From assembly GCF_029590555.1 (NCBI RefSeq), contig NZ_CP081002.1, forward strand, positions 248,001 through 312,000: a stretch of DNA of 64,000 nt. The letters run 5' to 3'. The DNA is from Sphingobium sp. V4 (GTDB taxonomy: Bacteria; Pseudomonadota; Alphaproteobacteria; Sphingomonadales; Sphingomonadaceae). This document shows, one piece after another, positions 1 to 64,000 of this stretch. The first letter of the stretch is position 1; each line of letters starts with the position of its first letter. The notes beneath the pieces were generated by a model. That model was not told where the DNA came from, ran no database searches, and was given only the letters and a program-made list of their open reading frames with translations. Made by a program: the position numbers and the translations under genes.

Positions 1-251
1 TCGTTTTCCATGGCTGCCTCCAGAGCGCGGACGCGGTCGGCGACGCAGTCTATGGCAAGCTGGGTTATAATGAATGGGCGGATAGCAACGGCATCATCAT
101 CCTCTATCCGCAGGTCGACAAGAGCAGCATTCCCTTCAATCCGCAGGGGTGCTGGGACTGGTGGGGCTATAGTGGGCTGAACTTCCAGACGAAGGGCGGC
201 GCGCAGCTTTCGGCGGTCCACGCCATGGTCCAGCAACTGGTCAGCCAATAG
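1..251 (+). CDS. PHB depolymerase-family esterase, C-terminal fragment
   Basis: Reading frame open from the window edge (first whole codon at base 3) to TAG at 249-251, about 83 residues. It carries the motif HGCLQS and, further on, NPQGCWDWWGY. Both are typical of extracellular poly(3-hydroxybutyrate) depolymerases and related esterases, where the HGC histidine forms the oxyanion hole. In the common type 1 catalytic domain this motif lies before the lipase-box serine. Here it is close to the C-terminus with no serine after it, which fits the circularly permuted type 2 domain. The catalytic Ser, Asp and His would lie upstream, outside the window. Probably secreted. Substrate (PHB, short polyester or another ester) cannot be told from this fragment. 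Confidence 0.75.
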   Translation, partial: VFHGCLQSADAVGDAVYGKLGYNEWADSNGIIILYPQVDKSSIPFNPQGCWDWWGYSGLNFQTKGGAQLSAVHAMVQQLVSQ

Positions 252-272
252 CATCCGCGACATTGGCCGACG

Positions 273-315
273 AAAAAGGGGGTGGAGAGGCCTATTGCTC
301 CTCCACCCCCTTGTC
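273..315. terminator. Bidirectional hairpin terminator
   Basis: A 12-bp perfect stem (AAGGGGGTGGAG at 276-287 with CTCCACCCCCTT at 301-312) closes a 13-base loop between two convergent genes. Read on the minus strand the stem is followed by a run of T, so it should end the TonB receptor transcript; it may also stop the esterase transcript on the plus strand. Confidence 0.8.
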
Positions 316-327
316 CTTTGCCTCGCT

Positions 328-3204
328 TCAGTTGGTCTTGAAGCGCACGCCCACGCGGAAGGCGCGACCCAACAGGTCGCTGAAGGTCGAATTGGCCGAC
401 AGGCCGCTTTCTGGCAGCAGGATCGGATCCTTGTCGAACAGGTTGGTGATGTTGAAGAACAACTGACCGTCGGACCCGCCAACCTTGATCTTCGCGGTGA
501 AGTTGAGGTCGGTGTAGAATGTACCGTCGATATGGTTGCTGTTGATCGTCGGATTGGCCGCGGTGCTGGTCGGGCAGGCCGACGTGCAGACGACATAGGT
601 GTTGTTGTAGGTCCCCGAACTGACGCCGCGCCCGACCGCGGTGATCGAGTAGCTCGGCGTGTCGAAGGTCGCCGACAGGCGGAAGATCCACTCCGGCGTG
701 CCGCTGGTCTGCCCGCTATTCTGGCCGACCGTGTCGACCGCCACAGACACGCCGTTGTCGACGAGGTTTTCCAGATAGTTGGTCGCGGTGCCGCGCAAGG
801 TCAGGTTGCTGGAACTGCTGTTGAATATCTGGTCGAGCGGGACGCGGTAGCTGGCTTCATAGTCGATGCCGCGCACCTTGACCTTGGCGAAGTTGAAGGG
901 GCTGGCCGAAACGAAATAGTCGCGCACGCCATCCGGATCGGGGACGATGGCATCGCAGAAGGATTGCAGTCCTTCGGTGCAGCGGCGGGCGATGTCGTCG
1001 GCGAAGAACTGGCTGATCGCATCTGACACCTTGGTGCGGAACCAGTCGACCGAAAAGGAGAATCCCGGCAGGAAGCGGGGTTGCAGCACGGCGCCGAGCG
1101 TCAGCGTATCGGCCTTTTCCGGCTTCAGCGCCAGATTTCCGGTAGTCAGTTCGCGGAAGGTCGCGCCGGCATATTGGCCATAAGCCGACCCGGTGCTGAA
1201 TGTGTTGGTGCGCGACGTGCCCGACTGGAACAGTTCGTTGAGGTTGGGCGCGCGAATGTCGCGTGAGCGGGTGCCGCGCAGGCGAATGTCGTCGATCGGC
1301 TGCCAGGTCAGGCCGGCCTTCCAGGTCGTCACCGTGCCGGAGGTGGAATAATCGGTCATGCGCGCCGCGCCGTTGAATTCCGCGCCCAGGCCCAGGGGCA
1401 CGACCGTTTCCAGATAGGCTTCCTTGACATTGTAGCTGCCGAAGGTGGGACGGAAATTGCCGACCGACCAGCCGCTCTGATATTCGATCGGGACATAGCC
1501 CGAAACCTCTTCCTTGCGATATTCGCCGCCCACTGCGACGCTGACATCGCCGGCCCAGGTGGCAAAGGGCGTCATGGACAGGTTGACGCCCGCCACCGTC
1601 TGCTTGAACCGTTGGTCGCGATAGGGATCGCCCAGCACCCATTCGACCGCCGCCGGATTCGCGACGCCGACGCCGAGGCGGTTCAGCGGAATGCAGCCAT
1701 TGGTCGGGCTGGTCAGGGTGGACCGGCAGACGATCGTGCCCGCCGCCACGCCCAGCGCATTGCCCGCCGGGGCGAACACGGCGTCGGTCGCCAGGGCCAG
1801 GCGCGACGTGTTCATGATGTCGCGCAGCAGTTCATGCGTGTCGGTCTGGCCATATTGGGCATAGGCATCCCATATCGCCTTGTTGCCGAACATCTGGAAT
1901 TCACCGCCCGCACCGATGGTGTAGCGCTGCACCTCGCGGCTGCTGTTGTTCTTGCGATAGGGCATATCGGCTGCCGACGTGCCCAGCGTGACGTTCGTCA
2001 CGCCCGCCAGCGCGGCGCTGCCCAGCGCCTGGATCAGATAGGCATTGTCGGCGGTCAGGGTGAAGGTCGCCGCCTGCGGCCCGGAATTGAACAGCGTCTT
2101 GTTCCAGTTGTAGGACGCTTCGCCATAGACCCCGATCCAGTCGGCCAGTTCGTAGCTGAGGCGGCCATAGACGCCGCGCCGATCGTCCGTGGCATCGAGG
2201 CCGATGCGACGCGATGTGTCGTTGATCGCCCAGTCGCCGCCGACCGTCTGCGAACTGTCGGTCAGCGAACCGAACTGATATTGCCGCGCGACGCCGCCTT
2301 GGTCGAAATAGGTGCCGCGCAGCGCTGTCGATCCGCCGACCTGCGAGCGGATGATGCTGCCGGGCGTGGCGTTCCATGTGCCCGCGCCGCGAACCACCAG
2401 ATTGGCCGGGCCGCCAGCGGCAATGGCGGCTGCGGTATTCGCCACGGTCCGATACCCTAGCTGGTTCCAGTCGCGATCCACTTCGAAAATGCCGTCGCGA
2501 TGGGCATATTCGCCAGCCAGAAGGATGCGGCCGCGCCCGCCGGCGAAGCTCTTGCCCACCGCGCCGGAGAAGCTGTAGTTGAAGCCGTCACCCTTGTCGG
2601 TGATGCCGCTGTCGGCCTCCACCTTGAGGCCTTCGAACGTCTTGTCGAGCACATAGTTGACGACGCCGGCGACGGCGTCGGAGCCATAGGCGGCCGAAGC
2701 GCCGCCGGTCACGATCTCGACGCTCTTCACCAGCGACTGGGGGAAGGTGTTGATATCGACCAGCCCGGTGATGGTCGATCCGACCGAGCGGCGGCCGTCG
2801 AGCAGCACGAGCGTACGCACCTCACCCAGATTGCGAAGGTTCATCGTGTTGACGCCCGCCAGACCCGAACTGATCGCGAGCCGTGAGTTGGACGGACGGG
2901 TGCTGCCCGCCAGCGCCGGGATCTGATTGACAAAGTCGGCGATATTATTGGTCGGCGACTGGTTCTCTATGTCCTCCTGCGTCATGACTGTCAGAGGGGT
3001 AGGAGACTGGAAGCCGTTGCGGATGATGCGAGTGCCGGTGACGACGATCTGGCTGTCGGGCGCATCCGCTTCGACGCCCTGCTGCGGGGCGGCCGAATCC
3101 TGCGCCAGGGCGGGCGCGCCATGGACCAGAGCCAGCGCGGTCATCGCCAGACCAAGGCCGTGCGAGCGGCCGAACGACCGACGAATTCGCCTGAAATCAC
3201 GCAT
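328..3204 (-). CDS. TonB-dependent outer-membrane receptor (candidate amino-sugar/muropeptide importer)
   Basis: About 958 residues. A longer frame starts at 3252, but ATG 3204 has an AGGGGG Shine-Dalgarno about 8 bases upstream and directly precedes a signal peptide ending PALA-Q. The plug domain carries the landmark GGASAAYGSDAVAGVVN. The protein ends in a beta-barrel with a C-terminal aromatic-containing strand (AFRVGVRFKTN). TonB receptors of this large family import siderophores, vitamins or saccharides across the outer membrane. The substrate is not visible in the sequence. Its promoter region carries ATTTGGTATT, the half-site also found in the murQ/nagB divergent promoter, so an amino-sugar or muropeptide ligand is inferred. 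Monocistronic, divergent from the acylase gene. Confidence 0.85.
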   Translation of the reverse strand: MRDFRRIRRSFGRSHGLGLAMTALALVHGAPALAQDSAAPQQGVEADAPDSQIVVTGTRIIRNGFQSPTPLTVMTQEDIENQSPTNNIADFVNQIPALAGSTRPSNSRLAISSGLAGVNTMNLRNLGEVRTLVLLDGRRSVGSTITGLVDINTFPQSLVKSVEIVTGGASAAYGSDAVAGVVNYVLDKTFEGLKVEADSGITDKGDGFNYSFSGAVGKSFAGGRGRILLAGEYAHRDGIFEVDRDWNQLGYRTVANTAAAIAAGGPANLVVRGAGTWNATPGSIIRSQVGGSTALRGTYFDQGGVARQYQFGSLTDSSQTVGGDWAINDTSRRIGLDATDDRRGVYGRLSYELADWIGVYGEASYNWNKTLFNSGPQAATFTLTADNAYLIQALGSAALAGVTNVTLGTSAADMPYRKNNSSREVQRYTIGAGGEFQMFGNKAIWDAYAQYGQTDTHELLRDIMNTSRLALATDAVFAPAGNALGVAAGTIVCRSTLTSPTNGCIPLNRLGVGVANPAAVEWVLGDPYRDQRFKQTVAGVNLSMTPFATWAGDVSVAVGGEYRKEEVSGYVPIEYQSGWSVGNFRPTFGSYNVKEAYLETVVPLGLGAEFNGAARMTDYSTSGTVTTWKAGLTWQPIDDIRLRGTRSRDIRAPNLNELFQSGTSRTNTFSTGSAYGQYAGATFRELTTGNLALKPEKADTLTLGAVLQPRFLPGFSFSVDWFRTKVSDAISQFFADDIARRCTEGLQSFCDAIVPDPDGVRDYFVSASPFNFAKVKVRGIDYEASYRVPLDQIFNSSSSNLTLRGTATNYLENLVDNGVSVAVDTVGQNSGQTSGTPEWIFRLSATFDTPSYSITAVGRGVSSGTYNNTYVVCTSACPTSTAANPTINSNHIDGTFYTDLNFTAKIKVGGSDGQLFFNITNLFDKDPILLPESGLSANSTFSDLLGRAFRVGVRFKTN

Positions 3205-3612
3205 GTACAGAACCCCCTTGTCACGGGACAGGGCTGCGCGCAGTGATTGCACGCGCGGCGTCAGAGCGCCGATCTGGCCCGACCCTTCCCTTCACCACAT
3301 GACCGCAGGGCGGGCTCAAGCCTTCTGCCGATCCCCGCCCTGCCGTCATCACGATCCCCGCCGCGCCCCTCACTTGACGGGGGCAGACGCCGGTTCCATG
3401 ACGGGGAGGTTACAGGGTGGTCGCGGCTGGTCAATAGATTTGGTATTACTTTGATCGTATAAAGGTATAGCCTGAGGGAATGGCGGCGAACCGCAACGGC
3501 CATCACGCTGGTTGATAGCTTGCAGTTATGGGCGCTGGGCGGCTTGCTATATGTGCGGCCGGCCATCCTGCGATAATCGTCGCATAACAATCCCCTAGTC
3601 AAGGAGGCTGAG
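3205..3612. promoter_or_regulatory. Divergent promoter region with GntR-like half-site
   Basis: 408 bases with no credible gene. It must hold promoters for the leftward TonB receptor and the rightward acylase. ATTTGGTATT at 3438-3447 is identical to 11890-11899 in the murQ/nagB region. A perfect AAGGAGG Shine-Dalgarno at 3601-3607 serves the acylase. No clear hairpin seen. Confidence 0.45.
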
Positions 3613-5994
3613 TTGATTCAGCGTCGAGCGTTTCTTCTGGCCTCCGTGGCCGCCCTGGCCCTGCCGGGCAAGGTGATGGCGAAGTCGCTGGTAAAGGGCG
3701 GCAAGGCCTCGCAGCTCAGGGCGAAAGGGGCGAGGGCGCCGATCGAGATCATCGAGGACGAGCTGGGCGTGCCCCATGTGCGGGCACGGTCGCCGCATGA
3801 CGCCTATTTCGGGCAAGGCTATCTGGTGGCGCGCGACCGGCTGTTCCAGATCGACATGGAGTATCGCCGCGACATGGGGCGCATGGCCGAAGCCTTCGGC
3901 CCACGTTTCGTGGCGGCGGACAAGGCGGCGCGGCTGTTCCTCTATCGCGGCGACATTGACGCGGAACTGGCGGCATTGCCGCCCGGCGTGCTGGACTGTG
4001 CAAAGGGCTATGTCGCCGGCGTGAATGCGCGGATCTCCGAACTGGCGGCCGATCCGACGCAACTGCCGCTCGAATATGGGATATTGAACCTTCAGCCGCT
4101 GCGCTGGGACGTGCGCGACCTGGTGCGCAACAGGGGCATCGGCATGGGCGATGCCGATGATGAGGTGCGCCGCGCGCAGATGCAGGCGCTAGGGCTGCTG
4201 GATGCGGATCAGTTGATGGCGCCGCTGCGCCCGGCCTGGTCATTCACCGTGCCGGAGGGGCTGGACTGCGCTGCGGTGAGCGATGCGGATTTGGGAATAT
4301 TGGACCCATCGGCGCGGCCCGTGCCCTTTGACGCCATCCAGGAGGCATCGCTCGATCGTGCCGAGCGCCGCGCCGATCGTTTTGCCCAGGGCAGCAATGC
4401 CTGGACGATCGCGCCGTCCCGCAGCGCGACCGGGCGACCGATCCTTGCCAACGATCCGCATCTGGGCATCGGCGGATTCAGTCCCCGCCACATGGTCCAT
4501 CTGACCGCGCCGGGGCTGGACGTGATCGGTGCGGGGGCACCCGGCCTGCCGGGCATCATGCAGGGGCACACGGATCGCTTCGCCTTCGGCCGGACCAATT
4601 TCCACATCGACCAGACAGACCTGTTCATCCTGCGCACCGACGAGGACGATCCGGAGCGATACTGGCACAAGGGGCGATGGAGGCGGTTCGAGACGTTCGA
4701 GGACGAGATTGCGGTCAAGGACGGGCCGGCGCAGCGCGTGAGCTTGCGTTATGCACAGGGGCGGCCAATCGTGGCGCAGGACGCAGCGCGCCAGCGGGCC
4801 AGCGCATTCGCCACGGTCAGCATGTTGCCCGGCGCCAACATGCGCTTCGCGATCATCGCGATCAACCTGGCGAGGGACTGGACGTCGCTGCGGCAGGCGT
4901 TCAAAATCCATGTGTCGCCGACCAATTTCCATTATGCCGATGTGGACGGCAATACCGGGTGGCAGACGATCGGCTTCACCCCCCGGCGGCCCCGGCATGA
5001 CGGGCTGTTCCCGGCGCCGGGCGACGGCGATTTCGACTGGACGGGCATCATGCCGGTCGAGGAGATGCCCCATGTATACAACCCCAAGGAAGGCTGGTTC
5101 GCGTCGGCCAACCAGTTGAACATCCCTCCCGACTATCCCCACGCCAGCAACGTCATCAGCTTCGACTGGAGCGACCCCTTCCGCTACGACCGCATTTCCG
5201 ACGTGCTGCGCAGCCAGCCCAGGCATCGCATCGAGGACAGCATCGCGCTCCAGCATGATGTTCGGTCGCTTCCGGCGCGCGCGCTCGTGAAGCTGATCCC
5301 GGACAAGCTGCTGCCGGAGGCCGCTCCGGCCGCAGCGATGCTCAAGCGCTGGGATTGCGGGCTGGAGGCCGACAGCGCGGCAGCCCTGCTTTATGAAATG
5401 GTGATGCCGGAATTGCAGGCGGGCTTCCGCGATCTCGTCGTGCCCGCCGCCGCGCGAGAGTTCATACCGTCGGTCAACCTGTTCGAGATGCTGCGTATTC
5501 TCGCGACACCGGACAAGCGCCTCGGTCCGGTGCCGAATCTGGCGCGCGACGCGCTGATCGAGCGGTCGCTGGTGGCGGGTTGGAACAAGGCGCTGGAGCA
5601 GGGCGGTCCCGATCCGGCGCAATGGCGCTGGGGCGACCTGCACCGGGTCACGATCGCCCATCCGCTCTCGTCGCTGCCGGGGATCGGTGCGGCCTTCCCC
5701 AAAATCGACGGCGGCCGGTCGGGCGGCGACGGTTATACGCCGATGGCGCGTGGGTTCAATGGGAAGCGGGGCTATCAGGTGTCGCACGGTGCCAGCTATC
5801 TGCTGGTGGCGGATGTCGGCGCGTGGGACAATAGCCGCTTCCTGCTGCTGCCCGGCCAGTCGGGCGACCCTCGCTCGGCGCGCTATCGCGACTTCTATCC
5901 GCGCTGGGTGGCGGGCGAGATGCAGCCGCTCTGGTTCAGCCGGGAGGCGGTGGATCGACACGCGGCCGGGCGGATGGAGATTGTGCCGGCGTGA
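3613..5994 (+). CDS. Penicillin acylase family protein (Ntn-hydrolase, S45)
   Basis: 793 residues, starting at TTG 3613, which lies 5 bases after AAGGAGG. The N-terminus (IQRRAFLLASVAALALP...VMA) is a signal peptide with a twin-arginine look, so export to the periplasm is expected. The precursor would self-cleave before Ser261 in GSNAW, giving an alpha chain (roughly 25-260) and a beta chain whose N-terminal serine is the nucleophile. NDPHL about 25 residues on and LQHDVRS further along are family landmarks. The family hydrolyses amide bonds of penicillins, acyl-homoserine lactones or other N-acyl substrates; the substrate here is not determined. It lies convergent to dacB with stops 11 bases apart. 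The peptidoglycan-related neighbours make an N-acyl or cell-wall-related substrate possible, but this is only context. Confidence 0.85.
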   Translation: MIQRRAFLLASVAALALPGKVMAKSLVKGGKASQLRAKGARAPIEIIEDELGVPHVRARSPHDAYFGQGYLVARDRLFQIDMEYRRDMGRMAEAFGPRFVAADKAARLFLYRGDIDAELAALPPGVLDCAKGYVAGVNARISELAADPTQLPLEYGILNLQPLRWDVRDLVRNRGIGMGDADDEVRRAQMQALGLLDADQLMAPLRPAWSFTVPEGLDCAAVSDADLGILDPSARPVPFDAIQEASLDRAERRADRFAQGSNAWTIAPSRSATGRPILANDPHLGIGGFSPRHMVHLTAPGLDVIGAGAPGLPGIMQGHTDRFAFGRTNFHIDQTDLFILRTDEDDPERYWHKGRWRRFETFEDEIAVKDGPAQRVSLRYAQGRPIVAQDAARQRASAFATVSMLPGANMRFAIIAINLARDWTSLRQAFKIHVSPTNFHYADVDGNTGWQTIGFTPRRPRHDGLFPAPGDGDFDWTGIMPVEEMPHVYNPKEGWFASANQLNIPPDYPHASNVISFDWSDPFRYDRISDVLRSQPRHRIEDSIALQHDVRSLPARALVKLIPDKLLPEAAPAAAMLKRWDCGLEADSAAALLYEMVMPELQAGFRDLVVPAAAREFIPSVNLFEMLRILATPDKRLGPVPNLARDALIERSLVAGWNKALEQGGPDPAQWRWGDLHRVTIAHPLSSLPGIGAAFPKIDGGRSGGDGYTPMARGFNGKRGYQVSHGASYLLVADVGAWDNSRFLLLPGQSGDPRSARYRDFYPRWVAGEMQPLWFSREAVDRHAAGRMEIVPA

Positions 5995-6005
5995 TCTGAC
6001 GAGGG

Positions 6006-7448
6006 TCAGAACGCCCCGGCAATCTCCACCAATATGCGGTCGACGGCGTCGCTGGCCTGCGCATCGGTGCCGTCGGGCATGTCGTTCGCGAGCGCGGAAA
6101 AGACCAGCGTCCGGCCGCTTTTCGTCACCAGATAGCCCGACAGTGCGCGTGACGCGTTGAGCGAGCCGGTCTTGGCGAACAGCCTGCCTTCCAGCGTCGT
6201 ACCCTTGAACCGGTTACGCAACGTCCCGTCCTGCCCGGCTATGGGCAGCGTCTCGCGCCAGGCCATGCCCCAGGGTTGACGCGCAATCCATGCCAGCAAG
6301 GTAACGGCGGCGCGCGGGGTCATACGGTTGTAGGAGGACATCCCCGAGCCGTCGGCGAAGCTGTAGCTGCCTTCGGTCAGGCCCGCCTGCGCCATCAGCC
6401 GGTGCAGCGCAGCCTGTCCATCAGAGATCGAGCCGCTGCCCGTCGCGCGCGACACACGGCGCAGCATCAACTCGGCGTGCAGATTCTGGCTCTGCTTGTT
6501 GATGATACGCATGTCGTCGGCCAGCGGCAGGGCGGGAAGCTGGGCCACCATATCCGGTGCGGGCGGCCGGGCAGCGGGCGCGCCCTTGCGGATCGTCGGG
6601 TCATCGGCAGGCGCAAGCGGGCGATGGCGGGTCTGGATATCGCCGTCGACGCGCACGCCGCGGGCACGGAGCAGTTCGCTCAGGCGCCAGGCGGCATGAT
6701 GCGCGGGATCGTCGACACCGAAATGGAGCGAAACGGGCTGCGCCTCCGCACCGATCGTGCCGGTCAGACGCAGGAGGCGGCTGTTGGGCGCGCGGTCGGC
6801 GACGATCGCCGCGACCTTGCCTGGGACGGTCGTGATGCGATTGTCGATCGCATAATAAGTGGACGCCTTAATCGCCGGACGAGCGCCGATTGCACCGGGG
6901 ATCACTGTGGCGGCTAATTCATTGTCGTCCAGCGTGAGCGCGGAAATGCCGGTGCCATAACGCGACTGGATATTGTTCCAGCTCATTCCCGGTCCCCAAC
7001 GCTCATCGGGAAACCAGCTGTCGTCGCCTACGATGTGGCGGACTTGCCGGATTTTTGCGGCGATCGCATCGGCGAGCGTCTGGAGGCAGTCGCTCGCGCA
7101 ATCCTCCGCGCTGGACAGGCGTGCGTCCCCGCGACCTTCCAGGATGAGATCGCCCTGCTCGATGCGGACGCCTGTCCCCTGCGCGGCTCGGTCCAGCGCC
7201 GGGAGATCCGCATAGGCCGCTGCGGTGGTGAACATCTTGGTGTTGGATGCGGGAATGAAACGCTGGTCCGGCGCGATCGCGATGATCGGCTCTCCCTCCA
7301 GCGTGGCGACCAGCAGGCCGTATCGGGCGCCGGCCGGACCCTGGGCCAATTGCCGTTCGATCCGGACCTGTAGCGGCGGCGCAGCTTCCTGCGCGGCGAC
7401 ACCGGTCAGGGGAAGGACGAGAGCGAGCAGGGGGAAGGCAAGGCGCAT
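6006..7448 (-). CDS. dacB: D-alanyl-D-alanine carboxypeptidase/endopeptidase, PBP4 type
   Basis: 480 residues from ATG 7448, chosen over an upstream frame start at 7547 because a clean signal peptide (MRLAFPLLALVLPLTGVAAQ) begins here. The three penicillin-binding motifs are present: SNTK (SxxK), SYN (SxN) within SGMSSYNRM, and KTG in FAKTGSLNASR. The large insertion between SxxK and SxN is typical of peptidase family S13. It would cleave D-Ala-D-Ala ends and D-Ala-mDAP cross-links in the periplasm. It follows the murQ-to-hydrolase operon in the same direction after 130 bases, so it could be read through from it or have its own promoter. Released peptides and muropeptides would feed the neighbouring scavenging genes. 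Confidence 0.92.
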   Translation of the reverse strand: MRLAFPLLALVLPLTGVAAQEAAPPLQVRIERQLAQGPAGARYGLLVATLEGEPIIAIAPDQRFIPASNTKMFTTAAAYADLPALDRAAQGTGVRIEQGDLILEGRGDARLSSAEDCASDCLQTLADAIAAKIRQVRHIVGDDSWFPDERWGPGMSWNNIQSRYGTGISALTLDDNELAATVIPGAIGARPAIKASTYYAIDNRITTVPGKVAAIVADRAPNSRLLRLTGTIGAEAQPVSLHFGVDDPAHHAAWRLSELLRARGVRVDGDIQTRHRPLAPADDPTIRKGAPAARPPAPDMVAQLPALPLADDMRIINKQSQNLHAELMLRRVSRATGSGSISDGQAALHRLMAQAGLTEGSYSFADGSGMSSYNRMTPRAAVTLLAWIARQPWGMAWRETLPIAGQDGTLRNRFKGTTLEGRLFAKTGSLNASRALSGYLVTKSGRTLVFSALANDMPDGTDAQASDAVDRILVEIAGAF

Positions 7449-7578
7449 GAGGCGGACTATAGACCGCAACCAGACCGGTGAAACAGAGGCACGAAGGCCG
7501 CAACCCATAACCTGCGGCAATAAGGTGGAGAGGGGGCTTGGCGACAAATTGGCGCAGTTTCGCGCGCTTACATCCCCT

Positions 7579-8598
7579 TCACTGCGCCTCCCAAGCCCGG
7601 ATCAGCGCGTCGCCCACCGCCGGGCGGAGGGCGAAGATGCCGCTATCGGCGTGGCGGGTGGGGTGGACGCGGTTGGTGAGCAGGGTCCAGGCGAGACCGC
7701 GTTCGAAATCGATCCAGAGGCCCGTGCCGGTAAAGCCGGTGTGGCCGATGGTTTCGGCTGAGCAGGCGTCGCCCCCCGACCAGCCGTCGAATGCCCGCTC
7801 CCAGCCACAGGTGCGGTGCCCTTCCTGCGCCGTCCGGGCCTCCGCCAGCATCGCTGGGGACAGGATCGATCCGTCGACCATCGCCCGGGCAAAGCCGAGT
7901 ACGCCATCGACCGTGCCGAACAGCCCGGCGTGGCCCGGTGCCCCGCCGAGCGCGAACGCGTTTTCGTCATGCACCTCGCCCTTCAGCACCCGGCCGCGCC
8001 AGCTGCACGCTTCGGTTGCGACGGCGGGGCCGGGGGGCGGCCCGTAGGACAGGCCTTCACCCAGCGGCCATGCGGAAAGCGGCGCGCCAGTGATGCGCTC
8101 GATCGCGATGCCGAGCAGGATGAAGTTGATGTCGGAATAGACCGGCGGGCCATGGCGCCATTCCCGTTGCAGGACGAAGGCACGCAGCCGGGCGGGATCG
8201 TCGCCATAGGTGTAGATGGGCTCGACCGCCGGCAGGAAGCTGCGGTGGGCAAGGCAATCGCGGAAGGTCAGTCTGCGTTCCGCGGCGTTCGCCACATCAT
8301 ATTGGCGCAGGTCAGGGATGGCATCGGTCAGCGGCCGGTCAAGGTTGAGCCGGCCCTGCTCCGCCAGGTGCAGGATCATGGTGGTGGTGGCGATCACCTT
8401 CGACACGGAGGCAAGGTCGAACCAGTGGTCGCGGGTCAATGGCTCCCGGTCCGGCACGATCGCCGCCGCTCCGGCGAAGCGGACGGCGCTGCGGCCATCG
8501 ATGCTTACCACGCCCAGCGTCGCGCCGGGGATGCGGCCGCTGTTCACGGCGGCTGCGGCCGGGGCGAAGGCGGCTTCGCAGATTTGCTCGATCATCAT
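7579..8598 (-). CDS. Beta-lactamase-family serine hydrolase (AmiE/YfeW-like, muropeptide processing)
   Basis: 339 residues. Contains SVSK (SxxK) near residue 65 and YSD (YxN-like) in VYSDINFILLG, with a distal HTGFTGTG taking the place of the KTG element; this is the class C beta-lactamase/DD-peptidase fold. No signal peptide is visible, so a cytoplasmic location is inferred. It is the last gene of the murQ operon, 6 bases after the AmpG-like carrier. Relatives occupy the same place in other MurNAc operons: YfeW in E. coli (a DD-carboxypeptidase), and AmiE in Bacillus subtilis, a beta-lactamase-fold N-acetylmuramyl-L-alanine amidase. A cytoplasmic amidase freeing MurNAc from imported muropeptides fits best here. 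Start may be either of two tandem ATGs (8598 or 8595). Confidence 0.8.
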   Translation of the reverse strand: MMIEQICEAAFAPAAAAVNSGRIPGATLGVVSIDGRSAVRFAGAAAIVPDREPLTRDHWFDLASVSKVIATTTMILHLAEQGRLNLDRPLTDAIPDLRQYDVANAAERRLTFRDCLAHRSFLPAVEPIYTYGDDPARLRAFVLQREWRHGPPVYSDINFILLGIAIERITGAPLSAWPLGEGLSYGPPPGPAVATEACSWRGRVLKGEVHDENAFALGGAPGHAGLFGTVDGVLGFARAMVDGSILSPAMLAEARTAQEGHRTCGWERAFDGWSGGDACSAETIGHTGFTGTGLWIDFERGLAWTLLTNRVHPTRHADSGIFALRPAVGDALIRAWEAQ

Positions 8599-8604
8599 TG
8601 GCCT

Positions 8605-10107
8605 CTAAGCAGTTCTGGCCCGAACGCGCATCACGATCGGCAGGAAGAAAATGGCGGCGAAGCTGAGCGCGCCCGACAGGATGAAGAAGCCGTCATAGCC
8701 GATCTGCTTCTGGATCGCCCCGGCCGCGCCCCCGATCAGGCGCGGCAACAGGAAGGCGAAGCCCGAAAGAAACGCATATTGGGTGCCGGGATAGCGGGGG
8801 CTGACCAGCATGGAAAGATAGACGACGAACACGGCGCCCTCCAGCCCATGGCCGAACTGGTCTACACCGGCGGCGACATAGAGGACGAAGGAGGAGGGTT
8901 CGGCATACCAGAGCCAGACGAACACCCAGTTGCCGATCGCCGACGCGCAGGCCCCTATGATGAGCGCGACCGTCATCGGAAGTCGCGCGGCGCAAAGTCC
9001 GCCCAGCGCCACGCCGGCCATGGAGCAGGTGAGCGCGACGACGCCGTCCGCCATGCTGATCTGTTCGAGACTGTAGCCCGCCGCATTCCAGAGCGGATGC
9101 GAGAGGGTGAGCGTCAGCACATCGCCCATGCGGTAGAAGGAAACGAAGGCCAGCACCGGCAGCACGGCATAGCCGTAGCGCCAGAAAATCTCGACATAGG
9201 GGGCGATGAAGCCCGGCATTTTCGAGGGGGCGTCGGCGGGCAGTCGGCGGATGCGGGGCAGGGCGATGGCGAGCGCGACAAAGGGCAGCAGCGCCACGGC
9301 CAGAACGATCGGCGTCACGTTGGTCTGGGCGGAGAAGCCCGCGCCCTGCACGGCGGAAAGAAGCGCCCAGCCGATCAGGGCGGTGGCGACGCCGGTGACG
9401 GCGAGGATGGTGAGGCTGACAAGGGTGCCGCTGGCGAGCGCGCTTGCCCGCCCCTTCGCGCCCTCCTGCTCGGGTCGCATCGCCGCGAGCATGGGGAAGG
9501 GCAGGAAGGCAGCGATGGCGATGGCCAGATAGGCCCATGTCCAGTCGGCCCAGGCCGCGACCAGCACAGCGCCGCTCCCCGCCGCGACCATGGCGCTGCG
9601 ATAGCCCCAGAGATTGGCGGCGACGATCGGTCCCTGTTCGGCCTGCGTGGGCGCCAGTTCGATACGCCAGCCGTCGGCGGCGACCTCCAGCGTGGTCGTC
9701 CAGAAGGCGAGCAGAATCGCGAACAGGGCGGTGAGCGGCAGGCTCTGGTCGCTGGAGGTGAAGGCCATCGCGACCATCGAGAAGAAGATGCCGAGTTGCG
9801 ACAGCATGATCCAGCCGCGCCGCCTGCCCCAGAAGCGGGAGAAGCCGGGGACGCTGTAGCGGTCCAGCAACGGCGCCCAGACGAACTTGAACGTCGGCAG
9901 CAGCGCGATCCAGGCGAAGAAGCCGATGATGACGATGTCGACGCCGTGCCGGGCGAGCCGCAGGGTTAGTACCGCGTTGAACATGTAGAAGGGCAGGCCG
10001 GCCGAAAAGCCGAGCAGCAGATAGAGGCCCAGCGTGCGCAGTGGTGGCCGCCTGGCCTGCGGTCCTTCGCCCAGATCATGTGCCTCGGCGGCGATCGTGG
10101 CGGTCAT
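8605..10107 (-). CDS. AmpG-like MFS muropeptide permease
   Basis: 500 residues with about 12-14 hydrophobic segments. The N-terminal segment GFSAGLPFYMF and the following KFVWAPLLDR then GRRRGW are AmpG family landmarks. AmpG carriers bring GlcNAc-anhydroMurNAc (peptides) across the inner membrane by proton symport. The start overlaps the gntR stop by one base (TGATG), showing translational coupling. Its place between the GntR regulator and the serine hydrolase in a murQ operon supports uptake of muropeptides or MurNAc-containing sugars, in a role analogous to MurP in E. coli, which is an unrelated PTS protein. Exact ligand is inferred. Confidence 0.82.
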   Translation of the reverse strand: MTATIAAEAHDLGEGPQARRPPLRTLGLYLLLGFSAGLPFYMFNAVLTLRLARHGVDIVIIGFFAWIALLPTFKFVWAPLLDRYSVPGFSRFWGRRRGWIMLSQLGIFFSMVAMAFTSSDQSLPLTALFAILLAFWTTTLEVAADGWRIELAPTQAEQGPIVAANLWGYRSAMVAAGSGAVLVAAWADWTWAYLAIAIAAFLPFPMLAAMRPEQEGAKGRASALASGTLVSLTILAVTGVATALIGWALLSAVQGAGFSAQTNVTPIVLAVALLPFVALAIALPRIRRLPADAPSKMPGFIAPYVEIFWRYGYAVLPVLAFVSFYRMGDVLTLTLSHPLWNAAGYSLEQISMADGVVALTCSMAGVALGGLCAARLPMTVALIIGACASAIGNWVFVWLWYAEPSSFVLYVAAGVDQFGHGLEGAVFVVYLSMLVSPRYPGTQYAFLSGFAFLLPRLIGGAAGAIQKQIGYDGFFILSGALSFAAIFFLPIVMRVRARTA

Positions 10108-10838
10108 CAGCCGATTTCCTTGAGTTCGGTCACGAAGTCATAGCGGTCGCCGCGATAGACGGACCGGGTGAATTCCACCGCCCGGCCGCCGGGGATGCGG
10201 GTCAGCCGCTCGATCCGTAGCACCTCGCTATTCTGGCGGACGCTTAGCAGCCCCGCTTCGGTGGGAGTGGCGAGCGAGGCGCGGACGCGCTGGGTGCCGG
10301 AAGTGGGGCGAAAGCCGCTGCGCCCCATCGCCTCGTAGAGAGAGTCGCCGATGGTCGAGAGATCGGGCAGGCAGTCGGCGGGCACGACCGCATGTTCGAT
10401 CGCCAGCGGCTCCCCGCCCGACAGCCGCACCCGGCCGAGCCGGGCGACACGGGCGGACGTGGAGATGGCGAGCATGGCGGCTTCCTCCTCGGTGGGCTGG
10501 GCGTAATTCTTCATCATCCATATGACGCCGGGATCCTCGCCGCGCGATCGGGCGTCGCTGGTGAAGCTGGAGAGGACGGAGGCGGGCGCCTCGATCCGTC
10601 GGGCCACGAAAGTGCCCGATCCCTGCTTGCGGAACAGCACGCCTTCCTCGATCAGCTGCTCGATCGCCTTGCGCACGGTGACGCGGGATATGCCGGCCAT
10701 TTCGCTGAGGTCGCGCTCCGACGGCAGCGCGTTGCCGGGGGTGATGGCCCCGCTTTCGATATGATCGCGCAGGTTGCGCGCCAGTTGCAGGTAGAGCGGC
10801 GTGCCGTCCTCGCTGCGAGGAACCAGTTTTTCCCGCAT
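10107..10838 (-). CDS. GntR/HutC-family repressor of the MurNAc/GlcNAc locus
   Basis: 243 residues. The N-terminal winged helix spans about residues 15-80 (PSERDLSEMAGISRVTVRKA then GSGTFVARR). The C-terminal UTRA effector domain (about 95-240) ends with FTRSVYRGDRYDF. HutC/NagR-type members bind phosphorylated amino sugars such as GlcN-6-P or GlcNAc-6-P and release an operator with TTGGT/ACCAA arms. Second gene of the operon, 5 bases after murQ, so its own level is set by the same promoter. The probable operator is 11844-11863. Which sugar phosphate it senses (MurNAc-6-P, GlcNAc-6-P or GlcN-6-P) is unknown. Confidence 0.88.
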   Translation of the reverse strand: MREKLVPRSEDGTPLYLQLARNLRDHIESGAITPGNALPSERDLSEMAGISRVTVRKAIEQLIEEGVLFRKQGSGTFVARRIEAPASVLSSFTSDARSRGEDPGVIWMMKNYAQPTEEEAAMLAISTSARVARLGRVRLSGGEPLAIEHAVVPADCLPDLSTIGDSLYEAMGRSGFRPTSGTQRVRASLATPTEAGLLSVRQNSEVLRIERLTRIPGGRAVEFTRSVYRGDRYDFVTELKEIG

Positions 10839-10843
10839 CTCCG

Positions 10844-11734
10844 CTATCCCCCCTGTTGCACGGCCCGCATTGCGTCCGGCAGATTCTGGCCATGCGCCTC
10901 CAGCAGCCGTTGCGCCTCTTCCGCCGCTATGCCCATGGCGACAAGCACCGCCTGCTTGATGTCCTGCCCGACCGAGTCCAGCGCGCGCGCCGCCGTTCCC
11001 AGGTCGACATCGGCAATGTCGCGCACCATCGCCTGGCCGCGCAAGCGCAGCTTTTCGTTGGAGATTCGCATGTTGACCATGCGGCCGCGATAGACGAGGC
11101 CCATGCGCAGCATGATTGCGGTCGACAGCATGTTGAGCATCGCCTTCTGCGCGGTCCCGGCCTTCATCCGGGTGGAGCCGGCGACGATCTCCGTCCCGGT
11201 TTCCGCGACCAGCCCATGGTCGGCGGCGTCGAGCAGGGCGGTGCCGGCATTATTGGCGATGCCGATGGTGAGCGCCCCGGCTTCCCGCGCGGCGGCGATG
11301 GCGGCGAGCGTATAGGGGGTGCGACCGCTCGCGGCGACGCCGATCACCACATCCTGCGCGCCGATTTCAGCGGCGTGGATTTCGGCGCGCGCGGCGTCCG
11401 CATCATCTTCGGCGCCTTCGGCCGCCTCGGTCAGCGCGGCGAGGCCACCCGCCATCAGGAAGATCAGCCGTTCCTGCGGCCAGTTATAGGTCGGGTAAAG
11501 TTCCACGCCGTCCTGCACCGCGATCCGGCCGGAGGTGCCGGCGCCGACATAGACCAATCGTCCCCGCGCGCCCAATCGCAGGGCGGCGGCCTCCGCGGCC
11601 TGCGCGATCCGGCCGGTCTGCGATCCGATCGCGGCGATGGCGGCCATCTGCCCTTCCAGCATCGCCTCGACCGCGCGGATGGTCGGCCATTGGTCGATAT
11701 CGACATAGCGCGGATCGATGGCTTCGGTACTCAT
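10844..11734 (-). CDS. murQ: N-acetylmuramic acid 6-phosphate etherase
   Basis: 296 residues, the usual MurQ length. ATG 11734 is preferred over a longer frame start at 11800: GGAG lies 7 bases upstream and the family N-terminus fits. SIS fold with VGAGTSGRIAVQDGVELYPTY and EGAEDD, which carry the two glutamates assigned to catalysis in E. coli MurQ, and AASGRTPY. It splits the lactyl ether of MurNAc-6-P to give GlcNAc-6-P and D-lactate in the cytoplasm. GlcNAc-6-P is the substrate of nagA, and D-lactate is the substrate of dld, both in the divergent operon. First gene of the leftward operon. Confidence 0.95.
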   Translation of the reverse strand: MSTEAIDPRYVDIDQWPTIRAVEAMLEGQMAAIAAIGSQTGRIAQAAEAAALRLGARGRLVYVGAGTSGRIAVQDGVELYPTYNWPQERLIFLMAGGLAALTEAAEGAEDDADAARAEIHAAEIGAQDVVIGVAASGRTPYTLAAIAAAREAGALTIGIANNAGTALLDAADHGLVAETGTEIVAGSTRMKAGTAQKAMLNMLSTAIMLRMGLVYRGRMVNMRISNEKLRLRGQAMVRDIADVDLGTAARALDSVGQDIKQAVLVAMGIAAEEAQRLLEAHGQNLPDAMRAVQQGG

Positions 11735-11907
11735 GGATACTCCGGGACGGGGCATTGGCGCCGGCGGTGTGGTCGGTTCATCGACGAGCGGCCGGGACAC
11801 GACGGGCGCGCGCAGCCGTTCGTTGATCTGGTATTATCCCTCCTTTGGTCTGATGCAACCAAATTAATTCCAATTGCCCTTTCAGCGGCATTTGGTATTG
11901 TTTCGGC
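11735..11907. promoter_or_regulatory. Divergent murQ / nagB-II promoter region with operator
   Basis: TTTGGT at 11844-11849 and ACCAAA at 11858-11863 form a perfect inverted repeat with an 8-base spacer. On the minus strand TTGGTT (-35, 11857-11862) and GATAAT (-10, 11833-11838) are 18 bases apart, so the repeat lies inside the murQ promoter. On the plus strand TTGCCC (11874-11879) and TATTGT (11896-11901) are 16 apart and end just before the nagB-II ATG. A further half-site ATTTGGTATT is at 11890. The GntR product is the likely ligand. Confidence 0.55.
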
Positions 11908-12966
11908 ATGATCGACCACCGAGACGAGCGGATCGCCACGCTGATGGCGCGCGAGGCTGCGGAAGCGCCCGGCCGCTGCGAAGCGCAGGTCGCACGCAAT
12001 GCCGGCCTCATGCGGCAGGCGGGACAGCGGCTGCGGGCACTGGCGCCGCCCTTTGCCGCGACGTTGGCGCGGGGCAGTTCGGACCAAGCGGCCTCTTTCG
12101 CCAAGTTCTTGCTGGAAACGCGTGCGGGCATACCGACGCTCAGCCATGCGCCTTCGATCGGATCGCTCTACCATGCGACATCTCCGCGCTTCCGGGGTGT
12201 GCCGCTGATCGCCATCTCGCAATCGGGCCGAAGCCCGGACCTGATCGCGGCGGCGCAGGACGCGCAGCGGCAGGGTGCGCTGGTGGTTGCGGTCGTCAAC
12301 GACGAAGCCTCCCCGCTGGCGGCGATGGCAGACATCTGCATCCCCATCCATGCCGGACCCGAAACCAGCGTGGCGGCGACCAAGAGTTTCATCGCCACCT
12401 TGGTCGCGATCACGCATCTGGTTGCCGAATGGAGCGGCGACGAAGCCCTGGGCGAGGCGCTGCCCGTCGTGGGCGATACGCTGCGCGCGGCGGCGGCGGC
12501 AGACTGGGGCGAGGCGGTGCCGCTGCTGCGCGACGCGCGCACCATGCTCGTGCTGGGGCGCGGCCCGACCCTGCCGATCGCCGGCGAGGCGGCGCTGAAA
12601 TTCAAGGAAACATCCAATCTGCACGCGGAGGCCTTCAGCATCGCCGAGGTCGCGCATGGTCCGATGACCCTGGTCGGGGCGGGCGACCCCGTGCTGGCGC
12701 TCGGGCCGACGGACGCGGCGCGGGCGGGGCTGCGCGAGCGGCTGGAGGATTTCCGCGCGCGCGGCGCGCAGGTGATCGCCGCGGGCCATCCCGACGATGT
12801 CGTTGCCGCGACGCTGGCGTTGCCCAGTCGCTGGGAGGTCCATCCGGTACTGGGCGCCATCGCCCAGATCCAGAGCTTCTATGGCCTCGCCAACGCCCTG
12901 GCGCTGGCGCGCGGGCGCAATCCCGACACGCCCCCGCATCTGGCCAAGGTGACGCGGACGCTATGA
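11908..12966 (+). CDS. nagB-II: Glucosamine-6-phosphate deaminase, NagB-II (SIS) type
   Basis: 352 residues made of two SIS domains, like the isomerase half of GlmS but without the glutaminase domain. Visible landmarks are LARGSSDQAA, ISQSGRSPD, GPETSVAATKSF and LGRGPTLPIAGEAALKFKE, then EVAHGP. NagB-II enzymes convert GlcN-6-P to fructose-6-P and ammonia and replace canonical NagB in many proteobacteria, usually next to nagA as here. First gene of a four-gene operon; its stop overlaps nagA by ATGA. No Shine-Dalgarno is visible before ATG 11908, and the predicted -10 box ends 6 bases before it, so translation may be leaderless. The next in-frame ATG (11944) also lacks a Shine-Dalgarno. Confidence 0.9.
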   Translation: MIDHRDERIATLMAREAAEAPGRCEAQVARNAGLMRQAGQRLRALAPPFAATLARGSSDQAASFAKFLLETRAGIPTLSHAPSIGSLYHATSPRFRGVPLIAISQSGRSPDLIAAAQDAQRQGALVVAVVNDEASPLAAMADICIPIHAGPETSVAATKSFIATLVAITHLVAEWSGDEALGEALPVVGDTLRAAAAADWGEAVPLLRDARTMLVLGRGPTLPIAGEAALKFKETSNLHAEAFSIAEVAHGPMTLVGAGDPVLALGPTDAARAGLRERLEDFRARGAQVIAAGHPDDVVAATLALPSRWEVHPVLGAIAQIQSFYGLANALALARGRNPDTPPHLAKVTRTL

Positions 12967-14114
12967 CGATCCAGGCGCTGGTCGGCGCGGCCATCGTGCT
13001 GCCGGACGGGATAGCGCCTGACGATGCGCTGTTGATCGACGGCGCGCGCATAGGGCCGGTCGTACCGCGCGGCTCGCTGCCGGCCGGGTGCGTGGAAGTA
13101 GACCTGGATGGCGGCTGGCTGCTGCCGGGCTTCATCGATACGCAAGTCAACGGCGGCGGAGACGTGCTGCTGAATGACCGGCCGGACGTGGACGGCATCC
13201 GCACGATTGCGCAGGCGCATAGGCGCTTTGGCACCACTGGCCTGTTGCCGACCCTCATCAGCGACGATGCCGATGTCGTGGATGCGACGATCGCGGCGGG
13301 GGAGGAGGCGCTGAGGCAGGGTGTGCCGGGCGTGCTGGGCGTCCATATCGAGGGGCCGCATCTCAATCCCGGAAAGAAGGGCATTCATGACGCGGCCAAA
13401 TTCACCGCCATCGATCCAGCGGTGCTGGAGCGACTGACGCGGCCCACCATCGGGCGGCGGATCGTCACGCTGGCGCCTGAACTGGCCCCGCCCGGCGCGA
13501 TCCGCGCCCTCACCGAGGCGGGTGTGCTGGTTGCCGCGGGGCACAGCTTGGCCGACTATGCGCAGACGGTCGCGGCGCTCGCCGAGGGGCTGGCCGGCTT
13601 CACCCATTTGTTCAACGCGATGACGCAGATGGGGAGCAGGGAGCCGGGCATGGTTGCGGCCGCGCTGCTGGACCGGGGGAGCTATTTCGGCCTGATTGTC
13701 GATGGGCTGCATGTGCATCCCGCCGCCCTCCGCGTCGCGCTGGCCGCGCGGGGGTTGGAAGGCGCGATGCTGGTGACCGACGCCATGCCGCCGGTCGGAG
13801 GGGAGCGGGATAGCTTTACCCTGATGGGCCAGCCCATCCATGTGGTGGACGGAACCTGCCGGGGACCGGACGGCACGCTGGCCGGATCGGCGCTCAGCAT
13901 GGCGCAGGCCTTCCGCAATGCGATGGACCTGATGGGCTGCTCGATGGTCGAGGCGTCACGCCTGGCGAGCGGCAATCCGGCGCGCTTCCTGCGGCTTGAC
14001 GGGGAGACGGGAGCCATCGCGCCGGGGCTGCGCGCAGACCTGGTGCATCTCGACGCGGACCGGCGGGTGCGGCGCACCTGGATCGGCGGACAGTTGAGCG
14101 AGGCCGGCGAATGA
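12963..14114 (+). CDS. nagA: N-acetylglucosamine-6-phosphate deacetylase
   Basis: 383 residues from ATG 12963, inside the stop of nagB-II. An open frame extends far upstream but is the shadow of nagB-II. Amidohydrolase fold with the metal-site elements HIEGPHLNPGKKGIH, GHSLADY and FTHLFNAM, and the catalytic aspartate in TDAMPPVG. It removes acetate from GlcNAc-6-P to give GlcN-6-P for the upstream deaminase. GlcNAc-6-P can come from MurQ or from phosphorylated GlcNAc. Coupled to dld downstream by another ATGA overlap. Confidence 0.95.
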   Translation: MTIQALVGAAIVLPDGIAPDDALLIDGARIGPVVPRGSLPAGCVEVDLDGGWLLPGFIDTQVNGGGDVLLNDRPDVDGIRTIAQAHRRFGTTGLLPTLISDDADVVDATIAAGEEALRQGVPGVLGVHIEGPHLNPGKKGIHDAAKFTAIDPAVLERLTRPTIGRRIVTLAPELAPPGAIRALTEAGVLVAAGHSLADYAQTVAALAEGLAGFTHLFNAMTQMGSREPGMVAAALLDRGSYFGLIVDGLHVHPAALRVALAARGLEGAMLVTDAMPPVGGERDSFTLMGQPIHVVDGTCRGPDGTLAGSALSMAQAFRNAMDLMGCSMVEASRLASGNPARFLRLDGETGAIAPGLRADLVHLDADRRVRRTWIGGQLSEAGE

Positions 14115-15811
14115 GCGACCTGATCGCCGCGCTGCGCGTGATCGTCGGGCCGCGCCATGTGCTGACGGGCACGCAGGCGACGGCGCGCTATCGCCATGGC
14201 TATCGCACCGGCTCGGGCGCGGCGCTGGCGGTCGTGCGACCGGGCAGTCTCGTCGAACAATGGCGCGTGGCGCAGGCCTGCGTGGCCGCCGACGTGTCGA
14301 TCATCATGCAGGCGTCCAACACCGGACTGACCGGAGGGTCGACCCCCGATGGCGAGGATTATCCCGGCGGCTGCGTCATCATCAGCACCACGCGGATCGC
14401 CGGGCTGCACCTGATCGGCGACGGGCGGCAGGCGATCTGCCTGCCGGGCACCACGCTCCATTCCCTGGAAAAGGCGCTGGCGCCGCTGGGCCGGGAGCCG
14501 CATTCAGTGATCGGCTCCTCCTGCTTCGGCGCATCGGTGGTCGGCGGCGTGTGCAACAATTCGGGCGGTTCGCTGGTGCAGCGGGGGCCGGCCTTCACCC
14601 AGTTGAGCCTTCATGCCGTGGTCGGCGGGGACGGGACGCTGCGGCTGGTCAACCATCTGGGCGTTGCGCTGGGCAATGATCCCGAAGAGATGCTGCGGCG
14701 GCTGGAACAGGGCGATTTCGACGAAGGGGACGTGGACCCGGCGGTGGATCGCTGGGCGCATGATCGCGCCTACGCCACGCATGTCCGCGACATAGACAGC
14801 GAGACGCCGGCCCGCTTCAACGCCGACAGCCGCTGCCTGTTCGAGGCGGCGGGCAGTGCGGGCAAGCTGATCGTCTTTGCCGTGCGGCTTGATAGCTTCG
14901 CGAAGGAGGAAGGGGCGGCGACCTTCTATATCGGCACCAATGATCCGGCGGAACTGACGGCGATCCGCCGCGCGATCCTGGGCCATTTCGCCACGCTACC
15001 GATCGCGGGCGAATATATGCACCGGGATGCGTTCGACATCGCCGACCGTTATGGCAAGGATATGTTCGTCGCGATCGAGCGGCTGGGAACGGACCGGTTG
15101 CCGACGCTTTTCGCGCTAAAGTCGCGCGTGGACGGGATGCGCTTTCTGGGCGAGGGTTTCAGCGATCGGATGATGCAGCGGATCGGACGGCTTCTGCCCG
15201 ATCATCTGCCGCCAGAGATGCGGCACTATCGCGACCGCTTCGCCCATCATCTGCTGCTCAAGATGCCGCGACTGGCTTTGGCGGAAACGCGCGCACTCTT
15301 GTCAAATCTGCTGGCCGAGGGCGAGGGCGATTATTTCGAATGTACGCCCGAATTGGCGGCCAAGGCATTCCTCCATCGCTTCGTGACCGCAGGAGCCGCG
15401 GTGCGCTATCGCGCGGTGCATCCCGAACAGGTGGCAGACATCGTCCCGCTGGACGTAGCCCTGCCGCGCAACATGCTGGACTGGCAGGAGGTCTTGCCCC
15501 CCGACCTCGCGGCGCAGAGCATCCACAGCCTCTATTACGGCCATTTCCTTTGCCATGTGTTCCATCAGGACTATATCGTCCGCAAGGGCGTCGATCCGTT
15601 GGCGTTCGAGCATCGGCTATGGGCGCTGCTCGACGAGCGCGGCGCGGAATATCCCGCGGAGCATAATGTCGGCCATCTCTACCGGGCCAAGCCTGCGCTG
15701 GAGGGTTTCTATCGACATATCGATCCGCGCAACCAGTGCAATCCGGGGATCGGCCACACGACGCGCGATCGTCACTGGGGCGACGAACAGAAGGAGATGG
15801 CCGGTTCATGA
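14111..15811 (+). CDS. dld: Quinone-dependent D-lactate dehydrogenase (FAD, Dld type)
   Basis: 566 residues, close to E. coli Dld (571). N-terminal FAD-binding (PCMH) domain with QASNTGLTGGSTP and IGSSCFGASVVGGVCNNSGG, followed by the membrane-associated cap and the Dld C-terminal domain ending RNQCNPGIGHT. It oxidises D-lactate to pyruvate, passing electrons to the respiratory quinone pool at the inner face of the membrane. Locked by ATGA overlaps between nagA and the kinase. This is the informative neighbour: MurQ, encoded divergently, is a direct source of D-lactate, so both products of MurNAc-6-P cleavage are handled within the locus. Confidence 0.93.
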   Translation: MSDLIAALRVIVGPRHVLTGTQATARYRHGYRTGSGAALAVVRPGSLVEQWRVAQACVAADVSIIMQASNTGLTGGSTPDGEDYPGGCVIISTTRIAGLHLIGDGRQAICLPGTTLHSLEKALAPLGREPHSVIGSSCFGASVVGGVCNNSGGSLVQRGPAFTQLSLHAVVGGDGTLRLVNHLGVALGNDPEEMLRRLEQGDFDEGDVDPAVDRWAHDRAYATHVRDIDSETPARFNADSRCLFEAAGSAGKLIVFAVRLDSFAKEEGAATFYIGTNDPAELTAIRRAILGHFATLPIAGEYMHRDAFDIADRYGKDMFVAIERLGTDRLPTLFALKSRVDGMRFLGEGFSDRMMQRIGRLLPDHLPPEMRHYRDRFAHHLLLKMPRLALAETRALLSNLLAEGEGDYFECTPELAAKAFLHRFVTAGAAVRYRAVHPEQVADIVPLDVALPRNMLDWQEVLPPDLAAQSIHSLYYGHFLCHVFHQDYIVRKGVDPLAFEHRLWALLDERGAEYPAEHNVGHLYRAKPALEGFYRHIDPRNQCNPGIGHTTRDRHWGDEQKEMAGS

Positions 15812-16668
15812 CCTTTTACCTGGGCATCGACGCTGGCGGCAGCAATTGCCGGGCGCGCCTGATCGCGGCGGATGGCACGGTGATCGGCACGGGACAGGGC
15901 GGGACCGCCAATGCGCGGATCGGGCTGGAGGCGCTATACGAGACGTTGCGCGCTGTGTCCGAACAGGCGACGACCGCAGCCGGGCTATCGACGGAGCAGG
16001 TTGCAACCATTCGTGCGGGCATGGGCATCGCCGGCATCTCGCGCCCCGGCGTGCGTGATGCGCTGCGGGACTTCGCGTTTCCCTTCGCCTCGGTCACTTA
16101 TGAAACCGACGCCTTCATCGCCAATCTGGGTGCCCATGGCGGTGCGGACGGCGCGATCCTGATCCTGGGCACCGGCAGCATCGCTCAGGTGCGCGCAGGC
16201 GGTCGGGATTTCACCATCGGCGGCTATGGCTTTCCTATCTCCGACGAAGGGAGCGGCGCGGCGCTGGGCCTCAGCGCCATGCGCCATGCGCTGCGCGCGC
16301 TCGACGGGCGGACGCAGGCGACGCCGTTGAGCCGCGCCGTGACGGACCGCTTCGGCCATGACACGGCGCAGGCCATCGGCTGGATGGATCAGGCAAGCCC
16401 GAGGGATTATGGCAGCTTCGCGCCGTTGGTGATGGATTATGCCGAAGCGGGTGACGCCATCGCGCGATCGATCGTCGAGGATGCGGTGGCGCATGTCGAG
16501 CGCTTCATCGAGACGATCTTCGAGCGCGGCGCGAGCCGCTGCACGCTGGTCGGCGGCCTTGCCCCGCGAATGCGCCCCTGGCTCAAGGCGCGGACGGTGG
16601 CGCGGCTCAGCCCTATGCTGGGCGACCCGCTGGACGGGGCGCTCCATCTGGCGGGCTTTCGCGGCTAG
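15808..16668 (+). CDS. BadF/BadG-family amino-sugar kinase (GlcNAc/MurNAc kinase candidate)
   Basis: 286 residues from ATG 15808, overlapping the dld stop by ATGA (a longer open frame begins at 15736). ASKHA-fold ATPase with phosphate-1 motif GIDAGGSNCRARL and the second phosphate loop ILGTGSIAQV, then GGYGFPISDEGSGAALG. BadF-type members include GlcNAc kinase, glucosamine kinase and MurK of Clostridium, which phosphorylates both MurNAc and GlcNAc. Since no PTS gene is present and MurQ and NagA need 6-phosphates, this kinase must supply them. Whether it takes MurNAc, GlcNAc or both cannot be read from the sequence. The TAG stop coincides with the start of a palindromic repeat. Confidence 0.88.
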   Translation: MTFYLGIDAGGSNCRARLIAADGTVIGTGQGGTANARIGLEALYETLRAVSEQATTAAGLSTEQVATIRAGMGIAGISRPGVRDALRDFAFPFASVTYETDAFIANLGAHGGADGAILILGTGSIAQVRAGGRDFTIGGYGFPISDEGSGAALGLSAMRHALRALDGRTQATPLSRAVTDRFGHDTAQAIGWMDQASPRDYGSFAPLVMDYAEAGDAIARSIVEDAVAHVERFIETIFERGASRCTLVGGLAPRMRPWLKARTVARLSPMLGDPLDGALHLAGFRG

Positions 16669-16770
16669 AGCATCTTGCGCAAAAGTGGGCACCGGTTTTG
16701 CGAAAAACCGATGCGACAACAAACATCTAGAGCGCGCGTCCTGCGTTCAATTTAATGCAGCGCGCTCTAG
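16666..16770. repeat. Composite palindromic intergenic repeat spanning two stop codons
   Basis: Two hairpins in tandem: CGGTTTT...AAAACCG (16693-16710, 4-base loop), then CTAGAGCGCG at 16727-16736 pairing with CGCGCTCTAG at 16761-16770 around an imperfectly palindromic centre. The look (AAAAGTGGGCACCGG.. followed by CTAGAGCGCG..) resembles dispersed palindromic repeats common between genes in alphaproteobacteria. The kinase TAG (16666-16668) and the tenA TAG (16767-16769) both fall in its ends. It may also act as a bidirectional terminator. Confidence 0.7.
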
Positions 16771-17429
16771 ATCGGCCAGCTTTCGCGCCGATAGGCGGAA
16801 TCCCAGAACATCCATTCATAGCGGGTCGCCATGCGGAAGGCCTGCGCCATGGCGTCACGCAGCAGAGCGGGCGCTGTTTCCGCCGCCTGGTCGACCAGCG
16901 CGCGGACGCGGGCGGTCGCCTCGCCAAAACCCGGATCGGCATAGGTATCGATCCAGGGCGCATAGGGATTGGGGCTGGCGGCGCGCGGCTTGATGGCGCA
17001 GCCAACCTCCCAATAGACCCAGAAACAGGGAAGAATACCGGCAATCAGTTCCTCGTAACTGCGCGTCGCCGCCAGCGTCATCAGATAGCCGGTATAATTC
17101 TGGCAGGCCGGGCTGGGCGCGCTGGCCCGTGCCATGTCGGGTGTGACGCCGAACTGCGCGAAAAAGGCCTGGTGCAGCGCTTCCTCCACCTGCACCGCGA
17201 CCTTGGCGCCGTCGGAAAATTCCAGGCGGCCTGTGGCCGTCGGCGCGCGCGCGGCGGCGATCGCCAGCACCCGCGCATATTCGGCGAGATAGAGGCTGTC
17301 CTGCACGATATAATGGCGGAAACTTTCGGGTGGCAGCGTGCCCTGCGCCAGTTCCTCCAGGAAGGGCTGCGTCAGGATCGCCTGGCGCAGCGGCGCCACA
17401 TCGGCCCAGATTTCGTCGCAAAATCCCAT
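16767..17429 (-). CDS. tenA: TenA family thiaminase II / aminopyrimidine aminohydrolase
   Basis: 220 residues, the usual TenA length. The all-helical haem-oxygenase-like fold is indicated by the N-terminal LTQPFLEELAQGTLP and FRHYIVQDSLYL. The catalytic cysteine is in LPCFWVYWEVG, matching Cys135 of B. subtilis TenA. TenA hydrolyses amino-HMP to HMP in thiamine salvage and can cleave thiamine itself. It starts 11 bases after the TonB receptor stop and is under the same TPP riboswitch. No typical signal peptide, so the enzyme is cytoplasmic and acts on pyrimidine imported by the upstream receptor plus an inner-membrane carrier encoded elsewhere. Confidence 0.92.
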   Translation of the reverse strand: MGFCDEIWADVAPLRQAILTQPFLEELAQGTLPPESFRHYIVQDSLYLAEYARVLAIAAARAPTATGRLEFSDGAKVAVQVEEALHQAFFAQFGVTPDMARASAPSPACQNYTGYLMTLAATRSYEELIAGILPCFWVYWEVGCAIKPRAASPNPYAPWIDTYADPGFGEATARVRALVDQAAETAPALLRDAMAQAFRMATRYEWMFWDSAYRRESWPI

Positions 17430-17440
17430 GGCGTGCTCCT

Positions 17441-19591
17441 TCAGAAGCGCAGGCTGGCGCTGGCGCCGAACTGACGCCCGCTATTGATCGTGAAACTGTC
17501 ATAGGGACCGCCCGGCCCCAGCCCCAGCAGCAGCGGCAATTGCTGCTGGCCGAAGGCGGAGATCGCCCAGCGGCGGTCGAACAGATTTTTCGCCCAGAGT
17601 TCCAGCGTCCAGTCCTGCACGCTCACCCCGACCCGGCCGTCAACCGATATATAACCGGGTGAGTATAGGATATTGTCGATCTCGAAATCCACTCGGGAGA
17701 CGTAGGTGGCGGACAAGCGCGCATCGACCGTGGCCGCACCGGCCGCTCCGCGCCAGCCGACGCCCCCATTCGCCGTCCAGTCGGGCGCGTTGGGCGTGCG
17801 CTTGCCGCTCATGTCGACGATCGCCGGTTCGCCCGGCTCGAGGGTGGGATTGGGGGTCAGGTAACGCCCGGTGCGGCTGTGGGTCCAGGCCAGCCCGCCG
17901 TCGACGCGGAAGCCCGCGCCCAGCGCCACATCGGCCGACGCCTCGATTCCATGGACATTGACCTGCGGGACGGACAGCACCACAGAATTGCCGAGGAATA
18001 CGGTATTCTGGAAATTGTCATAGTCGGTGACGAAGCCCGCCAGCGTCGCACGAACACGGCCGTCGCTGCTCTGTGCCTTGATGCCAGCCTCGACCGACCG
18101 GGTGGTTTCGGCCTTGAAGTCCGCCTGCCACACATCCGTCGGGCCGGGCAGGGGATTGAAGCCGCCCGCCTTGAAGCCCACCGCGCCGGTCACATAGGCG
18201 GTCAGGTCTGCCGAAGGGCGCCAGGCAATCGACAGCTTTGGCTGCCATTTGTCGAAGGTGCGGGCGCGGGCCGCCAGCAGCGCGCCGCTGGCCGTGCCCA
18301 CCGTGTCCTCCCTGCGCCGGTCGCGGTCGTAGCGCAACGCGGCCGTGAGTTCGACGCGGGGCAGCAGGTCGTAGCTTGCCTGGCCGAAAATCCCGACCTG
18401 GCTGGACCGGGTTTCCGCCCGCAGGGGCTCGCCGCCGAACAGCAGCGGTCCGAAATCGTCGGTCCGGTCGCGCTCCAGCCGCTGGAAGAAAAGGCCGACA
18501 TGCCAGCGTAACGGCGACGCAGCGCGCGATGTCAGGCGCAATTCGCTGGTCCAGGCCTTGATATCAACCGGTTGGACGATGGGTTGAATACCGTCCGGGA
18601 AGAAGGGTACGCCGTTCAGCGTGATCGGCGTGTCATTGCGGAAATCCAGTTCCTCAACAAAATCCTTGTGATATTCATCATAGCCGCCAGTCCAGCTGAG
18701 CAGAAGGGTATCGCCCAGTTCCTGCTCATAGCTGGCCTGCGCGCCCCACCACTGCCGATCGGCGCGCCCTTCGAAATCGCCGAAGGGATTGGTCAGCGCC
18801 TTGCCCGAGAGGCGACCGCCATAAAGGCCGGTGACATTGCCGGATGAAATATAGGCCGCGCCGCCTTCCTCATCGGCCCAGCCGAGGCGCAGCTTCAGCG
18901 TCGCCGTTTCGGTCAGCGCCACCTTCGCCTTCAGCCGCAGGTTGCGGCTGATCGCGCCGTCGACCTTCTTGTCCAGATAGCTGTTTCGGATGAAGCCATC
19001 GCTGTTGCGGTAGGAGCCGGAAAGGCGCAGTTGCACCTGCTCGGAAACCGGCGCATTGACCACTCCGTCGGCAGTCCAGGTGAAGCCATTGCCGATCCCG
19101 ATCGCCGCTTCGCCGCCCCAGTCCGGTCCCGGATCATTGGTCGCGACGTTGATCGCGCCGCCCGAGGCCGAGCGGCCGAACAGGGCGCCTTGCGGACCCT
19201 TCAATATCTCGATCCGGGCCATGTCATAGGGACGCAAGGTGAAGAGCTCTGAATCCGGCAGCGCCAGCCCGTCGACGATCATCGCAATGGAGGGCGACTG
19301 GTTGCGATTGGTGGACACGCCGCGAATCGAGATCAGGTTGGTTCCGGGGTCTTGGTCGTTTATCAGGAAGATGCCGGGCGTTGCTGCGATAATATCATCG
19401 ATCGTGGTGAGCTTGCGCGCGATGATGTCGGCTGGGCCGAAGACGGTGACGCTGTCCGGCACGGCGATCGCCGCTTCCTCGCGCCCGCGCGCCGTCACGG
19501 TGATGCTCGCGTCCGCGGCACGGGTTGTGGACGGCATGGCGCAGGCAAGGGAGATCGCGCAAATGGATGCAGTGGTGACGTAACGCTTCAT
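17441..19591 (-). CDS. TonB-dependent receptor for thiamine or its pyrimidine breakdown products
   Basis: 716 residues. Signal peptide at residues 1-25 (ending STTRAADA). The plug has ISIRGVSTNRNQ and RIEILKGPQGALFGRSASGGAINV, and the barrel closes with QFGASASLRF. The family imports scarce ligands across the outer membrane using TonB energy. Ligand inference is strong: the message begins with a TPP riboswitch and the next gene is tenA. The Shine-Dalgarno GGAGGA (19601-19606) lies 9 bases before ATG 19591 and inside the aptamer, so TPP binding should block translation directly. Thiamine, HMP or amino-HMP are all possible. Confidence 0.9.
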   Translation of the reverse strand: MKRYVTTASICAISLACAMPSTTRAADASITVTARGREEAAIAVPDSVTVFGPADIIARKLTTIDDIIAATPGIFLINDQDPGTNLISIRGVSTNRNQSPSIAMIVDGLALPDSELFTLRPYDMARIEILKGPQGALFGRSASGGAINVATNDPGPDWGGEAAIGIGNGFTWTADGVVNAPVSEQVQLRLSGSYRNSDGFIRNSYLDKKVDGAISRNLRLKAKVALTETATLKLRLGWADEEGGAAYISSGNVTGLYGGRLSGKALTNPFGDFEGRADRQWWGAQASYEQELGDTLLLSWTGGYDEYHKDFVEELDFRNDTPITLNGVPFFPDGIQPIVQPVDIKAWTSELRLTSRAASPLRWHVGLFFQRLERDRTDDFGPLLFGGEPLRAETRSSQVGIFGQASYDLLPRVELTAALRYDRDRRREDTVGTASGALLAARARTFDKWQPKLSIAWRPSADLTAYVTGAVGFKAGGFNPLPGPTDVWQADFKAETTRSVEAGIKAQSSDGRVRATLAGFVTDYDNFQNTVFLGNSVVLSVPQVNVHGIEASADVALGAGFRVDGGLAWTHSRTGRYLTPNPTLEPGEPAIVDMSGKRTPNAPDWTANGGVGWRGAAGAATVDARLSATYVSRVDFEIDNILYSPGYISVDGRVGVSVQDWTLELWAKNLFDRRWAISAFGQQQLPLLLGLGPGGPYDSFTINSGRQFGASASLRF

Positions 19592-19594
19592 GGT

Positions 19595-19706
19595 CCCTAT
19601 TCCTCCGCCGGTGTGAACCGGATCAGGTTCTCGGGTCCGCGGCCTAGACGCCCCCTGCGCCCGATCCGCGTCTCAGCCCTGACTGCGCCAGGACACCCCG
19701 TGGGTT
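19595..19706 (-). promoter_or_regulatory. TPP riboswitch (THI element)
   Basis: Read on the minus strand: GGGGTGTCC near 19699-19691, CTGAGA at 19676-19671, ACCTGATCCGGTTC at 19628-19615, then ACACCGGCGGAGGAA at 19614-19600. These are the conserved blocks of the TPP aptamer in order. The 3' conserved block is also the ribosome-binding site of the TonB receptor (GGAGGA 19606-19601, ATG 19591), so ligand-stabilised folding would hide it. No separate expression platform fits in the few bases left, pointing to direct translational control. Confidence 0.93.
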
Positions 19707-19874
19707 GGCTGTGCCGCCGCGCCTATGCGTTCGGCCCGCCGGCGTCAAATGCTTCCGTCCTCGCCTTGTCATGCCGGCCGCCCGATGGGCCAGGCCGGCA
19801 GCCTGTCGCTGCGGCGTTTCCTGCTGAACCGCCACGGAAATTCGATCATCCATGGCGTGCCGGGCCTGAAATCC

Positions 19875-19896
19875 GCGCTATCCGATCGGATAGCGC
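19875..19896. promoter_or_regulatory. 22-bp perfect palindrome upstream of the OprB porin
   Basis: Two 11-base arms, GCGCTATCCGA followed at once by its exact reverse complement. It ends 66 bases before the porin ATG and about 170 bases from the riboswitch, in the 371-base gap 19592-19962. It could be a dimeric repressor/activator site or a cruciform/hairpin. No other element is obvious in the gap. Confidence 0.5.
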
Positions 19897-19962
19897 CCGC
19901 CTACTGTACGTCACCATGATGTCGAAGGCCCACAACCCCGTCCCGCCCATGGAGCGACTGAC

Positions 19963-21177
19963 ATGATCGGCGCGGCACTACTGCTGGCCGCTGCGGCCGC
20001 CGCGCCCGCGACCGAGGCAACGATGGACGCCGGCGCAATCAGCCCGCGGATCACGCCGATCCGGCCACATTCGCATATCCATGCCGGGGAACATGCGCCC
20101 GGTGAGGGGCCGATCGTCTTCGACCTCAGCTATAGCAGCGACATCATGGGCACGGTGGCGGGCGGATTGAAGCGGCGCGCCCGCTATCTCGACAATCTCG
20201 ACCTTGTAATGGAAGTCGACCTGGAGGAATTGGTCGGCTGGCGCGGAGCCGAGATGCATGTCTACGGCCTCTACAATAATGGCCAGTCCATTTCGGAGGT
20301 GGTGGGCGACGCCCAGATGGTCAGCGAAATGGAGGCCAATGCCCAGGCGTTCAAGCTCTACGAAGCCTGGATCGACCAGATGCTGGCGCCCAACCTGTCG
20401 GTGCGCGCGGGCATCTATGACCTCAATTCCGAATTCGATATGCTGGAAACGGCAACCCTTTTCGTCGGCGGCGCGCATGGCATGGGCAGCGACATCGGCA
20501 TGTCGGGCCGCAACGGCCCCTCGATCTTCCCCGCAACGGGCCTTGCCGCGCGCGTCCTCTACCGGCCGGCGGAGGGCTGGGCGGTGCGAGCGGCGGTGCT
20601 CGATGGCGTGCCCGGCAACCCCGACCATCCGTCCCGCACCAGCATCCGGCTTGGCAAGGGGGAGGGCGCGCTGCTGATCGGCGAAGTGGAAGCGCCGGTC
20701 GCCGGCGGTCGTCTGCTCATCGGCCATTGGCGCTACACATCCTCCTTCGAACGGTTCGACGGCGTGACGGCCGACGGCAACGACGGCTTCTATCTGCGGG
20801 GCGAAAAGACGCTGGCCGAGGATGGTGATCGGAAGGTCGACGGCTTCTTCCGCCTCGGCATCGCCGACAAGAAATTCAACATGTTCGATCGCTTCGCCAG
20901 CGCAGGGATCAAGCTGGGCGGCTGGGTCGGCGGGCGGCCGGACGACGAGATCGGCTTTGCCGTTATAGGCGCCTTCACCTCGCCCGAATATCGCCGCGCG
21001 AATGACTCCGAGCGGGCGGAGATGGTAGCGGAGGCGACCTATCGTGCGCCACTGACGTCCTGGCTGACGGTCCAGCCGAACCTGCAATATGTCCGCAATC
21101 CGTCTGCCGATCCGACGATCGACGATGCCTGGGTGCTGGGACTGCGTGTCGAAATGGCGTTCCGCCTGATCGACTGA
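19963..21177 (+). CDS. OprB-family carbohydrate-selective porin
   Basis: 404 residues. Short hydrophobic N-terminus (MIGAALLLAAAAAAPATEA) as signal peptide. The mature part is rich in alternating polar/aromatic barrel strands, with landmarks DIMGTVAGGLKRR, LYNNGQSISEVVGDAQ and SIFPATGLAARVLYRP, and a C-terminal strand VEMAFRLID. OprB porins let mono- and oligosaccharides (glucose-like) diffuse through the outer membrane. Preceded by GGAG about 8 bases upstream and by a 22-bp palindrome. Stop codon is back-to-back with that of the convergent ThuA gene, inside the 14-bp palindrome CGACTGATCAGTCG (21171-21184). Specific sugar unknown. Confidence 0.82.
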   Translation: MIGAALLLAAAAAAPATEATMDAGAISPRITPIRPHSHIHAGEHAPGEGPIVFDLSYSSDIMGTVAGGLKRRARYLDNLDLVMEVDLEELVGWRGAEMHVYGLYNNGQSISEVVGDAQMVSEMEANAQAFKLYEAWIDQMLAPNLSVRAGIYDLNSEFDMLETATLFVGGAHGMGSDIGMSGRNGPSIFPATGLAARVLYRPAEGWAVRAAVLDGVPGNPDHPSRTSIRLGKGEGALLIGEVEAPVAGGRLLIGHWRYTSSFERFDGVTADGNDGFYLRGEKTLAEDGDRKVDGFFRLGIADKKFNMFDRFASAGIKLGGWVGGRPDDEIGFAVIGAFTSPEYRRANDSERAEMVAEATYRAPLTSWLTVQPNLQYVRNPSADPTIDDAWVLGLRVEMAFRLID

Positions 21178-22296
21178 TCAGTCGCAACGCGGGCCCTTCC
21201 TCCGGGGTGCCGCCACCCAGGCCAGCGCATTGTCCAGCATCCGACTATATCTCGGATCGGTGTAGGTTTCGGGCCGATGTCCGATCGCTGAGTAGAAGAC
21301 CCGGCCCTTGCCGACGCAGCGGCTCCACGCGATCGGATGGTCGCCCATGATGAGCGCCGCGCCCGGCTGATAGCTTTTCTCGTCAAGCGTCGCGACGATC
21401 CGCGCGCCGGTCGCGCGGGGGTTGGCGCGGAAACTATACCATTCATCCTTCATGATCCATTGATCGGGCAATCCCTGCGCGACCGGATGGGAACCGTCCT
21501 CGATCATGATCCGCCCATCCTGGAACTGCGGGTTCATCGGGTGGCCGGCGAAGCGTGCGCCGATTAGCGTGTCCGCATACCAGGGCCAGAAGGTCGCGGG
21601 ATCGCCCGAGGAGCCATGCACGCCCACGAAGCCGCCGCCTTGCTCGATATAGTCCCGAAACGCCTGCCGCTGAGACAGAGTGAGGACGTCGCCGCTGACA
21701 TTGTTCCAGATGACCGCGTCGAACTGCCGCAGAGTCTGCGCATTCATCGCCCCGCCCTTGTCGGTGACGGCGATCGCCCATCCCCGGCGCGCCGCAAGGT
21801 CGACAAATGCCGATCGCGCCGCCTCCACCGACGGACCATCGCGAAAGCCGGTCATCTTCTCGAACAAAAGCAGGCGGGGCCGACCCGCCGGCAGCGTGAA
21901 GGTCGGCCGGTCGTCATCATAGCGGGCGCAGCGGACCTGCCCGTCCTGTGCCGTTACCGGTAGCCGCCGTAGCGCCGCATCGGCGCGCGCGACCTGAGCG
22001 GCGGGCACCCGCCCGGAAGCCACCATCTCGTCCAGAGTCAGGATCGCGGCGAAGGTTGGCGCCTGGGTAGTAAAGAAGCGTGGCGGCAGCGCCTTGAAAA
22101 GATCGGGAACATCGCGTTCCAGGACCGCCTTTGCCTGAGGGCTGAGCAGGATGTCGACGATCGGCAACGCTTGCGAAAAAGGCGCATCGCGAAACGGGCA
22201 GTCGATCGCTGCGGCCTGCGCTGCCTTGAACGGCAACAAGCTCAAGCCCCACGCAGCCAGCAGCAACGCCATCGCCTTTTTGCGCCTCATGACCAT
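21178..22296 (-). CDS. Secreted ThuA-like domain protein
   Basis: 372 residues with a signal peptide (to about residue 29, FKAAQA). A unique N-terminal part of about 120 residues precedes the ThuA-like domain (about 135-360): LLLFEKMTGFRDGPSVEAA, DAVIWNNVSGDVLTLSQRQAFRDYI, GGGFVGVHGSS, and near the end GRVFYSAIGHRPETY. ThuA-type domains have a class I glutamine-amidotransferase-like fold. They occur in sugar utilisation and plant-cell-wall clusters; their catalytic role is poorly known. Divergent from the rhamnogalacturonan lyase gene, with which it shares a 160-base promoter region. ATG 22296 and ATG 22290 are both usable, with AGGAGAGG just upstream. Confidence 0.8.
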   Translation of the reverse strand: MVMRRKKAMALLLAAWGLSLLPFKAAQAAAIDCPFRDAPFSQALPIVDILLSPQAKAVLERDVPDLFKALPPRFFTTQAPTFAAILTLDEMVASGRVPAAQVARADAALRRLPVTAQDGQVRCARYDDDRPTFTLPAGRPRLLLFEKMTGFRDGPSVEAARSAFVDLAARRGWAIAVTDKGGAMNAQTLRQFDAVIWNNVSGDVLTLSQRQAFRDYIEQGGGFVGVHGSSGDPATFWPWYADTLIGARFAGHPMNPQFQDGRIMIEDGSHPVAQGLPDQWIMKDEWYSFRANPRATGARIVATLDEKSYQPGAALIMGDHPIAWSRCVGKGRVFYSAIGHRPETYTDPRYSRMLDNALAWVAAPRRKGPRCD

Positions 22297-22351
22297 CCTC
22301 TCCTCTTATGGCTATGGCCAGCCTAATCGCCAGTCCCCGGCCTGGGAAGGT

Positions 22352-22383
22352 CATATATATCCCATAATGCGGGATGATATATG
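22352..22383. promoter_or_regulatory. Inverted repeat in the ThuA / PL11 divergent promoter
   Basis: CATATAT-ATCCC (22352-22363, allowing one shared AT step) faces GGGAT-G-ATATATG (22371-22383) across a 7-base centre. The arms pair except for one bulged G. It lies midway between the two divergent starts, so it is a candidate operator controlling both genes. Confidence 0.45.
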
Positions 22384-22456
22384 TAAATATGGAACGCTAT
22401 TGCTGCGTCCATGTACTCGATCTATAGCTGCCACCAAAGAGGAGAGAGGAGCGGCT

Positions 22457-24379
22457 ATGCGGTTGGCAGATGCGTTGGCAGGTTTGGGCGGCATGGCGGG
22501 ACTTTTGCTGGGAACCGCGGCGATCCAGGCGGCGGCGCCCGCTGCGCGCCACATGGAGCGGCTCGATCGCGCCCTCGTGGCCGTCCCGCTGGCGGCGGGG
22601 CAGGGAATTCATGTCAGTTGGCGCCTTCTCCGCACTGATGCGGCCGATCTGCGCTTCACTCTGCTGCGCGACGGCAGGCTTATCAAGCGCATCGGCGCGA
22701 AGGATGCGAGCAGCGTCACCGATCCCGCCGGTACCGCGCAGAGCCGCTACAGCCTACGTGATGCGACTGGTCGGACAGTGGCGACTGCTACGCCCTGGGC
22801 CACGGGCTATCTTCCTGTCCCGCTCGACCGGCCGGCAGACCGGATGACGCCAGACGGCGAGCGCTACAGCTATACCGCCAATGATGCGAGCGTGGGCGAT
22901 CTTGACGGCGATGGCCGTTATGAAATCATCGTCAAATGGTATCCGTCGATCGCCAAGGACAATGCCTTTGGCGGCTATACGGGCGAGACGCTGCTGGACG
23001 CCTATACGCTCGACGGCAAGCGGCTATGGCGGATCGACCTTGGCCGCAACATCCGCTCGGGCGCGCATTATACGCAGTTCATGGTGTTCGACCTGGATGG
23101 CGATGGCCGCGCAGAGGTGGCAATGAAGACCGCCGACGGCACGATCGACGGCGCGGGCAAGACGATCGGCGACGCCAGCGCGGACTGGCGCGAGCATGAT
23201 GGGGAAGCGCCGCAGGCCGATCGCACCGGGGCGACCGTGCTCCCGGACGGACGCAAGGTGGCGCGGCTCAAAGGGCGGATACTGCGCGGCCCGGAATATC
23301 TGACCCTGTTCGACGGGATGACCGGAAAGGCGCTCGCCACCGCGCCCTATGCTCCCTCGCGTGGGCCCAGCGGCGACAACCCGGCGGCCGAGGAGATGAG
23401 CGCCAGCTGGGGCGATGCCTATGGCAACCGATCGGAACGCTATCTCGCGAGCGTCGCCATGCTCGACGGGCAGCGCGCCAGCCTGATCTTCGCGCGCGGC
23501 TATTATGGCCGCTCTACCATCGCCGCCTGGGATTGGCGCGACGGCAAGCTGACGCAGCGCTGGCTGTTCGACAGCGCCGTTCCGGGTAATGGCGACTATG
23601 GCGGGCAGGGCAATCACCAGATGTCGGTGGCGGATGTCGACGGCGATGGCCGCGACGAAATCTTCTACGGATCGATGGTCGTGGATGACGATGGCCGGGG
23701 GCTATGGTCGGCGCGTCTCTTCCATGGCGACGCCATGCATGTGTCGGACCTCGATCCCGCTCGCCCCGGCCTGGAGAAATTCGGCGTGCATGAGGATATG
23801 CGTAGCAACGGCAATATCGGGGCCGCCATGCTCGACGCGCGGACCGGGGAACGGCTCTGGACCAAGCCGGCCGATCGCGACACCGGACGCGGCATCGCCG
23901 TGGACATCGATCCGCGCCACCCCGGCGCCGAAGCATGGGCCTCCAATTCGCCCGACCTCTGGGATGCGAAGGGCAATGTCATCCCTGGCGGCCATCCCCG
24001 CGCGGCCAATTTCGCCATCTGGTGGGACGGCGATGGCCTGCGCGAGCTGCTGGATGGCACGCGCATCGGCAAATGGGACTGGCGGGCGAGCCGGGAACTA
24101 CCCCTGCTGACGCCCGACGCCGTGGGATCCAACAACGGCACCAAGCAGAACCCGGCCCTGTCGGCTGACATCGTCGGCGACTGGCGCGAGGAACTGCTGG
24201 TGCGCAGTAGCGACAGCAGCGAGTTGCGCCTCTACACCACGCCCTGGCCGACCGCGATCCGCCTCGCCACGCTGATGCACGATCCGGTCTATCGGCTCGG
24301 CATCGCCTGGCAGAACAGCGCCTACAACCAGCCGCCGCATTTGTCCTTCGCCATTCCGGTGCAGGCACCGGCGCAATGA
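22457..24379 (+). CDS. Rhamnogalacturonan lyase, PL11 family
   Basis: 640 residues from ATG 22457, preceded by several GGAG/GAGG runs; the open frame reaches back to 22151 but that part lacks signals. A signal-peptide-like start (LAGLGGMAGLLLGTAAIQAA) precedes the eight-bladed beta-propeller typical of PL11. Repeated calcium-type loops are visible: DLDGDGRYE, DLDGDGRAEVAMKTADG and DVDGDGRDE, plus GGQGNHQMSVAD and NNGTKQNPALSADIVGDWREE. The enzyme cleaves the alternating rhamnose-galacturonate backbone of rhamnogalacturonan I by beta-elimination, in the periplasm or outside. It belongs functionally with the pectin locus at 44-58 kb although its promoter lacks the LacI-type operator found there. 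Confidence 0.9.
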   Translation: MRLADALAGLGGMAGLLLGTAAIQAAAPAARHMERLDRALVAVPLAAGQGIHVSWRLLRTDAADLRFTLLRDGRLIKRIGAKDASSVTDPAGTAQSRYSLRDATGRTVATATPWATGYLPVPLDRPADRMTPDGERYSYTANDASVGDLDGDGRYEIIVKWYPSIAKDNAFGGYTGETLLDAYTLDGKRLWRIDLGRNIRSGAHYTQFMVFDLDGDGRAEVAMKTADGTIDGAGKTIGDASADWREHDGEAPQADRTGATVLPDGRKVARLKGRILRGPEYLTLFDGMTGKALATAPYAPSRGPSGDNPAAEEMSASWGDAYGNRSERYLASVAMLDGQRASLIFARGYYGRSTIAAWDWRDGKLTQRWLFDSAVPGNGDYGGQGNHQMSVADVDGDGRDEIFYGSMVVDDDGRGLWSARLFHGDAMHVSDLDPARPGLEKFGVHEDMRSNGNIGAAMLDARTGERLWTKPADRDTGRGIAVDIDPRHPGAEAWASNSPDLWDAKGNVIPGGHPRAANFAIWWDGDGLRELLDGTRIGKWDWRASRELPLLTPDAVGSNNGTKQNPALSADIVGDWREELLVRSSDSSELRLYTTPWPTAIRLATLMHDPVYRLGIAWQNSAYNQPPHLSFAIPVQAPAQ

Positions 24380-24385
24380 AACGGA

Positions 24386-24412
24386 GCGGGCGGGGCATGA
24401 CGCCCCGCCCGC
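24386..24412. terminator. Bidirectional GC-rich hairpin terminator
   Basis: Perfect 11-bp stem (GCGGGCGGGGC at 24386-24396 with its complement at 24402-24412) around the loop ATGAC, placed between the convergent PL11 and phosphatase genes. No long T run follows, so termination may need Rho. Confidence 0.65.
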
Positions 24413-24425
24413 CCGGAAGGCCGGA

Positions 24426-25304
24426 TCAGGCACCGGCCCTGGTCAGATATTTCGCCCGCAGGCTGGCGATCTTCACATCGTCCAGGCCCAGCTTCTCGCG
24501 ATAATAGCCTTTCATGCCGCCGGGATAGGCTTCCATCGTGGCGAAGGCGGCCTCGATATAATGGCGGTCGACGCCCATCAACGCCTTGACCGCCTCTGGC
24601 GGCAGCTTGCGGAACATGGCCATGTTGGGATCATCCGCCTTCATCGCCTGCGGCCGGAAATGGGCGTTGGACAGAAGATAGTCCTGGATCACCGTTTCCC
24701 GATCGACGCCCAGCACCGACAGCAGGATGGCGGCGGCGACCCCCGTTCGGTCCTTGCCCGCCGAGCAGTTGAACGCCACCGCCCCGTCGGTCGCGAGCAG
24801 CTGCTCGAACAGCGTGCGATACTGGTCGGCGAACAGGTTGGGGATGTCCCGATAGAGCGTGGCCATCACCTTGCTTACTTCCTCACCGGTCTGGTCGGGC
24901 TTGAGCAAGGCGTTCATGAACATGCCATGCTCCATCGCATAGTCGCGCGACAGCACGGTCGGCTTTGCTGTCGCGGGCCAGTTCACCGGCTCGGCGGTGC
25001 GTTCGCGGGTGTCGCGAAAGTCTACCACCGTCTTGAGGTCATGCGCGGCGAGCCAGGCGAAGTCCTTTTCGGTCAGGCGCGACATTGCGCCCGACCGGTA
25101 GATCCTGTCCCATTTCACCACCCGCCCATCGGCGGTGCGATAGCCGCCCAGATCCCGGAAATTCTGCCCGCCCTCCAGTGGCAGAAGCCGGTCGTGCGCG
25201 GGCATCGCGATGGCAGGAACGGGCGCGGCCTGGGACTGGCCGAAGGCGGGAACCGCCATGGCCAACCCGATCGCCAGAAGCGGTAAACAACGGAAAAAGC
25301 GCAT
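24426..25304 (-). CDS. Secreted tyrosine/dual-specificity phosphatase-like protein
   Basis: 292 residues from ATG 25304 (an in-frame GTG at 25307 is an alternative; AAGGA lies upstream). Signal peptide ends near AVPAFGQ. Family landmarks are NFRDLGGYRTADGR and YRSGAMSRLT, a DFRDTRER segment, and the CX5R loop NCSAGKDRTG holding the nucleophilic Cys and phosphate-binding Arg. This is the bacterial Y_phosphatase3 type. It would hydrolyse phosphate monoesters in the periplasm. It lies 18 bases after the TonB receptor at 25323-27950 and is probably co-transcribed with it, so both may serve uptake of a phosphorylated compound. Confidence 0.85.
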   Translation of the reverse strand: MRFFRCLPLLAIGLAMAVPAFGQSQAAPVPAIAMPAHDRLLPLEGGQNFRDLGGYRTADGRVVKWDRIYRSGAMSRLTEKDFAWLAAHDLKTVVDFRDTRERTAEPVNWPATAKPTVLSRDYAMEHGMFMNALLKPDQTGEEVSKVMATLYRDIPNLFADQYRTLFEQLLATDGAVAFNCSAGKDRTGVAAAILLSVLGVDRETVIQDYLLSNAHFRPQAMKADDPNMAMFRKLPPEAVKALMGVDRHYIEAAFATMEAYPGGMKGYYREKLGLDDVKIASLRAKYLTRAGA

Positions 25305-25322
25305 CACATTGGTCCTTCTGGT

Positions 25323-27950
25323 TCAGAGCGCGAAGCGGATGCCGAACATGTAGCGGCGGCCGACCTGTTCGACTTCGGTGGGTTTGGACTCATCATCCTC
25401 ATAAGCCATGTAGATGGCGTCGGTGAGGTTGGTGGCGTCGGCGAACAGAGTCAGATTGTCATTGACCGCATAGCGGACCGACACGTCCAGATTGTCATAG
25501 CCCTTGCGATATTCGCCGCTGCCCAGGCCGCCCAGCGTGTCGAGCCAGTCGCTGCGCCACTGATAGCTGACGCGCGCCGACAGGCCATATTTCTCATAGT
25601 AGAAGGAGCCATTGAGCACGGTGTCGGACAGCCCCTGGAAGGGCAGTTTCTTCGCCGTCGACGTGTCGAAATGACCGCCCAGCAGCGCGATATTGCCCTG
25701 CACGCCAAAGCCGTCCAGCGGCGACGGCAGGAAGCTGAACTGCTGCTGATAATTGAACTCGACGCCATAGAGCCTGCCGCTCGTCCCGTTGAAGGTCGAA
25801 GTCAGCAGATAGCCGGACCGGTCGACACCGTTGCTGTCATACAGGTCGCTGCCCACCGCCTGCTGGTTCTGGTAGAGAACATTGTCGACCCAGCGATGGA
25901 AGGCCGAGACCGAAGCCAGCCCGCCGCCGGACAGATAATATTCCAGGCTGGCATCCACGCCCCAGGTATATTCGGGCTTCAGATCGGGATTGCCGCCGGA
26001 AATCGTGCCGGGCGAATTGGTGTCGTTGATGGAGCTGCCGACGCGAATCTCGCCGAAGGAGGGGCGCGCGATGCCGCGCTGGCCGGCGATGCGGAATACC
26101 AGGTCCGGGGTCAGGTCGAAGCGGGCGTTGATGCTGGGGAAGAAGTCGGTGTAGCTCTGTTGCGCGGAGAGCGGCACGGTGCCCGCCGCGGTGACGGCGG
26201 TACCGACATTGTCCAGTCGGAAATGTTCGACGCGCACGCCCGCGACCACCTGCCCGCCTTCGAACTCGACCTTGCCCATGACATAGCCGGCCAGCGTCTT
26301 TTCATTCAGGCGGTAGCGGTTGGCGGCGGGCACATTCTTGGCCGGATCATAGAGGCCGGCGGCCTGCAACGCCGCGAGCAGCGAGTCGACGTCGCGGCGC
26401 ATCGCGACATTGTCGATCTGGTTGAAGCTGAAACCGAGCGGGAAATTCGTATCCCACGGCTTGCTGGTCACATATTTGCCGATATTGAAGGGCTGGCCCA
26501 CGCTCGCGCCGCTGGCGAGCGAGACGATGTTCGACGTGGCGAAGGTGAAGCCGCTGATGTCCCGATCGGCGTAGAGGAAGCCGCCTGACAAGGTGGCGGC
26601 GCCCAGCGCCTTGGAAAAGTCGGCCTTCACCGTGTAGCTGTCGGAGAATGTGTCCTGCATCCCCGGAATGACGATGCCGCTGGAGCTGACCGTCGTCTGG
26701 TCGATGGCGGTCAGCGACGCGCCGCGCGTGCGGCTCGCACCGGTGCCGACTGTGCTGTAGAGGCTGATGATCGGAAAACGCGGATCGCTGGCGTCATAAT
26801 GGATCGAGGGCGACGCATTGCCCGACGTGCGCAGCTGGGTCAGCGGCAGGTAAGTGGTATTTTCCGTGCGGGTATAGTTGAGGTTGACCGACGCCTTCAG
26901 CCCGTCCTCGCTCTCATATTCGCCGCCGATCGTGTTGATATAGTTGCGGGTGCGATATTCGCCATAGTTGAAGGTCGACACGACCGGCACGCCGACCAGG
27001 TCGCCGCTGGCAAAGCCGCGCGTACCGATCGCGCTGCTGCTGTCCAGGTCGAACTCATACTGGTTGCGCTGCTCGTCATCCTTGAATTCGGTGTAGATGG
27101 AGCGGATGAAGAAGCGCTGCCCCTCGACCGGCTCATATTCGATCGCGCCGAACAGCCCATTATTCTCGCGCTCCAGCTGGTAGGAGCGGATGTCGAACTC
27201 GGTCGGCCCCTTGGCGTCATAGGCGCCCACCTCGCGATTGTCGGTCGTCTGCTTTCGGCGATAATGCGATCCGCCGACCACGACGCCGAACGTACCGTCG
27301 GACCAGCTGGCGCGCAGCGACGCCTGGCGCTGGTCCTTGTCACCCAGCTCCATGAAGCCGTAGCCGACATCGCCCTGCAGGTCGAAGCCGGTCTTGGCCA
27401 GCGGCGAATAGGTGCGCAGGTCGATATTGGCGACGATCGCCTCGGCCTGGAGGTTCGACGTCAGCGACTTGTTCACTGCCATCGCGCTCAGCAGCACGGC
27501 GGGCACCGCGTCGAACCGATAGGCGCGGGTCGTGCCGCCTTCATCGACGCCGATCATAGGCACGCCGTCGATGCTGACCGATGTCCAGCGGTTCGGCGCG
27601 CCGCGCACCTGGATATAGCGTTCCTGACCCTGGTCACGCTGCACAGCGACGGCGGGGAGTCGTGACAGGGCGGCGGCGCTGTTCTGGTCGGCGAAACGGC
27701 CGACCGAATCCGCCGCCACGATGTCGATCAGATTGTCGGCCTTGCGCTTGAGTTCGACCGAGGCGGCCTGCGCCGTCGCGATCGAACCGGTGACGACGAT
27801 CGCCTCGCCGTCAAACGCATCTTCCTCCATGGCGGCGGGCGTTGCCATCTGCTGCGCCTCAGCCCTGCTCGTCGCCGCCAGCGCCAGCAACGCCGCGCCT
27901 GCGAACATCATGATGCGAACCTGCGTCCGCTGCGACCTGTGAACCGTCAT
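25323..27950 (-). CDS. TonB-dependent receptor (Caulobacter-type)
   Basis: 875 residues from ATG 27950, preceded by GGGGGAA. The frame is open to 28037 but the signal peptide (ending ATSRAEAQ) follows 27950. Plug landmarks are VAADSVGRFADQNSAAALSRLP, IQVRGAPNRWTSVSIDGVP and a long SNLQAEAIVANIDLRT segment typical of the Caulobacter-like receptor subfamily. The barrel ends YMFGIRFAL. Members import saccharides and other large solutes. Co-directional with the phosphatase-like gene and divergent from a double TetR regulator that may control it. Ligand unknown. Confidence 0.88.
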   Translation of the reverse strand: MTVHRSQRTQVRIMMFAGAALLALAATSRAEAQQMATPAAMEEDAFDGEAIVVTGSIATAQAASVELKRKADNLIDIVAADSVGRFADQNSAAALSRLPAVAVQRDQGQERYIQVRGAPNRWTSVSIDGVPMIGVDEGGTTRAYRFDAVPAVLLSAMAVNKSLTSNLQAEAIVANIDLRTYSPLAKTGFDLQGDVGYGFMELGDKDQRQASLRASWSDGTFGVVVGGSHYRRKQTTDNREVGAYDAKGPTEFDIRSYQLERENNGLFGAIEYEPVEGQRFFIRSIYTEFKDDEQRNQYEFDLDSSSAIGTRGFASGDLVGVPVVSTFNYGEYRTRNYINTIGGEYESEDGLKASVNLNYTRTENTTYLPLTQLRTSGNASPSIHYDASDPRFPIISLYSTVGTGASRTRGASLTAIDQTTVSSSGIVIPGMQDTFSDSYTVKADFSKALGAATLSGGFLYADRDISGFTFATSNIVSLASGASVGQPFNIGKYVTSKPWDTNFPLGFSFNQIDNVAMRRDVDSLLAALQAAGLYDPAKNVPAANRYRLNEKTLAGYVMGKVEFEGGQVVAGVRVEHFRLDNVGTAVTAAGTVPLSAQQSYTDFFPSINARFDLTPDLVFRIAGQRGIARPSFGEIRVGSSINDTNSPGTISGGNPDLKPEYTWGVDASLEYYLSGGGLASVSAFHRWVDNVLYQNQQAVGSDLYDSNGVDRSGYLLTSTFNGTSGRLYGVEFNYQQQFSFLPSPLDGFGVQGNIALLGGHFDTSTAKKLPFQGLSDTVLNGSFYYEKYGLSARVSYQWRSDWLDTLGGLGSGEYRKGYDNLDVSVRYAVNDNLTLFADATNLTDAIYMAYEDDESKPTEVEQVGRRYMFGIRFAL

Positions 27951-28020
27951 ATATTCCCCCGATGTCATGGTGAGTCGGGGCGCGGTTAGAACGTCTGTAT
28001 GTAACAGGAGTGACGGGACA

Positions 28021-28038
28021 GTTGCAGTTTTGTGCAAC
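28021..28038. promoter_or_regulatory. Inverted repeat between TonB receptor and double-TetR gene
   Basis: GTTGCA (28021-28026) and TGCAAC (28033-28038) pair perfectly across GTTTTG. The site is 71 bases from the receptor ATG and 68 from the regulator ATG, a natural place for an operator used by the divergent regulator. Confidence 0.4.
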
Positions 28039-28105
28039 CGGCGGGGGTTGGCGGTGGCGAATGATCTGGTAGATTTGCATCAGCCCCAACAAAGCGACTG
28101 CCAGG

Positions 28106-29320
28106 ATGTCAGCGACAAATTCCGAATTTTCCGGCCTTTCGATGAAGGCGCAACTGCTGGTCGACACGGTCCTGGCCATCTGGATGGAGCGCGGGACGGG
28201 GGAGATGTCCGCGCGCAGCATCGGCAGCGCTGCCGGCTTCAGTCCATCCGCTCTCTATTATCACTTCGATGATATTGAACGATTGTATGAAGCCGCGCAA
28301 GAGCGTGCTGTGGCGATGGGCCAGTCATGGTGCGACGCCAAACTGGCCATGCTGGACGAGGCGTGCGGCGCCGATGCACCTTCCGCCGATGCGCTGGGCC
28401 CAGTACTCGCCGCGCTGATCGACGATTTCTGCACCCAGGAGCGCATGACCGCCTTCGCCTGGCGCGAATGCCAGATGCTGGCCGGACGATCCGCGCGCTT
28501 CGCTACCCTCAGCGAACGCTGGGACGCGGTATGGCGGCATTTCTGGCAACAGGTCTGCGCGCACTTCGACATGGCGGACAAGGCCGAACTGTGCCGCCAT
28601 TTTTTCGATGGAGAAAGCGGCCTGCACCTGATGCGCTGGAACCGTGCGGCCGACCGCGCCAGCCTGGATGAAATGGCGGCGGCCTGGGTGGGTTGGCTGA
28701 TGGGCGAACTGCCCCGCCACGCCCCATGGCGACGGTCGCTGATGGCGCGCGCCATTGGTTCGGGCGGGTTGGACAAGCCTGACGGCCTGCGTCTCGACAT
28801 CGCGCGCGCCGCGGCGGCGCTGCTCGCCGACGGGGGCGTGGGCGCGATCACCCATCGCGCCGTGGCGGCGGCGACCGGCCTGACGCTGGGCGTCGTTTCG
28901 CACAATTGCCGGCGAACAGACGATCTGCTGCGCCTCGCCTATGGCGAGGTCTATCGCAGCCTGACCAGCGAGCGGGAGGAGATGTCGGACAGGGACGGGC
29001 CGTCGGTCGCGCCGGTTTCAGACCTGCCGGCACGGCTCCAGTTGCGCGCGATCGATGAACTCATCCTGGCCGTCGCACGCGGCCGCACCGATGCGGCGCT
29101 GACTTTGCAGTTGCGCTATCTGCGCGGCATCACCAGCCGCCAGGCGCTGGTCGATCGCGTGGCCCTGCGGGGCGAGGCCTTCGATCTGCTGGCTGCCGTT
29201 TATTCCAGCGCGATGATGGGTGTCTTGCGTTCTTCCGGCTGCCAGCCGGAGGACGATGCCAGTCCGGTTGTTTCGGCAGTCAGCGACCAGCTTCTCTCTC
29301 TCCTCCCGCGCGCGCTCTGA
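28106..29320 (+). CDS. Tandem TetR-family regulator (two HTH units in one chain)
   Basis: 404 residues, twice the normal TetR size. First unit (about 1-210): an HTH with ARSIGSAAGFSPSALYYHFDDIERLYEAA, then a ligand-domain-like helical region. Second unit (about 225-404): LRLDIARAAAALLADGGVGA then THRAVAAATGLTLGVVSHNCRRTDDLLRLAY, another HTH with a degenerate recognition helix, again followed by a helical domain. One continuous frame with no frameshift sign. It may bind DNA as a pseudo-dimer. Divergent from the receptor at 25323-27950, with an inverted repeat between them, so that operon is the probable target. Effector unknown. Shine-Dalgarno is weak (CCAGG). Confidence 0.8.
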   Translation: MSATNSEFSGLSMKAQLLVDTVLAIWMERGTGEMSARSIGSAAGFSPSALYYHFDDIERLYEAAQERAVAMGQSWCDAKLAMLDEACGADAPSADALGPVLAALIDDFCTQERMTAFAWRECQMLAGRSARFATLSERWDAVWRHFWQQVCAHFDMADKAELCRHFFDGESGLHLMRWNRAADRASLDEMAAAWVGWLMGELPRHAPWRRSLMARAIGSGGLDKPDGLRLDIARAAAALLADGGVGAITHRAVAAATGLTLGVVSHNCRRTDDLLRLAYGEVYRSLTSEREEMSDRDGPSVAPVSDLPARLQLRAIDELILAVARGRTDAALTLQLRYLRGITSRQALVDRVALRGEAFDLLAAVYSSAMMGVLRSSGCQPEDDASPVVSAVSDQLLSLLPRAL

Positions 29321-29327
29321 CCCCTAT

Positions 29328-30212
29328 TCAGAGGCGATCGCGCGCCGCGCGAACAACCTCCCCGATGAAATCGGCGACCGCCCGCACGCGCGGCAGGCGC
29401 TGAAGATCGGCGTGCATCACCAGCCAGTAGCTGCGCGACAACTGCATTTCGTCGGGCATCAGCTGCACCAGCCGATCGTCATCCTTGGCAGCGAAAACAT
29501 GCAGGAAGGCAAGGCCGAGGCCCGCGGCGGCGGCGGCCTGTTGCGCGGCGCTCGAACTGGCGCGAAAGCCGATGGTGGCGCCGGGCAGCAACTGATTGAG
29601 CGCGATCATCTCCGGGAAGCCGGCCAGTTCCTCGATATAGGAAATGAAAACATGGTCGTAGAGCTGCGCCCGCGTCTCGGGCGCGCCATGCCGGTCCAGA
29701 TAGGCGCGCGAGGCGAACAGGCCCAGCTGGTAATCGGCCAGCTTCCGCGTCACCAGCCGGCCGCGCGGCGGCGGCTTCAGCATCACCGCCATGTCGGCCT
29801 CTCGCCGCGACAGGCTGTTCGTCCGGCTTTCCGACGCCAACTCCAGCACCAGCCCCGGATGCCGGTCCCGCAGCTGGGCGGCCCTGGGGGCCAGCAAATG
29901 GCTGGCGAAGGCCTCTGGCGTCGCCAGCCGCACCGTGCCGTCGACCGCCCGGTCGCGATCGCGCACGCTGGCGGCGGCGGCCAGCAGCTCGCTTTCGATC
30001 CGTTCGGCATGGGGTTGCAGCGCGAAGGCGGCCTGCGTCGGCGTCACCCCGCGCGGCGACCGATCGAACAGGCGCACGGCCAGCGCCGTCTCCAGCTGGC
30101 CGATCCTTCGCGCTACCGTGCTATGGTCCATCCCGACCCGGCGGGCCGCCGCCAGCATGTTGCCTTCCCGCAGGATGGTCAGGAACAGGCGCAGGTCATC
30201 CGGGTTCAGCAT
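29328..30212 (-). CDS. LysR-family transcriptional regulator
   Basis: 294 residues. N-terminal winged HTH (residues 1-60: LRLFLTILREGNMLAAARRVGMDHSTVARRI, then ETALAVRLFDRSPRGVTPT) and a C-terminal periplasmic-binding-like effector domain (about 90-290). Divergent from mmsA with a 96-base gap that contains AT-rich segments suitable for LysR binding, so activation of mmsA is the simplest inference. The co-inducer is unknown. Convergent with the double-TetR gene, whose stop is 7 bases away. Confidence 0.88.
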   Translation of the reverse strand: MLNPDDLRLFLTILREGNMLAAARRVGMDHSTVARRIGQLETALAVRLFDRSPRGVTPTQAAFALQPHAERIESELLAAAASVRDRDRAVDGTVRLATPEAFASHLLAPRAAQLRDRHPGLVLELASESRTNSLSRREADMAVMLKPPPRGRLVTRKLADYQLGLFASRAYLDRHGAPETRAQLYDHVFISYIEELAGFPEMIALNQLLPGATIGFRASSSAAQQAAAAAGLGLAFLHVFAAKDDDRLVQLMPDEMQLSRSYWLVMHADLQRLPRVRAVADFIGEVVRAARDRL

Positions 30213-30308
30213 ATGTATTTCTACACAATGATTGTGGGTTGATTACCGTATAATCACCAATCAGGATCGTCTAGTCCCGCCGCAGCGAATTGGTGTGAGG
30301 AGAGTGTC

Positions 30309-31808
30309 ATGCGGACGGTCAATCATTTCATCCATGGGGAACAACTGGCGCTTTCGGGCGGTCGCGCGGCGGACGTACTGGACCCTTCTACCGGGGCGGT
30401 TCAGGCGCAGGTACGGTTGGCGCGCGCCGTCGATCTGCAACAGGCGGTGGACTCCGCCCGCGCCGCTCAGCCGGCCTGGGCCGCCATGAACCCGCAGCGT
30501 CGGGCGCGCGTCATGTTCCGGTTCAAGGAATTGATCGAACAAAATATGGACGATCTCGCCCATCTTCTCTCGTCCGAACATGGCAAGGTCGTGGCCGACT
30601 CGAAGGGCGACATCCAGCGGGGCCTGGAAGTGGTGGAGTTCGCCTGCGGCATCCCCCATCTGCTGAAGGGCGAATATAGCGAAGGCGCAGGGCCGGGCAT
30701 CGACGTCTGGTCGATGCGCCAGCCGATCGGCATCGCGGCGGGTATCACGCCGTTCAACTTCCCGGCGATGATCCCGCTCTGGATGGCCGCGCCGGCCATC
30801 GCCTGCGGCAACGCCTTCATCCTCAAGCCGTCCGAACGCGATCCGTCGGTGCCAGTCCGGCTCGCGGAACTGGCGATGGAGGCCGGCCTGCCGGCGGGCA
30901 TCCTCAATGTCCTCCATGGCGACAAGGAGATTGTCGACGCCATCCTGGACCATCCGGACATCAAGGCGGTCAGCTTCGTCGGCTCGTCCGACATCGCCAA
31001 CTATGTCTATGGCCGGGGCGCGCAGAACGGCAAGCGGGTGCAGTGCATGGGCGGCGCCAAGAATCACGGCATCATCCTGCCGGACGCGGACATGGACCAG
31101 GCGGTGGCCGACATCATCGGCGCGGCCTATGGCAGCGCGGGCGAACGCTGCATGGCGCTGCCGGTCGTGACCCCGGTGGGCGAAGCGACGGCAGAGATAT
31201 TGCGCGCCAAGCTGGTGACGGCGATCGAGGGGTTGCGCGTCGGCATCTCGACCGATCCCGATGCCCATTATGGTCCCGTCGTCACCGCCCAGCATAAGGC
31301 GCGGATCGAAAACTACATCCAGATGGCGGCCGATGAGGGCGCGGAGATCGTCGTCGACGGCCGCGGCTTCTCGCTCCAGGGCTATGAGCAGGGCTTCTTC
31401 CTTGCGCCCACGCTGATCGACCGCGTGACACCGCAGATGAAAAGCTATCAGGAGGAGATTTTCGGCCCCGTGCTTCAGATCCTGCGCGCCGATACGTTCG
31501 AGGAAGCGCTCAGCTACCCCACCAACCATCAATATGGCAACGGCGTCGCCATCTTCACCCGCAACGGCGACTATGCACGCAAGTTCGCGGCCCAAGTGGA
31601 GGTCGGCATGGTCGGCATCAACGTGCCGATCCCGGTGCCGGTCGCCTATCACAGCTTCGGCGGCTGGAAGCGGTCGGGCTTCGGCGACCTGGATCAATAT
31701 GGCATGGACGGCGTGCGCTTCTACACCCGCACCAAGAAGATCACCCAGCGCTGGCCCTCGGGCGGCGCTGTGGTCGACCAGAGCTTCGTCATCCCGACCA
31801 TGGGATGA
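30309..31808 (+). CDS. mmsA: CoA-acylating methylmalonate-semialdehyde dehydrogenase
   Basis: 499 residues. ALDH superfamily with GITPFNFPAMIPLWMAAPA, FVGSSDIANYVY and the catalytic cysteine in GSAGERCMALP; the GAKNHGIILPDAD segment is characteristic of MmsA rather than ordinary NAD-ALDHs. It converts methylmalonate semialdehyde (or malonate semialdehyde) to propionyl-CoA (acetyl-CoA) with NAD and CoA. This is the last step of valine and some beta-amino-acid or inositol catabolism, but could serve propionyl-CoA-forming side-chain oxidation too. GAGGAGA lies 6 bases before ATG. Divergent from a LysR regulator. No other valine gene is seen next to it. Confidence 0.92.
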   Translation: MRTVNHFIHGEQLALSGGRAADVLDPSTGAVQAQVRLARAVDLQQAVDSARAAQPAWAAMNPQRRARVMFRFKELIEQNMDDLAHLLSSEHGKVVADSKGDIQRGLEVVEFACGIPHLLKGEYSEGAGPGIDVWSMRQPIGIAAGITPFNFPAMIPLWMAAPAIACGNAFILKPSERDPSVPVRLAELAMEAGLPAGILNVLHGDKEIVDAILDHPDIKAVSFVGSSDIANYVYGRGAQNGKRVQCMGGAKNHGIILPDADMDQAVADIIGAAYGSAGERCMALPVVTPVGEATAEILRAKLVTAIEGLRVGISTDPDAHYGPVVTAQHKARIENYIQMAADEGAEIVVDGRGFSLQGYEQGFFLAPTLIDRVTPQMKSYQEEIFGPVLQILRADTFEEALSYPTNHQYGNGVAIFTRNGDYARKFAAQVEVGMVGINVPIPVPVAYHSFGGWKRSGFGDLDQYGMDGVRFYTRTKKITQRWPSGGAVVDQSFVIPTMG

Positions 31809-31825
31809 CGGGCGACGCGTCCCGG

Positions 31826-32461
31826 CTACGGCCGGGGCGCGAGTCCGCCGATCAGCGTGTCGACCAGCGCATCGGCGATGGCGTCGACAGTCATCGGCCC
31901 AGCCGGATCATGCCAGCGGGCCGGCCAGTTGAGCGCGCCCGCCAGGGCGAAGGCCGCCATCTTCACGTCGACCGGCGCGATCGATCCGTCAGCGACTCCC
32001 GCCTCGATCAACCCGCGCAGCGCCAGGTCGATGTCGCGTTTCCCCGCGCGGAACAGCGCCGCGCCATCGGGCGAGAGGGACTCATCGCCGGTGCGAACCA
32101 CGCAACGGCCGAAATCATCCATGTTGATCTGCGCATAATGACGCAGGAACTTGCGCAGCCGGTCAAGGCCGCTGCCCGGCTCGTGCCTGGCTGCTTCCGC
32201 CGCGAGGCGCAGCGGCTCCAGCCCGCGCGTCACACACTCGATCAGCACCTGCTCCTTGTTGCCAAGATAATGATAGATGGTCGGTTTGCTGATCCCCAGC
32301 GACGCCGCCACATCGTCCAGGGAGGTTGCGTGATAGCCGCGCGCATTGAACATCCGCACCGCCGCCCGCAGCACCGCCTCGCGCTTTTCCTCGCGGTCCC
32401 GGATCTTTTCGGCGCGTGTGCGAAAGGGGGAGGGGGCTTGCGAAGCGGACGCGGTGGACAA
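31826..32461 (-). CDS. TetR-family repressor of the adjacent acyl-CoA operon
   Basis: 211 residues when started at TTG 32461, which has AAGGAG 6 bases upstream. An ATG-initiated frame from 32518 is longer but has no Shine-Dalgarno and would overlap the promoter of the divergent gene. N-terminal HTH (about 20-65): LRAAVRMFNARGYHATSLDDVAASLGISKPTIYHYLGNKEQV. The C-terminal helical domain is of the kind found in fatty-acid/CoA-ester sensors. An inverted repeat at 32513-32537 in the shared promoter is its probable operator. It should repress the acyl-CoA dehydrogenase operon and respond to an acyl-CoA or free acid; the ligand is inferred, not shown. Confidence 0.85.
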   Translation of the reverse strand: MSTASASQAPSPFRTRAEKIRDREEKREAVLRAAVRMFNARGYHATSLDDVAASLGISKPTIYHYLGNKEQVLIECVTRGLEPLRLAAEAARHEPGSGLDRLRKFLRHYAQINMDDFGRCVVRTGDESLSPDGAALFRAGKRDIDLALRGLIEAGVADGSIAPVDVKMAAFALAGALNWPARWHDPAGPMTVDAIADALVDTLIGGLAPRP

Positions 32462-32483
32462 TGAAAACTCCTTCGCCCTCCTC

Positions 32484-32537
32484 TTGACAAAAAACGCGGC
32501 CATAAGCAATCTACTCATCAGTATATAAACGACGAGT
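32484..32537 (+). promoter_or_regulatory. Promoter and TetR-type operator of the acyl-CoA operon
   Basis: TTGACA at 32484-32489 is a consensus -35; a -10 region falls near 32507-32513. Just downstream ACTCATC (32513-32519) and GACGAGT (32531-32537) form an inverted repeat with one mismatch and an 11-base spacer, covering the expected transcription start. A repressor bound here would block the operon starting at 32544. Confidence 0.5.
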
Positions 32538-32543
32538 GAGTTT

Positions 32544-33668
32544 ATGCTGACCGAAATTCAGCTGTCGATCCGGGACATGGTGAGAGGATTTGCGCAGGAT
32601 CGGATCCGCCCCCACAGCGCCGGATTCGAGGCGGAGGGCGGCTATCCGCCCGCCCTGTTCGAGGAGATGGGCGGGCTGGGCCTGTGGGGCATGACCGCAC
32701 CGGAATCCTTTGGCGGGGCGGAGGCGGATTCGGTGTCCTATGCGCTCGCGCTGATGGAGATCGCGGCGGCCGACGGCGCGCTCTCTACGATCGTGTCGAT
32801 CCAGAACAGCATCATGGTCGGCGGCCTGCTCAAGGACGGCAGCCCCGCGCAACAACGGCGCTTCCTGCCCGACCTGATCGCCGGCCGGACCATCGGCGCC
32901 TTCGCCCTGACCGAAGCCGACGCCGGGTCGGACGCCGCCGCGATCCGCACTCGGGCGGAGAAGGTGGAAGGGGGCTGGCGCCTCAACGGTTCCAAGCAGT
33001 TCATCACCTCGGGCCGGATCGGCGGCCTCACCATGGTCATTGCTGTCACCGACCCGCAGGCCGGCAAGAAGGGGCTGTCCGCCTTCCTCGTCCCCACCGA
33101 CCGTCCCGGCTATGTTGTCGACAAGGTCGAGCACAAGATGGGGCAGGGCGCGTCGGACACCTGTGCCCTGCGCTTCGACGATCTGTTCGTCGAGGACGAC
33201 CTGCTGATCGGGGAGCCGGGGCAGGGCTATCGCATCGCACTCGCCAATCTGGAGACGGGGCGGATCGGCATCGCCGCGCAATGCGTCGGCATGGCGCAGG
33301 CCGCGCTGGAGATCGCGGTCGGCTATGCAAGGGATCGCCGCTCGATGGGCAAGGCGATCATCGATCATCAGGCGGTCGGCTTCCGCCTCGCCGACCTCGC
33401 CACCCGGCTGGAGGCTGCGCGGCAACTCGTCCTCTCCGCCGCCGTGCTCAAGGATGCAGGGCAACCCGCCCTGACCCAGGCGTCCATGGCCAAGCTCTTC
33501 GCCTCCGAAAGCGCCGAGGCAATCGTGTCCGGCGCGCTCCAGACGCTGGGCGGCTATGGCTATCTGGAGGAATATGGCGTCGCCAAAATCTACCGCGATG
33601 TGCGCGTCTGCCAGATTTACGAGGGCACATCCGACATCCAGCGCATGGTCATCGCGCGCAGTCTTTGA
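32544..33668 (+). CDS. Acyl-CoA dehydrogenase
   Basis: 374 residues, the family norm. Landmarks are FALTEADAGSDAAAIRT, the middle-domain GSKQFITSGRIG, and the C-terminal IYEGTSDIQRMVIARSL, where the glutamate is the usual catalytic base. It oxidises an acyl-CoA to the 2,3-enoyl-CoA with FAD, electrons passing to ETF. First gene of a co-directional six-gene run (to 38590) under a TetR-type operator. Chain length or ring nature of the substrate cannot be read from sequence; short/branched-chain type is the default guess. Confidence 0.92.
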   Translation: MLTEIQLSIRDMVRGFAQDRIRPHSAGFEAEGGYPPALFEEMGGLGLWGMTAPESFGGAEADSVSYALALMEIAAADGALSTIVSIQNSIMVGGLLKDGSPAQQRRFLPDLIAGRTIGAFALTEADAGSDAAAIRTRAEKVEGGWRLNGSKQFITSGRIGGLTMVIAVTDPQAGKKGLSAFLVPTDRPGYVVDKVEHKMGQGASDTCALRFDDLFVEDDLLIGEPGQGYRIALANLETGRIGIAAQCVGMAQAALEIAVGYARDRRSMGKAIIDHQAVGFRLADLATRLEAARQLVLSAAVLKDAGQPALTQASMAKLFASESAEAIVSGALQTLGGYGYLEEYGVAKIYRDVRVCQIYEGTSDIQRMVIARSL

Positions 33669-33680
33669 AGGGAATCCATC

Positions 33681-34865
33681 ATGGAACATGATCCGGTCGT
33701 CATCGCGGGCTATGCCCGCACCCCCATGGGCGGGTTCCAGGGCGTGCTCTCGCCGCTCAAGGCCACCGATCTGGGCGCGGCGGCGGTGAAGGCGGCGGTC
33801 GCGCGCGCCGGGGTCGCCGCCGACGCGATCGACCGCATCTATATGGGCTGCGTCCTGCCTGCGGGCCTTGGTCAGGCGCCTGCGCGCCAGGCGGCGCTGG
33901 GTGCGGGCCTTGGCCTCAACACGCAAGCGACCACCGTCAACAAGATGTGCGGATCGGGGATGCAGGCGGCGATCATGGCGCACGAGGCGCTCGTCGCCGG
34001 AACCGCCGACCTGGTCGTAGCGGGCGGCATGGAAAGCATGACAAACGCCCCCTATGCCCTGCCCAAGCACCGCGCCGGCGCGCGGATCGGCCATGACAGG
34101 ATCATCGACACGATGATGATGGACGGTCTGGAGGACGCCTATGAACCCGGCAAGGCGATGGGTGTCTTCGCCGAGGAGGCAGTGCGCGACTATCAGTTCA
34201 CGCGCGGCGACCAGGACGACTATGCCATCCGCTCGCTCGCCCGCGCCAATGAAGCGATCGCCTCGGGCGCCTTCGCACGCGAAATCGTGCCGGTGACGGT
34301 GTCGGGCCGGGGCGGCGACAGTGTGATCGACACCGATGAGCAGCCCGGCAAGGCGCGGCCGGACAAGATACCTTCGCTCAAGCCCGCCTTCGTCAAGGAC
34401 GGCACCATCACCGCCGCCAACGCCTCCTCCATCTCCGACGGCGCCGCCGCCCTGGTGATGACGCGGCAGAGCGTGGCAGACAGGCTGGGCCTGCCGGTCG
34501 TCGCCCGCGTCGTCGCCACGGCCGCCCATGCCCATGAACCTGCGAAATTCACCACCGCACCCGTCCCTGCCATGCGCAAGCTGTTGGAAAAGGCAGGCTG
34601 GTCGGTCGAGGATGTCGATCTATTCGAGGTGAACGAAGCCTTCGCCGTCGTCGCCATGATCGCCGCCCGCGAACTGGACATCCCGGCGGACAAGCTGAAC
34701 GTGAACGGCGGCGCGACAGCGCTCGGCCATCCGATCGGCGCATCGGGCGCCCGCATCCTGGCGACGCTGATCGGCGCGCTGGAGCATCGGGGGCTCAAGC
34801 GCGGCGTTGCCAGCCTCTGCATCGGCGGCGGCGAGGCGACGGCCATGGCGGTCGAACTCGTCTGA
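33681..34865 (+). CDS. Acetyl-CoA acetyltransferase (thiolase)
   Basis: 394 residues. Active-site Cys in VNKMCGSGMQAAI, the conserved GGMESMTNAPY, the His motif GGATALGHPIGASGAR, and the second Cys in CIGGGEATAM. It catalyses reversible thiolysis of 3-ketoacyl-CoA; the motif set is closest to acetoacetyl-CoA thiolases. Twelve bases after the acyl-CoA dehydrogenase, with its own GAAGGGA Shine-Dalgarno. A second, different thiolase lies in the same operon, suggesting two cleavage steps or two substrates. Confidence 0.93.
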   Translation: MEHDPVVIAGYARTPMGGFQGVLSPLKATDLGAAAVKAAVARAGVAADAIDRIYMGCVLPAGLGQAPARQAALGAGLGLNTQATTVNKMCGSGMQAAIMAHEALVAGTADLVVAGGMESMTNAPYALPKHRAGARIGHDRIIDTMMMDGLEDAYEPGKAMGVFAEEAVRDYQFTRGDQDDYAIRSLARANEAIASGAFAREIVPVTVSGRGGDSVIDTDEQPGKARPDKIPSLKPAFVKDGTITAANASSISDGAAALVMTRQSVADRLGLPVVARVVATAAHAHEPAKFTTAPVPAMRKLLEKAGWSVEDVDLFEVNEAFAVVAMIAARELDIPADKLNVNGGATALGHPIGASGARILATLIGALEHRGLKRGVASLCIGGGEATAMAVELV

Positions 34866-34884
34866 TTTCGGAGAGGGAAAGAAC

Positions 34885-35646
34885 ATGGACATCAAGGGAC
34901 TGGCCGCCATCGTTACCGGCGGTGCTTCGGGCCTGGGCAAGGCGACGGCGCAGATGCTGGCCGCCAACGGCGCGAAGGTTACGATCTTCGACCTGAACGA
35001 GGAAGCGGGCAAGTCCGTGGCCGCCGAGATCGGAGGCGTCCATGTCGCCGTCAACGTCGCGGATGACGCCAGCGTCGCCGCCGGCCTCGACGCCGCCGAG
35101 CAGGCCCATGGCGTCCCCCGCATCCTCGTCAACTGCGCTGGCATCGCACCGGCGGTCAAGACGGTGGGGAAGGAGAATGTTGCTCATCCGCTCGACAGCT
35201 TCGCCAGGACGATCGCGGTCAATCTGGTCGGCACCTTCAACGTCATCTCCAAATTCGCCGCCCGCGCGGCGGCGGCCGACGAACTGGACGGGGAGCGCGG
35301 CGTCATCGTCAACACCGCTTCGGTCGCGGCCTTTGACGGCCAGATCGGCCAGGCCGCCTATTCGGCGTCTAAGGGCGGCGTGGTCGGCATGACCCTGCCG
35401 GTGGCCCGCGACCTCGCCCAGCACAAGATCCGCGTCATGACGATCGCGCCCGGCATTTTCCTCACCCCCATGCTGGAGGCATTTCCCCAGAATGTGCAGG
35501 ATGCGCTGGGCGCGCAGGTGCCGCACCCCAGCCGTCTTGGCAAGCCGGCTGAATATGCGCAGCTGGTCGAATCCATCGTCCGCAATCCCATGCTCAACGG
35601 GGAAGTCATCCGTCTCGACGGCGCCATCCGCATGGCGCCCCGGTGA
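34885..35646 (+). CDS. SDR, 3-hydroxyacyl-CoA dehydrogenase type 2 (HSD10-like)
   Basis: 253 residues from ATG 34885 (GAGAGGGA upstream). [11 protein letters not shown] nucleotide loop, [11 protein letters not shown], active-site [24 protein letters not shown] with Ser and the YxxxK pair, and [13 protein letters not shown]. This pattern matches the HSD10/type 2 3-hydroxyacyl-CoA dehydrogenases that oxidise 3-hydroxy-2-methylbutyryl-CoA and some steroids with NAD. Ends with GTGA overlap onto the next gene. Supplies the second oxidation of a beta-oxidation cycle between isomerase/hydratase and thiolase. Confidence 0.9.
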
Positions 35647-36431
35647 GCGGGGCGGGCATCGCCTTTACGGTCGAGGACGGCATCGCCCGGATCACGCTCG
35701 ACCGGCCGGACGCGGGCAATGCCATCACCCTGCCGCTGGCGCAGGCGATGCTGGCGGCGGCGATCCGGTGCGAGAATGATCCCGCGGTGCGCTGCATCCT
35801 GATTACCGGCAATGGCCGCCTCTTCTGCGCGGGCGGCGATCTCCCGCTGCTCGCCGGGGCGGGCGATCGCCGCCCTGAAGTGCTGAGCGAACTTATCGCC
35901 ACCCTCCATGCCGCAATCCAACGTCTCGTTCGCGGGTCCAAACCGCTGGTCACCATGGTCAACGGGCCGGCGGCTGGCGCCGGCTTCAGCCTGGCGCTGC
36001 TCGGCGACGTGGTCGTTGCTGCCCGGTCGGCGCATTTCACCGCCGCCTATGGCGCGATCGGCCTGACGGCAGATGGCGGCCTCAGCTGGCTCCTGCCGCG
36101 TCTCGTCGGGTTGCGCAAGGCGCAGGAGATCATCCTGACCAACCGCCGCATCAAGGCGGACGAGGCCGAAGCCATTGGCCTCATCACCCGCATGGTCGAT
36201 GATGACGCGCTGACGGATGAAGGATTGCGCGTGGCCACGGCGCTGGCCGACGGGCCGGTGCGCGCGCTCAGCGCCGCCCGCGCGTTGCTCTACGACAGTT
36301 TCGAGACGGGCCTTGAAACCCAGCTCGACCGGGAATTGCGGTCCATGGCGACAGCGGGCGCCGCGACCGAAAGCGAAGAGGGGCTGGCCGCGCTGCTGGA
36401 AAAGCGCAGGCCCGATTTCAGGGGAGTTTGA
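35643..36431 (+). CDS. Enoyl-CoA hydratase/isomerase family protein (PaaG-like)
   Basis: 262 residues, GTG start overlapping the SDR stop (GTGA). Crotonase fold with oxyanion elements LFCAGGDLPLL and NGPAAGAGFSLALLGDVVV. Both glutamates used by classical hydratases appear replaced: Ser in AGFSLAL, and AYGAIGLTADGGLSW at the second position. The latter keeps an Asp in the place used by PaaG-type isomerases. It is therefore more likely an enoyl-CoA isomerase or atypical hydratase than a standard one. If so, a true hydratase for this pathway is missing from the operon or encoded elsewhere. Confidence 0.85.
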   Translation: MSGAGIAFTVEDGIARITLDRPDAGNAITLPLAQAMLAAAIRCENDPAVRCILITGNGRLFCAGGDLPLLAGAGDRRPEVLSELIATLHAAIQRLVRGSKPLVTMVNGPAAGAGFSLALLGDVVVAARSAHFTAAYGAIGLTADGGLSWLLPRLVGLRKAQEIILTNRRIKADEAEAIGLITRMVDDDALTDEGLRVATALADGPVRALSAARALLYDSFETGLETQLDRELRSMATAGAATESEEGLAALLEKRRPDFRGV

Positions 36432-36434
36432 TCC

Positions 36435-38590
<2,156 letters not shown>

Positions 38591-38626
38591 CCGGAGACGG
38601 CGCCACCGCCGCCTCCGCGCCACCCC

Positions 38627-39403
38627 CTATTCGGCCTCGACCCAGGTGGAGGTGAGCGCACGCGGCGAAAGATATTTGGTCGACGTCCAGCCACCATCGA
38701 CCACGATCGTCTGCCCGTTGATGAATGCGGCGCCCGGAGAACAGAGAAAGGCAATGGTGCTCGCCACATCCTCGACCTCGCCCAGGCGCGGATAGGGCGT
38801 CGTCTCCACATTCACCCGCTTGAACATCTCGTCGTCGAACCGGTGCCGCACCATGTCGGTCATGGTGACGCCCGGCGCCACGCAATTGGCGCGGATGCCG
38901 CGCGGGCCATAGTCGCAGGCGATATGCTTGGTCAGCGCGTCGAGGCCGCCCTTCGACGCCGAATAGGCGCCCCCGCGCCGGCCACCGACCACCGCATAGG
39001 TGGAGGTGACGTTCACGATGCCGCAGCCATCGCCCATATGGCCGATCACTTCGCGACAGAGGCGGAAGGGCGCGCGCAGCATCAGGTTCAGGAACGCGTC
39101 GAGTGTCGCGTCGTCGGTCTCGTGCAGGGGCTTGGGGCTGCCCGCCCCGGCATTGTTGATCAGGAAGTCGATCCGCCCGAACCGCTCCAGCGCCAGCGCT
39201 ACGATCCGCGCCGGCGCATCATCATCGGTCACATCGACCGACAGCGTCGCCAGCCGCGACGGGTCGGCGATGTCCTGCTCCAGTTGCGCCAGCTTGCCGG
39301 GGTCGCGCCCGACGCCGACGATCGCCATGCCGGCATCGTGCAGCATCCTGGCCGTACATAGGCCGATGCCGCTGCCCGCCCCGGTGATGATCGCTACCTG
39401 CAT
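38627..39403 (-). CDS. SDR family oxidoreductase
   Basis: 258 residues from ATG 39403 (an in-frame TTG at 39415 is possible). Classical SDR: TGAGSGIGLCTA, NNAGAGSP, Ser in [24 protein letters not shown] with YxxxK, and C-terminal INGQTIVVDGGWTSTKY. NAD(P)-dependent alcohol/ketone interconversion; substrate unknown. Convergent with the flavin oxidoreductase and divergent from the next SDR, from which it is separated by a 168-base promoter region. Context suggests a role in the same ring or side-chain catabolism. Confidence 0.88.
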   Translation of the reverse strand: MQVAIITGAGSGIGLCTARMLHDAGMAIVGVGRDPGKLAQLEQDIADPSRLATLSVDVTDDDAPARIVALALERFGRIDFLINNAGAGSPKPLHETDDATLDAFLNLMLRAPFRLCREVIGHMGDGCGIVNVTSTYAVVGGRRGGAYSASKGGLDALTKHIACDYGPRGIRANCVAPGVTMTDMVRHRFDDEMFKRVNVETTPYPRLGEVEDVASTIAFLCSPGAAFINGQTIVVDGGWTSTKYLSPRALTSTWVEAE

Positions 39404-39571
39404 CCCGCTTCCCAATCCTCTCCTGTCATGCTGCGGTCATAGCCAAAGTCGCAGGGCGGAGTGACCCTCCGGCCGCAAATGACGCGGGGGCGATGCCTGC
39501 TGGCGGGAGACTTGCCGACACGCCCGCCGGAGCGCACCGATCATGGACCTATTCATGCCAAGGAACTGTCC

Positions 39572-40480
39572 ATGTCGCTGTTGAGATTCGATGATCGCGT
39601 GGCCGTCATCACGGGAGCGGGGCGCGGTCTGGGGCGCGCCTACGCGCTGCTGCTCGCCGAGCGCGGCGCCAGGGTGATTGTCAACGATCCGGGCGGCCTG
39701 ATGAGCGGAGAGGGCGGAGATGTCGGCCCCGCCGAGGAGGTGGTCCGCGAGATCCGCGCTGCCGGGGGTGAGGCCATGGCCTGCACCGAGTCTGTCGCGA
39801 CACCGCATGGGGGGCAGGCGATCATCGATGCCGCGCTCGACCAATTTGGCCGGATCGACATTCTCATCCACAATGCAGGCAATGTGCGATACGGCTCGCT
39901 CAAGGACTTGAGCCAGGAGGATTTCGACGCGGTGCTCGACGTCCATCTGCGCGGGGCCTTCCATGTCGTGCGGCCCGCCTTTCCCCGCATGTGCGCGGCG
40001 GGCTATGGCCGGGTGGTGCTGACCTCCTCGATCGGCGGCCTTTACGGTAATCAGGGCGTCGTCAACTATGCTATGGCCAAGGCCGGCATGATCGGCCTCA
40101 ACAATGTCGTCGCGATCGAGGGTGCGGCGGAAGGCGTCAAGTCGAACATCATCGTCCCCGGCGCGGTCACGCGCATGGCCGAGGGCATCGACGTGTCGGC
40201 CTATCCGCCCATGGGTCCGGACCTTGTCGCACCCGTCGTCGGCTGGCTGGCGCATGAAAGCTGCCCCGTCAGCGGCGAGATGCTGGTGTCGATTGCCGGG
40301 CGGGTCGCCCGCGCCTTCATCGGCGAAAGCCGGGGCGTCTACCGGCCGGGCTGGACGATCGAGGATGTCGCCGCGCAGCAGGACGGCATCTTCGACAGCG
40401 CCAATCCACTCATCTTCGGGCTGGACGGCCATGTCGATCATATCCGTTACAGCTGCGAGCGCGCGGCGCGGGGCCTCTGA
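39572..40480 (+). CDS. SDR of the multifunctional-enzyme type (HSD17B4-like 3-hydroxyacyl-CoA dehydrogenase)
   Basis: 302 residues from ATG 39572 with AAGGAA 8 bases upstream; the open frame begins at 39461 but lacks signals there. FDDRVAVITGAGRGLGRAYA, VNDPGG, HNAGNVRYGS, SSIGGLYGNQGVVNYAMAKAG with the YxxxK pair, and a C-terminal extension (GWTIEDVAAQQDGIFD) are typical of the dehydrogenase domain of peroxisomal multifunctional enzyme 2. Bacterial stand-alone copies (Hsd4B-like) oxidise 3-hydroxyacyl-CoA in side-chain degradation of steroids or branched acids. Convergent with the acyl-CoA synthetase operon. Confidence 0.87.
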   Translation: MSLLRFDDRVAVITGAGRGLGRAYALLLAERGARVIVNDPGGLMSGEGGDVGPAEEVVREIRAAGGEAMACTESVATPHGGQAIIDAALDQFGRIDILIHNAGNVRYGSLKDLSQEDFDAVLDVHLRGAFHVVRPAFPRMCAAGYGRVVLTSSIGGLYGNQGVVNYAMAKAGMIGLNNVVAIEGAAEGVKSNIIVPGAVTRMAEGIDVSAYPPMGPDLVAPVVGWLAHESCPVSGEMLVSIAGRVARAFIGESRGVYRPGWTIEDVAAQQDGIFDSANPLIFGLDGHVDHIRYSCERAARGL

Positions 40481-40505
40481 CGCGCCTCGTCGGTGCTGAA
40501 GCGCC

Positions 40506-42134
40506 TCAGCCCGTCGTCAACGACGCGCGGATGGCGTGCTTCAGCACCTTTCCTGCGTCGTTCTTGGGCAGGGCATCCCACAGCGTTACCGCTTCGGGAT
40601 ATTTGAACCGCGCCACCCCATGGCCCGCCAGGAAGTCGCTGATTGCCGCGAAGTCTGGCGTCGCCCCCGCCTGCGGCACGACCACGGCGACGGCGCGTTC
40701 GCCGGTGCGCGGATCGGGGATGCCCACGATCGCGATGTCGGCGATGTCGGGATGGCCGGCCAGCAGATCCTCTATCTCCTTGGGCGAGATATTCTCGCCG
40801 TTGCGGATGATCAGATCCTTGATCCGCCCGGTCACCACCAGATGATCGCCATCGACCCAGGCGCCCTGGTCCCCAGACCGGTAGAAGCCGTCCGCATCGA
40901 AGGCGTCCGCCTCGTCCTCCGCATGGATATAGCCGACCATCATCTGCGGCCCGCGCGCGCAAATCTCGCCCTCGGCCGACAGGCGCACGGTCGCGATGCC
41001 GGGCCGGCCGTCGGTGTCGGCCGCATGGGCCTGATCGGTGGCGTCGACCACGCCGATGGTCGTCACCGGCACTTCGGTCGAGCCATAGACGCGGCTGACG
41101 ATTGCCCTGTCGAAATAGTCCGCAGCATCGCGGATCAGAGCTGGCGGCACCGAGGCGCCGCCACAGATGAACAGCTTGAGGTGGGGCAGGCGGGTGGCGG
41201 CCGCGCGGGCCGCCGTCAACAGCGTCTGGAGGAACGGTGTCGCCCCCGCCATATGGGTGCAGCGTCCCTGCACCATCTGCCGAACGGCCTCGTCTCCGTC
41301 CCATTTCTCCATCAATATCGCCGTCGTGCCGAGCATGACAGGCATCTCGAACGCATAAATGGACCCGCCGATATGGCTGATCGGGGAGGGGACGAGGAAA
41401 CGGTCGCCTGGCTCCACCAACCAATGGCGGCCGATCTGCCGGATCAGCGCATTGAGCGAATTATGGCTGTGGAGCACCCCCTTGGGCTGGCCGGTGGTGC
41501 CGCTGGTGTACATCACCATCCGCACGTCGCCCGCGTCCAGTGCGGGCAGGGTGTCACCGCCCGGCGTATCCAGCAGCGCCTCGAAGTCCCCGGTCGCACC
41601 GGGTTCGCCGCGCAGAACGACGATCTCCGGCGGCTCTGCCAGATCGGCGCTCACGCGCGCCAGCATCGCGGCATAGTCATGCCCCCGGAAGCTCGCCGGA
41701 ATGAAGATCATCCGGCTCCGCACATCGGCCAGGATGAAGCGCAGGTCATGGTCGCGCAACGACGGCAGGATCGGGTTGGCGACCATGCCGGCCAGCGTCG
41801 ATCCCATGTAGATGACGGCCGCCTCCCGCCAGTTGGGCAGCATGAAGGAAATGACGCTGCCGGGGGCGAAGCGAGCCAGCAGCGACCGGGCTAGGGCGCT
41901 GGCCTGAGCGAGCAGCACGGCGGCGGACAATTGGCCCATATCGTCCTGCACCAGTATCCGGTCGGGCGTGTCGATGGCGGCACGGCGCAGCGCGTCGGCG
42001 CAGGTGTCGTCCCGCCACCAGCCATCGGCTCGCGCCGCTTGGGCGAGCGCTTCGTTCCAGCGGATATTCCATCCGCTCCGCGTCGTGCGTCGCATGGTCG
42101 TGCTTTCGGTCAGGGGGGAAGCCAGAGATGTCAT
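40506..42134 (-). CDS. AMP-forming acyl-CoA synthetase
   Basis: 542 residues from ATG 42134, which overlaps the upstream stop (ATGA). P-loop-like MYTSGTTGQPKGVLHS (about 185-200), VYGSTEVP, GFYRSGDQGAWVDGDHLVVTGR, and the catalytic lysine region LPKNDAGKVLKHAIR near the C-terminus. It activates a carboxylic acid to its CoA thioester via the acyl-adenylate. Last gene of a four-gene leftward operon (44101 to 40506) with two SnoaL-like proteins and an SDR. It should provide the CoA ester for the beta-oxidation operon next door. Substrate acid unknown; resembles cyclohexanecarboxylate/medium-chain ligases. Confidence 0.9.
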   Translation of the reverse strand: MTSLASPLTESTTMRRTTRSGWNIRWNEALAQAARADGWWRDDTCADALRRAAIDTPDRILVQDDMGQLSAAVLLAQASALARSLLARFAPGSVISFMLPNWREAAVIYMGSTLAGMVANPILPSLRDHDLRFILADVRSRMIFIPASFRGHDYAAMLARVSADLAEPPEIVVLRGEPGATGDFEALLDTPGGDTLPALDAGDVRMVMYTSGTTGQPKGVLHSHNSLNALIRQIGRHWLVEPGDRFLVPSPISHIGGSIYAFEMPVMLGTTAILMEKWDGDEAVRQMVQGRCTHMAGATPFLQTLLTAARAAATRLPHLKLFICGGASVPPALIRDAADYFDRAIVSRVYGSTEVPVTTIGVVDATDQAHAADTDGRPGIATVRLSAEGEICARGPQMMVGYIHAEDEADAFDADGFYRSGDQGAWVDGDHLVVTGRIKDLIIRNGENISPKEIEDLLAGHPDIADIAIVGIPDPRTGERAVAVVVPQAGATPDFAAISDFLAGHGVARFKYPEAVTLWDALPKNDAGKVLKHAIRASLTTG

Positions 42135-42688
42135 AGCGCCGCGTCCGGCCGCTGCCGCGCCCGCCGATTGACGAGCGGGCGCTGGTAGGAGGGATCCTCC
42201 CGCCCGCGCGCCGACACGCCATTGGCGGCGATGTCGGGCACATCGGCGAAGGGAATGGCGACGGCGGGAGGCATCACCGACCATTCGATGACATTGACCC
42301 GCAGCGCGATCCGCCATGCGCCGTCGCGCCGCTCGAAGCGGTCGATATAGCGTCCCCCGGCCATGATGACGCTGTCGTCGCGGTTGCGGCCGATGAACTG
42401 ATAATAGGTTTCGCCATGGGCCGTGTCGCCGTCCACGTCGATGCTCGACTGGAGCAGGACGTGATGGGTCAGGCTCTGGGCCTGGTCATGCAGGGGCATG
42501 GCCCAGTCCCAGCAATCGGCCGCGCTGCCGACGAAGGGACCGGCCGCGATCTCCGCATCGGCATGAAAGGCGGACAGATAGGCGTCGCGATCGAACCGGT
42601 CCATGCCCCGGCAGAAGCGGGCAAGGCAGTCCGCGATCGCCTGCCGGTCGATCAGGCCGGCCAGCCGGGTGTCCAGTTCATTGCCCAT
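42131..42688 (-). CDS. SnoaL-like (NTF2-fold) protein 1 of ligase operon
   Basis: 185 residues from ATG 42688, inside the end of the SDR gene (11-base overlap). NTF2/SnoaL_4 fold suggested by RQAIADCLARFCRGMDRFDRDAYLSAF, DVDGDTAHGETYYQF and GGRYIDRFERRDGAWRIALRVNVIEW. Family members are cofactor-free isomerases, dehydratases (BaiE bile-acid dehydratase is one) or hydrolases. The conserved R/D pairs of the N-terminal helix are present, but no catalytic assignment can be made. The genetic lock between an SDR and a CoA ligase suggests it acts on a ring or hydroxy-acid intermediate. Confidence 0.8.
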   Translation of the reverse strand: MGNELDTRLAGLIDRQAIADCLARFCRGMDRFDRDAYLSAFHADAEIAAGPFVGSAADCWDWAMPLHDQAQSLTHHVLLQSSIDVDGDTAHGETYYQFIGRNRDDSVIMAGGRYIDRFERRDGAWRIALRVNVIEWSVMPPAVAIPFADVPDIAANGVSARGREDPSYQRPLVNRRARQRPDAAL

Positions 42689-43571
42689 GACGGCCGGCCC
42701 CTGCGATTGGGCCCCAGATGGGGGCGCCCCTGGTCGCCCGCGCCGACGGAATGACGGCGCCGTCAATGTCGACGATGCCATAATGCCGGGCCAGTTCGGC
42801 GGTGATATATTCGCCCCCCGACCGCTGCATGATGTCGGGGTCTGCGGCCAGCGCCGCGATCACCCGGCCGGGATGCTCGACCGAGCTGCCTTGCTGGCTG
42901 GTGATCGATTGCGTCATCCGTTCCCCCATCCTGGCGAGGTTGTCGCGCGCCTTCTCGGTCAGGGTCAGCCCCTGCCACAGCGTCAGCGACGCGACATTGT
43001 GCGGCGCCAGCTCGATCGCCATGTCCCGCGCCATGCGGTCGACCGCCGACTTGGCGGTGCCGAACACCACGCCATAGGTATAGGTCACGGCGGCGAAGCC
43101 CGAGATGGCAACGATCAGTCCCGACCGCTGCGGCGCCATGATGCGCGCCGCATGCCAGGCGGCGACAAAGTTGGAGCGGACGCCGACATCCCACATTTCC
43201 AGGTTGGACAGCGGCTTTTCCCAGAAGGGCTTGGGTTCGATCAGATCGTCCGACAGCAGGAAGGCATTGTTGACCAATATGTCTAGCCGCCCCTGTTCCG
43301 CCTCGATCCGCTCGAACAGAGCCGCAACCGCCGCATCGTCGCCATGGTCGCAGACCGCCGCGATGCCGCGACCGCCGCTGGCCTGTCCCCGCTCGGTACA
43401 TTGCTGGGCGGTTTCGCCGACCGTGCCCGGCAGATAATAATCACCCGGATTGACCGTCCGGCCAGTGACATAGACGGTGCCCCCCTGCTCGGCGAGGACC
43501 AGCGCGATGCCCCGGCCGATGCCCCGGCTCGCGCCGGTGACAAGCGCGACCTTGCCCGACAGCGGGCCCAT
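42678..43571 (-). CDS. SDR-fold protein with a Phe in place of the catalytic Tyr
   Basis: 297 residues. TGASRGIGRGIALVLAEQG, NNAFLLSDDL and AISGFAAVT are SDR elements of the DHRS1-like subgroup. Where relatives have YGxxKxAxDRMA, this protein has FGTAKSAVDRMA, so the catalytic Tyr is Phe (codon TTC) while Lys remains. It either uses a different residue, such as the Tyr a few places before, or binds without normal dehydrogenase activity. ATG 43571 overlaps the stop of the upstream SnoaL gene by one base, and its own end overlaps the next SnoaL gene. Substrate unknown. Confidence 0.82.
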   Translation of the reverse strand: MGPLSGKVALVTGASRGIGRGIALVLAEQGGTVYVTGRTVNPGDYYLPGTVGETAQQCTERGQASGGRGIAAVCDHGDDAAVAALFERIEAEQGRLDILVNNAFLLSDDLIEPKPFWEKPLSNLEMWDVGVRSNFVAAWHAARIMAPQRSGLIVAISGFAAVTYTYGVVFGTAKSAVDRMARDMAIELAPHNVASLTLWQGLTLTEKARDNLARMGERMTQSITSQQGSSVEHPGRVIAALAADPDIMQRSGGEYITAELARHYGIVDIDGAVIPSARATRGAPIWGPIAGAGRHGQ

Positions 43572-44101
43572 CAGGCGTGCCCTTGGGCGAAGAAGGCGAC
43601 ACTGGCGTCGCGCCGGGCATCACCCGCATGGCGATCTGCCGGGAAGGGGAGGCCCATCAGCCCCTTGGACCAGTCGGCCGCCTCGCCCCAGTCGCAGCAC
43701 CAGTCATACAGCATGATCCGGGTGGCGATGCGCCAGTTCCCACCACGTTCCTCCAGCAGATCCAGATAACGCCCGCCGATCACCTTGTCCCGATCGCCCG
43801 CGCCCATGTCGACGCGATGATAGGAGAGGACATGTGTTTCGGCCCTGGCCTTGCTGCCCGCCAGTTCGACATGGCTCTGGCCCAATATATGCTGGGTGTT
43901 GGCAATGGCGTCGGAACCGGGGACTACCCACGCCAGATAGTCGGCAAAATCGCCGGCCCGCACGCCATAGTCATAGCGCGCATCCGGCCACCAGCAGGAC
44001 CGGATCAGGCCGGCGTCACGCCGATCTTCGCCGCGCGCAAGCCGCGCCAGGCAATCGCCAATCCGCGCCCGCGCCAACAAGGCTGCAACGCTTCCGTCCA
44101 T
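43571..44101 (-). CDS. SnoaL-like (NTF2-fold) protein 2 of ligase operon
   Basis: 176 residues, first gene of the operon. ARARIGDCLARLARGEDRRDAGLIRSCWWPDARYDYG, TQHILGQSHVELAG and GGRYLDLLEERGGNWRIATRIMLYDWC mark a SnoaL_4/NTF2-fold protein, related to but clearly different from the second copy in the operon. Such small cone-shaped proteins act as isomerases, dehydratases or hydrolases and may form hetero-oligomers. No signal peptide. The Trp/Cys-rich segments (SCWWPDAR, YDWCCDW) are unusual. Function unknown; a role in processing a cyclic or isoprenoid acid is inferred from SDR and CoA-ligase neighbours. Confidence 0.8.
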   Translation of the reverse strand: MDGSVAALLARARIGDCLARLARGEDRRDAGLIRSCWWPDARYDYGVRAGDFADYLAWVVPGSDAIANTQHILGQSHVELAGSKARAETHVLSYHRVDMGAGDRDKVIGGRYLDLLEERGGNWRIATRIMLYDWCCDWGEAADWSKGLMGLPFPADRHAGDARRDASVAFFAQGHA

Positions 44102-44231
44102 CGCTCCGGTCTCCCATGCCGCTCGGTTTCCCCGAACCGTCGGACGACGCTATCAGCCGATGGGCCGAAGCGAACAGGGCCAACCCGCATGTTCCGGCAC
44201 ATACCACGGGGGCGATATGGACTAATATTCG

Positions 44232-44245
44232 ATAATATATATTAT
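44232..44245. promoter_or_regulatory. AT-rich 14-bp palindrome upstream of the SnoaL-SDR-ligase operon
   Basis: ATAATATATATTAT is a perfect palindrome in the otherwise GC-rich 242-base gap 44102-44343. It lies 131 bases upstream of ATG 44101 and behind the GH43 gene end. It could be a promoter/UP region or an operator; no partner site was found. Confidence 0.35.
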
Positions 44246-44343
44246 GTTAAATTCCGTCACGCCGTACAATGTCGTTCAGCTGTCCAGATCGCTGTCGGCT
44301 TTCGCTACCATGCCACTGGTTCTCCGCCGCAACCAGCCATTCG

Positions 44344-45945
44344 TCACAGCGCGCGAAAGCGGAAATCGCGGAAGCGTGCCTCGCCGGTCCCGGCAGCATA
44401 GAGACCCGGCCGCAGCATCAGGAAACCGCCGCGGACATTATGATGATAGCCCGACACTTCCATCCCCCGGTCGAACCGGCGCCAGGTCCGCCCGCCGTCC
44501 CCGCTCAGATGATAGGAAATGATATGGTGATGGTTTATGACCTTCATGGTCAGCCGGCGACCATGGGGGTTGGCGGGCCGTCCTCTCTCCATCCCATATT
44601 GATGGGTGACGAAGCGCGTCTGGTCGAAGCCCAGGCCGCAATAGAGCTTGTCGTCGTAGAAGAGCAGCAACCCCGCCGTTCCGCCCGGCGCGATCTCGAT
44701 ATCGCACTGGAATTCATAGGCTGGGTCACCCGCGATCAATAGCAGCGGGGAGGAATCGACCGGTGCGGTGCCCCGTCCCTTGAGCACCAGCGCGCCCTTC
44801 TCCGCCCGCGCCCGGCTTGCTTCGTCCGGGCCCGGGCGAAAGAAATTCCACTTCGCGCCCAGCTTCAGGTCGTGGAAATCGTCCGACAGCGCCATCCCAT
44901 GGGGTAAGGCTTGCCCGCCGCGGGGCTTGGGCAGCGGCTGCGACAGGTCGCCACCGGTCATGCGGAACCAGCCGTCCGAAGTCCATTCGACGGGATCGAG
45001 CAGTGTCTGCCGCCCCAGCGTCCAGAGACCATTTTCGTAGCCGTGATAGAGCGCCCACCAACTCCCGTCCGGCGCCTCGACCAGGCTGGCATGACCGCGC
45101 GACCACCAGCGTTCGTCCAGCCGCTCGGTCCGCACCAGCGGATTGCCGGGATGCTGTTCCCAAGGTCCGTGGATGGAGCGTGACCGAGCCGCGATCACCA
45201 TATGTCCTGTCGGCGGCCCAGCGGTGCCGCCCACCGCCGTCAGCATGTAGAACCAGTCACCATGCCGGTGGATCTTCGGGCCCTCGGGCGAAAATCCTTC
45301 CACATCCCACGTGTCGGGATAACGCCAGGGATCATAGACATGCTCGACTTCGCCCACGGTCGACAGCCCGTCATCGGACAGGCGGATGCGGTCACCGCCG
45401 GACAGGAACAGCCAGCGGCTGCCATCCTCGCCCACCGCATGGCATGGATCGATATGCGCGGGCAGTTTCAGGTCGATCGGGTCGCTCCAGGGTCCGTCGA
45501 TGCTATCGGCATGAATGACGAAGATGCTGTTCGGACTCGCCTTCACCGGAATGTATAGGAAATAGCGACCCTCATGCTTTTCCAGGCTGACAGCCCAGAC
45601 CGACCCGATATTCTTTGTCAACGCGGCCTTGCGCGGTTGCCAGTTGATGAGGTCGCGGCTGTGCCAGATGGTGATGCCGGGATAGGAATCGAAGGTGGAG
45701 AAGGTCATGTAATAATCCGCGCCGTCCTTCAGGATGGCGGGATCAGGCCGGTCGCCGGAAATCAGGGGATTGAGGAAACGCCCGTCGCCAAGGTCGGCGA
45801 TACGCTGATTGTCCGGTCCGCGTTTCCACTCGACCGCAAGGCGTGATGAAGGTCCGGGCGACGCCATCACCGTTCTGCTATGCCCCAGCGCAAGGGCGCT
45901 GCCCGCCAAGGCTCCGGTCATCGCATCGCGGCGGCTGATGGTCAT
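44344..45945 (-). CDS. Glycoside hydrolase family 43 with C-terminal beta-sandwich
   Basis: 533 residues from ATG 45945 with AGGAGA upstream. N-terminus TISRRDAMTGALAGSALALG looks like a Tat signal. The five-bladed propeller follows (about 40-340): NPLISGDRPDPAILKDG holds the general-base Asp, then SIDGPWSDPIDL and DPWRYPDTWDVEGFSPEGPKIH. The C-terminal concanavalin-like GH43_C2 domain (about 350-533) includes HQYGMERGR and GYHHNVRGGF. GH43 enzymes remove arabinose, xylose or galactose units; in a pectin locus an arabinan- or galactan-side-chain role is likely. Second gene after the TonB receptor in a LacI-controlled operon. Exact sugar not determined. Confidence 0.88.
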   Translation of the reverse strand: MTISRRDAMTGALAGSALALGHSRTVMASPGPSSRLAVEWKRGPDNQRIADLGDGRFLNPLISGDRPDPAILKDGADYYMTFSTFDSYPGITIWHSRDLINWQPRKAALTKNIGSVWAVSLEKHEGRYFLYIPVKASPNSIFVIHADSIDGPWSDPIDLKLPAHIDPCHAVGEDGSRWLFLSGGDRIRLSDDGLSTVGEVEHVYDPWRYPDTWDVEGFSPEGPKIHRHGDWFYMLTAVGGTAGPPTGHMVIAARSRSIHGPWEQHPGNPLVRTERLDERWWSRGHASLVEAPDGSWWALYHGYENGLWTLGRQTLLDPVEWTSDGWFRMTGGDLSQPLPKPRGGQALPHGMALSDDFHDLKLGAKWNFFRPGPDEASRARAEKGALVLKGRGTAPVDSSPLLLIAGDPAYEFQCDIEIAPGGTAGLLLFYDDKLYCGLGFDQTRFVTHQYGMERGRPANPHGRRLTMKVINHHHIISYHLSGDGGRTWRRFDRGMEVSGYHHNVRGGFLMLRPGLYAAGTGEARFRDFRFRAL

Positions 45946-46003
45946 GATCTCTCCTGAATGGAAAATGCCGGACCGCCCGTGCAGAGGCGGCCCGGCCGAG
46001 CAG

Positions 46004-48850
46004 TTACAGCTTGAACCGTGCACCCAGCTGGATGGTGCGGCCGAAATGCAGCTGCTCATAATTGCGATTGGCGTCCTGGTCGGTGTAGCGGTCGCGATAG
46101 TCGTCGGTCAGGTTGATGCCTTCCAGCGACAATTCGATCCAGTCGGTCAGCTTGTACCGGACAGATGCGTCGACGTTGATCGTGCTGTTATAGCCTTCGA
46201 ACACATTGCCGGTTCCGCTGTTCTGGTCGATATATTTGCTGCGATAGCTGGCGGAAACGCGTGCCGAGAATTTCGCATCCTCATAATAGAGCGTACCGTT
46301 GAACGCCCTCTTCGAGAGTCCGAACAGGGTCGCGTTGCGCACCGCCGCGACATTGCCGCCACCCGGCACGATTGCCGGACCCGAGACAGTATAGTCCGCA
46401 CTCGAATCCACGAAGGTGGCATTCAGGATACCGCCGAAGCGCGACAGGAAACCGGGCAGGAAGGTGAAGGGTGCCTGGACCGCCAACTCTATGCCTTTGA
46501 GGCTCGCGCCAGTGCCGTTGACGATCGTGCTGATCGCCCAGCCTTCCGCCCGCTCGGGCTGGATCGCCGCTGGCGAACTGGGCGGGATGACAGACAGCGG
46601 CAGGCCGGTCGATGCGAATGTCCCGGTGATCGTCTGGCTGATCGGGAAGCTCTGCACATCCTTCTTGAAGGCCGCGACCGAGAATACCGACTGGGGCGCG
46701 AAATACCATTCGATCGCCAGATCATAGGCAGTCGCACGGAAAGGATCGAGGAAGGGGTTGCCGAAGCTGACGCGATAGTTGAAGCCGTCGACCGACCCGC
46801 CCGGCGTAAGGTTGCCGAGCGACGGACGGGTCATCACGTCTGCAACCGATGCGCGGATGATGATGTCGCGGTGGGGGAACAGCGCAACGTTCACCGCCGG
46901 CAACCAATCCTCATAGGATCGGGATACGCCGACCAGCTGGCCATTGTTGAGGCCCGTCGAACTCTGCTCGGTCCTGACGTAGCGGATGCCGGCATTTGCC
47001 GCATATTCAAGCCCGAAAATGTCGCCCTTGGCATCGAACTGGATGTAGCCGCCCTTGGTCTTTTCCACCACGCCGCGGGTGTTGCCCGCGTCCACAGTCA
47101 GCGCCCGCTCATAAAGATTGGTATAGTCCGTCCCTGTCGCCAGATTGGGGATCAGCCACTGGGTGGTCGTCCCCGCCGGAGCGCCCGCGCCCTTCAGGGT
47201 AAACAACTCGGCGAGTTGCGAGGTGACCGGCAAGCCATAAACGGCAGTCGGGCCGAAGAGGCTGCTCGGCGAGCAGTTCACGGTGCCTAGCACCCGGTCG
47301 ACACCACCATTGCCGCACACCACCGTGTCGCGGGTGAAACCTTCGGTGTCGAACGAGAAGCGGCGATAAACCGCCCCCGCCTTAACCGTGAAGCCGTCGG
47401 TCACGTCCCATTCGGTGCGCAGCTGCGCGGTGCGGAATTTGTTGACGGTCGAGGACGGCCGATCACGGATCTCCGCCAGCTGGAAATTGGCGGGATCGGT
47501 GACGCTGGTGCCGAAGGTCAGCACCGGGCGACGCATGTTGCTGTAGTCGTAGCTATAGCCCTGCGCGTCGCGATCATCGAACACCAGGGTTGTCTCCACC
47601 GGGATCGACGCATCCGACTTGGAAAAGCCGCCCAGCAGGGTGAAGCGGAAGCTGTCGCTCACATCCTGGTCCCAGGTCGCGCCCAACTGGTAGAATTTGG
47701 TCTGCGACTTGCGCAGATAATGTTCGGTCCGGACCCAGGCGTCGTTCAGCGTCGCCGACACCATATTGTTGTTGCTGTCATAAACCGGGTCCACCACGTC
47801 GATCGAGCGCTCGTTGGAGCGCAGCAGGACCTCGCCCCATTTCTCCTCGCGCGTCTCGCGGAAGCGCGAGAATAGCCCGTCGATCGAAATCTTTGTGGCA
47901 TCCGAAGGCGCCCACTGGATCGATCCGGTCACACCGATGCGTTCACGTTCCTGCGCGATCTCGCCGTAGCGCGGAATGCGCGGGTGGAAGGCGAGCGCCG
48001 CGTCGTTGCAGGCCGCGCTCGGCACATAGGCGCCGCCGCTGTTCTGCGTGGTGAAACAGCGGGTGCCATCGACGCTGTCGAACCGCGCCTGCGACCAGCG
48101 CACCGTGTTATTGCCCATCTGGAGCGTGTCGAGCTTGGAATAGGCACCCGACAGCGACACGCCCCATTGTCCGTCCTGCGACTTCCAGGACAGCAGGCCC
48201 GCAAGGCGTGGCCCCCATTTCTTACTGAGGTCATTATAGGAGCCTGTCGCCGATCCGACGAACGTGAAACCGTCCTTACCGGCCAGAGGATTGCCGGTGT
48301 TAAGGTCCACGACAGCGCCCAGCGAGCCTTCGTCCAGCGAGGCTTCGGCGGTCTTGTGGACCACCAGCGAACTGAACAGTTCGGATGCGAAGACATTGAA
48401 ATCGAATGCACGATCGCGGTTCGAGCTGGCGCCATCGGTCGAAGTTGCGACCGTTTCCAATCCATTGACACGGACGCGGGTGAATTGCGCACCCAGGCCG
48501 CGTACTGTGATGGCCCGCCCCTCGCCACCGTCGCGTTGAATCGAGATGCCGGGAATGCGCTGCAACGACTCCGCCAGATTCTGATCGGGGAATTTGGCGA
48601 TATCCTCGGCCACGATCGCATCGACCGACCCGACTGTCTGGCGCTTGAGATTGATAGCCGCACCCAGCGACTGCCGGAAACCGGTGACGACAATGTCGGC
48701 GACCTCGCCCTCCGCCACGTCCTGTGGCTGCGGGGCAGCCGCATCCTGGGCCAGGGCGCCGCTCGAAAGGGTCATGACCATCGCGGCGAAGGATGCCCCC
48801 GCCAACCAGCGCCGCGCCGCAAATTTGTCCTGCTGAATCTGCACGTTCAT
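46004..48850 (-). CDS. TonB-dependent receptor for pectin oligosaccharides (Caulobacter-type)
   Basis: 948 residues from ATG 48850 with GGGAG upstream; an ATG at 48865 would include that Shine-Dalgarno. Signal peptide ends at SSGALAQ. TonB-box-like DIVVTGFRQSL, plug landmarks AEDIAKFPDQNLAESLQRIPG, RDGGEGRAITVRGLG and VRVNGLETVATS, and a long barrel ending IQLGARFKL. Caulobacter-type receptors import glycans. This one heads the operon with GH43, and its promoter carries the LacI operator (48995-49008), so pectic oligogalacturonides or arabino-oligosaccharides are the expected ligands. Confidence 0.9.
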   Translation of the reverse strand: MNVQIQQDKFAARRWLAGASFAAMVMTLSSGALAQDAAAPQPQDVAEGEVADIVVTGFRQSLGAAINLKRQTVGSVDAIVAEDIAKFPDQNLAESLQRIPGISIQRDGGEGRAITVRGLGAQFTRVRVNGLETVATSTDGASSNRDRAFDFNVFASELFSSLVVHKTAEASLDEGSLGAVVDLNTGNPLAGKDGFTFVGSATGSYNDLSKKWGPRLAGLLSWKSQDGQWGVSLSGAYSKLDTLQMGNNTVRWSQARFDSVDGTRCFTTQNSGGAYVPSAACNDAALAFHPRIPRYGEIAQERERIGVTGSIQWAPSDATKISIDGLFSRFRETREEKWGEVLLRSNERSIDVVDPVYDSNNNMVSATLNDAWVRTEHYLRKSQTKFYQLGATWDQDVSDSFRFTLLGGFSKSDASIPVETTLVFDDRDAQGYSYDYSNMRRPVLTFGTSVTDPANFQLAEIRDRPSSTVNKFRTAQLRTEWDVTDGFTVKAGAVYRRFSFDTEGFTRDTVVCGNGGVDRVLGTVNCSPSSLFGPTAVYGLPVTSQLAELFTLKGAGAPAGTTTQWLIPNLATGTDYTNLYERALTVDAGNTRGVVEKTKGGYIQFDAKGDIFGLEYAANAGIRYVRTEQSSTGLNNGQLVGVSRSYEDWLPAVNVALFPHRDIIIRASVADVMTRPSLGNLTPGGSVDGFNYRVSFGNPFLDPFRATAYDLAIEWYFAPQSVFSVAAFKKDVQSFPISQTITGTFASTGLPLSVIPPSSPAAIQPERAEGWAISTIVNGTGASLKGIELAVQAPFTFLPGFLSRFGGILNATFVDSSADYTVSGPAIVPGGGNVAAVRNATLFGLSKRAFNGTLYYEDAKFSARVSASYRSKYIDQNSGTGNVFEGYNSTINVDASVRYKLTDWIELSLEGINLTDDYRDRYTDQDANRNYEQLHFGRTIQLGARFKL

Positions 48851-48994
48851 CCACTCCCTTCCCAAATCTCCACCCTGCGATCAGGCGCAGGCGGGTTTCC
48901 GGGCTATCCCCGGCCGGGAGGAGTGCGCCTCACTATGGCCGCAACCTCCCCCAGCCCGCGCGCCGCCAGCTATAGCTGGTCGTCAGCACATCGC

Positions 48995-49037
48995 GGAAAC
49001 CGGTGTCATAAATGCGCCCAACACAAAAGCCTGTCAA
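48995..49037 (-). promoter_or_regulatory. TonB-receptor promoter with LacI operator 1
   Basis: On the minus strand a consensus -35 TTGACA (49032-49037) is 17 bases from CATTTA (49009-49014). The operator GGAAACCGGTGTCA (plus strand, 48995-49008) lies directly downstream, over the expected start of transcription. Its sequence is exactly the reverse complement of operator 4 (55952-55965). A separate perfect palindrome CCAGCTATAGCTGG is at 48966-48979. Confidence 0.72.
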
Positions 49038-49039
49038 TA

Positions 49040-49450
49040 TGCTGCCGCATTCATGATACCGAACCAGATCGGAACGGCATGTAGGCATCTGAGATAAATG
49101 GAATTATTTTGAGGCAGGCTTTGCGAAGGCGGTGCTATGGCCGCCCGCTCCGCGCTTTTAACCACAATCGTGAACGCCTTGGTTGAGGCGTCTCGGTTGC
49201 ACCGCCGTGTTCGTTGATCGGCATCCATGATGGGCGGTGCGGGCCGGTGACGCCTCTTGCCGAAGCGATGGTCGCACACAGTCGGATCCCGGCCTGTATC
49301 ATTGATCGATAATCCAATGTCGGGCGGGCGGTCTGTAATGAGAATGGGGAGTGGCGAGACCGCGCCGGGAGCAAGAGCAGGGATTGCCTGCCCTCATCAT
49401 CTACCAGCGCCCAGTCATCTGGGGCGTTCAAGATCTGATGAATGGCTTAG
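49040..49450. other. Gap between TonB receptor and pectate lyase: no gene supported
   Basis: Part of a 668-base interval (48851-49518). Short open frames here have no Shine-Dalgarno, no recognisable motifs and overlap each other on both strands. Apart from the operators at its two ends nothing convincing was seen. It could be eroded coding sequence or a long leader. Confidence 0.5.
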
Positions 49451-49452
49451 TC

Positions 49453-49466
49453 AGACACCGGTGTCA
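49453..49466 (+). promoter_or_regulatory. LacI operator 2 (pectate lyase operon)
   Basis: AGACACCGGTGTCA, 13 of 14 matches to the palindrome TGACACCGGTGTCA and identical to operator 3. It ends 52 bases before the pectate lyase ATG. Confidence 0.72.
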
Positions 49467-49518
49467 GAAAAGGTTGCAACGGCCGAAGCGGGATGCCAAG
49501 ATTGCGGACGAGAGGAGA

Positions 49519-50982
49519 ATGAAACTGATGGCGCATCCCCTGTTGCCGGATATGGCCTTGCTTGCCAATGTCGCCCGGTCCCCAAGGCTGTTCCGCCTGC
49601 CCCTGCTGACCGCGATGCTGGTCATGGCCGTCCCATCGGCTACCGCCGCTTCCGCTCGGCAGGATTCCTCCCCCATCGCCTTCCCCGGCGCTGTCGGCTG
49701 GGCGGCAACGACGCCCGGCGGACGCGGCGGGCGCATCATCCGCGTCACCAGCCTCGCCCCCGACGGGCCCGGCAGCTTCAAGGCAGCGATCGAGGCGAAG
49801 GGACCACGCATCATCGTGTTCGAGGTGGCCGGTGTCATCGACATGGGGCGCCAGACGTTGAAGATCAGCGAACCCCATGTCACCATCGCTGGCCAGACCG
49901 CGCCCTCGCCCGGCATCACGCTCATCAAGACCGGGATCGACATTGCAACCCATGATGTCGTCGTTCGCCATATCCGCGTCCGCACCGGCGTCGATGGCCA
50001 GCCGAAACTGAGCGGCTGGGAAGCGGACTCGCTCTCGACTGTGGGCGCCCATAATGTGATCATCGACCATTGCAGTTTCACTTGGGCGATCGACGAGAAT
50101 ATGTCGGCCTCCGGTCCCCGTTTCGAGGGCAGGACACCGGAGGAGTGGCGGCAGAATACCAGCCACGCCATCACCTTCTCCTATAATATCGCAGCAGAAG
50201 GGCTGGCCAACGCCAGCCACCCCAAGGGCGAGCATAGCAAGGGTACGCTGATCCACGACAACGCCAGCGAAATTCTCATCTACCGCAATCTCTACGCGCA
50301 TAATGTCGAACGCAACCCGCTGGTCAAGGGCGGCGGTCAGGTGGAACTGGTCAACAATATCCTCTATGATCCCGGCGAACGGGCGCTCCATTACAACCTG
50401 ATGGCACTCGAATGGGGCGAGCATCCCTACCAGACCGGCAAGATCTCGGCCGTGGGCAATGTCATGCGCGGCGGCGTATCGACTGCCCAGGGCCTCCCGT
50501 TCCTGACGCTGGGCGGCGACGGCGACCTCGATTATCACGGCAAGGATAATATCGCCGTGGACAGGTTCGGCCAGCCGCTCCCGATGTTCGGTCGTTATGG
50601 CGAAACCCGTGCCAGGCTCAACCAACTGCCCGCCCCGCCGGTCTGGTGGCCCGGCACACAGGTTCTGCCGGTGCGCGAAGTTGAAACCCATGTCCTTGCC
50701 CACGTCGGCGCCCGCCCCTGGGATCGCGACGCCGACGATCTGCGCGTCCTCTTCTTCGTGGCCGAGGGACGCGGCGAGATTATCGACGATGAACGGCAAG
50801 TGGGCGGCTATCCCAAGATGGCGCAGACCCGCGCGCCCTTTGTCGAGGCCGATTGGGATCTCGACACGATGGAGCCGAAGTCGGGCCGCTATCCTGGCCA
50901 GAAGTCGGAGAAAATCGCCGAGCATCTGTCCGATCGCGACAAGATGATGCGGCAGGGAGAACAGGCAGGAGATCGGAAATGA
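49519..50982 (+). CDS. Pectate lyase, PL1-like
   Basis: 487 residues from ATG 49519; ATG 49528 is equally placed relative to GAGGAGA. Hydrophobic signal sequence around LFRLPLLTAMLVMAVPSATAASA. Mature part is a right-handed parallel beta-helix: FPGAVGWAATTPGGRGGRI, FEVAGVIDM, ITLIKTGIDI, VVRHIRVRTG, IIDHCSFTWAIDENMS and NLYAHNVERNPLVKGGGQVELVNNI. This matches the Bacteroidetes/sphingomonad PL1 subgroup. It cleaves polygalacturonate by calcium-dependent beta-elimination, giving 4,5-unsaturated ends. Overlaps the cupin gene by ATGA and is under LacI operator 2. Confidence 0.88.
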   Translation: MKLMAHPLLPDMALLANVARSPRLFRLPLLTAMLVMAVPSATAASARQDSSPIAFPGAVGWAATTPGGRGGRIIRVTSLAPDGPGSFKAAIEAKGPRIIVFEVAGVIDMGRQTLKISEPHVTIAGQTAPSPGITLIKTGIDIATHDVVVRHIRVRTGVDGQPKLSGWEADSLSTVGAHNVIIDHCSFTWAIDENMSASGPRFEGRTPEEWRQNTSHAITFSYNIAAEGLANASHPKGEHSKGTLIHDNASEILIYRNLYAHNVERNPLVKGGGQVELVNNILYDPGERALHYNLMALEWGEHPYQTGKISAVGNVMRGGVSTAQGLPFLTLGGDGDLDYHGKDNIAVDRFGQPLPMFGRYGETRARLNQLPAPPVWWPGTQVLPVREVETHVLAHVGARPWDRDADDLRVLFFVAEGRGEIIDDERQVGGYPKMAQTRAPFVEADWDLDTMEPKSGRYPGQKSEKIAEHLSDRDKMMRQGEQAGDRK

Positions 50983-51377
50983 GCATGATGCCCCTCCTCA
51001 TGGCTGCGGCTGCCGCGTCGGGCGCGCCGCCGATGGCCGTGATCGATGAGAACAGCGTCCGCCGCGACGAGCAGACGCCTCACGGCCGGATCGGCATGAG
51101 CACCGCCTATCGCATCAGCGATGCCGTGCCCCAGCCGCGCCGCATGGAGTTTCGCAAGCGCATCCTCCATATCGGCGCTGCGATCGGCCTCCATCCCATA
51201 GCCCATGACGAGGTCTATTATGTCCTCTCTGGCACCGGGGACGTCACCTCCGACGGGGAAACCCGGGCGCTGAAGCCGGGCATGGCCGCATATCTCTATG
51301 ACGGTGCGGTGGTCGGGATCAGGCAGACCGGGCAGGAACCGCTGGCGCTGATCATCGCCTATCCGGTGAAGGAGTAG
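50979..51377 (+). CDS. Cupin-domain protein, KdgF-like
   Basis: 132 residues, ATG overlapping the lyase stop (ATGA). Single cupin barrel: RKRILHIGAAIGLHPIAHDEVYYVLSGTGDVTSDGE contains the metal-binding His/His/Glu-type motif, then LKPGMAAYLYDGAVVGIRQTG. KdgF converts the unsaturated monouronates released by lyases to linear 5-keto-4-deoxyuronate, the substrate of KduI encoded nearby. An N-terminal stretch (MSMMPLLMAAAAASGAPP) looks like a short signal peptide, which would place the enzyme in the periplasm, unlike classical cytoplasmic KdgF. Assignment rests on fold plus context. Confidence 0.75.
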   Translation: MSMMPLLMAAAAASGAPPMAVIDENSVRRDEQTPHGRIGMSTAYRISDAVPQPRRMEFRKRILHIGAAIGLHPIAHDEVYYVLSGTGDVTSDGETRALKPGMAAYLYDGAVVGIRQTGQEPLALIIAYPVKE

Positions 51378-51492
51378 GCCACGCCACGACTTGTCCACCG
51401 GTTCGTTTGCGGCAGAGCGTGGGCGGCGCTTTTATCTTGCTCGCCATCCCCGCAGATGCGGGACTTGTGCGAAAGGAAGGCACTGTCGCCTG

Positions 51493-53049
51493 TCAACTGC
51501 CCGGCTGGATATAGGGCACGCGCGCGAATAATGCGCGCTCCCACCCACGCGGGTTCTCTACTATTCGACTTTCGACGTCGAAGAGCATCGTGGTCCGCCG
51601 ATCGAGCCGATATTGGGGCCAGGCCTCCATGCCCGGCCCGTTGGGATCGCCGTCCCGGGCAAAAGCCAGGAAGCGCGCCATCATCGCCATGGACGCGGCC
51701 CGCGCTGCGGCGCCCGTACCGGTAAACGAGCCCGGCGCATCCAGCGTGCCGAAGGCCAATGCTATGTCCATGGTATGCGGCGCACCGCGCTTGGGTTGTG
51801 TCGGCGACTGGAAATCGACTTGATAGACCCAGGTCGGCGCCTCTGCCCGCGCCCGCGCCTCGGCCTCGATCACCTGTCCCGGCCAGCTTCGCCCGGCCGT
51901 GGTCGCGGCATAGAAAATGCGCTCGGCCGACCAGTCGGGATAATGCGCTCGATATTGTGACACAATCCATTCGGGCGACAGGTCCACGCGCAATTCCCCC
52001 GCCATCCGCTCGGCAAGGTTGCTCCAATCCAGCCCATGCAGCAGCGGCCCGTCAGGATCAATGAACGCCCGGGTCTCATCCAATGTGTTGCCCAGCATCA
52101 TCGGGATCGCATTGCCCTGCGGCGCGGCGTCTGGCCAGAAAGGGTGCCGGGCGAGCCAGCGCATGTCGAGCACTGGCCCCATATAGACGTCTCCGCCCAG
52201 GATCGGGTCTTCCGCCCCAAGCCCCTCGATCAGCCGCTCGACCGGCAGCGTCAGCAGGGGTTCGAGATTGCCGGGTGACAGGCCCAGCCTGTCCAGATAG
52301 GCGGCGGTACGGCGGGACGCATTGATCGGGCCGCTCGCCGTCACCTGCTGGCCGCTCATGGTAACGGCGCGATGGAACAACCCCTTGGCAGCGGGCATCG
52401 CCATCATCGTGGCGATCTTCGCCCCGCCGCCAGACTGGCCGAAGACGAGCACATTGGCCGGATCGCCTCCAAAGGCCGCGATATTGTCCCGCACCCAGCG
52501 CAGAGCCAGGATCAGGTCCAACTGCCCCGCATTGCCGCTGTCGGCAAAGCGAGGGTCGAGCCGCGCAAGATAGAGATAGCCCAGCGCATTGAGGCGATGG
52601 TTGACCGTCACCACCACCACATCGCGGGCGGCCAGATGTCGTCCGTCATTGAGCGGGTCGACCACGCTGCCGTTGGCATAGGCCCCACCGTGGATGTAGA
52701 GCAGGACTGGCCGCCGGGCGCCCGGCTCCCTCCCCGGCGTCCAGATGTTGAGGAACTGGCAATCCTCGCTGGTGGCGTCCTGCTTCGCCTTTTGCGGACA
52801 GGAGGGCGCGAAGCGGGTAGCCGGCACGATGCCCCGCCAGGGTGTTGGCGCGACCGGCGCACGAAACCGGTGGAACGCAGTGTTCTGCCCGTAGCGTACC
52901 CCGCGAAACACCTGTAGCCCGCCTTCGCGCGTTCCCTGGATGCGCCCGTTCCGCGTCGCAACCACAGGATCGCCCTTCTCTGCCCAAGCGGGCGAGGACG
53001 CCAGGACCAGCCCCGCGCCGATCATAGTTCGCCTGTCGATTGCGGGCAT
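51493..53049 (-). CDS. Carboxylesterase type B, secreted (pectin-ester candidate)
   Basis: 518 residues from ATG 53049 with AGGAG upstream. Tat-like leader PAIDRRTMIGAGLVLASSPAWA. Alpha/beta-hydrolase of the type B class: GVRYGQNTAFHRFRAP, CQFLNIWTP, oxyanion YIHGGAYANGS, and the nucleophile elbow FGQSGGGAKI, where the usual GESAGG is changed (Glu to Gln, Ala to Gly). Catalytic acid and His lie in the second half. Co-directional with kduI-kduD, 86 bases after kduD, so probably in the same LacI-controlled transcript. An acetyl- or feruloyl-esterase role on pectin is inferred only from context. Confidence 0.85.
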   Translation of the reverse strand: MPAIDRRTMIGAGLVLASSPAWAEKGDPVVATRNGRIQGTREGGLQVFRGVRYGQNTAFHRFRAPVAPTPWRGIVPATRFAPSCPQKAKQDATSEDCQFLNIWTPGREPGARRPVLLYIHGGAYANGSVVDPLNDGRHLAARDVVVVTVNHRLNALGYLYLARLDPRFADSGNAGQLDLILALRWVRDNIAAFGGDPANVLVFGQSGGGAKIATMMAMPAAKGLFHRAVTMSGQQVTASGPINASRRTAAYLDRLGLSPGNLEPLLTLPVERLIEGLGAEDPILGGDVYMGPVLDMRWLARHPFWPDAAPQGNAIPMMLGNTLDETRAFIDPDGPLLHGLDWSNLAERMAGELRVDLSPEWIVSQYRAHYPDWSAERIFYAATTAGRSWPGQVIEAEARARAEAPTWVYQVDFQSPTQPKRGAPHTMDIALAFGTLDAPGSFTGTGAAARAASMAMMARFLAFARDGDPNGPGMEAWPQYRLDRRTTMLFDVESRIVENPRGWERALFARVPYIQPGS

Positions 53050-53135
53050 CGATCCTCTCCTGTGGGGTGCGGGAGGGTTTGCCCCTCCTCCGGCCAATCA
53101 GCGCTTCCGGTCAACGCCGGCAGCACACAGTCCTG

Positions 53136-53891
53136 TCAGCGCGCGAGCCATCCGCCGTCGACGGCGAGGATATGGCCGTGGATATAGTTGGCGGCGGCGG
53201 AGGCGAGGAACACGGCGGCCCCGCCGATGTCGCCGGGATCGCCCCAGCGGCCGGCGGGGATGCGTTCCTGGATCTGGCGGTTGCGGGTCTCGTCGGCCTG
53301 CAGCGCTGCGGTGTTGTTGGTGGCGATATAGCCCGGCGCGATGGCGTTGACGTTGACGCCCTTTGCCGCCCACTCGTTCGCCAGCAGCCTGGTGAGGCCC
53401 GCGATCCCGCTCTTGGACGCGGTGTAGCTCGGCACGCGGATGCCGCCCTGGAAGGACAGGAGCGAGGCGATGTTGACGATCTTGCCGCTGCCTTGCGCGA
53501 TCATGTGACGACCGGCCGCCTGGCAGAGGAAGAAGCTGGTCTTCAGGTTCGTGTCGATCACCGCGTCCCAGTCTTCCTCGGTGAAGTCCACGCTGTCGGC
53601 TCTCCGGATGATGCCGGCATTGTTGACGAGGATGTCGAGCCCGCCGAGCTTTTCCAGCGTTTCGTCGATGACGCGCTGGACCGGCTCGATGCTGGAAAGG
53701 TCGGCGGAGACGATCTCCGCCTTGCGGCCCAGCGCGTGGACCTGATCGACGGTATCCTGCGCGGGCGTGCGACCGACGGCGGCGATGTCGGCGCCGGCGG
53801 CTGCGAGCGACAGCGCGATCGCCTGGCCGATGCCGGTGTTGGCGCCGGTGACGATCGCGCGCCTGCCGGTCAAATCGAAGGGGGTGGTCAT
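53136..53891 (-). CDS. kduD: 2-dehydro-3-deoxy-D-gluconate 5-dehydrogenase
   Basis: 251 residues. Starts MTTPFDLTGRRAIVTGANTGIGQA; NNAGIIRRADSVDFTEEDWD; active-site Ser in IASLLSFQGG, PSYTASKSGIAGLTR with YxxxK, NAIAPGYIATNNT and YIHGHILAVDGGWLAR. These are the KduD signature segments. It reduces 2,5-diketo-3-deoxygluconate (from KduI) to 2-keto-3-deoxygluconate (KDG). Separated from kduI by a strong hairpin at 53906-53933. Cytoplasmic. Confidence 0.93.
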   Translation of the reverse strand: MTTPFDLTGRRAIVTGANTGIGQAIALSLAAAGADIAAVGRTPAQDTVDQVHALGRKAEIVSADLSSIEPVQRVIDETLEKLGGLDILVNNAGIIRRADSVDFTEEDWDAVIDTNLKTSFFLCQAAGRHMIAQGSGKIVNIASLLSFQGGIRVPSYTASKSGIAGLTRLLANEWAAKGVNVNAIAPGYIATNNTAALQADETRNRQIQERIPAGRWGDPGDIGGAAVFLASAAANYIHGHILAVDGGWLAR

Positions 53892-53905
53892 CCTATTCTC
53901 TCCCG

Positions 53906-53933
53906 CGTCATCCCCGCCTGCGCGGGGATGACG
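53906..53933. repeat. REP-like hairpin between kduI and kduD
   Basis: Perfect 12-bp stem (CGTCATCCCCGC with GCGGGGATGACG) and 4-base loop CTGC. The sequence type (GTCATCCCCGC...GCGGGGATGAC) is that of dispersed palindromes found between genes in many proteobacteria. Located inside an operon, it could reduce read-through or stabilise the upstream kduI message. Confidence 0.75.
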
Positions 53934-53942
53934 ACAAACAGG

Positions 53943-54776
53943 TTAGCGCAGCTGGCAGATGTCCAGCACGTTCATGTCGGTATAGTCGAGATTCTCGCCG
54001 CCCATCGCCCAGATGAAGGCATAGCTCTTGGTGCCCGATCCCATATGCACCGACCAGGGCGGGGAGATGACCGCTTCCTCATTCTCGATGACGATGTGGC
54101 GCATCGCGTCCGGTTCACCCATATAATGGAAGACGCGGTCGCCGCCAGCCAAGTCGAAATAGAGATAGATTTCGCTGCGACGGTCGTGAAGATGCGGCGG
54201 CATGGTGTTCCATACGCTGCCGGTTTCCAGCACCGTCAGGCCCAGCAGCAGTTGCGCGCTTTCGCACACGCCGGGGATCACCAGCTGGTAGATGGTGCGG
54301 TGGTTGGAATTGGCGAGGTCGCCGCGCTCCAGCGGGTTCGCCTCGGCCAGCGTGATCTTCCTGATCGGGCAGGCTTTGTGCGCGGGCAGCGAGGCGATGT
54401 AGAAGCGGGCCTCCGCGCCCTCGAAGATCACCTCCTTCGTGCCCATGGGGACGTAGAGGCATTCCTTGTTGCCGATCTCGTAGCGGGTGCCGTCGACGAT
54501 GATCGCGCCGGGGCCGCCGATATTGACGATGCCCGCTTCACGCCGTTCCAGGAAGGGATGGCCCGCCGCCGAGGCCGGTTCGGTCTGGTCGGGCAGCTTG
54601 AGTCTGCCACCGGCCGGCACCGCGCCGCCGATCACGAACCGCTCATTGTGCGAATAGTTGAGGACAACCTGCCCCGCCTCGAACATCCCCCCCACCAGAT
54701 AACGGTCCCGCAGGCTCTCATTGTCCACGCACTCCATCATGTCAGGATGCGTCGCGTGATAGGTCTTCTCGAACAT
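53943..54776 (-). CDS. kduI: 5-dehydro-4-deoxy-D-glucuronate isomerase
   Basis: 277 residues from ATG 54776 with GAGGAAG upstream (a frame start at 54809 lies inside the operator region). Starts [27 protein letters not shown]. The zinc-site segment is [16 protein letters not shown], and the later histidine is in [25 protein letters not shown], matching the four metal ligands of KduI. It converts 5-keto-4-deoxyuronate to 2,5-diketo-3-deoxygluconate, the step before KduD. First gene of the leftward kduI-kduD(-esterase) unit, under LacI operator 3. Confidence 0.95.
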
Positions 54777-54810
54777 GCTGCTTCCTCGTCCTTGATCCCG
54801 GCATAGCATT

Positions 54811-54824
54811 AGACACCGGTGTCA
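54811..54824 (-). promoter_or_regulatory. LacI operator 3 (kduI operon)
   Basis: AGACACCGGTGTCA, 13 of 14 to the palindromic consensus and identical to operator 2. It lies 34 bases before the kduI ATG and just past the lacI stop (54839). Confidence 0.75.
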
Positions 54825-54838
54825 TTTCTGTGCTTTTA

Positions 54839-55891
54839 TCAATTGTTGGCGGGCGGCGCAACCGATCCGCGGCGGATCAGCGTGGAACTGAACATGGACG
54901 GCTCCTTGACATCCCCTGCCTCACCGATGGCAGTGCCGATCAGTTTCAACGCAGCGGCGCGTCCCATCGCCACGATCGGCCAGCGAACCGTACTCAGCGG
55001 CGGCCAGACGCGGGTCGTGACAGGCGTGTCATCGAAACCGATGATCGACAATTCCTCCGGCACGGCGATGCCCCGCAGGCGCGCCGCATATAAAACGCCG
55101 GCCGCCATTTCGTCATTGCTGGCGAATATCGCCGTGGGACGGGGCGTCAGGTCGAACAGGCTTTCCGAAGCGGACAGGCCCGATTCGAACGTGTATTGCC
55201 CATCCGCCACAAGGCTACGCGGCAGGCTGATGCCCGCCTCGGCCAAAGCCAGCTCGAAGCCTTCGCGTCGTTCCTGCGCGGAACGGAACCCGTGCGGCCC
55301 GGCGATCAAGCCGATGTGCCGATGCCCTTGGGCAATGAGATACCGCACGGCATCGGCCACCGCCTCCCGATCATTGGAAGCGACCATATGTTCGGCATCG
55401 TCCAGCATCGCCGACCCCATGCGGACATAGCGGCAACCCTGCTCGTCCAACATCCGTGCCAGCGCATCATTTTCCGACATGGGCGGCAGGACCACGACAC
55501 CGAACAGGCGCTGACGTGTCACGAAGCCCCGAATATCGTCCATGACATGGTTCGACCCGCGCTCGACGGGGCGGATCACCAGTTCGAACTCCGTCCCATG
55601 CAACGCTTCCAATATGCCGCGCTGCATCGACAACACCATTTGCGCATTGGGATTGTCGTAGATAAGCCCGATCAGGAAATTGCGTCCCAGCGCCAGCGCC
55701 CGCGCCTGAGGGTTGGGCACATAACCCGTCTCCCGGATGATCGCCTCCACCTTGTCGCGCGTTTCTCCGTTGAGCAGCGGTGACCGGTTGATCACCCGAC
55801 TGACGGTTTTCTTGGATACACCGGACATACGCGCGATGTCGTTGATCGTCAGTTTGGGGGTCGACCCCTCATCCTGCTTCTGCTTGGCCAT
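54839..55891 (-). CDS. LacI-family repressor of the pectin locus (KdgR-like)
   Basis: 350 residues. N-terminal LacI HTH (about 14-65): LTINDIARMSGVSKKTVSRVINRSPLLNGETRDKVEAII then GYVPNPQARAL with the minor-groove hinge. The effector-binding periplasmic-type core follows (FLIGLIYDNPNAQ, QGHRHIGLIAGPHG, IFASNDEMAAG, IGFDDTPVTTRVWPPLSTVRW). Relatives regulate pectin and uronate catabolism in sphingomonads and xanthomonads. Four operators of one pattern flank the transcription units of this locus, one of them just upstream of this gene, so it is the probable ligand and self-regulates. Inducer probably KDG or a related keto-deoxy acid. Confidence 0.9.
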   Translation of the reverse strand: MAKQKQDEGSTPKLTINDIARMSGVSKKTVSRVINRSPLLNGETRDKVEAIIRETGYVPNPQARALALGRNFLIGLIYDNPNAQMVLSMQRGILEALHGTEFELVIRPVERGSNHVMDDIRGFVTRQRLFGVVVLPPMSENDALARMLDEQGCRYVRMGSAMLDDAEHMVASNDREAVADAVRYLIAQGHRHIGLIAGPHGFRSAQERREGFELALAEAGISLPRSLVADGQYTFESGLSASESLFDLTPRPTAIFASNDEMAAGVLYAARLRGIAVPEELSIIGFDDTPVTTRVWPPLSTVRWPIVAMGRAAALKLIGTAIGEAGDVKEPSMFSSTLIRRGSVAPPANN

Positions 55892-55951
55892 GCCGCCTTA
55901 TAGCCCAGTTGACGGCCAGCGCCAGCGGCGTTGCAGGCAATGGCTTGTCAA

Positions 55952-55965
55952 TGACACCGGTTTCC
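55952..55965 (+). promoter_or_regulatory. LacI operator 4 (hydratase-exuT operon; lacI autoregulation)
   Basis: TGACACCGGTTTCC, 12 of 14 to consensus and the exact reverse complement of operator 1. It lies between TTGTCA (55945-55950) and TATACC (55966-55971), a likely rightward promoter with a short spacer, and 60 bases upstream of lacI. Confidence 0.72.
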
Positions 55966-56004
55966 TATACCTCTAGCCGCCATGTTCAAGGAAAGGATTA
56001 TTGC

Positions 56005-56808
56005 GTGAGCGCAAGCAGCAGCATGGCCGATGCCATCGCGAAAGGCTTTCTGTCGGCACGCAGGGCAGCACAGGGCCTTGCGGATTATCCCGGCACGGTG
56101 CCTGACACGCTGACAGAAGCCTATGCCATCCAGGATGCGGCGCTGGCCCGCGTGGAAGACAGGGTGGCCGGTTGGAAGGTCGGACGCATCCTGCCCCCGC
56201 TTTCCGACCAATATGGCAGCGATCGCCTCGCCGGCCCGATCTTGGCCCGCACGGTCGCGGCGATCGAATCCCATACCCGCGGATTGGTCTTCGCCGACGG
56301 CTTCGGCGCGATCGAAGCCGAATTTCTCTTCCGGATCGGCAAGACACCGCCAGCGGGAATGACGCACTTCACGCTGGAGGAGGCAGCCGATCATGTCGAT
56401 GCTGTGCATATCGGCGTCGAGATTGCCAGTTCACCCTTCGTCGGCATCAACGCGATGGGACCGGCGGTGACGGTGTCCGACTTCGGCAATAACAATGGCC
56501 TGCTGATCGGTCCGGCGGTGCCGGACTGGACCAGCGGCGCCTATGCGGAGCAAAGTGTGACGACCCGCATCGACGGTACGGAGGTCGGCACCGGTGCCGC
56601 ATCAGCCTTCTCACACGGCGCCTTGGGGTCTGTCCGCTTCCTCCTCGAAAATCTTGCCTCGCGGGGAATTGCCATCCAGTCGGGCTGGTGGGTATCGACA
56701 GGCGCTGTCACCGGTGTACATCCGGTGCGGCCGGGGCAGGAAGTGGAGATGGATTTCGGGCCGCTCGGCACCCTCCATTGCCGGATCGACGCGCAAGAGC
56801 CGCAATAA
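56005..56808 (+). CDS. 2-keto-4-pentenoate hydratase / FAH-family protein in the pectin regulon
   Basis: 267 residues from GTG 56005 with AGGA 7 bases upstream; ATG 56023 is an alternative and an ATG at 55909 would cross the operator. MhpD/FAH fold: TLTEAYAIQDAAL, GWKVGRI, GAIEAEFLFRIGKTP, HIGVEIASSPFVGINAMGP, SDFGNNNGLLIGP and WWVSTGAVTGVHPVRPGQEVEMDFGPLGTL. Classical members hydrate 2-hydroxypenta-2,4-dienoate in aromatic meta-cleavage; no such genes are nearby. Being driven by a LacI operator and coupled to an ExuT-like carrier, it more likely acts on a keto-deoxy sugar acid from uronates. Specific reaction unknown. Confidence 0.82.
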   Translation: MSASSSMADAIAKGFLSARRAAQGLADYPGTVPDTLTEAYAIQDAALARVEDRVAGWKVGRILPPLSDQYGSDRLAGPILARTVAAIESHTRGLVFADGFGAIEAEFLFRIGKTPPAGMTHFTLEEAADHVDAVHIGVEIASSPFVGINAMGPAVTVSDFGNNNGLLIGPAVPDWTSGAYAEQSVTTRIDGTEVGTGAASAFSHGALGSVRFLLENLASRGIAIQSGWWVSTGAVTGVHPVRPGQEVEMDFGPLGTLHCRIDAQEPQ

Positions 56809-56834
56809 GCGGCCGATTTCAGAAACGGAGCAGG

Positions 56835-58106
56835 ATGATGAAGGAAGTTGCTAAGCAGGCGCCGCAGGTCGGGCGCTATCGCTGGGTGATAGTCGGCCTG
56901 CTGTTCGCGGCTACCGCGATCAACTATGTCGACCGGCAGATGATCGGCGTGCTGAAACCGACGCTGGCCCAGGAAATGGCCTGGTCGGAAACCGATTATG
57001 CCAATATCGTCTTCTGGTTCCAGGCCGCCTATGCGGTCGGCTATCTGGGCTTTGGCCGCATCGTCGACGTGATTGGCGCGCGAATGGGCTATGCCGTGGC
57101 GGTCGTGATCTGGACGATCGCGCATATGGCGCATGGCGGTGTCCATGGCGTGACCCAGTTCGCAATGGCCCGCTTCGGGCTCGGCGTCGGTGAATCCGGC
57201 AATTTCCCCGCAGGCATCAAGGCCGTTGCCGAATGGTTCCCGCAGAAGGAGCGCGCCTTCGCTATCGGCCTGTTCAACGCCGGTGCCAATGTCGGCGCGA
57301 TCGTGACGCCGCTTCTCGTCCCCTGGTTGACGGTGGCTTATGGCTGGCGCGTCGCTTTCTATGCCACAGGCATTTTCGGCATCGTCTGGCTGATCGCCTG
57401 GCTCGCCATCTATCGCCGGCCGGAGGAACATCCCAAGGTTTCGGCCGACGAACTCGCCTATATCCAACAGGATCCCGCCGACCCGGTGCAGAAGATCGGG
57501 TGGGGCCGCATCGCCACGGTAAAGGAAACCTGGGCCTATGCGATCGGCAAGTTCTGCATCGACCCGATCTGGTGGTTTTTCCTCTTCTGGCTGCCCGGCT
57601 ATCTCGGGACCCGCTACGGTCTCGACCTGGTCAGCTTCGGGCCACCGCTGGTGGCGATCTACCTCCTCTCGGACGGTGGCAGCATCTTCGGCGGGTGGCT
57701 GTCGAGCCGACTCATGAAAGCCGGGAAGAGCGTCAACGCCGCGCGCAAGTTGACGATGCTGATCTGCGCCTTCGCGGTGGTGCCGATCTTCTTCGCGCAG
57801 GAAATCGACAATCTGTGGCTCGCCGTGCTCGTGATCGGCATAGCCACCGCTGCGCATCAGGCCTTTTCGGCCAATCTCTATACCCTCCCCTCGGACATCT
57901 TCCCGCGGGGCGCTGTGGGTTCGGTGGTCGGCATCGGCGGCACGATGGGCGCGGTCGGCGGCATGGCGATGGCCAAATATGCCGGCTATATCCTTGATGG
58001 TATTGGCAGTTACACGCCGCTCTTCGCAGTAGCTGGAAGCGCCTATTTCATTGCGCTGGCCGCAGTTCACCTGCTTTCCCCCCGGCTGGAACGCGTCACC
58101 GTCTGA
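56835..58106 (+). CDS. MFS hexuronate transporter, ExuT-like (ACS family)
   Basis: 423 residues from tandem ATGs 56835/56838 (GGAG upstream), 26 bases after the hydratase. Twelve hydrophobic segments; ACS-family signatures YVDRQMIGVLKPTLAQEM, GYLGFGRIVDVIGAR, FGLGVGESGNFPAGIKAVAEWFPQKERAFAIGLFNAG and TLPSDIFPRGAVGSVVGIGG. It should import galacturonate, glucuronate or keto-deoxy/unsaturated uronates by proton symport through the inner membrane, the step between outer-membrane uptake and KduI/KduD. A terminator-like hairpin follows 40 bases downstream. Confidence 0.9.
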   Translation: MMKEVAKQAPQVGRYRWVIVGLLFAATAINYVDRQMIGVLKPTLAQEMAWSETDYANIVFWFQAAYAVGYLGFGRIVDVIGARMGYAVAVVIWTIAHMAHGGVHGVTQFAMARFGLGVGESGNFPAGIKAVAEWFPQKERAFAIGLFNAGANVGAIVTPLLVPWLTVAYGWRVAFYATGIFGIVWLIAWLAIYRRPEEHPKVSADELAYIQQDPADPVQKIGWGRIATVKETWAYAIGKFCIDPIWWFFLFWLPGYLGTRYGLDLVSFGPPLVAIYLLSDGGSIFGGWLSSRLMKAGKSVNAARKLTMLICAFAVVPIFFAQEIDNLWLAVLVIGIATAAHQAFSANLYTLPSDIFPRGAVGSVVGIGGTMGAVGGMAMAKYAGYILDGIGSYTPLFAVAGSAYFIALAAVHLLSPRLERVTV

Positions 58107-58145
58107 CAAGGCGGAGGCCGCTTCCTCCTTATCTGGCAGATGCAG

Positions 58146-58174
58146 AAGGCGGCCTCCTCAAGGTGCCGCCTTTT
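58146..58174 (+). terminator. Rho-independent terminator after the exuT-like gene
   Basis: AAGGCGGC (58146-58153) pairs with GCCGCCTT (58165-58172) and is followed by TT; a larger overlapping stem (GGAGGCCGC near 58113 with GCGGCCTCC near 58150) may form as an alternative. Confidence 0.65.
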
Positions 58175-58198
58175 GCATTGGCACACCGGCGGGCCTCG

Positions 58199-58247
58199 CC
58201 TCCGGTAAAGTTTCCGACATGACACTTTACCGGAGGGCAAAGTGTCA
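58199..58247. promoter_or_regulatory. Interleaved palindromes upstream of an unrecognised gene
   Basis: CCTCCGGTAAAGT (58199-58211) and ACTTTACCGGAGG (58224-58236) form a perfect 13-bp stem with a 12-base loop. Its right arm is shared with a second stem, TGACACTTT (58220-58228) with AAAGTGTCA (58239-58247). The two hairpins exclude each other. A further AAAAGTG copy is at 58256. This suggests either overlapping operators or a switching leader RNA for the gene at 58307. Confidence 0.55.
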
Positions 58248-58306
58248 CAGCCGACAAAAGTGCGACTCGGCCAAAAAAGCGGATTCACAAGGAGTCCGCA
58301 CTGTGC

Positions 58307-58897
58307 TTGATTCACCTTATGTTTCATGGCTCCGTCCCCTCTCGCATTGCTGGCGGCAGCGATATTTCGCTGCTTCTCGACCAGTTGTCGCATTGCTGCT
58401 CACGGCCCCGTTACGCGTTCATGTTGCTGACGCTGATTGCCGATGTCGCCCGCCCCGACGGCAGCGCCGGTCCGTCCGTGCGGGTGGGTGACGCCCTCAT
58501 CCCGTTGCGCGACTGGCTGTGCGACGCGCTGACGCCGATGGGCCATCGCGACCCGCGCCGCATGGCGCTGGTGGAGCGGGTGCGGGAGGAACTGCGTAAA
58601 GCCGGGAAACTGTCCGGCGACATGGCAGCGGATGACGCGCAGGTGCAGGATGATGTGCGGGCGCGGGTACGGGCATCGGGCAAGACCAATCTCAGCCGCG
58701 CGGCCTCTGAACTGGTGAAGGCGGGCCTGCTCAAGCGCCATTATCAGGGCTTCCGCGTCGATCATCTCAATCGCGGGGCGCAGCGCCAGGCTGTCTATAC
58801 GCTGACCGGGCGTGCCCGGGCGCTGGTCGGCGCACCGCCTGCCGCGCAACGGCCCGCGGCGCCCCGGCCGCGCCAGGGAGACCTGTTCGCCTCCTAA
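58307..58897 (+). CDS. Unrecognised protein with winged-helix-like C-terminus
   Basis: 196 residues from TTG 58307 (AAGGAG 12 bases upstream) or shorter from ATG 58319 or 58421. No family recognised. The middle is basic and helical (DPRRMALVERVREELRKAG), and the C-terminal half reads like a winged helix: GKTNLSRAASELVKAGLLKRHYQGFRVDH then AVYTLTGRARALVG, the last resembling the LT..G wing of MarR/PadR-type proteins. A low-complexity Ala/Pro/Arg tail ends at DLFAS. Stop overlaps that of the convergent SDR. DNA binding, perhaps to the interleaved palindromes upstream, is a guess from shape only. Confidence 0.6.
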   Translation: MIHLMFHGSVPSRIAGGSDISLLLDQLSHCCSRPRYAFMLLTLIADVARPDGSAGPSVRVGDALIPLRDWLCDALTPMGHRDPRRMALVERVREELRKAGKLSGDMAADDAQVQDDVRARVRASGKTNLSRAASELVKAGLLKRHYQGFRVDHLNRGAQRQAVYTLTGRARALVGAPPAAQRPAAPRPRQGDLFAS

Positions 58898-59796
58898 GCC
58901 CGTTCGCGCGCTGCCTGCCGCGCCCTGGCGTAGCTCTCCCGCCGCATCTTTTCGAAGCCGACGCGCTGGTCGAAACCGACATCCTGCGGATAGTCCCGAA
59001 AATCCGCCAGTATCTCTTCGAACACTGTTGCGAGTTCGTCGCGAAATTCGGGATGCGGGAAGATGTGGAAGCGGTTTTCCCGCATCGCCGCCAGCGTCCG
59101 CGCGGCGATGACGTCCGGTTCCATGCCGAACTGGTGCAGTTGGGCCAGCCGCTCGACCGCTGCCCCGTCCACGGGCTTGGCATCGGCGCTGAGGCCCGTC
59201 GGGCGGACTTCGTCGCTGGCGTAGATATGGCTCTTAACCAGACCTGGGCAAAGTACCGAAACGCCGATGCCGTGCGGCGCCAGGCTGTAGCGCAGGGATT
59301 CGCTCATGCCACGCACCGCGAATTTTGTGGTGTTGTAGATGCCTGGCGCACCGCCGCACAGGAAACTCGCCATCGATGCGGTGTTGACGATATGGCCGCC
59401 AAGCCCCGCCTCTTTCATGCGCGGCGCAAAGGTCATGATACCATTGATGACGCCGTGCAGATTGACCCCCATGACCCAGTCCCAATCATCATAGCTGGAC
59501 TCGTCGATGGTCTGGAACAGGTTGATACCGGCATTGTTGAACAGCAGGCTGACCGGTCCCAGCGCCGCTTCCGCCCGGTCGGCTGCCTGCGCGAAGCCGG
59601 CGCGGGACGCGACGTCGACATGGACAGCTGTGACCGCCTGATTGTCGAGCGTCTTGAGCGCGGCGGCCAGCGCATCCTCGCGAATGTCGGCGATCGCGAC
59701 CTTGCACCCTTGCGCCAGCAGGGCGCACGCAAGGCCCAGGCCGATCCCGTTCGCGCCGCCGGTCACAAAGGCTGTGCGGCCTGCAAATTCCAGCAT
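58894..59796 (-). CDS. SDR family oxidoreductase
   Basis: 300 residues from ATG 59796 with AAGGAG 7 bases upstream; the open frame extends to 59964 without signals. VTGGANGIGLGLACALLAQG, NNAGINLFQTIDESSYDDWDWVMGVNLHGVING, Ser in IVNTASMASFLCGG, YNTTKFAVRGMSESL with YxxxK, and a long C-terminal part (PHPEFRDELATVFEEI) typical of SDRs acting on bulky hydrophobic alcohols. Substrate unknown. Divergent from the Spinster-like MFS operon, so possibly part of the same catabolic function. Confidence 0.87.
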   Translation of the reverse strand: MLEFAGRTAFVTGGANGIGLGLACALLAQGCKVAIADIREDALAAALKTLDNQAVTAVHVDVASRAGFAQAADRAEAALGPVSLLFNNAGINLFQTIDESSYDDWDWVMGVNLHGVINGIMTFAPRMKEAGLGGHIVNTASMASFLCGGAPGIYNTTKFAVRGMSESLRYSLAPHGIGVSVLCPGLVKSHIYASDEVRPTGLSADAKPVDGAAVERLAQLHQFGMEPDVIAARTLAAMRENRFHIFPHPEFRDELATVFEEILADFRDYPQDVGFDQRVGFEKMRRESYARARQAARERA

Positions 59797-59923
59797 CCCA
59801 TTCTCCTTCGTCGCATCTTTATAACGAGCGTGCATTTTTCTCTCGCCATATTCGTATAGTTCACTTACAAATTCGCCAAGCCGAAATTTCACCCCTGTGA
59901 ACAAAGGGGGAAGTGGAGAGGAG

Positions 59924-61354
59924 ATGGTCATGGCCCTGGCGCCCGCGCCTATTGCGACCGACAATCCGTGGAACGAGGATGAGACGACATCCCCGGATCC
60001 AGCCCGACCGGGATTGCAACCCTATTCGATGACTGCCGCCTATTGGGCGCTGTTCGTCATCATCCTTGCCACGTTCATCACCTTCTTCGAGCAGGTCGTC
60101 TTCGCCATGCTGGCGGAGCGGATCAAGGCGGATTTCGGACTGTCGGATTCGCAGCTTGGCTTCCTGGCCGGTCCGGCCAGCATCATCTGCTATCTGTTCG
60201 TCGGCATCCCGCTGGCGCGCCTGGCGGACATCTTTCCGCGCAAATATGTTCTGGCAGGCGGGTGCGCAGCGCTGGGCGTCATCACATCGCTCGGCGGCAT
60301 CGCCCAGACCTTCGGCCAGTTCGTCGGAACCCGGGTCTTCCTGGCGGCGGGGGGATCGGCCCATGCGCCTTCCTCCTACTCTCTGCTGGCCGACGCCTTT
60401 CCGCCCCGCATCCTCACCCGCGCCTTTGCGCTGCTGCAATTCGGCTTCATTGGCGGCACGACGCTGGGGCCGGCAATCGGCGGGCTTCTGATCGCGACGG
60501 CGGCGGGGTGGGCGCCAACCGAGCACGGGGGCCTGACCATATTGGGCTGGCAATGGCTGATGATCTGGCTGGGGCTGCCGGCCCTGCTGGTCGCGCTGCT
60601 GTTCCTGACGATCAGGGAGCCACCGCGCCAAACGCCCCCGGTCGGAAGCATCACGCCGCCGGCTGACGCATCGCTGGGCCGCCGCATCCTGACCTTCACC
60701 GGGCTGGACGCCGCCCGGGCGATCCATGCCAAGCGTCGTGTTTATTATCCGCTGTTCGCAGGCCTCGCGCTGAGCGCGATCGAGGTGTTCGGCCTGCAAT
60801 TCTGGCGCGTTCCCTTCATGATCCGCACCTATGGCTGGAACGAGGCACAAATCGGCGCTGTCATGGGGAGCATGACGCTGCTCGCCTCTCTGACCGGGTT
60901 GCTGCTGGGCGGCATCTTCGTCGAATGGCTGGCCAAGCGTCATGCCGATGCCAATGTGCGCGCCGCCGCGATCTTCTTCGGCTGTGTGACGATATGCGCC
61001 ATCCTCGCCCCGCTGATGCCCAATGGCTATGCCTCGCTGGGCGTCGCCAGCTTCGGCGCGATGTTCGGCATTGCCGGCGCAGTGCCGCAGAACGCGGCCA
61101 TCCAGCGCGTCGCCCCCAACGCCATGCGCGGCCAGGTGACGGCCATCTACCTGTTCATGTTCACCTTTTTCGGGGCGATGGGCAGCTTCCTGGTCGGGCT
61201 GGTGCAGGATTATGTCATCGGCGACCCCAGCCAACTGTGGAAGTCGCTGGTTCTGACGGCCGGCGTGCTTCTGCCGATCGCCACCCTCTGCATGGTCCGC
61301 GCCATCCGCCCCTATCGCGAGGAAGTGGAGCGGCTGGCCGCCGAAGTCGCGTAA
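59924..61354 (+). CDS. Spinster-like MFS transporter
   Basis: About 476 residues; ATG 59924 or 59930 (GGAGAGGAG immediately upstream), while an in-frame GTG at 59897 lacks a Shine-Dalgarno. Twelve membrane segments after a 45-residue soluble lead. TFITFFEQVVFAMLAERIKADFGLSDSQLGFLAGPAS and GIPLARLADIFPRKYVLAGG mark the Spns-like group frequent in sphingomonads beside aromatic, terpenoid or lignin-derived degradation genes. Probably imports the substrate of the downstream SnoaL-ALDH-amidohydrolase unit. Substrate unknown. Confidence 0.87.
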   Translation: MVMALAPAPIATDNPWNEDETTSPDPARPGLQPYSMTAAYWALFVIILATFITFFEQVVFAMLAERIKADFGLSDSQLGFLAGPASIICYLFVGIPLARLADIFPRKYVLAGGCAALGVITSLGGIAQTFGQFVGTRVFLAAGGSAHAPSSYSLLADAFPPRILTRAFALLQFGFIGGTTLGPAIGGLLIATAAGWAPTEHGGLTILGWQWLMIWLGLPALLVALLFLTIREPPRQTPPVGSITPPADASLGRRILTFTGLDAARAIHAKRRVYYPLFAGLALSAIEVFGLQFWRVPFMIRTYGWNEAQIGAVMGSMTLLASLTGLLLGGIFVEWLAKRHADANVRAAAIFFGCVTICAILAPLMPNGYASLGVASFGAMFGIAGAVPQNAAIQRVAPNAMRGQVTAIYLFMFTFFGAMGSFLVGLVQDYVIGDPSQLWKSLVLTAGVLLPIATLCMVRAIRPYREEVERLAAEVA

Positions 61355-61391
61355 TTCGTAAGTATTACATACAATAATAGGAGAGAATATC

Positions 61392-62150
61392 ATGTCCGAC
61401 GCCGACCGCATCGCCCGCCTGGAACAGTCGGTCGCTGACCTCGCGACTCGTCTGCAACGGCGCGAGGATGAGCTGGATGTGCGAAAGCTCCAGCATCTCT
61501 ACGGCTATCTGATCGACAAATGCCTCTATAACGAAACAGTCGATCTGTTTACCGACGACGGCGAAGTCCGCTTTTTCGGGGGCGTCTGGCGCGGCAAGGC
61601 GGGCATCCGCCGTCTCTATGTCGAGCGCTTCCAGGCGCGCTTCACCCATGGCACCAACGGACCGATCGACGGCTTCCTGCTCGACCATCCGCAGTTGCAG
61701 GACATTGTCGATATCGATCCTGATGGCATCACCGCCCATGCCCGCGCGCGGTCGATGATGCAGGCGGGGCGGCACAAGGATTATGCCGATCCTACCAACC
61801 CGATGCTCGGCGCGCGCCAGTGGTGGGAAGGCGGCATCTACGAAAATACCTACAAGAAGGTGGACGGCATCTGGCGCATCGAGATATTGAACTACATGCC
61901 GCAATGGCACGCCGATTTCGACAAGGGCTGGGCGAACACGCCCGCCGAATATGTGCCCTTCCCCAAGATCACTTGGCCCGAAGACCCGACCGGCCCCGAT
62001 GCGCTGATCGAAGATCATTGGTTGTGGCCGACGCACAAAATGGTGCCGTTCCACATGGTCCATCCGGTAACGGGCAAGGAAATCGTCGCCGAACGTTGGC
62101 AGGGCGATATCGACCGCGAACGCGCGGCGCGCGAAGCCGTGAGCGCCTGA
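61392..62150 (+). CDS. SnoaL-like (NTF2-fold) protein
   Basis: 252 residues with AGGAGAGA upstream. N-terminal coiled segment (DADRIARLEQSVADLATRLQRREDELDVRKLQHLYGYL), then an NTF2/SnoaL_4 domain: DLFTDDGEVRFFGGVWRGKAGIRRLY, DIDPDGITAHARARSMMQ, GIYENTYKKVDGIWRIEILNYMPQWHADF. A further 60-residue tail carries EDHWLWPTHKMVPFHMVHPVTGK. Longer than the two SnoaL proteins at 42-44 kb. No catalytic role can be assigned; such proteins often accompany aromatic or lignin-compound pathways in this group of bacteria. Start of an operon with ALDH 4 bases on. Confidence 0.82.
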   Translation: MSDADRIARLEQSVADLATRLQRREDELDVRKLQHLYGYLIDKCLYNETVDLFTDDGEVRFFGGVWRGKAGIRRLYVERFQARFTHGTNGPIDGFLLDHPQLQDIVDIDPDGITAHARARSMMQAGRHKDYADPTNPMLGARQWWEGGIYENTYKKVDGIWRIEILNYMPQWHADFDKGWANTPAEYVPFPKITWPEDPTGPDALIEDHWLWPTHKMVPFHMVHPVTGKEIVAERWQGDIDRERAAREAVSA

Positions 62151-62154
62151 CCCC

Positions 62155-63582
62155 ATGGCCTATCCCGACCTTTATCTTATGATCGATGGCCAGCGGCTGT
62201 CGGGCGGCGGGCGACGCACCCATAAGGTCGTCAACCCCGCCACCGGCGAGGCGATCGCCGACCTGCCGCTGGCCGATGCGGCGGATCTGGATGCGGCGCT
62301 GGCGGCGGCGCAGCGCGGCTTCCACCGTTGGCGCGATTCAACGCCCCATGAGCGGGCGGCCGTGCTGCAAGGCGCGGCCCGGCTGATGGTCGAGCGGCAG
62401 GAGGAACTGGCCCGCATCGCCACGCTGGAACAGGGCAAGACGCTGGCCGAAGCGCGCATCGAAGTGATGATGAATGTCGGCCTGTTCAATTTCTACGCGG
62501 GCGAAGTCTTCCGCCTCTACGGCCGGGCGCTGGTGCGTCCGGCCGGGCAGCGATCGACCGTGACTAAGGAGCCGGTCGGCCCGGTCGCAGCCTTTGCGCC
62601 CTGGAATTTCCCGCTCGGCAATCCCGGCCGCAAGCTGGGCGCGCCGATCGCGGCGGGATGTTCGGTCATATTGAAGGCGGCGGAGGAAACCCCAGCATCC
62701 GCGCTGGGGGTTCTCCAATGCCTGCTCGACGCGGGCCTTCCCCGCGGCGTCGCGCAGGCGGTGTTCGGCGTGCCCGACGAGGTGTCGCGCCACCTGCTCG
62801 GCTCGCCCATCATCCGCAAGATGAGCTTTACCGGCTCCACCGTCGTCGGCAAGCATCTGGCGAAGCTGGCGGCGGAGGATTGCAAGCGCACGACCATGGA
62901 ACTGGGCGGCCATGGCCCGGTGCTGGTCTTCGCCGATGCCGACATCGAGCGGGCGCTCGATACGGTGGTGGCGGGCAAATATCGAAATGCCGGGCAGGTA
63001 TGCGTGTCGCCCACCCGCTTCATCGTGGAAACGGGCGTGCATGATCGCTTTCTTGCGGGCTTTGTCGAGCGGGCGAAGAAGGTAACGGTCGGCGACGGAT
63101 CGGACGCTGCCAGCATCATGGGACCGATGGCGAATGCGCGGCGGCTGGACGCGATGGACCGGCTGATCGGCGACGCGGTGGCCAAGGGCGCCAAGCTGGA
63201 GGCGGGTGGCGAACGGATCGGCAATGCGGGCTATTTCTTTGCCCCCACCGTGCTATCGTGCACGCCGCTGAACGCCGCCATCATGAACGAGGAGCCGTTC
63301 GGTCCCGTCGCGCTCATCAACGCCTATGCTGATGAATCCGCGATGATCGCGGAGGCCAATCGCCTGCCCTATGGCCTGGCCGCTTATGCCTGGACCAGTG
63401 ACGCCGCACGGCAACGCCGCATCGCGCGGGCAGTCGAGGCCGGGATGGTCGGCATCAACACAGCGATGATCGGCGGGTCGGATTCACCGTTCGGCGGGGT
63501 CAAATGGTCGGGCCACGGCGCGGAGGACGGCCCGGAAGGGATCGACGCCTGCCTCGTCACCAAAGCCATCCATGAAGGATAA
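62155..63582 (+). CDS. NAD(P)-dependent aldehyde dehydrogenase (GabD-like)
   Basis: 475 residues. FAPWNFPLGNPGRKLGAPIAAG, FTGSTVVGKHLAKLAAED, the general-base Glu in MELGGHGPVLVFADAD, nucleophile Cys in YRNAGQVCVSPTRF, and NEEPFGPVALIN. Pattern is that of the succinate-semialdehyde/vanillin-type ALDHs with broad range. It oxidises an aldehyde to the acid. Sits 4 bases after the SnoaL gene and 3 bases before the amidohydrolase, so it should act in the same pathway, before a decarboxylase-type amidohydrolase. Confidence 0.9.
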   Translation: MAYPDLYLMIDGQRLSGGGRRTHKVVNPATGEAIADLPLADAADLDAALAAAQRGFHRWRDSTPHERAAVLQGAARLMVERQEELARIATLEQGKTLAEARIEVMMNVGLFNFYAGEVFRLYGRALVRPAGQRSTVTKEPVGPVAAFAPWNFPLGNPGRKLGAPIAAGCSVILKAAEETPASALGVLQCLLDAGLPRGVAQAVFGVPDEVSRHLLGSPIIRKMSFTGSTVVGKHLAKLAAEDCKRTTMELGGHGPVLVFADADIERALDTVVAGKYRNAGQVCVSPTRFIVETGVHDRFLAGFVERAKKVTVGDGSDAASIMGPMANARRLDAMDRLIGDAVAKGAKLEAGGERIGNAGYFFAPTVLSCTPLNAAIMNEEPFGPVALINAYADESAMIAEANRLPYGLAAYAWTSDAARQRRIARAVEAGMVGINTAMIGGSDSPFGGVKWSGHGAEDGPEGIDACLVTKAIHEG

Positions 63583-63585
63583 GCG

Positions 63586-64000
63586 ATGCGCCATGAACTC
63601 AAGACCGGCGGCGACCGCGGCTATCTGCGCATTGCCACTGAAGAAGCCTTCGCCACGCGCGAGCAGATCGACGCCTATCTCCGCATGGTGCGCGATGGAA
63701 CCGCCGACCGGGGCATGGTGTCGCTCTGGGGCTTCTATGCCCAGTCGCCGTCCGAGCGCGCCACCCAGATAATTGACCGGCTGCTCGACCTGGGCGGCCG
63801 CCGGCTGGCGGACATGGATGCGACCGGCATCGACGTGGCGATCCTGTCGTTGACTTCGCCGGGGGTGCAGCCGCTACTCGACACGGATGAGGCCAAGGCG
63901 ATGGTGGCCCGCGCCAACAATCATCTCGCCGATCGCTGCGCCGCCCATCCCACCCGCTTCGTCGGCATGACGTCGATCGCGCCGCAAGACCCGGACTGGT
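63586..64000 (+). CDS. Amidohydrolase family 2 protein, decarboxylase type (partial)
   Basis: 138 residues before the window ends. Begins MRHELKTGGDRGYLRIATEEAFA; the TEEAFA element replaces the usual HxH and is typical of the 2,3-dihydroxybenzoate / gamma-resorcylate / 5-carboxyvanillate (LigW) decarboxylase group. Then RRLADMDATGIDVAILSLTSPGVQPL and ANNHLADRCAAHPTRFVGMTSIAPQDP. Metal-dependent non-oxidative decarboxylation or ring hydrolysis of an aromatic acid is expected. The downstream metal-binding residues are beyond the edge, so the class cannot be confirmed. Confidence 0.82.
   Translation, partial: MRHELKTGGDRGYLRIATEEAFATREQIDAYLRMVRDGTADRGMVSLWGFYAQSPSERATQIIDRLLDLGGRRLADMDATGIDVAILSLTSPGVQPLLDTDEAKAMVARANNHLADRCAAHPTRFVGMTSIAPQDPDW

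Follow-up and report, generated by a model that had tools for sequence, protein, structure and literature searches.

A Sphingobium gene cluster predicted to catabolise MurNAc joins murQ to a D-lactate dehydrogenase gene

We analysed a 64,000-nucleotide stretch of Sphingobium DNA (the window) and found that it probably carries a MurNAc catabolic module, an accessory branch beside AmgK-MurU salvage whose steps and regulation we infer from its genes. The case is built on gene identities, linkage, co-occurrence, a single clade of murQ-linked Dld proteins and the presence of LDHD-type enzymes in other murQ clusters.

Results

A sequence-only reading had described eight genes in two divergent operons, and open reading frames and profile matches confirmed all eight where it had placed them (Table 1). 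The ATGA overlaps that it saw among the rightward genes are borne out as three ATGA junctions (nagB/nagA, nagA/dld and dld/kinase); the gntR/ampG junction reads TGATG. MurQ, Dld and NagA exceed the curated NCBIfam cut-offs, while the best NCBIfam matches of NagB-II, AmpG and the kinase all lie below theirs. MurQ, which starts at an ATG at position 11734 preceded by GGAG, matches PDB 4lzj/1nri with 189 bits and carries both expected catalytic glutamates, E78 and E109 (numbered from this ATG), 31 residues apart, which we take to be the equivalents of Glu 83 and Glu 114 of E. coli MurQ; against the narrower model TIGR00274 it scores 252.5 bits, below the cut-off of 302. Dld contains the PF09330 Lact-deh-memb domain (426 bits) and matches PDB 1f0x over residues 8-558 of 566 (731 bits).

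Table 1. Features of the window, with their best profile support
Feature	Position	Strand	Support and remarks
TonB-dependent receptor, candidate muropeptide importer	328..3252	-	PF00593 113 bits, PF07715 63 bits
Penicillin-acylase-family hydrolase	3613..5994	+	PF01804 585 bits
PBP4-type D-Ala-D-Ala carboxypeptidase/endopeptidase	6006..7448	-	TIGR00666 213 bits (cut-off 107.8) on 6006-7484
PF00144 serine hydrolase, candidate cytoplasmic muropeptide amidase or peptidase	7579..8598	-	PF00144 124 bits (cut-off 27)
AmpG-type muropeptide permease	8605..10107	-	TIGR00901 322.9 bits, below cut-off 350
GntR/UTRA regulator	10107..10838	-	PF00392 and PF07702; adjoins murQ
murQ, MurNAc-6-phosphate etherase	10844..11734	-	NCBIfam NF003915 332 bits (cut-off 168)
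Divergent promoter region common to both operons	11735..11907		conserved blocks (10 rows aligned)
nagB-II, SIS-type GlcN-6-P deaminase	11908..12966	+	NF046059 295.4 bits (cut-off 430); PF01380, two stretches
nagA, GlcNAc-6-P deacetylase	12963..14114	+	TIGR00221 261.7 bits (cut-off 225.65)
dld, quinone-dependent D-lactate dehydrogenase	14111..15811	+	NF008387 864 bits (cut-off 391)
BadF/BcrA-type amino-sugar 6-kinase (predicted)	15808..16668	+	PF01869; NagK_SO3507 NF046058 244.5 bits (cut-off 370)

We aligned the divergent region over the window and nine relatives, one of which (L038) nearly duplicates the window; among the conserved blocks ATACCA occurs twice, a short candidate site for the regulator. 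Relatives of the GntR protein are present at no fewer than 38 of 80 named murQ loci. Counts over these named loci are lower bounds, since many end at contig edges and they represent 80 of 205 relatives; they overlap in part with the family genomes used below, L056 and L121 representing one organism. At nine other Sphingobium-like loci, L038 among them, dld lies within the operon in seven, so the arrangement is not due to chance. It is absent from the remaining two (L039 and L076), where nagA, nagB and murQ are in place; Dld is therefore not obligatory.

Within a sample of 298 Sphingomonadaceae genomes, murQ occurs in 23 and is an accessory gene of the family. Counts of the kinase, nagA, the hydrolase, MurU, AnmK, PF01510 and NamZ were made in a panel of 60 genomes that was chosen, not drawn, from the 298 (23 with murQ, 17 with dld and without murQ, and 20 others, five of them of the same genus), and 20 kb around murQ was read in the window and in 20 of the 23 murQ-bearing genomes, G216 and G263 having short contigs. 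A relative of the BadF-type kinase (36-100% identity) is encoded in 23/23 panel genomes with murQ and in 0/37 of those without (Fisher 4e-17, a value that ignores kinship and the choice of the panel). Likewise, nagA is present in all 23; it also occurs in five of the 37 murQ-less genomes, which have no kinase, in one of them at only 34%.

The kinase matched PDB entries 1zc6, 8zo3 and 8ow9. By alignment, D101 is the catalytic residue and is preceded by T100, while G138-G139 are followed by Y140. As far as the available text of PMC10465942 goes, MurK has Thr before the catalytic Asp where the Glc/GlcNAc kinases compared mostly have Asn, and a MurNAc kinase is recognised by Thr rather than Asn at MurK position 94 and by the lack of a bulky residue at 133-135. 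T100, G138 and G139 agree with that description, Y140 being larger than the Leu of MurK; the Gly-Gly occupies a spot at which larger side chains would obstruct the lactyl group, and none of the 51 kinases compared, near copies included, has Asn at the position of T100. The pocket is no proof of MurNAc use, since 1zc6, named a probable GlcNAc kinase, carries the identical Thr and Gly-Gly. Taken with the co-occurrence in the panel, these residues support the earlier suggestion that the kinase stands in for a PTS, and we predict that it takes MurNAc.

The same data bear on another reading, in which the genes form a Shewanella nag-type operon for amino sugars, serving GlcNAc, with murQ as a side addition, a kinase for GlcNAc, and anhydroMurNAc entering via AnmK only. 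Of the curated models, the one nearest to the kinase describes a GlcNAc kinase: the kinase and NagB-II find their best NCBIfam matches in the Shewanella models NagK_SO3507 and NagB_SO3506, and AnmK is encoded in the genome. We nevertheless consider this reading unlikely, because the kinase is lacking from murQ-less panel genomes even where nagA is present, has Thr and not Asn at the lactyl-facing position, and in one relative (G155) adjoins NamZ and an SSS symporter. There the genes for SSS, NamZ, PF00144 and the kinase lie in a row that diverges from murQ, and the substrate of a kinase placed beside NamZ would be free MurNAc. Our predicted MurNAc kinase may also take GlcNAc, and dual specificity of the kind that the accessible part of PMC5790795 reports for Clostridium MurK would by analogy reconcile the two assignments.

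Full-length dld is found in 10/23 genomes with murQ and in 17/275 without (Fisher 4e-6). The latter, like the two close loci without dld, would suit a hitch-hiking gene that came to lie in the operon by chance and oxidises D-lactate of different origin. The test set earlier was whether murQ and dld are also linked in relatives, and such linkage was found: the genes lie within about 10 kb of each other in four of the ten genomes having both, no linkage being seen in the other six (the contigs of G216 are too short to tell), and a single clade (support 100/99) unites 11 murQ-linked Dld proteins and covers four genus labels within the family sample. This tree holds 11 of the 12 linked dlds from other loci, L052 being cut and omitted, and L038, which stands for the window, falls within the clade. 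From the 30 full-length dld rows we read 20 loci away from murQ and four beside it; none of the 20 has a relative of murQ, nagA, nagB or the kinase above 80 bits.

In other murQ clusters an LDHD-type D-lactate dehydrogenase adjoins nagB, at a minimum of five of the 80 named loci (80 of 205 relatives) and at two of 20 family loci. Thirteen of the 23 murQ-bearing genomes have no full-length Dld over the cut-off, and two of these (G040 and G226) carry LDHD in the cluster instead. For the two members compared with the PDB, L057 and L130, the best match is mitochondrial D-lactate dehydrogenase (418 and 458 bits), against 232 and 235 bits for glycolate enzymes and 150 and 155 bits for D-2-hydroxyglutarate enzymes; the LDHD frame of L122 is open at 11308-12696. 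The FAD enzyme of L055 was rejected as a D-lactate dehydrogenase because its nearest matches are D-2-hydroxyglutarate dehydrogenase types. The Dld model finds matches in 285/298 genomes, most of them weak and partial, so other enzymes may handle D-lactate. The single clade of linked Dlds, the ATGA coupling in the window, the LDHD enzymes and the lack of nag genes at dld loci away from murQ all argue against a hitch-hiker, which we regard as very improbable. Judged from the murQ-linked Dld clade and the LDHD clusters, predicted D-lactate oxidation is joined to MurQ at least twice, by different enzymes. At the level of sequence this double joining is the best support for the earlier idea of a joint function for murQ, the kinase, nagA/nagB and a D-lactate dehydrogenase, an idea that comparison upholds.

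Outside the cluster, the same genome encodes AmgK-MurU, AnmK, NagZ and an AmpD-like amidase. A NagZ/NamZ-type glycosidase had been called missing. It is indeed absent at the locus, but its absence from the genome is rejected by a NagZ-type glycosidase at G000:C1:2053448-2054374 (217 bits, cut-off 207); the host genome contains no match to NamZ (PF07075). The AmpD-like amidase exceeds the PF01510 cut-off, and its best NCBIfam match is AmpD (110 bits, cut-off 143). With AmpG, AnmK, NagZ and an AmpD-like amidase all present, the classical recycling set is complete, and the module might handle only turnover products of the cell's own wall, exogenous peptidoglycan being uninvolved, as for MurQ in E. 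coli and Gram-positives; the portion of PMC5061867 available describes MurQ as serving recycling in three Gram-positives. We find this explanation worth weighing but doubtful. AmgK-MurU is kept, and close MurU, in 59 of the 60 panel genomes, is far commoner than murQ (23/298), so MurQ may not be needed for recycling; moreover, linked D-lactate oxidation and the TonB receptors, NamZ or SSS importers of related clusters suggest catabolism beyond trace amounts. MurU is encoded in 22 of the 23 genomes with murQ, and on gene content MurQ is an addition to the anabolic salvage route.

The cluster probably extends leftward over positions 328-7448, since relatives again show the PBP4-type peptidase, the penicillin-acylase-family protein and the TonB receptor together with ampG and the hydrolase. 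Among the 18 genomes read, the peptidase (whose start codon and signal peptide in the window were assigned by eye) shares a stretch with the PF00144 hydrolase in 14, the PF01804 protein accompanies it in eight, and a TonB receptor relative (>=55%) lies close to it in eight (in G112 on the adjoining stretch, L129). The hydrolase itself has the motifs SVSK at 64, YSD at 154 and HTG at 286, no signal peptide by eye, and PBP4B as its best NCBIfam match (82 bits, cut-off 385). A close relative (>430 bits) is encoded in 17/23 panel genomes with murQ versus 3/37 without. By sequence, its neighbours in the PDB comprise beta-lactamases, D-peptidases, esterases and a D-amino acid amidase, none of them a muropeptide amidase by name. 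The AmiE role given to it earlier stands in part. The protein belongs to the right superfamily and is a recurrent member of murQ clusters, but with an AmpD-like amidase encoded in the same genome it may have some other activity, and we rejected its assignment as a certain AmiE. Pointing the other way, the four panel genomes without any PF01510 match carry the hydrolase; they belong to a single genus and count as one event.

Import genes at the cluster differ among relatives, and in some an SSS symporter adjoins murQ. ampG and SSS exclude each other per cluster, not per genome: in G155, G245 and G253, ampG accompanies the hydrolase at another site.

Discussion

For the activities and the regulation, as for the muropeptide source and growth on external peptidoglycan, we offer predictions from these genes, which would work together as follows. 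(Anhydro)muropeptides would enter the cytoplasm through AmpG and lose their peptide to the PF00144 hydrolase and the AmpD-like amidase encoded elsewhere; NagZ, also encoded elsewhere, would split the sugars. The BadF-type kinase would convert MurNAc to MurNAc-6-P, and probably GlcNAc to GlcNAc-6-P, while AnmK, from its distant locus, would convert anhydroMurNAc to MurNAc-6-P. MurQ would then yield GlcNAc-6-P and D-lactate, NagA and then NagB-II would take GlcNAc-6-P to fructose-6-P, and Dld would oxidise D-lactate to pyruvate, its electrons passing to quinone. Both divergent operons would be under GntR control. It is an even call whether the window exemplifies a modular sphingomonad 'peptidoglycan utilisation locus', with a core of kinase and MurQ, mostly NagA/NagB, exchangeable import ends, and D-lactate oxidation wired in at least twice (Dld, LDHD), which would stand beside MurU salvage and let the cell choose to rebuild or burn MurNAc.

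Several known systems resemble the window in part. The MurT-MurK-MurQ operon of Tannerella forsythia, as presented in excerpts of PMC5790795 and PMC10465942, is likewise non-PTS and pairs a BadF-family MurNAc kinase with MurQ. MurT belongs to the SSS superfamily, as do the symporters adjoining murQ in some relatives; the window differs in having AmpG rather than a symporter and in carrying dld, nagA and nagB-II as well, and the resemblance between its kinase and MurK is distant (about 22 bits). The murQ-murR-murP-amiE-nagZ-ybbC cluster of B. subtilis shares MurQ and the breakdown of muropeptides, with an amidase acting on MurNAc-L-Ala (PMC5061867, available part). That cluster relies on PTS import and extracellular breakdown, whereas the window has AmpG, a hydrolase without signal peptide (by eye), the kinase and dld. 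AmiE of B. subtilis is presumably of the PF00144 type. E. coli murQ-murP-yfeW with divergent murR shares the divergence around murQ and a PBP4B protein (same source, same extent). PBP4B is the family that the window hydrolase matches best, far below the cut-off, and the E. coli system, unlike the window, uses a PTS. In E. coli, NagA/NagB and Dld are encoded away from the murQ operon, whose regulator is of the RpiR type, whereas the window has GntR. The Shewanella-type nag operon (NagK_SO3507, NagB-II_SO3506) has the same kinase and deaminase types; the window scores below the curated cut-offs and has murQ and dld added. AmgK-MurU salvage, known from Pseudomonas and Caulobacter, acts on the same substrate, is encoded in the window's genome and gives MurNAc the opposite fate. 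The available text of PMC5371407 describes proteobacteria, chiefly beta and gamma, with either the MurQ or the AmgK-MurU route, and that of PMC13046382 describes Caulobacter as lacking MurQ.

In the literature searched, as far as its available text extends, we recognised no description of a natural linkage between murQ and a D-lactate dehydrogenase gene. MurQ frees one D-lactate for each MurNAc-6-P. According to the part of PMC6165865 available, an engineered Corynebacterium fed MurNAc accumulated lactate, and its authors thought that dld overexpression might prevent this. MurNAc use has been predicted from MurQ plus the GlcNAc pathway (PMC5507952, in part); growth on MurNAc, previously unshown for a MurQ-less bacterium, is reported for mycobacteria lacking MurQ (PMC6572805, in part). 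A D-lactate dehydrogenase appears to be naturally tied to MurQ, twice. This offers a candidate case of whole-molecule MurNAc catabolism in alphaproteobacteria, with a catabolic MurQ living beside an anabolic AmgK-MurU, two routes that were described as alternatives chiefly for beta- and gammaproteobacteria. Should the module be fed by external peptidoglycan, sphingomonads would be consumers of bacterial remains.

The predicted eight-gene muropeptide cluster

We located each gene named in the sequence-only reading, which had described a muropeptide catabolic module in two divergent operons, at its place and on its strand; the module is real, with all genes present and the overlaps as described. 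The murQ gene starts with an ATG at 11734, with GGAG ahead of it. In the right-hand operon, nagB-II, nagA, dld and the kinase gene are joined by three ATGA overlaps, and gntR and ampG overlap at TGATG. MurQ, NagA and Dld score above the curated NCBIfam cut-offs; for AmpG, NagB-II and the kinase, the best NCBIfam match is to the expected family, yet the scores fall below the cut-offs. In the PDB comparison, MurQ could be aligned to a solved MurQ across almost its full length, and Dld matched D-lactate dehydrogenase 1f0x with 731 bits. The 4.54 Mb genome comprises 4 contigs, with the window at G000:C2:248001-312000, and the nearest named locus among the murQ relatives listed is that of Sphingobium sp. 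TCM1 (99-100% across the cluster). A TenA-type gene separates the kinase gene from a TonB receptor gene; it has a relative in at least one of 80 named murQ loci (TCM1).

The best solved relatives of the kinase are 1zc6 (a probable GlcNAc kinase), hexokinase 2e2n, the MurNAc/GlcNAc kinase 8zo3 and human NAGK, while MurK matches weakly. Passages of PMC10465942 associate MurNAc use by MurK with less bulky residues at 133-135 and with a Thr at 94 that is mostly Asn in homologues. The window kinase carries Gly138-Gly139-Tyr140 and Thr100 at these positions, and Asn does not occur at the Thr100 position in any of 51 kinases encoded at murQ loci. Because 1zc6 has the same Thr and Gly-Gly, the safest reading is dual use: the window kinase is predicted to take both MurNAc and GlcNAc.

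Features at the window and at related murQ loci (L-handles, individual loci read)
Feature	Locus	Position	Match
TonB receptor, penicillin-acylase-family protein, PBP4-type peptidase	window	328-7448	
TenA-type thiaminase II	window	16767-17429	TIGR04306, 137 bits (cut-off 130)
TonB receptor	window	17441-19591	
Peptide-type ABC importer	L058	14012-16599	
murA-like gene	L058	7734-9041	MurA, 562 bits
murA-like gene	L059	7650-8909	
murA-like gene	L060	7591-8850	
Weak-PP2C-match protein	L118	9438-10325	30 bits
Weak-PP2C-match protein	L042	3372-4304	28 bits
NagX-like transmembrane glucosamine N-acetyltransferase	L049	7221-8306	134 bits (cut-off 480)

D-lactate dehydrogenases at murQ loci

Among 298 family genomes, murQ scores above cut-off in 23, full-length dld occurs in 27, and both occur in 10. 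The two genes lie 2.4 to 10 kb apart in four of these ten (the window's own genome G000, G032, G028 and G112); linkage was not seen in the other six (G253, G024, G170, G109, G045 and G216, the last with short contigs). Four genomes of one genus (G024, G109, G170 and G216) have murQ, dld, kinase and hydrolase scattered across the genome, and the panel search found no PF01510 match in them.

In a panel of 60 genomes, a kinase relative is present in 23/23 genomes with murQ versus 0/37 without, and a nagA relative in 23/23 versus 5/37, the fifth murQ-less case (G070) at 34% only; very weak nagA matches (<32 bits) occur in 8 more. A close serine hydrolase (>430 bits) is found in 17/23 versus 3/37, within a large family that gives matches of any strength in 49 of the 60. 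Since the panel was chosen and its genomes are related, Fisher values merely rank these associations.

From 205 relatives we kept 80 named murQ loci, many ending at contig ends, and counts are lower bounds: Dld is present in at least 9 and an LDHD-type enzyme in at least 5. The corresponding numbers for 20 family murQ loci are 3 and 2. Compared with 20 dlds from elsewhere, 11 murQ-linked dlds form one group (support 100/99), on one side of a single branch in 200/200 bootstrap trees. The LDHD-type proteins of L049, L050, L051, L057, L081 and L130 are 62-96% alike; the two searched, those of L057 and L130, have a mitochondrial D-lactate dehydrogenase as best PDB match, and L122 holds a further copy with an open frame. 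These LDHD-type genes adjoin nagB in their murQ clusters. Two loci, L039 and L076, carry the cluster without dld, which counts against a dld-murQ tie. As a control, 20 kb were read at 20 dld loci away from murQ, and no murQ, nagA, nagB or kinase relative above 80 bits was present. Moreover, the four murQ-less genomes that carry full-length dld as well as a clear nagA (G215, G110, G094 and G294) have these genes on separate contigs or with 60 kb or more between them. Thus, in the sample studied, a D-lactate dehydrogenase is joined to amino-sugar genes at murQ sites, not where those genes stand alone.

Import ends and neighbouring modules

Comparison of murQ-cluster loci revealed three recurring import-end arrangements. 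Arrangement A, that of the window, pairs ampG with a hydrolase that lacks a signal peptide (by eye); PBP4, a penicillin-acylase-family protein and a TonB receptor often accompany them. Arrangement B has a TonB receptor, an SSS symporter, AnmK and a PF07555 glucosaminidase (e.g. L118, L042, L052). In arrangement C, seen in one genome (L203), the kinase gene forms a single run with the genes for SSS, NamZ and a PF00144 protein that, as judged by eye, has a signal peptide; in G245 and G253, an SSS-NamZ-hydrolase group stands apart from murQ. No locus among 100 holds both ampG (15 loci) and SSS (21 loci). As G155, G245 and G253 have ampG elsewhere, this exclusion is one of clusters, not of genomes.

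We read 18 close-hydrolase neighbourhoods out of the 20 panel genomes with such a hydrolase: PBP4 lies alongside in 14/18, ampG in 13/18 and the acylase in 8/18. The three murQ-less genomes have PBP4 alongside in three and ampG in two, so arrangement A is in part an independent module. The TonB receptor, acylase-family protein and PBP4-type peptidase of the window recur with ampG and hydrolase in relatives, murQ-less genomes included; an acylase-family protein of this kind has no role in muropeptide breakdown that we know of.

The peptide-type ABC importer near murQ in L058 (binding protein and permease scanned), with relatives in L067, L074 and L082, is a possible fourth import end. Two loci from Bosea and one from a similar MAG (L058 to L060) have a murA-like gene directly ahead of kinase and murQ, the L059 and L060 genes falling in the same BLAST cluster as that of L058. 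The weak-PP2C-match proteins have nagB on one side and AnmK or the TonB receptor on the other, and the NagX-like gene is in a Sphingopyxis murQ cluster.

Coexistence with the AmgK-MurU route

Elsewhere in the window's own genome, position and sequence identify tsaE-amgK-murU-addB (L174; tsaE and addB named by eye). AmgK (238 bits versus 500) and MurU (262 versus 370) are best matches below cut-off; in the PDB, MurU matches MurU best and AmgK phosphotransferase 3csv. The genome also has AnmK (488 bits, cut-off 352) and an AmpD-like amidase (110 bits, cut-off 143), and no match to NamZ. The proposed pathway is mostly right; the glycosidase described as missing is indeed absent from the locus, but a NagZ-type gene lies elsewhere in the genome. 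A close MurU is present in 59/60 panel genomes (two-piece in two) and in 22/23 with murQ, the exception being G263, 77% complete.

Excerpts of PMC5371407 report either MurQ or AmgK-MurU in Proteobacteria, above all beta and gamma, and those of PMC13046382 report no MurQ for Caulobacter. In contrast to the either/or pattern in those PMC5371407 excerpts, this genome holds MurQ beside AmgK-MurU; with the two side by side, gene content predicts that MurQ is an added catabolic exit. The parts are known; what is new is the way they are combined, the joining of D-lactate oxidation on two occasions and the presence of MurU alongside. This module likely draws on external peptidoglycan.
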